A stretch of 64,000 nucleotides of DNA, taken from contig JACTAT010000006.1 in NCBI GenBank assembly GCA_014526335.1, positions 6,562,034-6,626,033 on the forward strand, in the 5' to 3' direction. A model generated the notes under the pieces. It searched no databases and was not told the origin of the DNA. It saw only the letters and a program-made list of their open reading frames with translations. The translations under genes were made by a program, and so were the position numbers. Positions 1 through 64,000 of the stretch are shown piece by piece (the stretch's first letter is position 1; each line of letters starts with the position of its first letter). The DNA comes from Chrysaora quinquecirrha (taxonomy: Eukaryota > Cnidaria > Scyphozoa > Semaeostomeae > Pelagiidae).

Positions 1-6
1 CGTATT

Positions 7-1130
7 TCATCTGTCCTTCGAAACTTTCCACATCTGCAAAGTGATATCTTCGAAGGAGGAGTTTTGCTGTGTTGTTTCTGCGGATATGTCTCTAGATAAT
101 GTGTCTGCTTTCACATTCTCTTGCCCAGGTACATACTGGATGGAGTAGTCGAACTCTTTCAGTTCTCCAATCCATCTGCCAAATTTACCACGGGGGTCTT
201 TCTGGTTACGCAAATGTGTCAACGGGAAATGTTCTGATTTTTAAATAAAACGAGTTCCTGTTAAATAGACACGCCAATGACGCGTTGCAAGGATTAGAGC
301 GAAGGCCTCCTTCGTAGTAGTCGACCAATTTTGTTGTGACAGTTGCAATGCTGTAGAAAAGTAGGCGACCGGATGTAATTCACCATCATCAGCCTTTTGT
401 GAAAAAATCCCACCAATTGCGTAATTGCTGGCGTCAACTTCCACCAGGAATTCCTCTTGTAAGTTAGGAAATTTTAAGACAGGATCTGATAATAGCGTTT
501 GTTTGAGTGCATTGAAGTCGTCGGTCCAGATTAACGGTAATTTGTCACTCGTCAGGCGATTCAACCGTTCAGCAATTTTTGCGAAGTCATGAATAAACGC
601 TCTATAGAACCCTGCTAAGCCTAAGAATCCCTTGAGCTCCTTCTTTGTTGCTGGTTGCTTAAAATTCGAAATTGCTTCTGTTAAACGAGACTGAGGGCGA
701 ATGCCAGATTTAGAAAGTTCGAAACCCAAAAAGTCTACTTTACGACTTGCAAACACAAATTTGGAGAGCTTTAATGATATGCTAGATTCTCTTAACTTTT
801 GGAAGACCATTTCAAGGCTTTGCAAGTGTTCTTCAAAGGTATCGCTGAAAATTAAAATGTCATGCATGTACGCTAGGACTCTTTCTGCTCATAGTCAATA
901 GAAAATTTTTTCTATTGACTATGTTCTGCTGGTAGACCTGATAAGCTTTTGTCCATCATTCTTTGGTACGTTGCGCACGCATTGCAGAGACCATAAGGCA
1001 TCACATTGAATTCAAACTTCCCTCGCTGAACTGCAAATGCAGTCTTTTCTCTGTCCTCTTCTTTCAATGGAATTGACCAGTAAGCCGACGCAGCATCTAA
1101 TGTCGTCCAGTATTGAGAGCCGTGCATCTT
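7..1130 (-). pseudogene. Gypsy reverse transcriptase palm/thumb, RNase H and connection
   Basis: On the minus strand the RT palm reads WTTLDAASAYWSI and later MPYGLCNACATYQRMMD (1127-912). After a 34-bp insertion the frame resumes with the catalytic box, here YMHDILIF instead of Y-x-DD, so the first Asp of the pair is His. The thumb (KELKGFLGLAGFYRAFI) and RNase H (VEVDASNYAIGG, TKEAFALI) follow. An in-frame TAA at 243-241 separates RNase H from the connection region (PRGKFGRWIGELKEFDY, 222-7). The altered catalytic box and the stop make this copy inactive as it stands. Family assignment is firm; the clade within Ty3/gypsy is not determined. Confidence 0.88.
890..923. mobile_element. 34-bp palindromic micro-MITE (terminal repeats only)
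   Basis: The sequence runs CATAGTCAATAGAAAA then TTTTTTCTATTGACTATG: two inverted copies of the same terminus with nothing between them. It is flanked by perfect 7-bp direct repeats TTCTGCT (883-889 and 924-930). Taking out the insert plus one repeat restores the gypsy RT reading frame, which proves insertion. The terminus matches the ends of the 1999-bp element at 1138-3136. Confidence 0.9.
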
Positions 1131-1137
1131 ATCTAAA

Positions 1138-3136
1138 CATAGTCAATAGAATAAACACTGGTCTGGAAGCCTATTGTTATAGGTTATTGTTCGGGTTTTT
1201 TTCAGTCACGTGATCGAAAAGTGTGCATTGCGACGCCTTAGCAACAAAGAAAGTACTGTGAAACCATAAGTAAAGGACAATTGCTACGAACTTTTTCGAT
1301 GTTTCTGCTTCGATATTGAGGAATACTACTAATTTTTTAATTTATTGAATGGCAAATGTCACCGAGAGAACATCAGACGAAGTAAACATGCCTTAAAAAA
1401 AGAAAACCCGCTTAACACACGAAAGCAAATCAAATCCAAAAAGCCCGGGGAGGAACAGTACTGTTCTTGATATAATTTCACTACAGCTATATGCCGCCGA
1501 AGAGGGCGTTTCCCGCTACTCAAGGGGTCGTTTTCTGGCATTCTTAAGGGCGTGGTTCTTAAATTTTTTCTGGGGGCAAACCCCCAGACCCCCATACTTT
1601 GCTCGCTTAGCTCGCTAGTCCACCCCACTCTTTAGCGGCTGGCGCCGCCCCTGAGTGAAAATGAGAAATGAGGCCTAAAAGTCTTTTTACTCTCATATTC
1701 CACTTATATTCCCCATATTTAGGGTTATGTGTCTAAAGTGTAAGTGGGTCTTGGTGAGTTTGTAAAATCTCGACGGCAGAAAATGGGGGGGGGAATTCAC
1801 TATAAATCAAACTATCGTTTCATTACACAAGGTTGTTTTCATCAGGCCCGGAAAATACAAAACTCGCTCAACGCCACCCCAAAATGAGGGTAGAAAATTA
1901 GAAAACAACGTTACGTCGTATCGTAAACGCATTCTCTAACGTTTTTTTCAAGACTTTGTTTTTGACAACATTAGTTGTATTTATTCCATTAGCACTGTCT
2001 GTTTACATCCGAAGCTCGCGTTGTCTTAGCCCGTTCTCTGAAAATTAGTATGCGAAATTTTTCAAAAAGTAAAGAAAGTTGGACTTGTTGTTTGGGCGTA
2101 TGTATTTGCGAATATAAACGAGCTTTCAAAAATGTTGCGATCCTTCTCCCGGTAGCTACTTTTACTCCAGAACACCATGCGAATATCGAGCGGTCTCAAC
2201 AAGTCGAAATTTTGATCCGCTAAAAGTATATTAAGTGTGACACAAAACCATGAAAAGTGCAGAAAATTTTAGAAAAAATGACGAAAAATAAGATGGTTTT
2301 TTTTTGCTTAATTTTTCAAGAGTTTAATGTCGAGGTATTTTAGCTAATTAAAACACCAGTATCCTGAACCCAGAACTGGGATCAACTCAGCTACTGAGCA
2401 CTGCAGAAGAGCGGAGTTACACGCTTTTTTTTATAAGGAACCTACCTCAAGGCCTAGTTCTTAAAGTTCCTTATTTTTGGGCCTCTTTTGAGTCAATTGT
2501 AGTTCCAAAAGTTCCTTAATAGTTCCTTAATTTTAAGTGCACATACAGTGGTCTTAACAATAAAAGAGAGACATTTGCATGTAAGCAAAGCTCGAGACTA
2601 CTCAAAGAAACATTGAATACATGCTTAACGTGCAATTTATGTGATTTTCGACTGCGAATGAATGGAAACGGCTTTCTAATTCTTGATTATTAGCAGTGAT
2701 AAAAGTATTCAACATTCAAAAGTTCCTTAATGATTTTCTCTTTAGTAGTATAAGTTCTTTAAATTTTCGGGCCTTCTACATGTAGGTTCTTTATAAAGTG
2801 GTTCCTTATAAAAAAAAAAGCGTGTATTCTAGGGAAAATTGTCTTGTGAAGTTCCAAAGTACTATTTTAATTTTTTATGACATCTCGATGTATCATTCTC
2901 TTCTATAAGTACAATAATTTGCATGTATTAAGATATATTTTTCAGCAAATCGATGTCCTAGTACATGTATTTCACTGTCATTGCCATTGGTTTTACACTA
3001 TTTGCGGCGTTGCTAAGGCGTTGCAATGCACAGTTTTTGATCACGTGACAGCTTTTTCACACTGACTCAAGCTCTACGAGCGAACAATAGACCGAAACAA
3101 TAGGCTTCCAGACCAGTGTTTATTCTATTGACTATG
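1138..3136. mobile_element. 1999-bp non-autonomous TIR transposon, 7-bp TSD (P-like?)
   Basis: The left end CATAGTCAATAGAATAAACA and the inverted right end match perfectly for about 41 bp, then imperfectly for roughly 110-120 bp. Shared inner blocks include the CACGTGATC region and the GCAACGCCTTAGCAAC-like block (near 1230 and 3020). Perfect 7-bp direct repeats ATCTAAA flank it (1131-1137, 3137-3143); removal of one copy plus the element rejoins the gypsy RT frame. No transposase ORF is visible. A CA start and a 7-bp duplication would fit the P superfamily (known to make 7-8 bp duplications); this is inference. The interior holds a second element (2420-2824) and, near 1490-1640, a G/C-rich segment resembling 60395-60480. 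Confidence 0.9.
2420..2824. mobile_element. 405-bp TA-flanked MITE nested in the 1999-bp element
   Basis: The ends are inverted: CACGCTTTTTTTTATAAGGA on the left and TCCTTATAAAAAAAAAAGCGTG on the right. TA dinucleotides flank both ends (2418-2419, 2825-2826). Short ends and a TA duplication fit the Tc1/mariner group. There is no coding potential. It gives a third level of nesting (gypsy, 1999-bp element, this element). Confidence 0.72.
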
Positions 3137-3143
3137 ATCTAAA

Positions 3144-3430
3144 ACATCACGGATGTGAGGTAATGGATACGTATCCTTTTTGGTTGCGTCGTTTAAACCC
3201 CGAAAATCACAAACGAAGCGAGTGGAACTGTCTTTCTTCTTAACTAGGATAATAGGTGAGTTCCAAGGGGAAGACGAGGGCGAATGATACAATTGCTGAG
3301 CATTTCTTTGATTTGTTTGTCGATTTCGTCATTCCAAGCATGTGGAACTCTATGTGGCTTTCTCTTCACTGGTAAAGCATCTTCGGCAATAATTCTGTGT
3401 AATGTTTTCTACTAAGGCTGGCTTTTTCAG
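3144..3430 (-). pseudogene. Gypsy reverse transcriptase, N-terminal part
   Basis: Minus-strand translation near 3290-3144 reads SPWNSPIILVKKKD, FVCDFRGLND and YPLPHIRDVLD, the fingers and first palm motifs of Ty3/gypsy RT. It is directly continuous with 1130 once the 1999-bp insertion and one 7-bp duplicate are removed. Frames further right (3300-3430) are interrupted. Confidence 0.82.
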
Positions 3431-3849
3431 GTTTGAAGCAAATATTCCATGATATTCGTTAACGAGCGAATATAATCGCTGAGGACAGATCGGTCCCTAG
3501 CGAACAATCGGATGCAGAGATCGAGGAGCATTCAGCTGCAATATTGGTACCTGGTTGAACAGTGTCATGAATTGGGTCGAGATTACCAATGCACTTTCGA
3601 CTGCTGAGTACTACAGTATGGTGCCCTGTATTCAACAGGCTTAACTGAAGACCCCGTGAAGATTCGGGATAACTCTACATCTCAAGGCATAGACCCCTGG
3701 TGTCTGAACAAGCTCTTGAGGTTCGAAATCCATTGTGAGTAATGCTACTCAATTGTGACATTTAACGTTGACGACAGTTTTTGAGCGGCTTGCTAATTTA
3801 ACTGTTTCTTTAAGTCGAGCGATTTCCTGTTTCTTGACATTTACGCATT

Positions 3850-4460
3850 TCATATACACGTTTTTCCTAACTTGATTTCATGTTTGGCGAAATTAAACTC
3901 GACAGAAAGGAATTTAAAAATAAAATCCCGTCCTAATATCACATTGTTGTAAGTTTTCGAGTTTAATACTTTGAAATTTTGCTTTAAAGTCGACCCCATG
4001 ATTGATAAATTCAAGTCAACGCAACCCGTAATGTCAATAATTTTCCCTGATGCGTCAATGATACTATATTTGGAGGTTTCGATCTTGTTAGCTATATACG
4101 TCAAACATTTCTAGGGTTCCCGTATCGATACTGTAACAGAGCAACTCGCACCAGAGTCTAGTAAAAAGTTAATCTGTTTATTTCCACATTCAAAGTTTAC
4201 AACTGCAGAAAAGTCATTTAAAAGAGTCTCTGGTCCATATAGTCATTGGGACTTAGGGCATTGTTTGTCCCATGAATCTTGACCACGGTTGCCACAGGTC
4301 TGACAAAAGCGTGTTGGTCATTCTCGCACCAATTTTTCTGGACTTTGGCATGCACGGCATTTTCTGTTTTGCTGACGTGGATTAAAATTATTTCTGCTTG
4401 GCTGCCTCTTTTTCTAACCCCTTTGGCCTCTGAAGGGGCGATTTTGTACGTAATTCGCAC
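3850..4460 (-). pseudogene. Gypsy aspartic protease with degenerate zinc knuckle
   Basis: The retropepsin active site DSGAS reads on the minus strand at about 4160-4145, preceded by a hydrophobic strand (INFLL). The flap and C-terminal ILGRDFI motif lies at about 3930 (frame 4104-3850). Upstream, around 4320-4260, a knuckle-like CQTCGNRGQDSWDKQC is visible in another frame, with Gln where CCHC knuckles have His. Frames do not join between the two blocks, so the region is decayed. Confidence 0.75.
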
Positions 4461-4571
4461 TTCTAGTTTCTCTGTTTGCCTCCTGAGGTGCGAGTGAGAC
4501 GTCTTTCAATTGTTGAATAACTTTCTCTGTCACTAAAATGGCTATATTAAAGCAATGAAATAAGCATTCGA

Positions 4572-4617
4572 CCAATCAGCTTTGGTTGGCAGATTTTTGC
4601 CAACCAGAGCTGATTGG
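4572..4617. repeat. Perfect-length hairpin, 20-bp arms
   Basis: The arms CCAATCAGCTTTGGTTGGCA and TGCCAACCAGAGCTGATTGG pair with one mismatch around a 6-base loop (GATTTT). It lies just beyond the gypsy remains. It may be the palindromic end of a small foldback or MITE; no duplication was recognised. Confidence 0.7.
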
Positions 4618-4639
4618 TTGTTAAACAAAAGGCATACAA

Positions 4640-7600
4640 AAGATTTACAGCTTGGGTTCGTTTGAAAAAGAGGCCAGTACAAGCTTTCGTTCATTATTGC
4701 GCAGACTCTACCCTCTCACACGCAGGCTATCATAGCACCACACAATTGACTTTTAGTTATGCTTCTTCGAGGCGATGATTCTGTTTCCGCTGTTTCAAGT
4801 TCTGCCATCATGCTGGGAAAAATTTGCATGAACCGTAGGAAGTTTTGGTTTCTCTGACATATTTGCCACCTTTTTAAATTTTATTTTTGTTAAAAGACTA
4901 ATTTAGTTTGATATTCGTTTTGTTCGATTTCTTTGCTACACGTCCTCCACATCACCCTTTTCACAAAGCTGTAAAAATTCTTCTCTAGCATTGCGAAATA
5001 TTGTTTTTTTGTTTGCAAACATTTTGCGGTAGACTCAAGTTTGCCAAGAAATCTGTTCTCAAACTATTTCCATAATTTTGTATTATTTTACTTGCTTCTC
5101 TCTTTAGTTTTGTTACTACAGCCCCATTGGCACGACGAACTTTCTTGTTTTTATTTCCATTCTTCGCTTACCAGCTGTGTTTTCGATTTCAATTTTTCAG
5201 ATTTCTTGTCGTTCCAATTTCCTTCTCGATGCTTCATGCCCCACGTTGGTCGCCATTTGTTGTAGGGAGTGGGTCTTCTTTTTTGACATGAATGTATCCA
5301 ACTTTGCGTACTTTGAATCCATTGCTAACCTTACTTTGACGTACACGAGGAGACTGTGCCTGAAATATCGGAAGGCTCAACACATTTTCCAGAGTTTCTA
5401 ATATTCATTTTCCAGAGTTTCTAATATTGATTTTCCAGAGTTTCTAATCTACATTTGCTAATAGGCAAATGTTGATTCTTCATTAGGCCTCTCCACTATA
5501 TACCTCTTATAAGATCTATCGATAATATTTTCGGAATACACCAAAGAAATTTCGTATCGGCTTGCTGTTTCCACAAATACATCCCACCCTCATTATGCCA
5601 ATCTCGGATTTGGATTATGAAAACCCACCTTTTTACTGAACTAATTATCTCGTATCCTATTGTTTGATTTCTAAGATTTTCTTGAATCTTGTTGCCCATT
5701 ATAATTCCACACCCTTTTTGATAAAATTTATTTAAGTCTAGTAAAAGAATCTATTCCTTTTATTGTTGATTAAGTCACAGCGCAGATAGATACCGTATGA
5801 ATACAATCCTCATAAGAAGCAGACTAACGAGTTCGGATTTCCAGACAACCAATGTTTTTTATTTCTTTTCAAAGATTCTATCTTTGCGTGAATTTTAAGG
5901 GTTACGATTGCTCTGGCAGATCTGCTTGTCAGATGTTCACAGTTCTCAGGTTACAGGAAAAGGTAGCTAAATTCTTTGTTCGATTGCGATTCTGTTACCT
6001 TTCAAATCATGTGATATGTTGTGATAAGTAGCATGATACTAGTAATTTTAATTTTAATAAATATAGTTTGAATAAATATAGTTTTGAATAAATATTCGTG
6101 TTATACTAAGTGCATTCGAACCTAGAATTTCTGAATCTTTTCTTGCTTAATGATTTAAATTTCCCAACAGAACCAACAAACCACGCTTTTTGGTTTTCTC
6201 CTCGGTCTTTGCAAAAAGTATGTTAACTTGGAATCTGCTGTTGTTTCAGGGAGTCGTGTTTTAGCTTGAGTCTAGCTCTTTAAATACTTTTTAAAGTTGT
6301 TTCTGGAACGATTTGAAGCATAGTTACTATGTTTGAAGTCGTTATCTAACGGATTTGAAATGTCTGTCTTTCCCGATCTTCAAGTCTCAGGTCTGAGTAA
6401 TGAAACCCTTTTTTTAAAACTTTTTTTTTGAAAAGGGATCTTCAGATCCCGGCAATGTCTTGCATTGTAAGAAGAATTCAAAATCTTTATTAAGGTCATG
6501 ATGTTCCTTCCGTAATGGATAACATTTTTAACGGTCATCCAGGAACAAGACCAGTTGTCAATAATTCTCGCATTTTGATTATTGATAGAGGCGTCTTTGA
6601 GAGCGTTACAAGCTTTTTTATCTAAGTTTAACATGCAAGATTGCAATGAAGCCGGTTTTCCACTAGCCTCATTTTTCCGCGCGTAGCGGAGTGGCTATTG
6701 TTTTTGAAACAACGCACGCAGGTGAAAGGATTCTCAGTTTCCACTAGGAATCAGGCACTAATGACTTTGTGTAAAAAGCTTTCGATCAATTTGAGGAAAA
6801 TTTGAAGTCGATCCGACTTTCAAAAACCCGCGGAGTGGGGCGTTGGGAAGCGACCATTGTTATAAATAACAATGCAAATACAAAAGCCGCTCTGCTACAC
6901 GAGGAAAAATCAGCCTAGTGGAATACTGGCTAAATAACACAGATGACTTTCAACTGACCAAATCGGCTAACGTTATTTTTCCCAATTGAGGTCACAAGGC
7001 CATACTCTTAAGGAGATTTTTCTTTTAATTGAATTCCGAATTTTGTGCCATGAAAAGCGTGGTTCGAGCTCTGAATTTGACAACGAACCAATGTTGCCTC
7101 AAGTGTATGACCATGCGACCTGAAATGGGTGTAAACAACGTTAGTCGATTTGGTCTATGGGAGCATAGTATGCACTACAAAGCAGGGAGCCCGGAGGGAG
7201 GGAGGGAGAGGGAACGAAGTATTGTCCTGATTTGTGAAGGATATGTAATTATCAGCTTCGTGCGCTCTCCGAGTAATTTCGGATGTGCTGTTGACGACCA
7301 AGACGGGATAAATTGGCGTTTTTAAAAATTAGTTCCGCATTGAGCTACAATTATGTAATCTTATCTTTTTGCAACGGACTTTCGGATCTATAAAACGTGT
7401 TCGAAAGGTAGTTCAAAATCGGACTATATTAAGATTAAGTATACCAAATTGTACCTCACTACATTTCATTTTTGCTGGGCTTTTCTTTGTTTTCCTCCTA
7501 GGGAGAATCAGATCTAACGCTTCCCATTCCCTTCCCGCCCTTTTGACTCCCTGCTACAAAGTTGCTGCGTTCACCGCTTCTATTTTAGATGTACATGTAC

Positions 7601-8199
7601 ATGTAATTTAACATGCTTTGTAAATAGATGTAACGTTAAGCCCTCCGATAAATGTTTATAACAGTTATTGAGGAAGATCTTCAACACAAACAAAAATGAA
7701 AGCTTTTCTCTTTATGTATTCATATAGTTTTAATGCTGCGAATTATTCGATACTCAATTATACTTCTTTCATTGCATTTTAAATATGTAATTCATTTTGA
7801 ATTGATAATGCTTATGGATTTATTGTTTTATTTTCGTCTTTTCTGCGATATTTCATCATTCTAGATAATAATGTACGTAACTTTAATTCTTCACGTTTCC
7901 TGTGCATTTGCTCTCGTCCAATTCTTCCATTATACCATGCAGGACCTTGATTCTTTCTGTCCATTCTTTCGATTCCCATGTCACGGCCAATCCTGCCGTT
8001 GTACCAGTTTTGATCATTGTCCGAAGATTGCTCTATTGGATAAGAAATATTTGTGAACAGTTAGAATGAGACGTCAGGAATGAGAAACTAGATCTTGAAT
8101 AAAGAAATAAATCACAACCAAAGTTATGAATAAGCATAGACTTTGCATATCAACATATTGACTATTTTTCTTCCTTTCCTAAATGTTCTTTACGGAATC
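4640..8199. other. No convincing gene; minor tandem repeats
   Basis: Only short ORFs without recognisable domains or splice-consistent partners are seen. At 5384-5450 a 23-bp unit (ATTTTCCAGAGTTTCTAATATT-like) is repeated three times. A GGGA-rich stretch is at 7195-7215, and GTACATGTACATGTA lies near 7592. Confidence 0.5.
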
Positions 8200-8450
8200 A
8201 ATGACTTCCCTCAATGATACTTAGCATCCACGATACCTAACTTCCTCTATACACTGGTGTAATGATATCCCTCCACGATACTTAACTTCCTCTAGACTCT
8301 ATTATACCTCCCTTATACTGGTGTTGTGATATCCCTCCACGATACTTAACATTCTCTTTTATTGTATGATGATATCCCTCCACGATACTTAACAACCTCT
8401 ATGCTGGCTTTGATGATATTACTCCACGACCCTTTCCTCCTTTCCTCTAT
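8200..8450. repeat. Degenerate tandem repeat, about 60-bp period
   Basis: Four to five imperfect copies share the core TGATATCCCTCCACGATACT followed by TAAC and a CCTCTA-type stretch. Spacers vary in length (about 50-70 bp), so the array is old. Confidence 0.7.
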
Positions 8451-8825
8451 ACAAATCTTAAATTGGTAAAATTACCTGGATCCCTGGACATGGACCCAGA
8501 ATGCTAAGAAAGTAGTTTTTACGCCAGGTCCTATCTAAATTCCAAACTCTTTTGTAACAACGCAGTGTTACGAACTCAAAATTAGAGAATCTATTGCGAT
8601 TCAGCGTGAAAGAATAAAACGATTAGGCAAGCAAGAATAACTGAAAACTGTAACTAATCCTGCACTTTTATGCTGAACTTCTTGTCTATTTACTGATGAT
8701 CGTTTTTTAATGGCATTTTATAGTCAATAATAAATCACATAACCTTTTTGTGACTAAACCAATTCATATCAATTATTAAGAACGAGAAGTTGCAAAAAAG
8801 TCGCTTTGTTGTCTTACTTAAGCCG

Positions 8826-9008
8826 CTTTTGGCACCATATGCACTAGCAACTTTCTTACATTCTTCTAAGGATTAAGCGAATTTACACCTTGATACGCAG
8901 TGTACATAATCGATTTTAGGGACCATATACACTAGCAACTTTCTTACATTTTTCTACAGATTATGCGAATTAACACCTTGATGCGCAGTGTACATGGTCG
9001 ATTTTGGC
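8826..9008 (+). repeat. Tandem duplication, ~100-bp unit, ACCATATRCACTAGCAAC
   Basis: Two head-to-tail copies (about 8826-8925 and 8926-9008) share ACCATATGCACTAGCAACTT / ACCATATACACTAGCAACTT, a TTAAG/TTATGCGAATT block and GATRCGCAGTGTACAT. The unit end is inverted relative to GTAGTGTATATGGGCCC at about 11190 and 11480, suggesting one family of TIR-bearing repeats across 8826-11490. Confidence 0.7.
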
Positions 9009-9656
9009 CCTTTGCACACTAGACCTAAAATTCTGCCAAATTCTACCAGACAGTGGGGCGCATTTGCTAATTATTCAGTTCCGACTATAAATTCCTGATG
9101 CACTGAAATAGTCTCTGTCAATCATTTCGATTTCTGATGATAGATTTGATAGGGTGTACCGTAATGTCCTAGAAGAATTCTTTCTTTCTTTTTTCACCCT
9201 CAACGCACCGACTTATATTTATTTTGAAATTGCCTATTTTTCGATGTTCAGTGAATGACAAGAATCCGAATTCTCTGACTTTAGCTCTTCAGAATATTGT
9301 TGAATAAATAGTCTAACATATGCAGATAATAGCGACATCATTCTTTGCATTCTACCCTGGCGGCTTTGCTCCAGCAAATGGAAAACGATCATAAAAAAGC
9401 ATGTAAAACTCTTCATCCGACATTTTGTTACGAGAACGAATGAAAAAAGCAAGAAAATGTCGCGTCAGATCCGTGATGACATTTGGCAGAAATAAGGGCA
9501 GCTCGGGAGCTGCCCATATTTAATTTGGCGGCCTGTCTCATCCTTACTAGAATTTATGGATGGCAGAAAATGCAAAAAAGTCCTTGCACACTAGGAAAAA
9601 AGGTGTTAATTTGTTAATCTTTACTAAAATTTGGAAAAGTACTCTAGTGTGCAAAG

Positions 9657-11490
9657 GCCCTTTAGGAAATTTTCCTTACTTTTTTCACAAGTAAGGAACA
9701 AAGGGCCGACCAATTAAGTTAGGGATGCTCTCGAGCATCCCTTATTTTCTAAGTCTTTTGTTTTCTAAATGATTCCTGTCATCGCAGATTAAAATGTTCA
9801 CAAACTCTGTAGACTTTAAGAAAAATCCAATTATCAAAACCGTCACCCAGGGTCCAAATAATTGACAGCCAAAATGGCATACCGTAAAAACCAGACCCTA
9901 GGACGTGAGACCCCTGAGACCTTTAGGACCATTAAGTACTGGCATCAAAAAGGACCGTTAACACCAAAGGGTATTCGCCTTCTAAGAACAATAGAAGATC
10001 GCAGTAGGCTGTCAGTCCGGGTTTTCTTAGTAGTGGTACTTCCGCTATTTGGCTGCCTGCCTTCTTTTGCGTCTCTCAGTCAATACTTTTTTTAATTAAT
10101 CTTTGTTGTTTGAATAGCCAACTGTCGGCCCAAATAAAAACATTTGTTTTCAGTTTAATGCAATTTTTAAGCATCGATAGATTCTGGATTGTTGAGATAT
10201 TATCTTGAGATATTATTCTGGAACTAGATTCTGGGTTCTTGAGATATTATCAAGCTGTGCAGCCATCGTAGCCGCTTTTCATTCAAATCCATAAACTTAC
10301 ATATTGCATTGCGAGGCAAAACGAAGAATCAAAAGTCTTGTTTTGGTCTGGTTTGCTTTTGCGCATTTCAAGAAATCGAACAGAGGGGCGATTCAGTCCT
10401 TGAAAATCTCGTACACCCTTGCTTGGAAAGCTATCATTTTTACTGAAATCTTTGGAAATCCTGTTGTCTTAGTAAAAATCTCGTACATCTTTTTGAAATG
10501 TGAAATATCCCTCGAATCGAAAGACATTAATAACTAGATGTTCTTGATTTGACAAGTAAAAAAAATGGAGCTTCTTGCGAAAGTCACTCGGTCGAAAGTC
10601 AATAGTACCCTCACCCTCAAGTTTTCTACTGGCTTTTTTCTCGCTGTGCTGTCCACCAAAACATAACAAACCGCCTCAAGTCCCTTCAAATCAAGCCAAT
10701 TTTCGACATGTGCTCTGGGTCTTATCATGCTGTAATAAATAGAAGTCGACAGTTAATCTATTCTCTCAAAACTTATTTTGTTTTGATCGCTACATAAAAA
10801 TTGTTCTAGCCAAAAAAGAAATCCCAAGAAATGTCTTCCCTGCAATAAAGCATAGCTCTCAGACAGTGATTCAAACAACAAAAATTCAATAATAAAAAAT
10901 ATTGACTACTGAGAGAAGGCAGGCAGCCAAATAGCGGAAGTACCACTACTAAGAAAAACCGGACTGACAGCCTACTGCGATCTCTATTGTTCTTAGAAGG
11001 CGAATACCCTCTGGTGTTAACGGTCCTTTTGATGTCAGTACTTAATGGTCCTAAAGTACTCAGGGGTCTCACGTCCTAGGGTCTGGTTTTTACGGTATGC
11101 CGTGCAAAATAGTTAGGTCGGAAACTCTGGAATTCACACTTCTTTGCTCTGCACCCTGCCGTGTTGGAAAGATTTTAAGTCGTAGTGTATATGGGCCCTT
11201 AGGAAATTTTCCTTACTTTTTTCACAAGTAAGAATCAAAGGGCCGACCAATCAAGTTAGGGAGGCTCGCGATTGTTTTCTTAATGATTTCTGTCATCGCA
11301 GATTAAAATGTTCACAAACTCTGTAGACTTTAAGAGAAATCCAGTTATCAAACCGTCACCAAGGGTCCGCATAATTGACAGGCGTTAATTTTCTATTTAG
11401 AAAAGTTAGGTCGGAAACTCTGGAATTCACACTTCTTTACTTTGCACCCTGCCCTGTAAGAATGATTTCAAGTCGTAGTGTATATGGGCC
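9657..11490. repeat. Two direct copies of a ~300-bp repeat, first copy interrupted
   Basis: Copy 1 is 9657-9875 plus 11105-11195; copy 2 is about 11196-11490, uninterrupted. Shared blocks in the same order are GGAAATTTTCCTTACTTTTT, AAAGGGCCGACCAA, TCATCGCAGATTAAAATG, ACAAACTCTGTAGACTTTAA, GTTAGGTCGGAAACTCTGG and GTAGTGTATATGGGCCC. The foldback element at 9876-11104 sits inside copy 1, so copy 2 shows roughly what the empty site looked like. Confidence 0.8.
9876..11104. mobile_element. Foldback-type element, ~245-bp inverted arms
   Basis: The left arm begins GGCATACCGTAAAAACCAGA and runs to about 10118. The right arm is its reverse complement from about 11101 back to about 10860, including the inverted blocks for GACGTGAGACCCCTGAG and AGTGGTACTTCCGCTATTTG. 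The roughly 740-bp centre has no recognisable coding. CAAAAT occurs next to the left end (9870-9875) and at 11105-11110, a possible 6-bp duplication if the right end carries three extra bases. Superfamily not assigned. Confidence 0.8.
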
Positions 11491-11890
11491 CCAAACGTAA
11501 CAAACTTAACACGTTGACTTGATAGTATTACCTTCATCTTTAATGTCACTATAAACATCCAAATTGTGTAATCTTCTGACAGGGTTTCTCTCATAATTCA
11601 TTTCTCCAATGTCCTTCTCTATTGATTCGATCCCATACGTGATTGTAGAATACAGTAATACTAATGGAAATATCTTCCAAACCATATGGCTGATATTTTT
11701 CATATTTAGCCTGTGATTAATTTAAAATTATCACTGAAAAAGGTTTTTATAACACTACATATTCAACATCACCTAAATGGTACGATTTCTAATGCATGTT
11801 AAGTGGTTAATTCAACAGTTACGTTACTACAAGAGCGAACATCGAAAAAAACATCAAATTGCATCATTGTTTGAATTTAGTTCCCTTTAA

Positions 11891-12759
11891 CCCTATTAGG
11901 TATGCGGGGCGTTCTTCGCCCCCCTTCCTACTTTGCTTATGCATCATCTGCAAGAACTCGTCAGTAGCTTCAGTAAGGGTCTGACGTATTGTAGAATTTA
12001 TCAAGGAACATTGTGGTATGGGTTATGGTGTTGCGGACGTAGTCACGTGACCAGCAAATGCCCATATTCGGAAGCAGGTGCTGCAAATTATAATTTAATT
12101 GGTCATATCTCTCTCAATAGTTATCAGACATGAATGAAAAGTGTACTGGTGGACTTCTCTTGGCGAGAGCTATCATTTGACGTATCATCTCAATGTTTTT
12201 GGTATTGTTGGCAAATTTTGTCACTTATTACGTGATCAATTTTATTAATGAAGTTAATTAGCCTAATTAGCAACTTTTTTTAAATTTTTGGATTGAGTAA
12301 TGCACAGCATTGTGTAAACTTTGCTTTTGAAGGTTTTTTCTGAAAATCAAGCTTGTTATTTAAGTTTTCTAAAATGCTGAGTAAACAAAAAATTTTGTCC
12401 TCATCATAAACGCTTATAAAAGTTGATAGGAAACAGCAACTGGTTGATAATTAGCTTAAATGATAGAAAACGTTTACTTTCTACAGAGATTTAAACATTT
12501 ACAATGCCTTTTACCTATTCTAGTCTGATTTAGCTTGATTTTCGGCAACATTGATGAAATAGTCATAGTTTTACACTCTACACGGTCGCTAGGCAACGTG
12601 TCACGTGATTAATTAGCGAACAATAGTTGCAATTGGGTACCAGCACATTTCTACCAAGTTTCATCTCAATCAGTCAAATAGCAGCTGAGATAACTAGGGG
12701 GACGAAAAACACCCCTCCCCATTCCTAGAGGGGTAAAAAGTAGTCCATACCGAATAGGG
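11891..12759. mobile_element. 869-bp piggyBac-like MITE, TTAA flanks
   Basis: TTAA lies at 11887-11890 and 12760-12763. The ends are inverted: CCCTATTAGGTATG on the left and CCCTATTCGGTATG read inward from the right (one mismatch in 14). A TTAA duplication with a CCC start is the piggyBac signature. No transposase is present. Short G/C-rich stretches lie just inside both ends. Confidence 0.85.
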
Positions 12760-12763
12760 TTAA

Positions 12764-15158
12764 CTCCAATTAAAGAATTTTGTCTTGCTAAAGCGTGAAT
12801 TGGGATATCTAAAACAATTTACGTTAGAAGGTCACTTGAGCGTTAGTATGAGCAGAAAAATTTAACCTGAGGGTAACGATCAAGCCTTAACTGGGGGCCT
12901 GTGATAGGTATGCGGCTTCACGTCTTCGATTTCAATTTTGAGTACGGCTTACGGATTTTGCAATGCTTTTTCTGTGGCTCTAGAAAACGAAGTAGGAAAG
13001 TATCCAGGTAATGAAGCGAACAAGCGACCGGATAAGTGTCCACGAGTATAATAATAATCGGCAGCGGCTTAGCCATTTATTTGATGACGGATTGCGGCTT
13101 TAACCTGATTTTTTCGCGGTGAGCGAATATTTCTTTATTGTATTTTTGGTAAAAATTTTGAATTCAAGAAAGTTCTTAAATCTTAAATGATTTTTTATGA
13201 TAATCATTTGGTGTATAATCGAGATTAACTCATGAAAAAAAATAATGTTTTTCTCAACATAGGGCAGATGTCATGATTAAAGACTTTTGGCATTCAGAAT
13301 TTCCTGACTCTCAAACGTTTAAATATCATGCAAAATACCTAAACAGAATTGGTATATAGTATGTTCCAGAAACAGAATGGGATTACGATTATCAATAATC
13401 TGTGTTGCTTACCCGACTTCAAGGAAATACAAATCCTTACAAGTACTAAGGATTGTGAATCGTTAGCTTGATGAGAATCGACTTTTTGCTAATTTTTTCA
13501 AAATAGTTCGTGGGGCATCGCTGATATCTTTCGTTGTCGGTCGATGCTGTCTTTTGTCAACAAATTTTATTGTGCAGTTACATCCCCAAAGCAATTTCCT
13601 TATCGAGATCCCTAATCCTTACTTCGTCGGTACAGCTGTGAATTGATTTTGATAGTTTAGCTTCTGAAATCTGTATCAGAGCCGAGTTTGAGTTTATCAT
13701 TTTAGAAATATGAAATATTCTTTTTACATGAAAAAGCAAGCGAACTGTTAAAAAATATAAAACTTACCAAAGCATATGCGAGTACGTCCTATGATGTGTT
13801 GTTTTCAACCCTCTGCTTTCCCAAGAAACAAACTCAATTATTGTTGGGAGAACGCATTTCTTATAGAAGAGATGGATCAATTATTGCCCCATGCTGTTTA
13901 CAAGGCGTCCAATGTCAATTGTAAAGCTACAGACTTCCATTACTAAAATGTGCAGATGACAGTGTATTGTTTAGTCCTAGAAAAACGCCTGCCAATATAT
14001 TTTTTCAATGTGTAGTAAAATGTCTTGAAAAGCAGACTGATTCCAATTTCGAGGTGTCACTTTCAATATATATTCTATTGTATATATTAAAAAGCTTCCT
14101 GTCTTACTTGTAAAAAGGAATCGATCCAATTTCGTTTTTAGCATTTTATGCTTAGCATGTACTTAATTTAAATCTCCCCTTGAATTAAGTGAGATTAATT
14201 GTTTTTTTGGATTAGCAGAATGTTTTCGCTGTAACAGCAAAGTAAATGTATGTTATCCTGTTGTTACTACCATTCCTGCATTTGAATACAATCAATTCAA
14301 ACACTTAAATTATTCAAGAAAATTTAAGATCAATGAAATTACTGATATGTTTTAGCAAAAGCAATTAATTTATCCGCAATCTTTACGAATGTCGAAATGT
14401 CTTGGCAGTGTTCTCTTAAGAATGCCAGTTTTGCATTCACTAAAATCAACATGTCCTTTTACATCGTAAGAATATTCAATTCTTGCCAAGATAAGAATTT
14501 GGAAACTTAATTAGATACTGTGTGTTGTATTTTATATAATCAAAGATACAATTCTGAACTTGATATAAAATCTTAGCAAGTTGCTTTGAAGCAGAAGCTG
14601 CACCATCGAATATGCACCTTTCCCTATTTTGCTTTTTTCTCATTTTGTCATTACATGATTACACTCTCAAAGCAACTACAGTAGCTAGTTACCAACAGTT
14701 GACTAAAAAATGGTAAACGCCAAATGCTTGTAAAATTCAGTATCCAGTACTAAATAGCATCACCAAATCACCACTGCAGCACCGGTTTAATATAGCGAAT
14801 ATATTATTGTATGTATATATTAATATATGTGCATTATATTATTTGTGATGAATGGCTCTCCTCCCTTTTAACTATTTTTGGTTCCGCTCAATTATGCTGA
14901 ACCTTCCTGAGTACCATACATATTTGCATATATTTTCTATCATGGCAAACACTTAGGTAGATCTGTCCATGAGTGCATACCACAACAGATGCATGATCAG
15001 AGTGAAAACATTGTTTCCACTTAGATATGTACAAAGAACTGGTTTTGTCTTGATTACTCTTACTTATCTCGATATCCCATTTTCCGAGAGACACGCTGCC
15101 GCCGAGTCAAGAAGTTGCTAATTTTGTCATTTATTCATCTCACCTTTGTATGTACTCG
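12764..15158. other. No gene seen
   Basis: AT-rich sequence with only short, unsupported ORFs. A TATA-repeat-like stretch is at about 14800-14840. No domain, tRNA-like fold or splice-consistent exon chain was recognised. Confidence 0.5.
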
Positions 15159-15160
15159 TA

Positions 15161-15512
15161 CAGTAGTTATTTGACTATCCGGCCTACTTGGGACACGGGT
15201 TTTTTTTTTAATTTGTGCGGATAATCCAAAATTCCGGATGATCGAAAATATATAATCATGCAAAAATCAGTTATAAACCAACAAGAGTAGGTTTTTAAAT
15301 TATTTTTCAAACAAAACATTCTCAGTGTACTAGAGTATTAGAGGTGCTAGAATAATTTCATCATTTCTGCATGTCATCTGATGATCGAGCGGTTTGTGCA
15401 AAGAAAATTAGAATATTCACTGAATAATAATGATTTCACAGTTGAAAATTGTTGACAGATCGGATAATCGAAGTTCGTTCAAACGAGGTGTCGGATAATC
15501 GAACAACTACTG
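15161..15512. mobile_element. 352-bp pogo/Tigger-like MITE, TA flanks
   Basis: TA lies at 15159-15160 and 15513-15514. The ends are CAGTAGTTATTTGACTATCC and, inverted from the right, CAGTAGTTGTTCGATTATCC (about 17 of 20 identical). CAGT ends with a TA duplication fit the pogo branch of Tc1/mariner. The inner sequence repeats GGATAATCGAA-type motifs, and there is no ORF of note. Confidence 0.83.
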
Positions 15513-15514
15513 TA

Positions 15515-17363
15515 CTATACTATAATTAAAACATGACGTTCTGTGTACGTCATGTTCTAATTTCCCTTATATAAATTTAGTTTTGTTTACCATGGATGGT
15601 CTATAATTGTTGAGAATGCTCTATTAAATTAATTGAAAATGTTTATTGTCGCCTTATAATCAAATTCATTTCAAAACTGCGATTTCCTTCTACTGTACTA
15701 CATCTGTTGTTGTTACAACCTCACTTTATATCGTTGTATACTACAGGTTTTTTCTGATAATTGTTGTTGTAAAGATATTGTTTTTTGCCGGTTAATATTT
15801 ATATATATATAGGCACCAGTGTATTTTAAAAGTTATTACTGATTAAGATGAAAATCGAAACGGTTAAGAAAAGTACTATTTTATGAGTATCTACAAGTGT
15901 TCTTTATCAATTAAATTTTTGTTCAATGATGAGCTTATTAATTAAAGGATTGAAAAATAGTAGCGAACAATGCTTTGATCATTCAAAAATGTCATAAATC
16001 TTGATCATATTTTAATGGAATTTCTTTTAAGCACAAAGAACTTGACAAAGCAACAAGATCATAATAGAACTTCCCCTTACAGCTAACATTAGCAGTGATG
16101 GTTTGTGTCAAGAAATGAAAATGCAGGATATCGGAAGCGCCAACTGGAATCGAGCCATGATGAGACAGGCTTAGTACTGAGTGGGAAAGCTATCAAGAAC
16201 TTCATGTTCAATACAAGTTCATTCTTTGTTAGTTTGATTTCTTTTTAAATGCTTTTTGACTTCCGAATCTACAGCGCTTTGACTTCGGTGTAAGTGAAAG
16301 ACGAAATTGACCTGATCTTGACATTTAAAATCGATTCGGTGGTTTCATTATTACACGCGATTGATATTATTGTTTTGACTCAGTTCATATCTTGCTTTAT
16401 TCAAAATACTTTCAAGAATTTTCAAAGCCCTGTTTTCGCAACAAAGTTTTCACGACATGAATCTTTTTTGAAAAAATTATATTCAGACCAAAAGGTTTTG
16501 CTAGAATTCAGGTTGCATATTTCTTCACAATTTTTCAAATGATATTCTTAGTGATCAAGGTAATTAACCACCATTCCGAATTAAAGCTGAGGTGAGCTAG
16601 TGAATAAAAATCCACTAATTGTTTTCAACATTAGGGCATAAATTCTTGGAAGAGCCAACAGTTGAATTGGGAAACGTTACCTGAATTGTCCTTTCCGTTT
16701 TGTTATGTAAGAGAAATTAATTAATTAACAACGATGAGCGAAATAATGCGTTAATAAGCTCGGTTGCTGAGAAAAGAAGATGGGTACACCCAACTCAAAA
16801 GAAACATTTTTTAAAACAATTCAGTAGGCTTTTAAATAGCTAGCAAAGTCCTAAATGATCCCCTACTTCGAAGCTTAAAAACTTCATGTCAACTGTCAAC
16901 AAGAATAGAAGAAAAGGCGAATAGACCCTCAAACTGCTTCGCTGGCTCTCTGGCTTTGCCTACTGGATCTAAACAATTATGCTAATCCATCACTACTTTC
17001 CTTCAAATACCCTCTGTGAAGCGAAGAACTTTCTCCGCCTTGCTCTTTTCCAATTTTTACCTATGATAAGCCCATCCGTTGATACGTCAATTGTTTCAGT
17101 GCTCTTTCATAAACAAACCAAGGTCTTTTGTGAGGCAGATAACAGTAATCGATTGATTCTTTCGCCTGTAGAGTTAAGAGTGGATCAGAAGTTTAAGCGT
17201 GATAAAATGAACATCTACCTTATGTCTACTGATTTCTTACACCCCCCATTTCAGTTCTCATAAGACTTTCAAATGCATCCTTAATATGATGTGTATGCAA
17301 AATCTTATATCATCGCTAGAAAGAATGCCAATAGAGGGATACCACAATCAAATATGAAAATAA
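15515..17363. other. No gene seen; downstream flank of RWDD1
   Basis: Short ORFs (for example 16979-17263) show no domain or splice partners. A TATATATA run occurs near 15800. This is the 3' flank of the minus-strand RWDD1 gene. Confidence 0.5.
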
Positions 17364-17369
17364 TTTATT
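17364..17369 (-). terminator. Probable poly(A) signal of RWDD1
   Basis: AATAAA on the minus strand (TTTATT on plus), about 80 bases beyond the RWDD1 stop codon at 17451-17449. Confidence 0.6.
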
Positions 17370-17448
17370 TACCAGCTTAGTTATAAAATGAATTTTCTAA
17401 AGATTATTACTAATTATATGATATTATTGCAGATCTTTTGGTTTTACT

Positions 17449-20400
17449 TTAATTGTCATCGTCGAGTTCTAGATCATCCAGATCTTGAAATAATGACTCG
17501 TCTACTTCAACGCCAGAAGATGCTAAAATATTGACAATTTTTAACAATTAAAATAATAATCTTTAAAAGCTACAAGGGAAATCTTTACTGATTGGAGTGG
17601 CTCATATCGATGAAAAACACAGGGGAGGTCCACTCTTCAAAAGGGGTTCGAGCGTCCTACGGAAACAAAAGGACTTCAAAAGTATTTTTATGAAATCAAT
17701 AGAATTTCGACTGAGGGCCCATTTAGGCATGGAATATTTCTAAAAAAGGGCACATGAGATACATAATTCTGGAAAATGGGTTTATGGATATCTTTTACCA
17801 AATTCTGGGATAAATAGGAGATTTTTAAAGAAAACAAACAGGGGATTAATGTGTGTAAAAAATTTTTGGTAGTATGGGATATTCAGACCCTCCCTCTCCC
17901 AATGGGGCCTCATCTCATACTTAGTCCGTTACTTACCAATGGTACCAGCTGAATTGTTAAATGTAATAATAAGAGGTACCAGTCCCACGCAGAATTTAGA
18001 CAAGCTTATCTCAATGTTTGACTGTCTAAAAGCCAACTTTTCATAAAGGCAATCGCTAATCTCAAAAGAGAACTGGGTTTCTCAGTGGACAAGCAATCCC
18101 ACATCTATGCCATGAGACATGAAGTTAAGTTTAATTTTTCCAAAAAAACAAATTAATGTCAAAATGCTTCCGAAATATTCTTGAAGAACCGGAAATAATT
18201 TTTATCATAGACAACGAATTTACTGTAATACCGAAGTTCCACAACAGCCTATTTCAATTTCTTTTTTAAAAGGAAAAAATACTTCATTAACTTAGCCTTG
18301 ACATGGCCTCTGTAGATATTAAAATTAAAAAAAACTAAAACAGGCGAGATCTCCAAACCTTCATTGTAGAACTGAGCATCTGAGAACTGCAAAGTGGAAT
18401 CCGTTTCAAATAGCTGGCGGCCTGCAACATATTAATAAAACATATAAAAAAGGCGCCACTTGCGATGCAAGACAAAATCGCTAGCACGCTTTCCTTAAGT
18501 TTTCAAATTTGATCATTCGGTTAGAACACCATACACCTTCTGAAGAAAGGATTTGCTGCATCCTAAGAGCTCTTTCCAAAAAAAGCCGATTTCGTATTAG
18601 GAGCCAACGAAGAATTCACGTTTGCAAGTCTCCAACTAAGAATTCATTTTTGCACTAGTTTTCAATTAGCAACTGCCATTTGTCGTGTAATCAAGCTATA
18701 ACAATTTAGAAGAAAACTTGTCAGATTTCGTGAGAGATGGAAAAAGCGCAAGAACCGTTGTTAACAAGCAACCGCAAACTACCAATCAATAGCCCAGGAA
18801 ATTGCCCCAATGGTATTTTTGGTTCTTAATAATTGTAACTCATTTTCCATTTTGTTGGTGCATTGGTGACACTCCACCTAGATATCAACAAGTTCACATT
18901 TATTCGAAACAAGGTAGACTTATTACACGAGTTTAAGTCATCGCAGCTAACACCTAAAGTTGATGTTGTTGTCAGGAGGCTGCTCGTGGCTTTTGCATGC
19001 AAAAAGCGGCCAACTTAGGCCCGGTCTCCGACAAAATTGCAGCACTTAATTTGCGGTATTTTTACTGGCTTAGTGGAGAGTGGCCTAAAGATGTATCTAC
19101 AATATGCAAAAATGCAGGAATCACCAACAAAAATGCAACTAATTTCGCACGAAAATGTTGTCTAGTTTACAAGTCAGATTTGCAAGATGGCGTTTGAGAT
19201 TTGCAAGATGGCGTTGGGTGCAGTGGTGTGTTTCTTTGCTCTGGTTTTCTCAACCTTTCAAGTAAGAAAGTTTGCCTTCTGCAGTTCTGATTCATTCTAC
19301 ATATATCTAAACAACGCTGGAGATAGCCTTGTCATCAAAGAAAGTTACATCTGTTCGTCAATTTGGATAAACAGGCAAGATGAGCTTTTTCAGGCTAGGC
19401 CCACTCGCAATAAATCGACCTTAATGGTACAGATCTTGATCCTGTTGTGTGGCGATATCGAAACCTGCCCTGGCCCTGCAATGAAATGTGGTTATTGCAT
19501 GAAAGCAGTGCGAAAAAATCAAAGCAGAATAAGCTGTACTAGTTGTAAATTGCTCCACCATATAAAGTGCATGGATAATGAGACAGAAGCCATCTGCTGC
19601 TCTTGTTTATCAAAATCTGTCGAAGTCGGAGTCCACACAGGGGAAACCGTAACGGTGAATCAAGATCAGTATGAGTTACCTGAGCTTACTGACCTACTTG
19701 CAAGGAAAGGCCTTAAAATCTTGCATCAAAATATTCGGGGACTTTTAACACACAAACAAAATCTTTGTCATATCCTTGGTGATTTCAACGGAATTCATAT
19801 TCTCTCGCTTAGCGAAACACACCTGGCCGCTGACGAGGAAGCTGAAGCTCAAATTATGGGCTATGATTTTCTGGGAAAACCAAGGATTTCTGGCCAAGGA
19901 GGTGGAGTGGGGATTTATATTTCACAATCGGTGCCCTTTCAAAGGCGTTTAGATCTTGAGGATGATAATATCGAATGTATTTGGATCGAAATTTTATTTC
20001 CCAAATCAAAAGGATTTCTTATTGGTGTTATCTATCGCCCGCCGGACTCGTCAAAACATCTTCCTGAAACTTTCAATGAAACTTTTGAATCAATGCTATC
20101 AAAGGTTATTTCCGAAGACAAAGAGTGTATTTTGACTGGGGACATAAATTGCAACTACCTAGAGAGATCAGATCACAAAGAACTAAAAGAAATACTTTCG
20201 TCTTTTAACTTAAAACAACTGATCAGTAGCCCTACGAGAATAACTAAAGAATCAAAAACACTGATTGATGTTATTTGCTGCAATGAAACACAAAACATCA
20301 GTTTAGTAAAAGTAATCCCGGCTGGTTTGAGTGACCATGAGTTGATTGGTTGTTCACGCAAAATTCACAATGTAAAATTACAATCAAAAACAATAACATG

Positions 20401-23400
20401 TCGCAATTACTCAAATTATAATCCAAATATCCTTTGTGATGACCTAAAAACTGCAAATTTGGAGGGGGTCTTCAGAGCAACCAGTGCAAATCATGCATGG
20501 TTGTATCTCAAACAGACTCTGGTATTCTTTTTCAACAAACATGCACCCTTGACAAGAAAGAGAGTGAAAGGAAAACTAAGTCCATGGCTAACACCCGAAG
20601 TGAAAAGACAAATGAATATCAGAGATAACCTATTACGTAAGGCTCGTCGGTCAAACCAAGAAATTGACTGGTTCTTCTATAAAAGTCAACGTAATCGTGT
20701 TACTAGCCTCGTGAAAAAATGCAAAAATAGATTTCACAAAGACCTCCTAAAAGAAAATGCAGAGTCGCCAAGAAAATTTTGGGCCACCATCAAGAAACTT
20801 TACCCTACTAAGAAAACAGCTCCATCTGCTGGCTCGGCTTTTGAAATAAATGGATCGAAAACAACTGACAACGGAACCATAGCGAACACCCTATGCAGTT
20901 ACTTCTCAAATGTAGCAAATTCACTCAAGTCAAAATCTTTCCCTTTGCGGGATTTTACTTGGATGAAACCCACTGAAAACATTCTTGTTCCTTTATGTTC
21001 AGAGAAATTCTCTCTCGAAGAAGTTAGCGTGACTGATGTGTACAAAGAATTAAAAATCCTCAAACGCAAAAAGGCAACTGGACTTGACAACCTCCCTCCT
21101 GGACTACTGAAGGATATAGCCCCTATTTTAGCGGAGCCCCTTACACACGTGATAAATCTATCTTTTAAAACGGGAAAAGTGCCTGAAGACTGGAAAGAAG
21201 CAAAAGTAGTTCCAGTATATAAGTCTGGCCCCCCGTTCACAAGTGGATAACTATAGACCCATATCGATTCTCCCAACTTTATCGAAGATTTTGGAAAAAC
21301 TGTTTCACAAGCAGCTTATGAACCATCTTGAAAGAAATGCGCTTCTATTTAATTACCAGTTTGGATTCAGAACAAAAAGATCAACAGAACAAGCAGTCAT
21401 ATATTTCTTAGATCATATCAGGAGGAGAGCAGACAAAGGGCAGCTCACAGGTGCATTATTCATTGACCTATCCAAAGCCTTTGACACTATTAGTCACTCT
21501 GTTCTTCTCTCTAAACTCCAAGCCTACGGAGTAAGAGATAATGAACTAGATTGGCTAACAGACTACTTATTCAATCGCAAGCAAACTGTTCAGTACAACG
21601 AAACATTTTCAAATTCATGCCCTGTATATACAGGTGTTCCACAGGGATCCATCATCGGTCCTCTTCTGTTTCTAATTCACTTTAATGATGCACATAGATC
21701 ATTGCAGCATACAAATATTGTGACATATGCTGATGACACGGTTATTTTTACATCAAGTAGTGATATTAACATCATTGAAAGCCATCTTAATCAAGATGTT
21801 AACAACTTAGCCACTTGGTTTTCAAAGAACGAGTTAATCATGAATCTGAAGAAAGGGAAAACCGAAGCTATGCTTTTTGGCACAGCAAAGAGATTGAATA
21901 AATTCAAAGAGAGACAGCTTAACATCATAAGTGGAGAGACACCCATCAATTGTACAACAGAATATAAATATCTCGGAGTAACATTAGACCCCTCGCTGAC
22001 GTTGGATACTCATATCGATGTAACCTACAAAAAGGCAGCAGGAAGGGTTAATCTTCTCAGGCGCATTCGCAACTCCATTGATACACCAACAGCCATTGTA
22101 ATCTACAATGCTAATTATGCCCCTATTCACGTACTGTGGATCAGTTGGGCTGGGATGGTCAGAATCAAAATTAAAGCGTTTGCGTAGTATTGAGAAACGA
22201 AGTATGAACATTATCAAATCAAAATGTCCACCTAACACTGATTTGAGAGTTCCGCACATAGAAAATCAAATAAAGAAAAGTGTTTGCAAATTTGATTTCG
22301 ACTGCCTACAAAAGAATGTTTGTGACCCGTTTAAGGATTACTTCGAAAGAGCCAAACATGAAAATTGTACAAGAAACAACAACTATACTACTAAACTACC
22401 ACTCATGAAAACGAAAATTGGACAAAAATGTATAGCTTATGCTGGTGGAAGAATTTTCAATGATTTACCCTTGAGGCTAGAAAGATTCAGTCCAGGATTG
22501 TTTTACTTCTTTTTTAAACGAACATTTTAGTTGAAGAACCTTTATATTTTTAAAGTTTAAAAACACTTTTTATAGCTATTGTATATATTGTATATATTGT
22601 ATATATATATATTTCTTTTTTCTTTTTAACTCTTACTTTCATGACAGGACCCTTAAGATAACAGCATTTCAATATGCTGATAGGCTATCCTGTATAAATA
22701 TTCGTGTTATTATTATTATTATTATTATAAGTCATTCAGTTTTTAAGGCCAATTTGAAAAACTTTGAAATCAAATAAAAATTCAAATGCATCTTCAACAG
22801 GCAAACTGAGTTAAGGAGTTAATACAATAAGAAAGGAAAGATATGAAAATTTACCAGTAAGCTTTTTGGATCCAGTTTCTTCAATTTCTTTTTTCCCTAA
22901 TTTCTTTCGAATTTCTTCGTCAAAGCTTATTTTCCATTTTGTAAATGATTCGACCGTAACAGCAGTTCCGTGATACTAAAATGATATAAAAAGAGTACAG
23001 TTGGACTTCGTATGTACGACATCCAGTCTCTGATTTTGAAAATCAAGTGAGATCCATGGGTTGCGTGTTTCTGAACACCTATGCAAGGCTAAAAATACCT
23101 TAAAAAAATACAGGAACTTGAAGTACTTCGCATGCTCAGATTAAAAATCTTAATGTTATCAATGGATAAAACGGAACTCCACTTGTCTATAATCGAAATC
23201 ATAATGCCAATGACTCTAACTAAAAGGACAGTAAATTCCCTACATTTTTTATGTTTTTTTTGTTCAAGATAGGGATTGAAGTTAATTGAAATGAATTCAC
23301 TTTTAGAATAAGCTGATATATAAATAAATTTCACGACAAGGTGAATGTTCTTCTCCAGTGCCTTCTAGACCGAACTGCCATAAACCTCTTTGTATTGTGA

Positions 23401-26400
23401 TTTAACCCTTCACGACACAAGCAATCCAAACAGATGACATCAGTATTCAGAATCTGGGGTTAAAAATCTGGACATAACTTAGAATGAAAAGCAAACAGGA
23501 AATGTTCGTCGCCGAAATTGGAATAATTTTCCACAGTTCCAGTGCGGATTCTGGAAATCCACCATGAAAACTGATTCCAAATCAATACTGAGTGAAAGGA
23601 ATTTTCGAGCATTGCCACGTTTTGTCAATTCATTTATAAGAGTTGCAAGGAAGGTGCAAGCATAAAAAACTTGACTTAAAAACAGGAAAGATTCAGCAAG
23701 ACAGTTACACTATGAACTCTGGAATTAAAACAGCATTTTTGCAACAAAGTTGCTCTTTAAGAAGTTCCTAATTCAACAGATACAAATTCTAATTGAAAAC
23801 TTGTCAAAGCGAGAATCGAAATTTCAACAATTAAAACTAGACGAATATTAAGAAATCCATCGGAGAGATAGGGTAAGACCCCAACTACAATTTAATTGAG
23901 TTGGGACATGAGGGAATAGATGCTCTGAAAAACGCAGTGGACCATTGCTTTATAATTTCAGAGTATCTTGAATTTTCCAACAATGCTGATAACATTAGCC
24001 AAACAAACCTTCTTTTCTTCTTCTTTTTGTAGTTCAATTGCAGCCAATTTTTTTGCTTCATCCTTTTCATCTTTGATTCTGCTTAAAACTGATTCCAAAT
24101 GATCTTGAATGATTGAAACTAATGTAAATATCATCACCATGCCAATGTTATTTGTTGCCTAAATGTGATCATATCAGAAAAGTATTTAACGAAATTAAAA
24201 ATGGTTAAATATATAAATCTTTGCGAGGACTCAGAGAACAGCATCAGAAAACAGCAACAAGGCAAAACTTGAAAAAACATCTCCAGGAATCCGGAACCGC
24301 TAGTTCGACAACAAAAGAAAATATTCCACCTTTTATCAAACCACGACAGCTTTCAAGATTCATTGACATAAAAAAAACAGTCAGAGGCCACTGTCACAGA
24401 GCATATTTTTCAGGATAGAGAAAAGGGGATTGAACCAACGATTTTAATCCTTATGAAAGGCAACTCTAGGTACAAGTAACCACAGATGGTTCAGACGGAA
24501 ATGACGTTTATAAGCTGGTCGTTCTGATACAAATTAACTTTGTACTTCGCACTAGTGGAACTTAAGAAATTGATATGTTACCGGGTCAGATAATTACATG
24601 CTTTACCCGGCGGGTGCGACTTACAGCGATGGATTAGTATACCTGGTATGGCGGATACGAACTACAAGGCGGGTTATTATGACTTATTTGGAGGATTTTA
24701 ATGTTTGACGTGATGGGTACAAATGACAGCGGCAGGGTCTTAAAATTGACAACGTGATGGATACTATTTACAGCCGCGGGGTTTAATGCTTGAAGCAGTA
24801 AATTAGTTGTTCAAGGGCTAGTTGGTTCTTTTGGGAGCTTCATGTTGTTGACACTCAGTACGATGTTGGGCTATTACGTTTGGTACTACTTATTGAAATG
24901 GAAAAAAGGGCAGACAAGATGTGAATTTTTTATATATAATATTTGCATTTTCATTCAAGATTTTAATATTTTATTCAAGATTTTTGACATTCAATTCTAG
25001 ATATGCATTTGGAGTCCAATATAAGCAAATTTGATTCAAGATTTGAACATCTTATTCAAGGTTTCCAATTTTCATTCAAGATTTGTAAATCTCATTCAAT
25101 TCGATTTTCATTCCGAATTTGTACATCTTATCCAAAATTTGCCGTTTCCATTCAAGGTGTGCAAATCTTATTGAGGATTTACACTATTAATTCAATATTT
25201 ACATTTTCGGTTAGGTATGTATTTAATACAGGTATGCATTTCTGTACCCTAAAGCAGAAGAGGCTACTGCAAAAGAGACACGAAATGAGGCAAGAGACGG
25301 GAAAATGGAAGCAGACACGTTTGAATCTGAAAATGATCATGGAACAGATTTCGAGATTTTCTTGGTATCTCTTCTATCCAGAATTCAAAATTGTATTTCA
25401 CTGGATGGAATAGATGATGACGACCAACAGCGCAACTTAAATGAGATATTTTTCTTTTTCTATTCGTATCAAAATATACAACGATTTACTACAATACGAT
25501 ACCACAGCGAGCATGGATTTGCATAGCAACCAACTTAAATGAGATGGAATTAGTGATTGCCGAAGTGGAAATGACTGTTTCTCTAATGGTGAATCTGGAG
25601 AATGAAATTACCGACAATGACCTAAATGCAGAGTTCTAGTTCATTTCTGAAACATTCCAAACCCTTTTACATCACATTCCGCCGAGTGGAACCCCTAAGT
25701 GGAACAAAGCAAATCACTTTGCCAATGATTCTGAAAAAATCCTCGCTGTTATTTTCCGCACAAATCGGGTTATCGAGTAGATGTTGTCCTATGGCCGAAT
25801 CATGTTTAAGACTAGGTTGTGTTTAGACCCACGGGGTGGTTGCTCTCTTTGCCGAAAATTATGCAGACGAGTATTAGTAGGGACATGCTGCTTTATCCTA
25901 TCACCTAATCTCTGGGAAGTACGACTTACGTACCTGGCATCACACCAGCACGAAAATTCATAAATGACCAAACTTTTTTGTGTGGTAGGTACGCAATCCT
26001 TTTGGATGGATGGTAGAACTTTCCGAGTGCCAAAAACTAACGGAGGGTTGGCAGCAGCGAAGCACTTAGTAATGGCGGTTTTAATTTGACTTTCGAATCG
26101 CAATGAGACGTTTTCTATCCAAGGCATTTTTAGGTAAACAGGACACTTTTGTGGACCAAACTTTTTATCAGCCGAAAAACTTGCGATCTTCTTGCGGAAA
26201 CAATCCGAAATGACGTCCTCAGGGTAACCGTTTTCAATGAGAATAGACCGTATTTTATCCAATTCCGAATCAAGCCGAGATTTAGAGCAAATCATAAGTG
26301 CCCGATGAACTAGCGTGTTGATGAGGTTAATTTTCCTCTGTTTTGGACTAAAGGAATCCCACCGTGTATAGAGGCCGCTCAAGGTTGGTTTCCTATATAT

Positions 26401-29400
26401 ATTGGTGAGAAATCCAGTAGCAGAGAATCTTGAATGAAAAATGTGAATATTGAATGAAAAACGAGAATTTTGAATGCAAAATGTGAATCTTGAATAAAAA
26501 ACGAGAATCTTGAATGAAAAATGTGAATCTCGAAAGAAAAATGTGAATCTTGAATGAAAATGTGAATCTTGAATGAAAATGTGAATCTTGAATGGAAAAT
26601 GTGAATCTTGCATGAAAAATGTGAATCTTGAATGAAAAATGTGAATATTGGATGAAAAACTAGAATCTTGAATGAAAAACGAGAATCTTGAATGAAAAAC
26701 GAGAATCTTGAATGCAAAATGTGAATCTTGAATGGAAAACGAGAATCTAGAATGAAAAATGTGAATCTCGAAAGAGAAATGTGAATCTTGAATGAAAAAT
26801 GTGAATCTTGAATGAAAAATGTGAATCTTGGGTGAAAAACGAGAATCTTGAATGAAGATATGAATCTTGAATGAAAAACGAGAATCTTGAATGAAGATGT
26901 GAATCTTGAATGAAAAACGAGAATCTTGAATGCAAAATGTGAATCTGGAATGTAAAATGGCAAATCTTGAATATTGCTACAATTGGCCAGCCATACAAAA
27001 TTTTGAACCATTAGAGCATATGGAACCAGATGACCAGCAACAGTTGCAACCACAGGCAGCACAACAAAAAGTATCCCAGGTCGTTAAAACTAGAACAGCA
27101 GATTCGCAATCCAGTAATCCCAAGAGTAACTAGATCAAGCCGCACTTTTCAAGGACCACGTAATTTGGAAGAGTTTGCAGATCCTGACTCTATATTTTGA
27201 CACTATATTTACTTCACCTATTTAGACCTTTTATCTTTGTTTCGTTGTGCAAAAGACAATGAGTAAAATCTTTACTATCTAAGGAAGGGAGATGTTATGT
27301 TATGTTACATGGGGGGACAAACATATCGATACTGTCAAGATCAAGGCTAAAAAAATGTATAGAGAAATTTTTGAGCCTCGTTTCAGTTACTGTTGTTCCG
27401 TTTGGGGCTGCTTTAGTGAATCAAAAATTGATATCTTGCAAACAATCCACAATAGAGCGGGAAGAATTGTAACGAGCAGCCCATACGATGCTGCTTCTTC
27501 TTAGCTTGTCAACTATCAGTAGTCTTTTGAGAAAGGAGACAGCCAAGTTTATTTACAAGTTTTTGAATTTGCTTGCCCCAGAGTCCTTGAGCAAATTATT
27601 CGAAAAATGTTCGGATGATAGAGGACGGTCTCTGCGCTCATCAGAAACAGGTCTTTTAGATACCGCTCTTAGAAACGAACAATGGCCAAAAGGCTTTTTC
27701 TTACCGCGGTGCCAAACTGTGGAGTAATCTAGAAAGAGAGACAAAATTGGCACCCTCCCTGAAAATCTTCAAAGAAAAGCTATAGTTGGGGACTAAATTT
27801 ATTTCATTTCTATGGTCTCTTTTTCATAGACTTGATTTCCATGATATTAAACATTAGGCATGTACATTTCTTTTTTTCCTTAGTTATAGTGATATTTTTT
27901 TAAACAGGTCAGGTTGAAAAACGTACTTATGTATGAACCTATTTAACCTGAATAAATATTACAAAATGAAAATTGAAATGAAATTACATGAAGTATTACA
28001 AGGGTTCTCAATGTGGTTTTGAGAGAATGAGCACATGATATGATATATATTTGATATGATATATATTTCTTTTATGTTAGTTACAACAAATAGTGATATA
28101 CACTAATTCATACTAACATTAAGCAACCATAGGAATTGCATTGATCAACTCATTTAGTGCAAAAGGAGCACTCGCATTTTTAGCGAGGAACCAAGTTTTG
28201 ATCAAATTTTAAACTGTTTAGTGTTACTCGCCGTTTTGATTTCATTAGGAAGAATTCCATATTTTTGGCCCTTGATAACATAAGGACTTAATGCCAAAGC
28301 CTGTGGTTCTAACTTTTGGTATTTCAAGAAGATTTGTGCTCCGTAGATTGTGGTCTAGTTTTTTAGGTAAAAAATAGTCCTTCATAAAAACAGGATTTAG
28401 GTTATTCAAAGTTTTGAATACCTCTAAAGCAAGGAGCCTTATCGACTGTATATGAATGGTGGTCTCCATTGAATCAGATAGTAGTTTTTCATACGTAGAA
28501 GTATAGTCAGAATATGCAAGTCGTAGTGCTCTCTCATTTATCTTTTCTAGTTTGTCTTGGCTCCCTTTGGTGCATAACATCCAAATAAGTGGACAGTAAT
28601 TAAAGTGGCATAAGATAAACGAGTTAATTATAATTTTTCTCTTTTCCCCATGAACCTAGCTAAGCGTTTTAGAGAATTAAGTTGTTTTGCTGCTTTTTAC
28701 AAATTTTATCAATATGGGCATCAAATTTTAAACTTTCATCTATCTCTATACCTAGCAGAGTTACATTAGTTTCGACTTTTATTTTAGATTCTCATTAATT
28801 TCAAAATGTTCTATGTTCTTGTTTTTATTTCCAATAGTAATGGCTTGGAATTTAGAACCATTAGCAGTCATTTCGTTTGACTTAAACCATTCAAGACATT
28901 TATTGGTGTTTATTTTATCAAATTTATTAATTCTTCAGTGCTTGAGGTGGTCACTGTCAGTGTGTTGTCATCGGCAAAATTACAGAGAGACCCATCACTG
29001 AGGTTATAAAAGATATCATTTATAAAGGAGTTGAAGAGAAGAGGTCCTAGTATTGAACCTTGTGGGACACCTTGTCCTAATTCATCCCAAGAGCTATATT
29101 GTCCTTTTACTTTTACTCTTTGCTTTCTATCTGACAAATAATTCTGGATGAATAAGAGTGAATTTTCTTTTATCCCATAAGCATGTAGTTTTGCAAGTAG
29201 AAGATTCTTTGGGAGACAATCAAAAGCTTTTGATAGATCCATTAGAATCGCCCCTATATGTGCATTTTGCTCTAGTCCTTTTCTCCAGTTTTCTATTAAT
29301 CTGAAAAGTGCATGTTCGGATGAAAAATGCTTTCTGTACGCACATAAATATGGAGAAAATTTACCTTGGAGAAAAGGGGAAAGCTGAAGTTCTATAACTT

Positions 29401-32400
29401 TTTCAAAAACTGTTGTCTACTTGACGTCCCCTCATTGCCTTTGCTGATCTTAACACACATGACCCAAGAATATTCATCCTGTGTTCTCTCTTATTCCCCG
29501 CCACCTGAAATATCTCTTAGCAGCGTGCATATTCCATGAATGAATGTTTCGTAGTACATGACTAAATAAACACTGTTCATACTGTTCATGAATTTTTTGG
29601 AATGTAATCGAATGCCATATGATAATATAGTCTGATGATGTGTACCGTATGACAACGATTAAATTTTCCCTTATAAAAAACTTTTCGGATAAACCCACCT
29701 CTAAATCTTGAACGTCGCATTTACTCGAAAGAGCGCCGCTCCCAAATGAGCACCGCATTTCGCGCGGCAATATCGCGCGGCCCCCCGAATGAGCCCCGCT
29801 CTAATTATTTGCAAACGCCGCACTTATTCGAAACACGGTTAGAATCGTTGAAGACCGAAATATAAAACAACCACAAATCTTAAATCAACCCCATGGGAAT
29901 CTATTTTCTTGTATGACAACGATTTTAGATTTAACGTGAGAGCACAATAAAATCTTTCATTCATCTATCACAATGCCCGTTTTATTTTTTTTTTAAGAAT
30001 ATGCACTCAACAATTAGCTAGTTACATTGTGTCCCTGACCTTCGTGTAGAACGCTTAAACGTAATGACTCAGAACTCGTTAATAACTAACGATGCACATT
30101 TGATTGCGTAGAAGATTACATAATAGTTCTAGAAACGTCTTCGTTCTAAAAATAAGAAGTTTTGTGCGCGTGCGTTCAATTATCAACAATTCTTACACTG
30201 TATCGTAACCTAACTTGGTTGCCTTTTTTTCATTATTTATACACGATATCCCATCAGAAATTAAGATACATTTACATTCCATCCACCCTTATTATCTTAT
30301 AAGCAACGAGAAGGGTAAACTGCCAGTGAAGTTAAAACGCTTGTTTATCACAGCAGCTATTTTGATTATAAGCTATTTCCCTCTCAAAAAGCGCGAGAAT
30401 GTATTGAAAACGTGCGCCAGAATGTGGATGACGGCGATCTATCAGGGAAATGTAGCCGAAGGGTCGCCGGCGATTGCAGAGCAGTTCAACTGGCACCGAT
30501 GATTACAGCTTATGAGAACCAGGCTTTAAAGATCTGAAAATTTAAAGAGCGCAGCGGCGCTTTGGCGTGGAAATGCGGCAAGTTTTTAGATATTATAGTT
30601 TCACTTTATTCAAAAGTAAAATCTTGTGTCAGAGGCAAAGACAGCCCAGCTGACTTATTTCCATGTTCTCGTGGTGTACGACAGGGGTGCGTCATAAGCC
30701 CAATACTTTTTACTCTTTTCCTAACTGATCTCAATAATCTTTTTAAGAATTCTTGCACTGGGGTACCTTTGCATGACGATAAAATACACTCCCTTCTTTA
30801 CGCTGATGATCTAGTTTTGATTGCTGAATCTCCTGGTGATCTGCAGCTACAACTTGATGAGCTTGATGCGTTCTCAAGTTCAGTTAATATGGAGGTCAAT
30901 ATGGATAAAACAAAAGTCATGGTTTTAAGGAACAAAAAACGAAAATCCAGAGCAAAACCTGAAAATGTAAAAGTTTGGAAAATAGGGGGAAAAGAACTTA
31001 AAGATTGTGAAAGCTACAAATATTTAGGCGTTTATATCAAATCAAATGGCAAATTTTCAATACACTTAGATATAGTAAAAGAAAAAGCACAGAAGTCCTA
31101 TGTTTCTCTTTTATCTAAAAGCAGAGATTGAGTGGTTTTCAGGCCAAACTATTTTTGTATCTTTTCGATCATACAATTATGCCAATCATGACTTATGCTT
31201 CAGAAGTTTGGGGAACATGCGATGTTCTAAAACTTTAACGACTTCATCTCTCTGCTTGTAAATATGCTTTAGGAGTAAAATCAAATACCAACACTGAAGC
31301 TGTTTACGCTGAGCTGGGTAGGATTTCTGTTCAACATTTGCATGTAAATATATTAAAGTTTTATAGTCGTCCTCTTCAGTTGGATAATAATCTGCAGTTG
31401 GGCACTTCATAAAACGGTGTTTCAATAAAAGAGAAAAATTCCTCCAATCAGGATTAGTAACTAAGTATCAGGTAGAACATTTTATCTTTAGTTTAAATAT
31501 GATTAATATGTTAGAACATGGAGTGACTATTTATTTTTCTTTTAATTTTCGGAGATATTTCATCATTAGGATCATACTTTTTGTAATTTTAGTCAGCTTA
31601 TAGTTTAATTTCTGTATTTTAACACGTTGTTATTTCCGCTTTGTAATTTTAAACAATGTATGTAGGTTAAGGGCCATCTCGGCCTAGATACCTTGAATAT
31701 GAAAAAAATAACCACCCACCCCTGGATATCCAATTTGCCAAGTCCACATAAAACTAACAAATTTAATAGGTGTTTCATATGTTAGCAACAACTTGTGCCA
31801 AATAATGAAATATGTCTAAATTTTCAACCTCAAACAAGCTCCCCTTCTCGCTTTTGTCCCTAGAATAAACAATGATCAATTTTTGTACAATGAAACTTGT
31901 GAAAACTTTAAGAACCTTTAATAACAACCTGAAATAAGAACCTCTCAGCCTGGTGTCGTAAATGTTATCCTTTAGATAAGAACCGAAAAAGCCTGGTTTC
32001 AAAAAGGTAGGTTCTTATATGCGGGTTTTTACTGCATACTGCATAACACTACATTACATTGCACTACTCTGTACTACAATTCAAACTATTACACTAAACT
32101 TTATAATTAACTGCAGAACTACAGTGAAAGTGAAACCCTTCTAGTAACAACTCGTTCATGCTTATATGAATTCATATAATATGGCCTATACACAGTAGTA
32201 ACTCTAGTCGTGTCGTTACAACATAGTAGAAATTATTCGTTTTCACTTTTTTCCAGGTACGGAAACGAGGAAAAATTCAGACACTTCTGATTTATCAAAA
32301 ACCAAGAGAGGGCATATTTTCTACCGATCTTGAAGAATGGCAAACCAACAACTCAGTTGCAGAAACAAAATATTGGCCATTTTAATTTCAGCTGCCATTT

Positions 32401-35400
32401 TGCAATTGGTGTTTTGATTTGGTACTTTGATGCAGCTTCTATTAATGATTTAAAATTCAGATTTAACAAAATTGTGACTGAAAACCAAGAAACCGAAATG
32501 TCACCCGAAAATTTCGAAAGCCAAGAAAATTTCATCAAATTCTATATTGATGGAGTTGAAAAAATCAGGTTGAAGAATTATACAGAAATGAAAAATTACA
32601 ATGATTTGAGAATTACTTATCCTCAAAACTGCAGTAAGGAAAACCTGAAGGTCAATGCCTCGGGAAGTTTGTTGTGGTGACGAATTTCATTTATTTAAAG
32701 CATAAAAACTATGTAGGGAAGCTAACGGGTTTTGCGATTAATAATACAACACTGGAAGCAAGAATAATGGAGGTGATCAGTGTTTTACAGAGCAACTTAA
32801 ATCATCCTTTTATCGAAGAGGTTCATGTTTTGGTTAAAGAGGACGAGGCTATTGAATATTTGAGACGGTTACCCTTAAAAAACAGCCATAAGCTGATAAT
32901 ACACATCCCAGAAGGTCTTGTAAGCATGAAAACACAACTTGAATATTCTGGAGAATGTCTGATGGACAAAATAGTTGCAATCGCTCACCAGGATAACCAG
33001 TTTGGAAAAGGATGGGAGAAGCTAAAGCCAGAAATACTGAAGAACAAGCGAATAGTATATGCTCTTACAAGGCATACACCCGAGAATTTACCATGTAAAG
33101 GTGCCAAAGGATCCGCTAACTGTGATCCAGGGTATCCATATATAGGTAGTCATGATGTTTTTATGTTCCATGTCAAACAGAAATTTGATTCATCATTGTT
33201 AGCAGATATCAAAGATGTCACCCCTAATTTATCTGGAATGGAAAATTTGCTAATTTGGATCTTTGACAAAAAACTGAACTATACAGTCTTAAATCCGTGC
33301 CTCATCCTATATGTACATCATCATCATTGCATACCAATTAGAGATATGGGCAGGAAGAGAGTCAATAAAGCAGGAGCATCGGGAGCTGCGGGGTTTACTG
33401 ATAGACTGGAACCTTGATGCAATATTTTAGAAATATTTTAGGTAATTTGAACATTAACCAAAGATTTATACTGCAACATATTCGCCTATTGTTGTTGTTG
33501 CTGTCGTATTGTTGTTGTTGTAATTGATGTTGCTTTATTTTTTACTTGCTTTTGATTGCAAGAGATTGAATTGAAGTAAACATTCTTTAATTTAGCCCCT
33601 TCTTTGTCACTTTAGGCAGTTTGTTTTCCTGTTCATCCATTCTGTTGTTTTACATCACTCAGCTATGCATCTCATTATCCCGGCATCACCCACGTCATTC
33701 GCTACACTCACATTGAGCCTGCATTACATCATCACATCAGGTCATTCCCGCATTACTTCTATTATTGCCTGATTTTTCTTCCTTCTCAATTCTCGCTTCC
33801 ATTTCCTCCAACATCTATATCTAACCATAGCTTTTTTCCTTATTTGTAACATTTAGAGTTTCATCCAGTATCCGTATTTCAACTTTAAATACCTGTGTTT
33901 CTTCCTAAATATTTAGTTCAGTAGAATGTTAAAACGTAACACTCGTCTCTTTCTCTGGCTCCGTGTGACTTGCACGTTAAATCACAGGTGGTGGGGAATA
34001 AGACAGAAAACAGGATGGATATTCTTAGACCCTGTGTATTTTTATTTCCAATGAAATTTGATTCACTCAAAAGTTTGAATAAATACCAATCGACTATCTA
34101 ACAATTTTTCAAACGTGAATGAGAAAGTTCGCAACAATTTTTCAGCCCTTTATAAACATGACAGCAAGCAACGATGTTACGAAGTCACTTGATGTCTGAC
34201 TCCATTGTCCTGCAGTGAGGCAAAACCACTCGAGCGAAAATACTGGCAAAAAGGAAAATTTCTTTTAGGGTTGAGTATGGAAGTTGGGAAAGTTTACGAA
34301 GACAAATTGAGATTTTTTGAAAATCCTTAAAAGTTAGGCGAAAAACTGTTTCTGTTCTATATTACTGGGATCATGCGTAAGGTTTGGGCCAAAATAATCA
34401 GAAATTTTTTTTGAAAACGTTTGAAAAATTTTGCAGTGAAATTTCCTCGTTATTCCATGTTATGAATTTATTTGGCTCCAACATTTCCCGTTATTAAGAT
34501 ATAACGCAAAGAAAAAGAGTTTCGAACAAATTTCCATACTGAGCCTTTATAAAAATTTTCCGTTTTGCCAGTATTTCCGCTCTGCTGATTATTGCCTCAC
34601 TGAGGACAATACAAATTATCTTAGGTCAGACATCTAGCGACTTCGTCGCAATATCATTGCTGGCAAGAGGAAAGCCCACACAGGGAGACCGGAACGCTAA
34701 CTCCTGCTTTAACTCCAATTAGAAATGCTAAAGGTCCCAACAGACTGACATGTAAGAGTGTCCCGCGAAGACAGCGTAGATTACAAAACATTTAAGTAGG
34801 CCCGAAACTAAGAGAAATTACAGAGAAATATTAATATCAATGGGATGAATATGTAAGAAATTCGGTTTACCTCTTCTTTCAAAATATTTAGAAGGTCCAG
34901 CTGATCTTTTCATTTAAATTGCTACTATTAATTTCCATTAACGGTATTTCATCTGGATACATTTCTGTGAATGTGAACTGTAAACATGCGTCGAGGTTAA
35001 CTTCTTCTTCATTATTATAAGTATCTGATACTTTAATAGGTATCAAGAAACAATGAGGATCTTCACCTAAAACTGAGAAAAAAGAAATCTGTCCATGATC
35101 ATGAAAAATGTAGATAACTGTCAGACTCCCCTTTTATCAGTCATTAAAATGTGATTTTCTAGAGATAGCGCCTGAAAATTTATAAAACCTGTTCAACTTT
35201 TAACTTCAAGCTTGTCGAGGGCGGCGCTCAAAGGAAAAGGAAATTGAGAAAAAATTTCGCTGAGACTGTGAATTTTCTGTGCGATAGTGAGTCACTGGCA
35301 CAATACTTTGCCATTTTGCATACTTAAGTTGATGTTTTAGAGTGACTATGAAAGAAAACTGTCTCGATCAACACGTTTCCACACGAATGAAACCTATATT

Positions 35401-38400
35401 CTTAAAACTTCCTTAGGTTCTTTAAAAAGAGTGCGGTTAATTCCTGCATAATAACATTGGGAGAAGTTTGGAATATAGACCCTTTATGGTATGCAAAATG
35501 GAAGGGTTAACAAGCACAAGATGTAGAATCATTGTCGATGTACCAGCATCTGCAGACTGTCACTCAAATAGCAATGCACTTGACTCGGTATTTGTGATAC
35601 AACTTTTTATCGAGTAGAAAACACATTCTTTCCTTCACTTCGGCTAGATCTTTTGCAACTTCAATCTAAAATTGGCTTGTATTTGTCTGCGGTTTCTAGT
35701 TTCAACTGATGACGATGTATTTCAGAAATTTAAGAAACAAGATCCAAGATAAATATTATGCCTGCCTACAAAAGTAATCGAAAAATGAAAAAAAAATTCT
35801 CACTTTGCTTCAATTACAAAAGAGACTTCTGTAAATTTCCTTTTGCTGTTTGATACGTACAGCTTTTATTTGAGGGTATTCAAGAAAATACGATGTTTGA
35901 TTGCTTCATTGAAGGAATAAAAACCCTTCCATTTTTATCTCAGCCTAACCTTAGTAGTTTCTCACGTAGGATAGTAAGCAATAAGCTCATTTTTTCTTTT
36001 TCCATCACAACTTTATTATTTTTTTCTTTATTGCAAGTCATGGATCTCTGATCGTTTCCCATTGTTAACACTTTCAGCTTCCCAGCGATGAGTTAGATTA
36101 ATTTCAGGGCTAAAAGCTCTAACACTTCGTCTTTAAAGTGCCTAAGCAGCCTGTGGCTAGTAACTAGCTGAATATAAAAGATAACTACGTGAAGCTTTTC
36201 GCTGCAAGTATGTCTACTTCGCGAAGCACCTGAAAATGTTCTGTTTTGACAATTCCTTAGGTGACTACACGCAGGGAAAAAAGCTGAGACAGGTTCTGCG
36301 AAAATCAACTTGCGCCGAATTTCATAGGTTATATACAATACGGAGGTGTGTTGCGTCGCTCATGCAAAAAACAGGCTAGATCATCTACGACATTATTGGC
36401 AACAAGCAGAAACATAACAAGTTCAACCAAATCATTGTTATAATACCGTGTTTCCTTGTTTCGCAGAACCTTTTTCTTCGAAAATGCACGTGTAATGTAT
36501 CACTTTTAGTTTTTATGGTCACGGAGACAATTTTCTATAATATCCTGTGGCCATTTCAAGCAAAAGGTCGCACGTGTAGCTTGACTTAACATGTTTTTCC
36601 GTTTCCAGACAGTGAGCTGCCACAAACGGCTTGGTACTGCCAATGACTTCTTCAATGGTCATGCCGAGCGATATTTCCACGTAATGTAAGTGTAGAGTAT
36701 CATGTAAGTTTGTGGTCAACTGTCAAATACTTGTATTGAATTGATCCAGCTGTGGCGTAGTGAGAGGTCCAACACTTGGGCGTTAAAAATGGGGTCAAAG
36801 CCAGGGCATGCCAAATGCTCGTTAGTTAATCTTTTTCTGAGATATTAGAAGGTGGTGCTAGATAACCCACATCACCTTCATAATCAGGGAGTAGCTTTTG
36901 GAAAAAAGCTGTAAAGCAAAATAATTTTTTACAAACTTTGTGGTGAGTTATTGCCACACAACCAGGCCCTCTGACTGCCCCAGTACTCATGATTGAAAAT
37001 CTGGTTTTGCACCAACAGGGATGGAGCCCCTGTTTGGTAAGATTCTTGAGAAACAATCTTCTTTGTTGGTAGAGGGAGTAACTACTCTGATGAAGATTTG
37101 CATTTACAAGTAATATCATGTCCCAAGTTGTTCTATTAGATGTTTGGAAACTTTTTCCTAGTCTTGGTAACTTCGTTGAATTGTAGTTGGGGATGATATG
37201 TTGTAGCCAGAGGAACAACTTGACTCTTTAACTCAGGGACTGCTGGTCCTTGCATTTTTGCTCTATGAAATGCTTTGCTTGTCTAATTGCATATTCAAAG
37301 GAGATTTACAATCAATAAGCCAGTTTTTCAATATGCAGTTATAAGAAACAACCAGAAGGAAACTATTTACATGGAGCAACAAAGAGAAAACGGCTCTTAA
37401 AATAATTCAAGTGTTGCTGAAAATTTATGATGGGACAAAAATAGGGCCCCAAGGGCATGTTCGAAGAACCACTCTGGTTGAAATATAGCTATTTCGGTCA
37501 AATGATGAAAGATTTTTATTGGTATGCACAACGATGACAATAATGATTATTATGATAATGGTGGTGGTTATGATGATGATGTTGATGACCACTATGATAA
37601 TGATGCTGATTGGTAAGGGTGATTGTGGTGGTAGAGGTAGTTGTAGTGCTGACGGTAAGAGTGGTTGTGGCGATTGTGATAGGGGTGATCGTGGTGATGG
37701 TTGTAGGAGTGGTTGTGGTGGTGGTGATAGGGGTAGTTGAGGTAATGGTTGTAGGGGTGGTTGTTGTGGTGGTGATGGGGGTGGTCGTGGTGATGGTGTA
37801 GGGGTGATTGTGATGGTGGTGCCGTTCCTTTAGATCTTGCCGCAGCCACACCGCCAATGATGGTGATGGTAATCATGATGATGATGATGATGATGATGAA
37901 GATTATAATTATCATGACAATTTTTATCATGAGGATAAAAATAATGACGATTTGTTTTGAAAACTGTTTTGAAATTGCCATCCTTTGCCAAGACTCTTTG
38001 ATCAATGATGAGAATGCATGAAATGTCATTTACAAAACCAAAGAAGGCAATTTGCCAGTTCCATGAGGTAAACAAGCATGATTCATGGAATCACGCTTGA
38101 GAGAAGAACAATTGTCACATGACCTTAAATTGACAAAGGGACTTGCAGGCCGTGATTGTGAAGAACAAACCACAAATTGCGCATCAATGGCCGAGACAAT
38201 GGCCCTAATGGCATTTTTGAGATGCTTTGTATTGTTACACATTTTCCATTGTTCAAGCATTGGTTAGTTAGTGAGTTAGTGAGTGAGTGAGTGACACTCT
38301 ACCCCCACTCCAATATGTTCGAATTCTTCGAACATAAAGAAGTTCTACTTCTAGCTTGGTAACATCCGAGCTTCCTTCGGTTAATTTCGCACCTTTCGAT

Positions 38401-39335
38401 CTGACCTTTGCAATAAACAGGCAAAAACCACATTTCTCATTGCCCGATGATGGGGACAGATCTCTTCAGAAACATTGTCCTAGGAAGTTGGGCAGGAGCC
38501 TAAATTATTCAAAAACAAAACAATTACAATGAACAAAAACGACCATAGTGCTTGAATCGTAAAAAAATTAGAACTATCGCGTGATTGATTATCCCATTTG
38601 CAGAGAATGGCTTTTTCCAACAAAATCTCGGGTGTGCAAGAGCCCCTTTCTATTGTTCTATCCTATTTTTAACCTATTTTTATATTGAAAACTCGGTTGT
38701 GCAAGTGTCGAACTCTGCAGTCTGGTATTATATTGATTGCTATATTTGAATAGTCTATTATTACTCTGTTTGGAATAGGGAGCACACCAAGACAACGAGC
38801 CGAAGGTAATATCATAACTGGCCTGATGTAATGCAGCTTTTTCAATTCGAGTTTTGGACCTTAATAGTGATTGCACACCTGCACACTTGAAGTGCATGGT
38901 AATTTTTTACGGCCCGTTTGCAGAGTATGGCTTTTTCCAACGAGATCTCGAGTGTGCAAGAACCCCTTTCTATTGTTCTCTCCTTTTGTTTACCCTATTG
39001 TTCTATTCAAAAACTCGAAAGTGCAAGTGCCCAACTCTGCAATCTGGTTTTACGGTGGTGCACACTGCCCACTTCAGTTTCTCACTGTGCACACCCGAGA
39101 TCTCGTCAAAAACTGTCATACTTTCCATACGGGCCCTAAAAATATCAAAAAGGCTTGTCATTCATTCCCAATGACATTGATTGGGAAGTGGTGGGTAGGT
39201 AAGGTGGTTGGTGGCTATCATATCTTCAAGGTATAGGTAGTACCTACTAGGAACTAACTTACTTTGTATTTCATCTGAATAAATAGAGTTCAATGCCTCA
39301 AGTTCACCAAGCTGCTCTTCTTTAAATTTATCCAT
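17449..39335 (-). CDS. RWDD1: RWD domain-containing protein 1 (DRG family-regulatory protein 2), six exons
   Basis: Coding exons on the minus strand: 39335-39263, 35066-34871, 24158-24009, 22975-22855, 18421-18359, 17522-17449. Every junction is GT..AG and the phases fit. Exon 1 (MDKFKEEQLGELEALNSIY) and exon 2 (LQFTFTEMYPDEIPLMEI) form the RWD domain. Exon 3 (NNIGMVMIFTLVS, then a charged helix), exon 4 (YHGTAVTVESFTKWKISF), exon 5 (GRQLFETDSTLQFSDAQFY) and exon 6 (VEVDESLFQDLDDLELDD, stop) match the RWDD1/GIR2 C-terminal region. The family binds and stabilises the translational GTPase DRG2 (Rbg2 in yeast) and, through RWD, can contact Gcn1. Expected length is 225 aa, close to known homologues. 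Exon 2 is one base short (196 nt where 197 is needed): an A is missing in a four-A run (plus 34907-34910), breaking the frame after residue ~86. Introns of 10.7 and 4.4 kb are filled with transposons. Confidence 0.93.
18900..22735 (+). mobile_element. CR1/L2-type LINE retrotransposon, nearly complete
   Basis: A non-LTR element lies in RWDD1 intron 4, antisense to the host gene. It comprises the endonuclease-RT ORF (19187-22530), a 3' UTR with a stem-loop (about 22645-22695; inner stem CAGCAT/ATGCTG, outer ACAGGA/TCCTGT), and ends in (TTA)n at 22705-22730, as CR1/L2 elements do with short tandem 3' tails. The 5' limit is uncertain: an ORF at 18997-19197 overlaps the main ORF start and may be 5' UTR or an ORF1 relic. 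Two single-base insertions break the ORF, so it is probably inactive. Confidence 0.85.
19187..22530 (+). pseudogene. LINE ORF2: 2A-like leader, PHD-like finger, APE endonuclease, RT
   Basis: Three overlapping frames (19187-21250, 21243-22187, 22108-22530) are one broken polyprotein. Residues 1-97 carry a hydrophobic stretch (VVCFFALVF) and end in LLCGDIETCPGP, a 2A-like motif whose usual Asn before Pro-Gly-Pro is Cys. A Cys-rich PHD-like finger follows (CGYCMKA...CCSC, about 101-139). Apurinic-type endonuclease: LKILHQNIRGL, LSLSETHL, GDINCNYL and the terminal SDHELI (about 381). RT: KKATGLDNLPP, FIDLSKAFDT, GVPQGSIIGPLLF and the catalytic YADD near 21727, then the C-terminal thumb and tail. 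Frame 1 to 2 shifts by an extra C in a six-C run (21230-21236); frame 2 to 3 by an extra A near 22113. Start chosen as the first ATG of the open frame. Confidence 0.9.
24940..25212 (+). repeat. Degenerate 20-bp satellite, inverted copy of 26425-26960
   Basis: Irregular repeats of ATTTTCATTCAAGATTTG-like units, the reverse complement of the much cleaner array at 26425-26960. Older and more diverged than its partner. Confidence 0.7.
25789..26430 (-). pseudogene. Penelope-like element, C-terminal RT region and GIY-YIG nuclease
   Basis: On the minus strand the frame reads FLTNIYRKPTLSGLYTRWDS and FSPKQRKINLINTLVHRAL, the conserved segment after the RT of Penelope-like elements, followed by LPSIQKDCVP and VIYEFSCWCDARYVSRTSQR..DRIKQH, which matches the GIY-YIG endonuclease. 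The usual YVG/YIG Gly reads Ser (YVS). The 5' part of the element is missing; the frame runs instead straight out of the 20-bp satellite at about 26425, so the open frame of 26613-25789 is a fusion of satellite and element. Truncated and presumably dead. Confidence 0.83.
26425..26960. repeat. 20-bp tandem satellite (GAATCTTGAATGAAAAATGT)
   Basis: About 25-27 copies alternate between two variants ending AATGT and AACGA; a few units are 19 bases long (GAAGAT or GAAAAT variants). Because 20 is not a multiple of 3, minus-strand reading rotates through all frames and still meets no stop, giving long low-complexity ORFs (26379-27062, 26747-26998) with a 20-residue period of FHSRFTFFIQDSHFSFKI type. 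These are repeat-derived, not evidence of a gene. Confidence 0.9.
27310..27960 (+). pseudogene. 5'-truncated LINE, RT C-terminal tail and 3' UTR
   Basis: Frames 27292-27504 and 27488-27727 contain IFEPRFSYCCSVWGCFSE and LQTIHNRAGRIVTSSPYD, the conserved tail of CR1/Jockey-type ORF2 (the 'YCSPVW...NRAARVI' region), then IYKFLNLLAPESLSKLF. The frame shifts at about 27488. The 3' UTR ends around 27960 (TGAATAAATATTACAAAATG). Lies in RWDD1 intron 2. Confidence 0.75.
28220..29440 (-). pseudogene. LINE fragment, RT core and C-terminal tail
   Basis: Minus strand: SPYLCAYRKHFSSEHALFRL (about 29380-29310), MDLSKAFDCLPKNLLL, QGVPQGSILGPLLF and the catalytic FADDNT (29242-28910), then after broken sequence the tail KINERALRLAYSDY and LEVFKTLNNLNPVFM (28580-28245). 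It is a different family from the LINE at 19187. 5' truncated, with frames interrupted between 28900 and 28600. Lies in RWDD1 intron 2, same strand as RWDD1. Confidence 0.82.
30562..31690 (+). pseudogene. LINE fragment, RT core with YADD
   Basis: Frame 30562-31131 reads CSRGVRQGCVISPILFTLFL, LLYADDLVLIAES, KTKVMVLRNKK and YKYLGVYI, all RT motifs 4-7 of a LINE. The tail continues in broken frames to about 31420 (PIMTYASEVWG). The 3' UTR runs to about 31690 (GGTTAAGGGCCATCTCGGCC). The sequence upstream of 30562 is not recognisable as RT, so it is 5' truncated. A third LINE family, also in RWDD1 intron 2. Confidence 0.82.
32337..33417 (+). CDS. Putative type II membrane protein, glycosyltransferase-like, two 1-base deletions
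   Basis: The ATG at 32337 starts MANQQLSCRNKILAILISAA, a short cytoplasmic tail and a signal anchor. The frame breaks in a four-T run (about 32411-32415); one extra T gives a continuous hydrophobic helix, then the stem (INDLKFRFNKIV, acidic linker). A second break lies at GGG 32662-32664; one extra G joins to FVVVTNF. With both bases the ORF is exactly 361 codons including stop. The C-terminal domain has FIEEVHVL, KLIIHIPEG, MDKIVAIAHQDNQF..GW, RIVYALTRH, GSHDVFMF, ENLLIWIF and NPCLILYVHHHHC, resembling an uncharacterised glycosyltransferase-like fold ('vaNaDi..' site then 'SHDvf.F...NP...HhH'). Catalytic role is inferred, not shown. Intronless within RWDD1 intron 2, so it may be a retrocopy. 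Confidence 0.6.
33418..34870. other. RWDD1 intron 2, no further gene
   Basis: Short GTT-rich repeats near 33490-33525. AT-rich, no ORFs of note. A pair of similar stretches around 34200-34260 and 34560-34640 (TGCCAGTATTTTCGCTC- and CCTCACTG-type motifs in opposite orientation, plus GACATC..CGACTTCG) may be the ends of a small inverted-repeat element; boundaries not resolved. Confidence 0.4.
35067..36518. other. RWDD1 intron 1, proximal part; nothing recognised
   Basis: AT-rich sequence without domains, clean repeats or splice-consistent exons. The ORF at 36338-36093 is unsupported. Confidence 0.4.
36519..37218 (-). other. Two adjacent unrecognised ORFs
   Basis: Minus-strand frames 37218-36826 (130 aa, with WLQHIIPNYNSTKLPRLG and TTWDMILLVNANLHQSSY) and 36719-36519 (66 aa, EISLGMTIEEVIGSTKPF) lie about 100 bases apart. 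They look more like real protein than most ORFs here but match no family I recognise. They could be a remnant of a transposon or retrocopy in RWDD1 intron 1. No splice or promoter support was found. Confidence 0.3.
37515..37925. repeat. GTGGTGATG-type low-complexity tract
   Basis: A purine/T-rich trinucleotide-derived tract (GTGGTTGTGGTGATG variants) ending in a cleaner (ATG)n run at about 37876-37900. Opposed ORFs of His/Thr-rich or Val-rich composition here are repeat artefacts. Confidence 0.85.
38270..38293. repeat. Short TTAG/TGAG tetranucleotide repeat
   Basis: Reads GTTAGTTAGTGAGTTAGTGA followed by GTGAGTGAGTGAC. Confidence 0.8.
38594..39052 (+). repeat. Direct duplication of a ~135-bp unit
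   Basis: Copy 1 at about 38594-38731 and copy 2 at about 38914-39052 share TTTGCAGAG(A/T)ATGGCTTTTTCC, TCTCG(G/A)GTGTGCAAGA, CCCCTTTCTATTGTTCT and TGCA(G/A)TCTGGT. The copies are roughly 80 percent alike by eye and separated by 180 bp. Possibly the two ends or two copies of one element in RWDD1 intron 1. Confidence 0.7.
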
Positions 39336-39870
39336 ACTAATGAGAAGTTCTTTTAACTTTTAAATACGCCTAATGTAACGTTTTCTTAATGGCGCCTAGA
39401 CATTCCGACTTTGATTCAGACATTTTCCTTCCAAGCGGGCTAGCGGAGTAAGGTGGGCAAATTGAACATGCACTGTTTTGCGAACAGCTGATTTGAAATT
39501 TCACACTTCTATTTCACGCTAAGCAATTTTCAATTTCGTTCAAATTCTAAGCAATTAATTACATTTTCAAATGTTAGAAATAAAGATGCATTAATATAAC
39601 ACAAGGAGTAAATAGGATAAAATTTGTCACAATTAAACATAAAATATTAGAAGTAAGTGTAAGAGTTAAGTTTATGGAAGAGCTTTCGAGACTCAAGTTT
39701 AAAGTCGTGAATGAATTACTACATATGTAAATATTAACTATATTGGAATGAATAAACGCATTATACGATTGTAGCGTGGCAAGTCTGGCTTTCGTGGCAA
39801 GTATGTCCAACTACGTCAGCAGCATTTTAGACCAATCAGAGTCGCGCAATGGATTATGATGTGAGACAGG
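39336..39870. promoter_or_regulatory. Putative divergent promoter region, RWDD1 and plus-strand gene
   Basis: The 535-bp interval lies between the RWDD1 start codon (minus, 39335) and the plus-strand ORF start at 39871. It holds a CCAAT box (39832-39836, in ACCAATCAGAG) and a CRE-like TACGTCA (39812-39818). Position and motifs suggest a shared or back-to-back promoter; inference only. Confidence 0.45.
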
Positions 39871-41612
39871 ATGTGTGATGAGTCGTCAGGTGGAGGGGGG
39901 GTTAGATTGAGCAATAAGAAGAAGTTCCTGAGAAAATTTTCGCGAGTCAAATTGCGCTCTCGTTCGTTGTTGGTGTGCATACATATCTCAACGAATTTCA
40001 GTACTCTCGCTGCTGACGATCACGATCAAATCGACGAAAGAAGAACAAAATGTAAGTTTTGAAACTTTCCATATTTTATTAAACTGCAGTTATTAGTTGA
40101 GAAATGTGTTGTTTTATTTATATTTATATTTATATTTCTATCCCCATACATACTAGGCCTAATGTATTCCTTTCAGGGCCTAAATAAAATAATCCTTCTT
40201 GCTGCCCCAACTCGATAGAGAGAGACTATTTTGTATAGGCCTAAGTAATCTTGATTATAGGCTAACAGTAGATAGATAGTTAAAATGGGTTAAAGTCTAC
40301 CCTATCACGGAAAAAGATCCTCCATACCTAAAGAATAAGTATTTTTCCTGTTGATTTCATCAGAGATCCGGAGGAAAACAAAGATCAGGAAATTCCAAAC
40401 CAGGCTGAAAACGCCTAAACACTTTCACTCACACACAGGGATGGGCAGCTTCACCTGACTGAAAAGCAAAGATAGATTATTAAATGAAACAAATTAGTAG
40501 AGAAAGTGAAAAAAAAATTATAAATAAAGAGCAAATTTACAAAATTTTATTATAAGTTTACCATTAATTATAAGTTAAGGAAAATGCAGGATCTGTTAAC
40601 CAGAAGTATATTGTCATAAAATATTTCAAAACCATTAAGATTTTGAAGACTGATGATGATCCTTGCAATATAGAGTTGAAATATAGTAATAGAGATCTAC
40701 TTATTCTATTGATAATCATAAACATATTAATCATGAAAGTTCCAAAAAGATTAAGTTTCTTTCAATAGGAATTTCCTGAAGTTTACAAAAAGGGCTTCAT
40801 GCATCTGTAGTTTCTCGTACTACACAAGGTTTCTTGCAATAAAATAAGTGGATAAAAGTCATGCTATTTGTTGCTTTCACTTCAATAACAGGCCTCAAAA
40901 ATAAAAAAAACAGTTAATTATTGCATTTCAGCTGCTACTTGCCAATATGGTAAATGAAGACAGACTTACTTTATAAAATCACTTGAACTGACAATCTGCT
41001 ACATTTGGGGTTGCCCTGGTTCAAAGGCTTAATTGGCTCATTTAAACTTTCAAATATAACAATGAAAAGTGAAACTTAAATATTGGTGCCCTGCTTTGAC
41101 TTTTTTACTTTTATTGTATGTAAATAATTGTCATACTCTTTGAATTTTACTGCAGTGTTGAGGTTCCATAGTTGCGCCTTTGTACTTATGTATCAAACAG
41201 CAACTAACAGTAGAAATCACACATGCACAAGATTTAAATGAGTAAATGACCTTTCTGTAATCTTTCACTGTCATTGAGAGTTTTTGAGATAATCATCCAT
41301 CTCTGATGCTCTTCTTTGTAGTTGCTTTAGTGTTTTAAATGTAAATGTTCAAGTCTCTTTACCATCATTAAGTAGTTTTAAAGACATGTGACATAGTATG
41401 TAGACAAGACTTTCAGATAAGGTTGAAATTAATGTAACACTCCATCTAATATGTAACGTAATGAACATATTTGAGCCTTGCTAGTAATTTCATAGTTTCT
41501 GAACAATTGATTCTAAGATTTGATGATTCCATTTCAGACGCTGAAGAAATGGCACTGTCAGATTTTGACAAGGAAATTCTAGAAGCATTGACATCAATGT
41601 GTGCAAAAGAAG
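39871..41612 (+). CDS. Candidate two-exon 5' part of a gene, product unknown
   Basis: Exon A: 39871-40051, ATG start, Ser/Lys/Arg-rich, ending ...DQIDERRTK with donor T|GTAAGT. Exon B: 41538-41612, after acceptor CATTTCAG, reading AEEMALSDFDKEILEALTSM then donor GAAG|GTAACA. The phases match exactly across the 1.5-kb intron (T+AC). Translation could instead start at the ATG inside exon B. No domain is recognised. Exon B ends in phase 1; joining it to CAAAAATGAAAG at 43683 keeps frame with the integrase-protease gene, so these may be that gene's 5' exons, but that acceptor (GTTGGAG) is weak. Confidence 0.45.
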
Positions 41613-43687
41613 GTAACAATTATTCTGATGCCTTTGTAACACGATTATTTTTTGTTAAATCATTGTTAAAGAAACCTGTTTGTAACCAAGAAATATATCC
41701 TTGTAAGCAAGTATTTGTTACTTTTCTTAATACAACAATAAAGATATTAATAATAGTAATTATATTGTATTTATAATAATAATAATAATAATAATAAAAA
41801 TAATTATAATTATAATTATAATAACAATAAAAAAATTATAGGAATAATAATGATAGAAATGATAATGATGCAAGAACAGAAATTTTTAAATCTTATATTT
41901 TGATAAAGTTCTGTAGCACTAAACCTTACAATTGTCAAGTGTTTATCATTAAAACTACACAAAACAGAGTTAACGAGAAAAATTATTCCAACAATTACAT
42001 GCTATTGAGTTATAAATATGTACAATTAGAAGTATTTCTAAACAATTACCTATGCCTTAAACAATGAACATTCCAGTTTCAATATCTAGAATAAAGGAGT
42101 ACTACAAGTGTGAAGAAGTGCATTGGACAGGTTTCCCAGTACAAAATGTATGAGACAGGCACGGTTTTATCTTTGAAGTGGGTTCGCAACTTTGCATCTC
42201 ATTTTTTCATTTTCATTTAAATTGTGAAGGACTGATTCATTGAAAATTAGGACAAACCCCATCACTCCTTGGATTTGCCTCTGTTTGCTGGCCCACCTAG
42301 ATGAAATGTTCTAGGCACTCTCTTTAAAGGTTGCCTACCCCATGGTCTACACCAAGGGTGCCAATACATTTTTTATAGAAATAGTATGTCTGCTGAAATG
42401 AGATACTATTCTTGATAAATGGATGAACATTCTTAGCAAACAGTTGCAATTGTGATTCTGAAAAAATTAAGAAATATTCCCTTTTAGTAACCTGACTTAA
42501 AAATAACAGGCCCAACAAAGACATGAAACAGGTAGAAATGTCACAGCTTATGATTATTAACTAGAAAATATTATAAAGAGTTGTATCTATATCACCACAA
42601 ACTTAGATGCTGAAATTAAGCTTCTGTTTACGTTTTCTACCTGGTCTGATGAATCCTTGTAAACGAGATGCAAAGTTGCTAACCTGCTTCTAAGATAAAA
42701 CGGTCTCTGTCCCATATGTTTCTATAAGAAATACGTCGGAAGAATTCATAAGCTTTTAAGAACAGTTTCTTTTGTTCCTCGTATTCACCGCTCAGACATT
42801 TTTAGGGTGTACTTTTTGGATACTTTGTTTCGAGTAGAAGCATTTTTGTAGAGAATGTTCATTTTTAGCATCGTCTTGTGAAAGAGGCAGGTTTGACAGG
42901 TCCAAAAACCTTTTGCGTTGAGGATTCTTTCGCAAAATCCCAAGGAAGTTTGTTCTAAAGCGTAGCTAAGTCAGGAATTCAAAGTTTCAGTCCCGGTTTG
43001 ATCGCAATCACTCTTTCTCGGCAACCATTTCGGGGAAATATTTCCAAGTGTACCATTTTCTGAATTTCGTTGGTTTGTCGAAAACGGAAAGCTACTGTGA
43101 ATACTTCATAATTCATAACTACTACAATTCGAATCGTTATGTTTCTTGCAATCATTATATAAGGTCCGGGATTAGGAAAGATTGATTTGACAAAGATTGA
43201 CAAACATGATTTCTATATTTTTTAATTCTTTGTTCTTTATAACATCATTAAATGGAAAATTAAATTCCACCTTGGTTAATTGTTTCGGTCTGCTTCTGAA
43301 GTTCATACTCTGAGAAGTGACAGACAAAAATAGCTTGAGTATGGCCTAAAATGTTTATCGCAATTCCAAAATTAAAAAACATTCTAAAACAATTTTAGTT
43401 CCACACTAAATCTTAATGGTAGGCTAAAGCTATAACGTGCATTGTCTACACGGCCAGGCATTAGGAATAAGATTTACTATCACAGTTTCCCAATGGCATA
43501 ATTGTCGTTTTGTAGACCTTTTCAGTAAAGTCTGGGTCGGTGCGACATTTTTCTGGAACATGGCGGACATCTTGTGTAAGATAATCCGAGAGGGAATCCT
43601 CTCCGCGTGAAATGATGGAGACTGCGGTCGCTTCATAAGAGGTAGCGCAGCAAATTTTGCTCCAATTCACGTTTTGTTGGAGCAAAA
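41613..43687. other. Intron or intergenic, with simple repeats
   Basis: (ATA)n and AT-rich simple repeat at about 41770-41830. No domain-bearing ORF. AACATGGCGGACATC near 43558-43572 looks like a start-codon context but its ORF is only 16 codons long. Confidence 0.45.
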
Positions 43688-46600
43688 ATGAAAGAAAGGA
43701 TGTAAGTCTTAGCTTATCAGCCCAGTGAGGCATTCAACCTTTCAATGAGTATCTTGCATCTTGTTTCCAGAGTTTCTGCAGCTATTTTCGAAATTTATCA
43801 GGTTTGTTTTCTTTTATTATTGATGAACTTGAAGCTTAATTTGCTGTGCTACCTCTTCTTAAGCGTCGTTATTCCAGCTGTTCCACGAGGAGACAATAAT
43901 CGCCTCGACCCAAACTTCTGTACAGGCTCATTTAGTCTCCAGTAAAACACAAATTTCAGTATTTAAAACAATTATAATTGAATAATCAATCGTTTTGGTT
44001 TCAGGTCAAGAAAACGTTTCTGCTGTCCGTGAACCATCTGTCTCTCAGACTTCAGTAACTGTGGAACAGTCCGAACCTAACTGTTCCAATGCTGCAACAT
44101 TGCCATCTTTTCCAATTCCTTTGGACAGGAATGCCAAACAGATCGAGGAAGTGTTGAAATTGCCTTTCGACTCTTCGGAATTGTCATTTCGAGGTCCTTT
44201 CTCTGGCCCTTTGAAAATTATGCTATTGAAGTTTTTAATTCTTCGATACGATATGCCTAACCATTTCAGACATTCTACAGCTTTTTGCAACAAAGAACAG
44301 AGGTTAGCTGTTGAAAAATTCGTTAAAAAAAATCTCCGCAACCTTTTTTATAATAAAAATAAAATAAAACCCATTTACCAACTGAAATTAGACATTCTCG
44401 GCAACTTTGTTCTCAGCCAGTACGATGGTTTGCCTGTTGTAATTCACAAAACGTACAACAAAGGCACGAAACTCCTCTTAGAATCGAGAGAAATCATTAA
44501 GAAAGAGATTCTTGTGAAGGTTCTTGAGAGTCTTCACTGTACACAAACAGCTGATGGCTCTAAATCTTGTCTTCCTGGGGGAATAAATGCTCTCAGCAAA
44601 TCTTTCAATTCGAAATTTTATTACAAGGGTGTGTTTCAAGAGATCCGTAAGTTTCTTCAAGAATGTGAAACTTGCCGTCTCAATGTACCTTTGAGAATGA
44701 CTCAAGCTCCTCCTCCAAAGCCCATCCGTTCTTTCCATCCACACGAACGCCTGCAATATGATCTTATTGATCTTGCCCCTACAAAAAAAGGAAATTCATG
44801 AGAAATAATCAGTGGGGCTTTCGTTACATTTTGTCAATAAAGTGCTGTTTCACTAAATTTTGTTGGCTATTCCCATTGCAACGGAAAAAAGCTTCACATG
44901 TCCACAATGTGGTAAAGTTTCTTTTTGATGTTGAGGGTCCTCCTCAGATTCTACAGACGGATAACGGAAAAGAATTCGTCAACAAGATTATCAAGCAACT
45001 AAGTCAAGATTACGGTTTTCGAATCGTTAGAGGCAAGCCTTATGCTCCACAGCACCAAGGGCAAGTGGAACGTCTTAACCAGACTGTTAAGGCCTATCTT
45101 CGAAGGTTTCTTCAAAACTGCTCTTTAGAGGAGCAAGGTAAAACATGGCCTCTGCTACTCCCCGGAATAGCAGATAAGATTAACAAATCTTATCATTCCA
45201 CTATCGATGATATCCCATTTCGGGTGTACAGAAACCGCGAAGCAAGTTCCATAAACTTCACAATTGTTCCTGATGATAATACATTTCATCTCGATATCGA
45301 GAGAGAGTCGGCAGGAGTTACAGCTGATGACAGTGCGAATGATAATGAAGTGGACGATGAAGGTGATGTTTTGAGCGATTCTTCTTCTGTTGATTCTTGT
45401 TCCGAATCATACTCTATTGAAGACATCATGCAATCTTGTCTTGGCACATCTCTCTCTAAGTCTCTTTTTGCCAATACTTTGGCCAATCATTTGACTACTG
45501 AGAGTGTTGAAGGTATTGACGATGCTGAAGAAGAGCACTCAGAGGTTGACGATGAAGAAGAATTCAGCACCGTCAAATTTTCTTCTTCTCTTTTCCGCAA
45601 CACCTTCTCTAAACATATGTTGCAGCTCCGCATTCTTGAGTCAACAGAATTGACAATTCATAGAAACATTGAGCGGAGCATAAAGCATTCTCCGGGAGAT
45701 AAATTCAATGTTGGAGATTCTGTTCTTATTAGAAATCCCGCCATTACAATTTCCTCTGGTATCAAAAGGACCCGAGATCCTTTTGCGCCAACTAATGTTG
45801 TTGCTAAAGTAGTTGAGACATTACCTCAGGGCATGTACCGCTTGCAACTACCTGATGGGCAGACTACTTTTAAGAAGAATTTTTTCGAAGGCGAAATGGT
45901 TTTGCATCAAACCGCAAAAGCCAGTGATAGCCTTTCTCCTAACGCATGCGCTTCATTGCGAAGCAAAAAACAGCTTATCGATGCTATCTGTGACTTTGGC
46001 ATGCAAACAAGGCGTGCCATATACAGAGACAAGCTTAAAAGAAGCAAAACAGAACCAAAGAGCACTGACAAGCTTTTTGATAAATATTTCCACACACTTG
46101 ACTGTGGTGTTTTATCTGTCCTTCATGGAGAAGCTGATCCTGACAAGCAGCTTCATCTTCATGACCTTTTCACGAGGGGCATTGATGATTTGAAAAGGCT
46201 TGGCTTCTCGAATTTTCTCTATGGCTCAGTGGCATGGGAGAGAAAACGAAGAGTCTGGCTGAGTGATATTCTTCTCGAGTACCTCAATGCAGATGCTAGC
46301 CATACTTGTGTAGACTGTTTCACAGACTCACAATGCTTTTGCCAGCATGCTTGCTGTCAGCAAATGGCGCTCTCTTTTGCGGAAAGATGTGGGGTGAAAC
46401 AGAAATTGCCATCTTCAAAAAAATCCACCTCACAGAATGACAAGAGAAAACGCTCTGCGAAAAATAAGAGTGTTGACTCTCCTCATCCAAAACGCCGTAA
46501 TGAGAAAGAGAGTTTGGCAGGCAACAACGTAAAATCTAAAGCACAGCCCAGTTTTCTCATTTTGGAATCGAAAGTAAATCCGAGTCCCACAGTAGCTGAC

Positions 46601-48923
46601 CATGCTGATTTCGAAATTTTGTTTGAAAATTCCATTAAAAAGTGTTCTTCTCTCATTTCACACGAAGAGAACACAGAAACAAGAGTGGGCCTTGAGAATT
46701 TCAGGTTGAAGCTGATTTTCAGCAGACAGGAACCTGAAAGTTGGTCACCTTCAACGAAAAAAAATCTGAAATATTTTCTTGATATTGCATTCATGCAATA
46801 TCCTTCCTCTCTGAAGAAGAAGGTCTTCACCAAAACATTCATGCACGGTAATTCACCAATGCATGTCCAAATGCAAGGCACTACCACATTATGTGGCATG
46901 TGTGCCCTGAACAATACAATTACATCTTGTGTTGAGCCTGAGACAATGAATAAAATTGCTGATGCATGCTGGATTCAACAGGCCAGTGTACAAAACATCA
47001 GTAATGAGCTGGAAAATTTTCGATCACTTGCGGGTGACTATAACATCGATGTTGTGCTAAATGCAGCCAATCATGCTGGGTTTGAATATGCTCAGATAAA
47101 TACACGTTTGCATTCTTTTTTTACAAATGCAGACCCTTCCTCTCTTGAAAACGAACCTGAGGTCATGTATCAGGCTCTTCTGTGCTCTTTAGATGTGAAG
47201 CCAGGTGAAAGGCTGATGCTGATCAATGCTCAAAGCCATTATGCTACTATGCTATTTTGCGAGAAAGACTGCATCATTCTTGACAGCATCAAAGGTGCTT
47301 TGGAATACAGCAGTGTTAACTGTCTAGTTTACTTGTGGCAGCTAACGTATAGTCAAGGCTTCGGAATTTACAAATTTAAAATCCGACATGACTTCCATAT
47401 TCTCGAGGACGAAAACGAAATTCCGCAGAAGGAGAAAGACTTCTCTTCTCAGGATATCATGAGAGAGTCTTCTCTTGTGGATGACAGTCAGGAAGTGTCA
47501 GATCTGTTCCCTCATGTAAACGCACACGATCTGAGGACATTAAAGGGGAACTCGCTGGTCAATGACAGCATCATTCATGCTGTAGGCCTAGCAATAAATA
47601 CCCAGTGTCCTTCAGTATATGTAGTTGATTCTCTGATAACACACCAGCTCATAAAGAACCCTTTCTACTCGTTATCAAAGAAAAGTTTCAAAAAATTTCT
47701 ACCTCCTTGCTTGGATAGAATTTTGTTTCCCGCAAATGTTGATAAGCATTGGTGGGTTTTGTTAGCTGACTTCAGTTCATCAACATTCTCCATTTGTGAC
47801 TCTTTGGGCCTTAACCATGATTCTGAAATTAAGAATCTCAAGCAGGCTCTATTCAACAACAATTACGCTGATGCTCTTACCTTGAATGAGAAAGTTCTTC
47901 CTGTTAACCGCCAAGATGAATCAACTCAATGTGGTATTTTTGCTATTTGCTGGTTGATATCATTTGCTAACTATACAACAGCAGACTTCACCATTCTTGA
48001 CATGGACGATGTTAGAGAAATGTTGGCCAGGCATATTGTCACTGGAAATCACGCAGACCTTGCAAGTCCAAGTCTGTGGAGAGGTAACAATTTAAATCCA
48101 TAATATTTATAATTTCAAGTGAAATAAGTAAAATACACAAAATTAATGCCAATACGAGCGTATTGTCATTTATTGTGCTTGAAATTTGAAGACAAATTAT
48201 AGCTTATTGTTCGTCAGAATTGTTCGTCAGAGTTCATTTTCCCCCTTGCCATATAGCTATCAGTTTTCTATCTGACGAATGTTTTTAATTACGATCATCA
48301 ACCCATAATCTTACAAGTCTTCAATTTTTTTATAGAAAACGTAAGTTACAATAGCCTGGTGGATTACTACCATACATTCGACCATGAGCAAATAGCAATT
48401 GATGTAAGTACTTTTTCATTTTGCCTCCTTTGTAACTGTATATTATATCCTTCACGCAAAAAACCAACTTTTCATACCTGGGAATAAAGTAAAACTAATT
48501 CCTATTCCAATCTTTTTCAATATTCCAATTTATCCTTTTTAGGAAGAAAATCTCAGAATTCTTTATGGTACTGATTGAACCCTCCTTGGACTGACAACTG
48601 ACGTGCAGAGATTTTTATTTGAAGAAATCAAGATGAACAAAAATCATATCGTCACTGGACACCACTTTGCATTGGTCACACGAGATCAGCTGCAAAAATT
48701 TCTTTCTTGGAGAGCCGAACATAATTCAAAAGTTGGCGCTTTTCTTACAATGCAAAACCTTACACCCCCTATGAGGAGGTATCTCAGGGATCAATTTCAA
48801 ACACTCTGGGACCCTATTCATTATGAAGGAGAAGGTTGGATCATTATGTCAAAGAAGGATTACGAAGGTTTTCATCAATGGTCTTTGAATATGAGAGCAA
48901 GACTTATACATGACACAGAATAA
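43688..48923 (+). CDS. Integrase-Josephin-Ulp1 fusion gene (Ginger/gypsy-integrase class), spliced
   Basis: Exons 43688-43701, 43771-43801, 43878-43941, 44005-48083, 48336-48403, then 48543-48578 (stop) or 48609-48923. All junctions are GT..AG and in phase. Domains: integrase zinc-binding region (LHC... ECETC, second His not evident); DDE core with DLIDL, QTDNGKEF and GQVERLNQTVK; GPY/F-like module (FNVGDSVLIRNP...GMYRLQLPDG, about 45700-45900); a Cys-rich unknown region (46290-46400); Josephin-like fold (LCGMCALNN Cys, QSHYATM His, ILDS Asp; 46840-47400); Ulp1/C48 fold (DKHWWVLLADF His, ICDSLG Asp, STQCGIFAICW Gln/Cys; 47480-48030). One frame break: seven A at 44783-44789, needing one more base or -1 slippage. 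Length would be about 1430 or 1523 aa. Either a transposon of the Ginger type or a domesticated gene; no terminal inverted repeats were found. Confidence 0.82.
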
Positions 48924-48941
48924 CTATAAACTGTAGAAAAG

Positions 48942-48947
48942 AATAAA
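48942..48947 (+). terminator. Probable poly(A) signal of the integrase-protease gene
   Basis: AATAAA 19 bases after the stop codon at 48921-48923; it favours the long last exon 48609-48923. The satellite begins about 70 bases later. Confidence 0.65.
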
Positions 48948-49016
48948 TAGTACCGTTGAAATTATTAGAAATCAATCGATATATACAGAAGAGAAACTGA
49001 TTATTACCTGATGCAG

Positions 49017-52000
49017 GACGAAGAAGAACTGTTGCTGCTGAAGAAGAACTGTTGCTGAATTATACCATCATTGCCTTGTTATTATCGTTGCTGCTGGAGG
49101 AGAACTGTTGCTGAATTATACCATCATTACCCTTTTATTATCCTTGCTGCCGGAGGAGAACTGTTGCTGAATTATACCATCATTACCTTTTTATTATCGT
49201 TGCTGCTGGAGGAGAACTGTTGCTGAATTATACCATCATTACCTTGTTATTATCGTTGCTGCTGAAGAAGAACTGTTGCTGAATTATACCATCATTGCTG
49301 AATTATACCATCATTGCCTTGTTATTATCGTTGCTGCTGAAGAAGAACTGTTGCTGAATTATACCATCATTGCCTTGTTATTATCGTTGCTGCTGAAGAA
49401 GAACTGTTGCTGAATTATACCATCATTGCCTTGTTATTATCGTTGCTGCTGAAGAAGAACTGTTGCTGAATTATACCATCATTGCCTTGTTATTGTCGTT
49501 GCTGCTGAAGAAGAACTGTTGCTGAATTATACCATCATTGCCTTGTTATTGTCGTTGCTGCTGAAGAAGAACTGTTGCTGAATTATACCATCATTGCCTT
49601 GTTATTATCGTTGCTGCTGGAGAAGAACTGTTGCTGAATTATACCATCATTACCTTGTTATTATCGTTGCTGCTGGAGAAGAACTGTTGCTGAATTATAC
49701 CATTATTACCTTGTTATTATTGTTGCTGCTGGAGAAGAACTGTTGCTGAATAATACCATCATTACCCTTTTATTATCGTTGCTGCTGGAGGAGAACTGTT
49801 GCTGAATTATACCGTTGCTGCTGAAGAAGAACTGTTGCTGAATAAAAGTCGTTGCTGCTGAAGAAGAACTGTTGCTGAATTATACCATCATTGCCTTGTT
49901 ATTATCGTTGCTGCTGAAGAAGAACTGTTGCTGAATAATACCATCATTACCCTTTTTTTATCGTTGCTGCTGGAGGAGAACTGTTGCTGAATTATACCGT
50001 CATTGCTTTTTTATTATTGTTGCTGCTGGAGAGGAAATTTTGCTGAATAATAGTCGTTGCTGCTGCTGCTGGAAGAACTGTTGCTGAATTATTCCATTAT
50101 TACCTTGTTATTATCGTTGCTGCTGGAGGAGAACTGTTGCTGAATAATTCAATCATTACCCTTTTATTATTGTCTCTTTCCAAGAAGAACTGTTGCTGAA
50201 TTATACCATCATTACCTTGTTATTGTCGTTGCTGCTGAAGAAGAACTGTTGCTGAATAATACCATCGTTGCTGCTGAAGAAGAACTGTTGCTGAATTATA
50301 CCATCATTGCCTTGTTATTATCGTTGCTGCTGAAGAAGAACTGTTGCTGAATTATACCATCATTGCCTTGTTATTATCGTTGCTGCTGAAGAAGAACTGT
50401 TGCTGAATTATACCATCATTGCCTTGTTATTATTGTTGCTGCTGGAGGAGAACTGTTGCTGAATAATTCAATCATTACCTTTTATTATGGTCTCTTTCCA
50501 AGAGGAACTGATGCTGAATTATACCATCATTACCCTTTTATTATTGTCGCTTTCCAAGAAGAACTGTTGCTGAATAATACCATCATTACCCTTTTATTAT
50601 CCTCGCTTTACAAGAAGAACTGTTGCTGAATTATACCATTATTACCTTGTTTATCCTCGCTTTGATGTTGCTGAATTATACCATCATTACGTTGCTGCTG
50701 AAGAAGAACTGTTGCTGAATAATACCATCATTACCCTTTTATTATCGTCGCTGCCCAAGAAGAACTGTTGCTGAATTATACAATCATTGCTCTTTTATTA
50801 TCGTTGCTGCTCGAGGAGAACTGTTGCTGAATTATACCATCATTACCTTGTTATTATCGTTGCTGCTGGAGAAGAACTGTTGCTGAATTATACCATTATT
50901 ACCTTGTTATTATCGTTGCTGCTGGAGAAGAACTGTTGCTGAATTATACCATCATTGCGTTGCTGCTGGAGAAGAACTGTTGCTGAATTATACCATCATT
51001 GCCTCGTTGCTGCTGAAGAAGAACTGTTGCTGAATTATACCATCATTACCCTTTTATTATTGTTGCTGCTGGAGGAGAACTGTTGCTGAATTATACCATC
51101 ATTGCCTTGTTATTGTCGTTGCTGCTGAAGAAGAACTGTTGCTGAACTGTTGCTGAATGTTGCTGAATAACCATCATTACCCTTTTATTATCGTTGCTGC
51201 TGGAGGAGAACTGTTGCTGAATTATACCATCATTACCTTGTTATTATCGTTGCTGCTGAAGAAGAACTGTTGCTGAATTATACCATCATTGCCTTGTTAT
51301 TATCGTTGCTGCTGAAGAAGAACTGTTGCTGAATAAAAGTCGTTGCTGCTGAAGAAGAACTGTTGCTGAATTATACCATCATTGCCTTGTTATTGTCGTT
51401 GCTGCTGAAGAAGAACTGTTGCTGAATAAAAGTCGTTGCTGCTGAAGAAGAACTGTTGCTGAATTATACCATCATTGTTGCCTTGTTATTACCATCATTA
51501 CCCTTTTATTATCGTTGCTGCTGGAGGAGAACTGTTGCTGAATTATACCATGCTTATTGTTGCTGCTGGAGAAGAACTGTTGCTGAATTATACCATCATT
51601 GCCTTGTATTATCCTTGCTGCGTGTTGCTGAATTATACCATTATTACCTTGTTATTATTGTTGCTGCTGGAGGAGAACTGTTGCTGAATAATAATTCGTT
51701 GCTGCTGAAGAAGAACTGTTGCTGAATTATACCATCATTGCCTTGTTATTGTCGTTGCTGCTGAAGAAGAACTGTTGCTGAATAATACCATCATTACCCT
51801 TTTATTATCGTTGCTGCTGAAGAAGAACTGTTGCTGAATTATACCATCATTGCTCTTTTATTATCGTTGCTGCTGGAGGAGAACTGTTGCTGAATTATAC
51901 CATCATTGCCTTGTTATTATCGTTGCTGCTGAAGAAGAACTGTTGCTGAATATACCATCATTACCTCGTTGCTGCTGAAGAAGAACTGTTGCTGAATTAT

Positions 52001-54530
52001 ACCATCATTGCCTTGTTATTATCGTTGCTGCTGAAGAAGAACTGTTGCTGAATTATACCAAGTCGTTGCTGCCGGAGGAGAACTGTTGCTGAATTATACC
52101 ATTATTACCTTGTTATTATTGTTGCTGCTGGAGAAGAACTGTTGCTGAATAATACCATCATTACCCTTTTATTATCGTTGCTGCTGAAGAAGAACTGTTG
52201 CTGAATAAAAGTCGTTGCTGCTGAAGAAGAACTGTTGCTGAATTATACCATCATTGCCTTGTTATTATCGTTGCTGCTGAAGAAGAACTGTTGCTGAATA
52301 AAAGTCCCTTTTTTATCGTTGCTGCTGGAGGAGAACTGTTGCTGAATTATACCGTCATTGCTTTTTTATTATTGTTGCTGCTGGAGAGGAAATTTTGCTG
52401 AATAATACCATCATTACCCTTTTATTATCGTCGCTTTCAAAGAAGAACTGTTGCTGAATAATACCATCATTACCCTTTTATTATCGTCTGCTTTAGAAGA
52501 AGAACTGTTGCTGAATTATACCATCATTACCTTGTTATTATCGTTGCTGCTGGAGAAGAACTGTTGCTGAATTATACCATCATTGCCTTGTTATTTTCGT
52601 TGCTGCTGAAGAAGAACTGTTGCTGAATTATACCATCATTGCCTTGTTATTATCGTTGCTGCTGAAGAAGAACTGTTGCTGAATTATACCATCATTACCT
52701 TGTTATTATCGTTGCTGCTGGAGAAGAACTGTTGCTGAATTATACCATCATTACCCTTTTATTATCGTTGCTGCTGGAGGAGAACTGTTGCTGAATTATA
52801 CCATCATTACCCTTTTATTATCGTTGCTGCTGAAGAAGAACTGTTGCTGAATAATTACCATTATCGTTGCTGCTGGAGAAGAACTGTTGCTGAATTATAC
52901 CATCATTACCTTGTTATTATCTTGCTGCTGAAGAAGAACTGTTGCTGAATTATACCATCATTGCCTTGTTATTATCGTTGCTGCTGAAGAAGAACTGTTG
53001 CTGAATTATACCATCATTGCCTTGTTATTATCGTTGCTGCTGAAGAAGAACTGTTGCTGAATTATACCATCATTGCCTTGTTATTATCGTTGCTGCTGAA
53101 GAAGAACTGTTGCTGAATAATACCATCATTGCTGCTGAAGAAGAACTGTTGCTGAATTATACCATCATTGCCTTGTTATTATCGTTGCTGCTGAAGAAGA
53201 ACTGTTGCTGAATAAAAGTCGTTGCTGCTGAAGAAGAACTGTTGCTGAATAAAAGTCGTTGCTGCTGAAGAAGAACTGTTGCTGAATTATACCATCATTG
53301 CCTTGTTATTATCGTTGCTGCTGAAGAAGAACTGTTGCTGAATTATACCATCATTGCCTTGTTATTATCGTTGCTGCTGAAGAAGAACTGTTGCTGAATT
53401 ATACCATCATTACCTTGTTATTATCGTTGCTGCTGGAGAAGAACTGTTGCTGAATTATACCATCATTACCTTGTTATTATTGTTGCTGCTGGAGAAGAAC
53501 TGTTGCTGAATAATACCATCATTACCCTTTTATTATCGTTGCTGCTGGAGGAGAACTGTTGCTGAATTATACCATCATTACCTTGTTATTATCGTTGCTG
53601 CTGGAGAAGAACTGTTGCTGAATTATACCATCATTGCCTTGTTATTTTCGTTGCTGCTGAAGAAGAACTGTTGCTGAATTATACCATCATTGCCTTGTTA
53701 TTATCGTTGCTGCTGGAGAAGAACTGTTGCTGAATTATACCATTATTACCTTGTTATTATTGTTGCTGCTGAAGAAGAACTGTTGCTGAATTAAACCATC
53801 ATTACCTTGTTATTGTCGTTGCTGCTGAAGAAGAACTGTTGCTGAATAAAAGTCGTTGCTGCTGAAGAAGAACTGTTGCTGAATTATACCATCATTGCCT
53901 TTGCTGCTGAAGAAGAACTGTTGCTGAATTGTTATCGTTGCTGCTGAAGAAGAACTGTTGCTGAAATATACCATCATTGCCTTGTTATTGTCGTTGCTGC
54001 TGAAGAAGAACTGTTGCTGAATTATACCATCATTGCCTTTTATTATTGTCGTTGCTGCTGAAGAAGAACTGTTGCTGAATTATAAATCATTAGTCGTTGC
54101 TGCTGAATACAATCATTGCTTTTGCTGATTATCCATCATTGCCTGCTGCTGAAGAAGAACTGTTGCTGAATAAAAGTCGTTGCTGCTGAAGAAGAACTGT
54201 TGCTGAATCATCATTGCCCTTTTATTATCGTTGCTGCTGAAGAAGAACTGTTGCTGAATTATACCATCATTGCCTTGTTATTGTCGTTGCTGATGAAGAA
54301 GAACTGTTGCTGAAATATACTATCATTGCCTTGTTATTGTCGTTGCTGCTGAAGAAGAACTGTTGCTGAATTATACCATCATTGCCTTGTTATTGTCGTT
54401 GCTGCTGAAGAAGAACTGTTGCTGAATAAAAGTTGTTGCTGCTGAAGAAGAACTGTTGCTGAATTATACCATCATTGCCTTTTTATTTTCGTTGCTGCTG
54501 AAGAAGAACTGTTGCTGAATTATGCTATTA
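49017..54530. repeat. 5.5-kb minisatellite, ~56-bp unit, on the order of 100 copies
   Basis: The consensus unit starts CGTTGCTGCTGAAGAAGAAC, then TGTTGCTGAATTATACCATC, then ATTGCCTTGTTATTAT. Variants: GGAGAAG or GGAGGAG for GAAGAAG, ACCCTTTTATTATC for GCCTTGTTATTATC, and a ~37-bp short unit ending GAATAAAAGT. The order of variants recurs locally, suggesting higher-order duplication. The unit contains stops in forward frames and its length is not a multiple of 3, so it is non-coding. The right edge (54270-54530) becomes irregular and then grades into pyrimidine-rich TATCTTTATCTTTT sequence. Confidence 0.95.
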
Positions 54531-54606
54531 TTACCCTTTTATTTATCTTCTTATCTTTATCTTTTTTCTATCTTTATCTTTTATTTCTATCCTTATCTTT
54601 GTTTCA

Positions 54607-55500
54607 CTATGCTGTCATTGCATTATATCTTTATCTTTGGATATTACTCTTCAATCGTCATTGCTACAACTGGATGCTGCTGTCATTGCATTATATCTTT
54701 ATCTTTGGATATTACTCTTCAATCGTCATTGCTACAACTGGATGCTGCTGTCATTGCATTATATCTTTATCTTTGGATATTACTCTTCAATCGTCATTGC
54801 TACAACTGGATGATGCTGTCATTGCATTATATCTTTATCTTTGGATATTACTCTTCAATCGTCATTGCTACAACTGGATGATGCTGTCATTGCATTATAT
54901 CTTTATCTTTGGATATTACTCTTCAATCGTCATTGCTACAACTGGATGCTGCTGTCATTGCATTATATCTTTATCTTTGGATATTACTCTTCAATCGTCA
55001 TTGCTACAACTGGATGCTGCTGTCATTGCATTATATCTTTATCTTTGGGTATTACTCTTCAATCGTCATTGCTACAACTGGATGCTGCTGTCATTGCATT
55101 ATATCTTTATCTTTGGATATTACTCTTCAATCGTCATTGCTACAACTGGATGCTGCTGTCATTGCATTATATCTTTATCTTTGGATATTACTCTTCAATC
55201 GTCATTGCTACAACTGGATGCTGCTGTCATTGCATTATATCTTTATCTTTGGATATTACTCTTCAATCGTCATTGCTACAGCTGGATGCTGCTGTCACAA
55301 TATCTTTATCTTTGGGTATTACTCTTCAATCGTCATTGCTACAACTGGATGCTGCTGTCATTGCATTATATCTTTATCTTTGGATATTACTCTTCAATCG
55401 TCATTGCTACAACTGGATGCTGCTGTCAATTATATCTTTATCTTTACTCTTCAATCGTCATTGCTACAACTGGTTGCTGCTGTCATTGCATCTACAATTT
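54607..55500. repeat. 68-bp minisatellite, 13 copies, open in all three forward frames
   Basis: Eleven consecutive copies of the TTGGATATTACTCTTCAATC core are spaced exactly 68 bp (54637 to 55249, with 55379 in register after a short unit); two units are shortened (near 55300 and 55430). Copies are nearly identical, so the array is young or homogenised. Forward ORFs 54512-55600 (362 aa), 54841-55548 and 54909-55532 cover the array in three different frames, each giving the same 68-residue hydrophobic, Cys- and aromatic-rich period. Confidence 0.93.
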
Positions 55501-55600
55501 ACCATTATCCAAAGCATTTGTCATTACATTAACGTTGTTGCAGTTTGATTTCCCCCAGTTGTTATGTTGCCAAAGAGCTGACGGGGTTCCTTCTGCTTAA

Positions 55601-56296
55601 AAATGGAAACTCAAGCAATAGGCAAACCCTTGACATGGGGCTTGAGCTTAACTCAGTGAGGTTTCTTGCTGAGGACAATTTTGCCTGGCAACATGTTTAG
55701 GGAATTATAAAGAGAAATTTTAATTTTGAGTCAAGCAGAATTGAATTATTGGTGTTACATTTAGTATTCTGAACAACTGTTGGAACAAAAGCAAGTCTGA
55801 TGCCTTGTTAAATCTTTTCTTTTGTAAAAGGGAGACAAATTTATAATGGATTGAATTCTACAACAGACGTATCTATTTAGGACAATATAGTGATCAAGCT
55901 TAATGGTTTACTTTTTCTTTTTCATGGATGTCCTTTTGCTTCCATATTTGAACTGAAGCCTAAACGACACCTTTCTAAAGATATGAAGAAAATGGGCACC
56001 TTAATTTATAATTTTGGGTTGGCCATCTACACTAGGACATATTTCATCATGAGTGCTTTCTGTTGTTAATGCAAAAAATATTGTGTTTAATACAAAGGGT
56101 GTTGATTCTTTAACACAAAAGACCTAGTGTTAGTGGGCCGAAAATGGAAAATTGCTGCTCTTGTGCATGTTGTTTTGTTATTTAAAAATCTTAAAAAGCA
56201 GTCTCTACTTTTTTAAAAATATCCACACAATATATTTTGTATCCTTGTTAGGCAAATTCTTTTGTCTGCATCAGGAACAACTGTATTGGATATTAT
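55601..56296. other. No gene seen; 3' flank of the kinase gene
   Basis: AT-rich, no domain. The missing C-terminal kinase segment was looked for on the minus strand here and not found. Confidence 0.4.
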
Positions 56297-58117
56297 TTAA
56301 TGAAGTCTCTTGCTTTTCAACTTTGCTGTTTTAACAACCTTGCTGACAAGACATCCATAAGCATAAATATCACTCTCTCTTGACAGTGGCTTGATACCAT
56401 TAACAATTTCAGGAGCTACCCATGGATACTTTAATTTATACTCATCTCTCTCGACTGAAGGTATGGTGCTTAATTTTGACTTGGTAGAAAGAACACTTTT
56501 CCCAAAATCAACAATGACAGCAGACATACCAGCTTCTACTAAGACATTGTCTGTCTTAATGTCCCCATGCACATATCCAGTTGTATGGACATGCAGCAAA
56601 ACATCAGCAAGGCTTGCAAAGACTTTCCACCATTCTTCCTTTTTTGTTGGCAAACCATCGAAAATTTTATTAGATCCAATTTTCAGAATTTCTTTGATTG
56701 TTGTTGATTCTCTGCTAATGCCATGAAAACTTGTCACAAGATGATATGGCTTGCTTTCAATGACGACACCAAGAAGTTTTGGGATTCCCCTGTGGGCATG
56801 CAAATTAAGCAGCACATTTGCCTCCCTGAGCACTAAACGTTTCATTGCATCATCAGAGAAACCTTCCAACTCATGATATGCCTTGACAGCAACATCCATG
56901 CCCCTATATGTAAACAGACAGCAAGACCCAAACGTACCTGCATGCTTTTTACTATCAGGCACTTCCACTAATTCATCATTATTAAGGAACATTGATGATG
57001 GCAACTGAAGGCTCTTGCTGTATTTTGAAAGCTCTTTTCTTTCTCTAAACTACTCTGCAGCTTCTCTTTCTCCATCCTTTCATTTCTGTACAAATTAATT
57101 GCTGTCCTAAAACGGACACTCACTAACTTTGCATGATCCACCTGTTCCTTATCCTGGCCAACTGCAATCTCATTTTCTGCTTCAGCTTGACTCTTTGATG
57201 CCATTTCCACACCTTCCTTATCCCTACCGTCAACTTCTTCTAGCAAAAACTTTACACCATAGTAGCATCTTACTCGTTTGCTGTCTTGAAAATTTTTCAC
57301 CCTTGAGCCAAAAACAAAACGCAAACACTTACCAATCACATTCCCTGGTACAGCTTCCCCCAACTCTCTCTGCACTCTCTTGCAAACTCGCTTTACTTCA
57401 ACTTTGCTTTTCTGTTGAAGCACTAAATTTTTGGACAACCTGTGATGAAGAATAATAGCATTAAAAATAGTAGCCTCGTAGACTTGAGTCGTAGTATTCG
57501 CTCCTCAGGCCAATCTGATAGATATAGGTCGCTCAGAACTACGACTCATCAGCTTCCTAATAAAAACCTGGGCAGAATTTGAATGCAGCTTGCGAATGCA
57601 AAGCTCTATGTGAATTCGCCAATTCAATTTTTGATTTGTTGATTTGTTACCGTCGATAAATTACTGTTGAGAAACGGAAGTTGCCATGAACCAATCAAAT
57701 TGCAGATTCGAAATAATACTGCGCTGTGATTGGTTTCGAGAAAAGTCTGGTTTTTGTCCAGCTTTTTGTTATAAAGTTGATAAGTCCCACTCTTGAGCAT
57801 TAGGCCATTCAATTCAAATTTTTTTCAGTTAATAGTTGTTGCTGTTGCTCTACAGTTTACGAAGAGTGGGACTTGTGTAATGAGTCTAGCGGCCTCGCCT
57901 CAGATTTAGGCCTAATTTCAATGCTTCAGAATGCAAATGCAGAAGTCAAGTTTTTTGTGGCTAGCAAATTTTTAACAATTATAAAGTCAAGTTAGATAAA
58001 ATAATTAACAACAGCAACGTACCACTTGACAATCCATTTGTCTCTCTCACTGAGAATGCCGGGTTTCAAGCTTTGCATTTCCTCAGTGTGGGCTTCACCG
58101 CTGGTAGATTCCGCCAT
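56297..58117 (-). CDS. Protein kinase with N-terminal helical region, two exons, frameshifted and C-truncated
   Basis: Exon 1: 58117-58023 (MAESTSGEAHTEEMQSLKPG...WIVK, donor TG|GTACGT). Exon 2: 57439-56297 (acceptor ATCACAG|G); the codon TGG is split and in phase. Residues ~32-185 are Lys/Glu-rich and helical (KRVCKRVQRELGE, RMEKEKLQSSLEKEK). The kinase domain, numbered from 57004: Gly loop GTFGS 23-27, VAVK Lys41, Glu61, catalytic loop HGDIKTDN 146-153 (HGD rather than HRD), DFG 166-168, APE 197-199. A stop at 56297 follows the DIYAYGCLV helix, so the last ~60 residues of a normal C-lobe are lacking. The helical and kinase frames differ by one base; an extra A in a four-A run (about 57035-57038) restores 413 codons. 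Catalytically plausible up to the truncation; substrate unknown. Confidence 0.8.
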
Positions 58118-59991
58118 TGCGAATTGAACCAGTCAACCAACCACCTGCTGTCCCTTGTCTCCTTGTGTTCTCCTCAGGCCGTTTTCTCCTCAGCCCGCCC
58201 TTTTCTCCTCAGGCCACGCCCTTATTATTTTTTTTTTTTAATTGCATGTTTAAGAAGGATAATAGCCCCATAATAGCCTTATTCATTGCCTGCCTTATCG
58301 ACAAATTGTCAACGAAAATGACCATATGAATCAGAACATCTTGCATGTATTTAGTATTTAGTATCAGAAGCACTTCAGTTGGCTTTTGCTTTATAATCTA
58401 TATTTATATGATGTTTTTCTCAATTTATGTTTATATGTTTGTATGTATGTTTGTATGTTAATTTATATGTTCGCTTATAACTAAAGATCCACTCCACGCA
58501 CAGGAAAACTAAAGGTATCTTTGGAATCGGCAATTACCCGTGAGTGTCCTCGGCGAGGAAATTTTTCAAAAACTCTAAGAAATAACTTTAAGAAACAAAC
58601 AAACAGTCAGAGGTGAAAGATTTGTTTTGTTTTTGCAGAAGACACCTCTGTCACCTTAAAAGATGTAAATCTCCTACATTAATATATTCCTAAATTGTTT
58701 TCTTTAAAATGTGGAGCTCCTTATAAATATCTATTACTGTACTTCCCCGAATAGTTTCACGGAACAACCGAGCCCCTACTGCTACCGAAGCGTTTACAAA
58801 TTAACCCGACATCAGCGGGTATTAAGACTAGTAGATCATAAAGGGACAAATCCCTGTACATTATAGGGTCAACTAGCCAACGGACTCACAGAGGGGTATA
58901 TCAATTAACTAGGAAAAAATTTTTCAAAAGTAAAGGAAAGAACAATTTTCAATAGCTAACTATTTTTAACACAAAAAGGGTATCTTCACTTCACAATTTA
59001 CTTGGTATAAATCCTACCTTCTCTTATCCTATATAAATTAGCAATAAATATCCCAAAACCCTTAATTTTTCGAGAGTTATTCCATATCTCTTTTTTTTCC
59101 AATTTTATTTGGAAAAACTGAAGGTTCCAGATAGTAAGCAGTGTGAATATATTCACTTGTAAGCTCTTTTGGGTCGGCTTATAAATAGGAATGTGTTTTT
59201 TTCAAAGTTGACAACATTTTTGTCGATAAAAGTAAAAAAGTACGAGATAACGTGAAAAACAAAAAGAATTTGATGCTTTCTGGACTATAGCGATGCGCGG
59301 TGAGGTAAATAAAATCCAAATATAGCCAATTGGCTTACAATAAGGCGACCTAATAGACGGGGAAGTTTGGCTATTAAGTAAAAATAAGATGGGCCTGTAT
59401 CTGGTTTGGCTTATAAACACGTGGGCTGACAATTAGGACGTTACGTTATACCATATACCGAAAAACCTAATGGGGCCGCCCCGCATCATCGGCAAAGCAG
59501 GGTTTTTGCCTTAATTTTGTTTTCTGTATGTCCATCTTTGCCTTTATTTTTTGTAAAATTATAGCCATGTTTTGTAAAATAAGAAGCTATTTGAATTTTA
59601 AGATAAATAGGTTAGCAAATGGGGTCTAACTTTCAAATTTTAGTCTAGCAGGTTCTTAAATTTTAGGTTTTTATGTACGCGGGTTTTTACTTTGAAGGTC
59701 TGTTAGGAACGAAATGTTAATTTCAGTTGATCTTGCAATCACTCTGTGCCAGTTTTAAAATAAAAATTCTGACGAACACATTTCACTAATAGCCAAAGCA
59801 AGTAGCCTTGGCTTTATCATTTACCAAAGGTGGTGCACCCCTCTACGCCCATGTAACTCACACATAACAGTAGTATTCTTTTCTACTACTGTTATTATTA
59901 TCAATTATCATCATTTAATGGAGTGAATGAGTATACCAGGGGATCATGAAATCCCCCTAAACGACCTTCACTGGATGTCAAAGTTAATCAA
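58118..59991. other. Kinase upstream flank, no gene seen
   Basis: At 58165-58225 TTTTCTCCTCAGSCC is repeated three times. A TTTGTATGTATG-type stretch lies at about 58430-58470. No domain-bearing ORFs. The ORF at 59432-59202 is unsupported. Confidence 0.45.
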
Positions 59992-60531
59992 CAAGGACAC
60001 CTGTGGTGGGGGGCAAGGGGGGCAACTGCCCCTCCTGCCCTTATCCAAGGGGGGCAAGGAGGGGCAAGATGTGCCCTCAGCCACAACAATTATTTTAAAA
60101 ATAGCTTTAAAGTTGACTGATAAATATTGTAGAATTGTAGAATAGAAGAGAGGCAAGAAAGGACCATAATATATTGATTTCATTATTTGTTTCTGGGTCG
60201 AGGGAAAATCGATGTGAAACTTGTCGCCCGTAATTTTTCAAATATTAATGAACAGAGAAAATCATTTTTCGAGAACCAGTAGCAACATCTTATTACTCAA
60301 CTTTATGACTTTAAATGCATAAGAATTCTTCAAATAAAAAAAGATTGCTTTTGCAAAATCGAGTAAATCTTAATTGTCAATGAAAAAATTTAAAGGGCGT
60401 TTCGCACGTTTTCCAGGCTTTTGAAGGGTGTGGTCATTAAAAATTTTCTTGGGGCCACGCCCCCAAACTCCCTCAGTTGCCCTTCTTCAAACCTTTGCCC
60501 CCCTTGCCCTCCATTAGTGCAGGCGTCCTTG
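59992..60531. mobile_element. 540-bp hAT-like MITE with G-rich ends
   Basis: The ends are CAAGGACACCTG on the left and CAAGGACGCCTG inverted on the right, both followed within 20 bp by GGGCAAGGGGGGCAA. Flanks TTAATCAA and TTTATCAA match in 7 of 8 positions, as an aged 8-bp hAT duplication would. A second internal G-run (AAGGGGGGCAAGGAGGGGCAAG, 60048-60069) could form G-quadruplexes. The stretch 60395-60480 resembles 1490-1600. No transposase. Confidence 0.75.
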
Positions 60532-60539
60532 TTTATCAA

Positions 60540-62279
60540 TACCCTTATTATTTTTGATACCCATATTCGTTCAACAGTTAGATACTGAAATGGCCCGCTG
60601 CATATGGAGGTGCTTGACGAATAACCAATAACCTACAAAATGACAGTCTATTAGAAGTATAGTAATGACCTACACATAAAAATTCTAAGAAACTTCAGGC
60701 TGAATGTCTGTAAGTGTATGATATACCAGTTGAAATAATCATAATTTTCGTGTCTTGAAGCTTTTAAGCATAAAGCGAGGCATAGAGTATTGTATAGAAA
60801 AAAGAAGGCATGTTTGCATTGCTCAAAACATAAATGGACCATTCTCCTATTACTGCAGGGTATTGCTGAAATGCTAAGAATCAGAAAAGACTCCTTTTTA
60901 AAATGAGATATGATTTGCTGGCTTTTAGTGCATGCAAAATGCAGTTGAAAACGCAGGGAGTGTACGCAAAAAATTTTGGCAGGGGGCCAAGGCTTATTTT
61001 TTTGGGTTAGAAATTTTGGATTTCATTACTTTTTGGGTTTTGAAAAAACTCTCTCATTTTTTTGGCAGCAGATTTTCCATTTATTTTTTTGGTTAAGATT
61101 TCTCTACCGAAGTCATTCTAGGTGTCTAACGATGTCAAATACACGTGTTTTTCATAGAAACTCTTTATAAGAAACCCAGACTCATGAATGACCAAACATT
61201 TAAGAAACCAGTACTGGAAATAATTTAAGTAGGAAACTTTTCACCTCAGACGGCGAAGAATTTTGTTTTATTTCCCGTGTTTCGTGCGAAAAAAAGAATT
61301 TTTGTGACAAGCAGACAAACTGGAAACCCATATGCATTCAAATACGATGGATAAATGCGAGTAGAACATATTTCCGTGAAAATGACTACGTTGCGAATAT
61401 GGATATTCAAGAAACTCTTAAGAAACTTTTACTACTTAAAATCTGAGCATTTTAAAAAACTTTCAGATTTGGATAAATTTTTTAGTTTCTAAAAAATACG
61501 TGTAGTGTATACACTTTGGACAGAGGGTTTGGAAATAATGACACAGGTACATAACAAAACTGTTCTCCATCGGACTTTTGGTACGACATTGAAGGAGCCT
61601 TGAGTATTTATGTCTGAATAACCCGGATAGTTTTTGCGCCCATTTTATTTCTCAAAATGCCATGAGAAATTTTTTTGTGTCCAATTTTTGTAAATTTTTT
61701 TGTGGGTTTCTTCGAAAACGTCTGGGCTGAGCCCCCCAGTCATATTCATATCACCAGAGTTAGGGTTGAAAATGTTTTCATCAAAAGCCGAAGCATTGAA
61801 TAGTGTGTATGGAGTATTTCAAACAGAAAGCCTCCAGATATCATACAAATTTTCCTTTCTCTACAAACCAAAAATGTGGTATTCAATTCGAAATTCTTGT
61901 TCTAGACATCTTGTCGCAAATACCAATACCAGGAACTTCAAGTTCAAGGATACTGGGTACACATGTATATAGAAAATTTGAGAAAAATTCTTCAAATTTC
62001 TTAATTTCCCATCTCATTTTTCTCTTCAACTAGGTGTGGCGTGGCCTTTTTACTCTGCAATATCCTCTCAAAACTACTTCGCACGTGGAGAAAATTAAGG
62101 AAATACCAATGTTCTTACAACTAAATGCCAACTCCTCTCCGCCTCTACTTAAAAAAAAACGGAAAAGGAAGCTTTTCTCACCTCATTCATTCATTCAGAC
62201 ATAAAAAGGCAGAGATCAAGCGAAATCACATTATTTTCAAAACTAATGAACACACTGCTATCTGCGAGAAGAAATCAGA
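60540..62279. other. No gene seen; upstream flank of LRR gene
   Basis: Contains TTTTTTTGGGTT-rich low-complexity sequence at 60995-61100 and a GGGCTGAGCCCCCC stretch at about 61726, probably repeat-derived. ORFs at 61700-62033 show no domain. An in-frame stop at 62247 limits the following gene's start. Confidence 0.4.
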
Positions 62280-63906
62280 ATGGAAAAGCTTATCAAAAAA
62301 GTTGTAAACTTGCCTCCAGTCGCTCAGTCAGTTGTGTTCGATCACGTGCCTTTGCTCGAGTTACTCCTTCTGGAGTCTTCGAAAGATGGAATCTGGGGTC
62401 TTTCTCAAAGTATATCCGATTATTTGAACCCAAGAAAGTTCGATTCAAAAGTGTTCAAATGTAGTAACATTGACCATGTCGTGTATCTCCTAGTAACGGA
62501 CAAAAGAAGGGGATATCGGTTCATGAAAGAGTTAAGACACTTAGACCTGGCAGGATGCTCTATTAGAGACTCGCTTTTGTTTTTTGGAAGAAACAATAAA
62601 ATTGTAAGCATAAACCTGAGCTGGTGTGAGAATCTAAGGACAGAAATGGTGAAAAAGTTTCTCTTGATGCAGATCAGCACTTTGCAATATATATCTCTAG
62701 GATCTTTTTCAGCCATAGGTCCTGATGTAAGTTTACTCAAATTGTATCATTTCATTTTACTCGCTTCACAACGTCTTAATGAGTTTTAAGTCTAACTATT
62801 AAAAGAAGACACGGTATTACATTAAATGCTCTTTTTGAACTCTGCTCTGTTTGAACTTAAAACCAATAGCTATGTCTTGGTTATGAATAAGGCAAATGAT
62901 TTACACATTCAACATCAAACAAGTATAATGCAAGGACGTGATATTTAAGAACTTAAATCCAGAAATCAAGAAACAAAACACGCAGCTAATACTTAATAAC
63001 AAGAAAATATTAAAGTTATTCATAAAACAGGTTTTCTAGCTTAGTTTTTGAGGACCAATATACCCCTTGGTGATTGCTGCATAGAGCAAAACTAATAAAA
63101 AAATTTCTTTTCTCTTCAGATTCTTGAATTAATCATAAGCAACCACACAAATTTGAAGATGCTTGATGTACAGCATAATAATATAGTTCCTGAGGCAATT
63201 CATCAATTGGGCTCTCTCAAAGAGCTACAGGCACTGTCAGTGGCACAAAGTGTATGTGGACCACTTGATTTTTTATGTCCACTTCAAAGACTGAGGTAGG
63301 TAGTATAAATAACATCAAATACAGTATAGACAATTACAGAAAGCTGCAATCATTGGACAGGACCCTAGACCATGATGTACAACATTAGCCCATAAAACGT
63401 GAATAGAATAACTGAAAACTTTGTGAATTGTTCCAAAAAACCATATTTTCAACAGTATTCATATTTTCTAGAAAAAACATATTTAGAAAAACAGATAAAA
63501 CAGGAGTCTATGTGGTCTATCGTTGGATCAAATTGTGTTATTTTTTTATCATACTCATATTCAAAAGTTTTCTTTTCTTCTCTCTTTCAGATTTATTGAA
63601 GTTGGACCAGCTTGGACATCGAGAGCTCAGCCAGTTGAGGATGCTTTGTCCATTACAATGCAGCTTCCAGCATTAGAGACCATTTCTCTTTATAATATGT
63701 GCAAGGGATGTAAAAGTGATGAGGCAATTACCATCAAACTTAAAGACCACAGGAACCTGAAAAATATATATGTCTTTAGTTGTGAGTCTGCATTAGTTAA
63801 TCTAATAAGAAAGACATGTAAAATCCTCAATGTCAACTTTGAAATAAGAAACAGATCAAATATGATTACAATTGAAGAATTTATTGCCAATAATGGGCCT
63901 GACTAA
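62280..63906 (+). CDS. Leucine-rich-repeat protein, 312 aa, three exons
   Basis: Exons 62280-62726, 63120-63295 and 63591-63906; donors GAT|GTAAGT and GAG|GTAGGT, acceptors TCTTCAG and CTTTCAG, phases 0 and 2, total 939 nt with no break. The ATG at 62280 is the first after an in-frame stop (62247). Residues 1-60 form a helical cap (LPPVAQSVVFDHVPLLELLL). Repeats follow: LRHLDLAGCSI, IVSINLSWCENL, LQYISLG, LKMLDVQHNNI, LKELQALSVAQS, LETISLYNMC and LKNIYVFSCES, an LRR solenoid of the RNI/AMN1 or ZYG11-FBXL look. The C-terminus ends IEEFIANNGPD. Likely a protein-interaction or ubiquitin-ligase adaptor role by family resemblance; no F-box is evident. Confidence 0.9.
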
Positions 63907-63932
63907 AATGAAATGCATTATTGATGATTAAA

Positions 63933-63938
63933 AATAAA
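63933..63938 (+). terminator. Probable poly(A) signal of the LRR gene
   Basis: AATAAA 27 bases after the stop codon at 63904-63906. Confidence 0.7.
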
Positions 63939-64000
63939 ATTCTGTAACTTAAAACTTGTGTTTAATTTTATTGAATAACCATACAATGGTGAAGGGAAAA

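What the first reader, a model, noticed from the sequence alone, without database searches (positions are those of the whole stretch)
43688..48923. One gene combines a DDE integrase, a Josephin-like deubiquitinase fold and a Ulp1 SUMO-protease fold
Seen: integrase motifs, then two separate papain-like active sites. The first (LCGMCALNN ... QSHYATM ... ILDS) follows the whole Josephin layout: Q/C helix, a middle 'NAxxxxGFE' helix-strand, His and Asp/Asn strands. The second (KHWWVL ... ICDSLG ... STQCG) is C48/Ulp1. Known: some Ginger-type transposons are reported to carry extra domains including cysteine proteases (from memory, unverified). A paired deubiquitinase and deSUMOylase on an integrase is not an arrangement I know. 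Inference: the element or domesticated protein may strip ubiquitin and SUMO from chromatin or from itself around integration.
Basis: partly seen in the sequence, partly recalled or inferred. Interest (0 to 1): 0.86.

Follow-up and report, generated by a model that had tools for sequence, protein, structure and literature searches.

The report
Transposon integrase carrying two modifier-removing proteases
A repeated, apparently mobile gene in a eukaryotic genome joins a DNA-inserting enzyme to two different protein-cutting domains, one of the ubiquitin-removing Josephin type and one of the SUMO-removing Ulp1 type, and comparison of copies shows that natural selection has acted to keep both.

Summary
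Confirmed and extended. One open frame (44771-48103, 1110 aa) holds an integrase core (rve 5e-12), a Josephin-like domain (46850-47410) and a Ulp1/C48 domain (1e-7). Pfam sees no Josephin in the window itself; in relatives with the same layout P0122 (42% identical over 99%) passes its cut-off and P0124 falls just below. A family profile ranks the five Josephin sequences of the PDB first; the AlphaFold model (pLDDT 75) fits Josephin-2 best, tied with C39 peptidases; hhalign support is weak. The gene is multi-copy, with a left end (window 39770) matched 8 times in the genome. Six copies show purifying selection on both proteases (dN/dS 0.16-0.22 and 0.11-0.19); Josephin catalytic residues are kept in 7 of 7 covering copies, Ulp1 residues in 5 of 10. 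A second family in the genome has Josephin plus C48 in one frame. The window copy has a frame break in the integrase and a stop in a predicted last exon. Ginger1 transposons are reported with OTU or Ulp1 'but not both'; I found no Josephin case in print. No terminal repeats or target duplications were found, so Ginger1 membership is open. Enzyme roles are inferred.

The parts
39770..58223 (+). Repeated unit that carries the gene. Left end (TGTAGCGTGG...) is sharp; right end of this copy unresolved, 58223 is the last base of the last significant match to other copies
   Evidence: Same left edge with different flanks in the window and 4 copies; 8 genome matches to the left 801 bases, the window included, 6 of them starting at base 1-3; extents
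43986..44801 (+). Upstream ORF: N-terminal part of the integrase, zinc-binding region 44580-44684, first catalytic Asp codon 44760
   Evidence: Integrase_H2C2 5.4e-4, below curated cut-off; resembles P0121-P0124 by eye; D codon
44783..44789 (+). A-run where the two integrase frames meet; the window copy changes frame here
44771..48103 (+). 1110-aa open frame: integrase core, linker, Cys-rich region, Josephin-like domain, Ulp1 domain
44801..45250 (+). DDE integrase core (residues 11-160); D 44960, E 45068
   Evidence: rve 5.1e-12; 74-82% identical to P0121-P0123, 43% to P0124; dN/dS 0.05-0.12 against six copies
45641..45925 (+). SH3/GPY-F-like segment (residues 291-385)
   Evidence: 51-57% identical to P0121-P0123, 23% to P0124; assignment by eye, no Pfam match over cut-off
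46181..46405 (+). Cys-rich conserved region CxxC...CxHxCC...C (residues 471-545), possible zinc-binding module
   Evidence: C513, C516, C524, H526, C528, C529, C540 invariant in 5 of 5 sequences; no Pfam match over cut-off
46850..47410 (+). Josephin-like deubiquitinase domain (residues 694-880); Q 46874, C 46892, H 47237, Tyr 47240, D 47282
47483..48070 (+). Ulp1/C48 SUMO-protease-like domain (residues 905-1100); H 47747, D 47798, Q 47927, C 47930
   Evidence: Peptidase_C48 1.2e-7 in the whole frame, 2.2e-9 on its own; SENP chains by sequence
48336..48403 (+). Predicted exon downstream of the Ulp1 domain (splice-signal based)
48543..48923 (+). Predicted last exon; carries a TGA at 48576-48578 in the window copy
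   Evidence: 126-aa counterpart open in C343, C357, C102 and C47 (4 of 11 fetched copies); dN/dS 0.26-0.28 against these four, 0.38-0.40 against C390, C205 and C493

Best explanation
This is a decayed copy of a multi-copy mobile DNA element whose integrase-type transposase carries two isopeptidase-type domains in tandem, Josephin-like and Ulp1-like. Shown: the single-frame architecture, multi-copy dispersal with a common left end, Josephin catalytic residues kept in the copies, and purifying selection on both protease domains. Inferred: the integrase core cuts and joins the element's ends while the Josephin-like domain removes ubiquitin and the Ulp1-like domain removes SUMO from proteins at the integration site. 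The most likely targets are the transposase itself and the host's SUMO-dependent silencing and SUMO-targeted ubiquitin-ligase machinery, which would otherwise mark the complex for removal or silencing. A paired deSUMOylase and deubiquitinase would undo both steps of that pathway.
Confidence: 0.62

Rival explanations
1. The two cysteine protease domains process the element's own protein (polyprotein-type cleavage, as adenain does in adenovirus) rather than removing ubiquitin or SUMO.
For: The Ulp1 segment also matches adenovirus endoprotease weakly (Peptidase_C5 3.1e-4, 20.9 bits, just below its cut-off of 21.3). Integrase and proteases share one chain.
Against: The His-aromatic gatekeeper, typical of deubiquitinases and Gly-Gly-cleaving proteases, is kept in all copies that cover it and in the relatives. 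The best fold row is a Josephin bound to ubiquitin. No double-Gly processing sites were looked for.
Confidence: 0.15
2. The gene is domesticated: a host gene derived from a transposase, no longer mobile.
For: No terminal repeats found; introns predicted; purifying selection.
Against: Many dispersed copies: outside a dispersed repeat in the 5' part, 58 matching stretches on 18 contigs, the window's included, at 67-100% identity (40 of 2683 candidates scored). A shared sharp left end in different flanks, several decayed copies and a broken frame in the window copy.
Confidence: 0.12
3. The Josephin-like segment is a different papain-like enzyme (for example C39-like) without deubiquitinase function.
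Against: Sequence profiles rank Josephins first; the C, H and acid register matches ataxin-3 in the alignments.
Confidence: 0.1
4. The copies were spread by segmental duplication and recombination, not by transposition of this integrase.
For: No target duplications; the right edge of C343 and C357 is a SINE-like dispersed repeat; identity changes abruptly near 44.85 kb, so copies recombine.
Against: Left edge is the same in the window and 4 copies with unrelated flanks, and 6 of 8 genome matches start within its first 3 bases.
Confidence: 0.15

Closest known systems
Ginger1 DNA transposons (Bao et al. 2010, PMC2836005, passages read)
   Same: Gypsy-type integrase used as transposase, C-terminal Ulp1 (or OTU) cysteine protease domain, introns in most of the listed families.
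   Different: Here a Josephin-type domain sits before the Ulp1 domain; the paper states OTU or Ulp1 'but not both', and the table in the passages lists no Josephin. No TIRs or CCGG/CCGT duplications found here. The repeated unit spans at least 18 kb (listed Ginger1 elements: 2.6-7.1 kb) and includes a kinase ORF.
VTD/OTU-bearing Helitrons (PMC9741609, passages read)
   Same: A transposon protein with two deubiquitinase-type domains: 121 VTD-containing Helitrons also have an OTU domain.
   Different: Helitrons use a Rep/helicase protein, not a DDE integrase; the second enzyme there is another deubiquitinase type, not a SUMO protease; the passages mention Josephins only as a known host class.
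Josephin (MJD) deubiquitinases: ataxin-3, Josephin-1/2
   Same: Q/C/H/acid catalytic layout, papain-like fold, aromatic residue after His.
   Different: Very divergent (16-19% identity over the structural matches); Asp where ataxin-3 has Asn; fused to an integrase.
Ulp1/SENP SUMO proteases (C48)
   Same: Pfam PF02902 over cut-off; H/D/Q/C order; SENP5 and SENP1 hits by sequence.
   Different: Encoded by an apparently mobile element; substrate untested.
Polinton/Maverick elements
   Same: rve integrase and a Ulp1/adenain-type protease in one element (recalled).
   Different: No polymerase, ATPase or capsid match among the nine ORFs of the unit that I scanned; integrase and protease are in one protein here.

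Membership tests
Ginger1 transposons | Gypsy-type DDE integrase core in the transposase | tested here: met
   rve 5.1e-12; D and DD35E
Ginger1 transposons | N-terminal H2C2 zinc finger | tested here: inconclusive
   Integrase_H2C2 5.4e-4, below curated cut-off; by eye the second His position reads Cys in the window and relatives
Ginger1 transposons | YPYY motif | not tested
   No reference sequences of Ginger1 were at hand
Ginger1 transposons | GPY/F motif | tested here: inconclusive
   Conserved SH3-like segment; motif read by eye only
Ginger1 transposons | 40-270 bp terminal inverted repeats | tested here: inconclusive
   None seen between 34000-44000 and 48100-60000, nor for the left end in the rest of the window or in the fetched copies; right end of the window copy unresolved
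Ginger1 transposons | CCGG- or CCGT-type target duplication | tested here: inconclusive
   No duplication seen in C357 or C343 between the edges found
Ginger1 transposons | C-terminal OTU or Ulp1 domain, not both | tested here: met
   Ulp1 present, no OTU match at E<=1; the extra Josephin domain is not in the published description that I read
Josephin (MJD) deubiquitinases | Sequence match to the family profile | tested here: inconclusive
   Window segment: no match at E<=10. Relatives with the same layout: P0122 over cut-off, P0124 below it, P0121 and P0123 none at E<=1 in the whole protein; L044 9.1e-4, below it
Josephin (MJD) deubiquitinases | Catalytic Q, C, H, Asn/Asp in order with aromatic after His | tested here: met
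   the Q lies one residue further from the Cys than in ataxin-3
Josephin (MJD) deubiquitinases | Josephin fold | tested here: inconclusive
Josephin (MJD) deubiquitinases | Ubiquitin hydrolysis | not testable with these tools
   needs protein
Ulp1/C48 peptidases | PF02902 over curated cut-off | tested here: met
   32.3 bits, cut-off 20.7
Ulp1/C48 peptidases | His, Asp, Gln, Cys catalytic set | tested here: met
   Present in the window; all four kept in 5 of 10 covering copies
Ulp1/C48 peptidases | SUMO cleavage | not testable with these tools
   needs protein
Polinton/Maverick | Protein-primed polymerase B, packaging ATPase, capsid genes | tested here: inconclusive
   No such Pfam match in the nine ORFs of the unit that were scanned; shorter ORFs were not scanned

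The most novel reading that the evidence does not exclude
A new class of large (at least 18 kb) mobile element that carries a counter-silencing kit: one transposase that removes both ubiquitin and SUMO, plus a separate protein kinase gene in the same repeated unit that is also under purifying selection. Transposases of this superfamily may swap deubiquitinase classes as modules (OTU, Josephin, Ulp1 and perhaps a USPL1-like domain in P0125).
Probability: 0.3. Interest if true: 0.82.

Novelty: new variant of a known kind. Interest (0 to 1): 0.63.

Why it matters
Bao et al. proposed that the ubiquitin pathway is involved in transposition because transposases carry one such protease (passages). 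A transposase family that carries both, from two different folds, under measurable selection, makes that idea directly testable with active-site mutants of each protease. It also adds the Josephin class, which is not among the deubiquitinases on transposons in the passages I read.

Tried and rejected
Led nowhere: Pfam and PDB phmmer on the isolated Josephin segment; a homolog search drawn from residues 660-890 only (247 candidates, none at E<=0.01; the search over residues 1-1110 then worked); viral and prokaryote contigs (only two weak integrase matches, L001 and L002); single-sequence AlphaFold (pLDDT 32, discarded); inverted-repeat searches for TIRs; right-end and target-duplication search; naming the host by its ataxin-3 (not completed). 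Considered and rejected: programmed frameshift at the A-run, because its length differs among copies and relatives P0121-P0123 are open there. Pfam ArgoL1 and rve hits of ORF 54446-55600 are translated minisatellite. The 5' exons implied by a start at 43688 were not shown; one splice choice that I worked out by hand falls out of frame. P0123 was left out of the hhalign family (fragment) and of alignment A3, and P0125 out of the family alignments (different C-terminus). Of the 81 stretches, I counted 23 that cover only query bases 304-694 as a dispersed repeat and set them aside.

Absence claims in print rest in one open-access library, with passages of six papers read. I take several Josephin counts to be the name Josephine; for PMC6431247 a find for Josephin in the main text gave 0, the other papers of that list were not opened for it, except PMC9741609.
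Full report
WHAT IS THERE. The frame 44771-48103 (1110 aa) contains an integrase core (rve, 5.1e-12) and a Ulp1 peptidase (PF02902, 1.2e-7), both above Pfam's cut-offs. The zinc-binding part and first catalytic Asp (44760) lie in the preceding ORF 43986-44801, in another frame; the two meet at an A-run, 44783-44789.

CATALYTIC RESIDUES. In the window the Josephin set is Q 46874, C 46892, H 47237, Tyr 47240, D 47282, and the Ulp1 set is H 47747, D 47798, Q 47927, C 47930. Eleven own-genome copies were examined. Seven cover all five Josephin positions, and all seven keep all five. Ten cover the four Ulp1 positions: five keep all four (C493, C357, C102, C47, C246a), five have lost one or two (C343, C205, C434, C390, C246b). 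The aromatic residue after the catalytic His is a mark of most deubiquitinase families and of Gly-Gly-cleaving proteases (PMC7391069, passages).

MOBILITY. The gene has many further copies. A DNA search with window 43200-48950 gave 81 matching stretches, a lower bound because 40 of 2683 candidates were scored. By my count 23 of them cover only a dispersed repeat in the 5' part (query 304-694); the other 58 lie on 18 contigs, the window's included, at 67-100% identity. Copies extend well beyond the gene. Their left edge is window 39770, followed in the window and in C493, C357, C343 and C102 by the same TGTAGCGTGG..., with unrelated flanks. The left 801 bases have 8 matches, the window included, and 6 of the 8 start within the first 3 bases. 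The right edge of the window copy is unresolved. In C343 and C357 the shared sequence ends at a dispersed SINE-like repeat, with no inverted repeat and no target duplication visible; the same last 600 bases occur in C102. So it behaves like a mobile element, but how it moves is not shown.

SELECTION. For six copies compared with the window (C102, C343, C357, C205, C434, C390), in-frame dN/dS is 0.05-0.12 (integrase core), 0.16-0.22 (Josephin; p from 1e-11 to 5e-9), 0.11-0.19 (Ulp1) and 0.32-0.39 (spacer). Shifted frames of the Josephin segment give 0.61-1.41, none with p<0.05; shifted frames of the Ulp1 segment give 0.56-0.82 and 2.2-3.1, the latter with p 0.01-0.04. A protein-guided alignment of C102 and C343 gave 0.16 for Josephin and 0.12-0.17 for Ulp1. 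C205, C434 and C390 have 1-2 in-frame stops in each protease domain, so they are decayed. The six copies are related to each other, so these are not six independent tests. The reading is that both protease domains were under constraint in the lineages that made these copies.

STATE OF THIS COPY. The window copy is probably not intact: frame break in the integrase and an in-frame TGA in a predicted last exon whose counterpart is open in four copies. Identity to C343, C357 and C102 drops near 44.85 kb from mostly 90-98% to mostly 85-90% (third codon positions 65-84%), so copies have recombined.

HOW GENERAL. Two proteins from other sources (P0121, P0122) have integrase, Josephin region and Ulp1 in one frame. 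In the same genome, L044 (contig C359) has a Josephin match (9.1e-4, below cut-off) and a C48 domain in one frame, 35% identical to the window over 429 positions; its integrase part was not fetched. Two more long frames with weak Josephin hits lie on contig C360 and were not read. P0125 has a related integrase (41% over 164 aa) but a different C-terminus with a sub-threshold USPL1-type match.

HOW IT MOST LIKELY WORKS. Shown: architecture, copy spread, constraint. Inferred: DNA cutting and joining by the integrase, ubiquitin removal by the Josephin-like domain, SUMO removal by the Ulp1-like domain. From general knowledge (recalled, not looked up here), SUMO marks are used to silence transposons and SUMO chains recruit ubiquitin ligases that remove proteins from DNA. 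A protein that removes both could shield the transposase or open the target chromatin.

KNOWN OR NEW. Ginger1 transposases carry OTU or Ulp1, 'but not both' (PMC2836005, passages). Some Helitrons carry two deubiquitinase types (PMC9741609, passages). None of the searches named under Tried and rejected showed me a Josephin on a transposon. I file it as a new variant of a known kind, Ginger1-like, without claiming Ginger1 membership, because its termini could not be tested.

Noticed in passing
window 56297-57049 (-), with 56968-57504 (-): Protein kinase ORF (PK_Tyr_Ser-Thr 1.8e-21) inside the repeated unit, found in the same order in copies C493, C343, C102 and C390; dN/dS 0.14 against C343, 0.08 against C102 (77 codons), 0.18 against C390. 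Whether it belongs to the element is open.
   Followed up: partly
window about 44850: Sharp drop in identity to three other copies, from mostly 90-98% on the left to mostly 85-90% on the right: a recombination point inside the integrase.
   Followed up: partly
window 49020-54544 and 54610-55491: 56-bp and 68-bp minisatellite arrays directly behind the gene, present also in several copies.
   Followed up: partly
window about 43500-43900: A dispersed repeat with inverted arms (43629-43665 and 43829-43865) in the 5' part; 23 of 81 genome stretches match only this part.
   Followed up: no
P0125 residues about 732-1027: A related integrase with a different C-terminus that weakly resembles USPL1-type SUMO isopeptidase (Peptidase_C98, 0.0035, below cut-off; no PDB relative): possibly a third protease class on this type of integrase.
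   Followed up: partly
L044 (G000 C359:48900-50330); G000 C360:51999 and C360:161777: Further long frames in the same genome with weak Josephin matches; C359 also has C48 in the same frame, and C360:162568 has a C48 hit nearby.
   Followed up: partly
window 46181-46405: Conserved CxxC...CxHxCC...C region between integrase and proteases, invariant in 5 of 5 sequences, without a Pfam match over cut-off.
   Followed up: no
own-genome copies C357, C343, C102, right edge: The right edge of C357 and C343 is a 262-bp dispersed repeat, also present in C102 (37 other hits among the 40 scored of 99 candidates), ending where similarity between C357 and C343 ends.
   Followed up: partly
window 19166-22187: Endonuclease and reverse transcriptase ORFs of a LINE-type element, outside the unit.
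   Followed up: no
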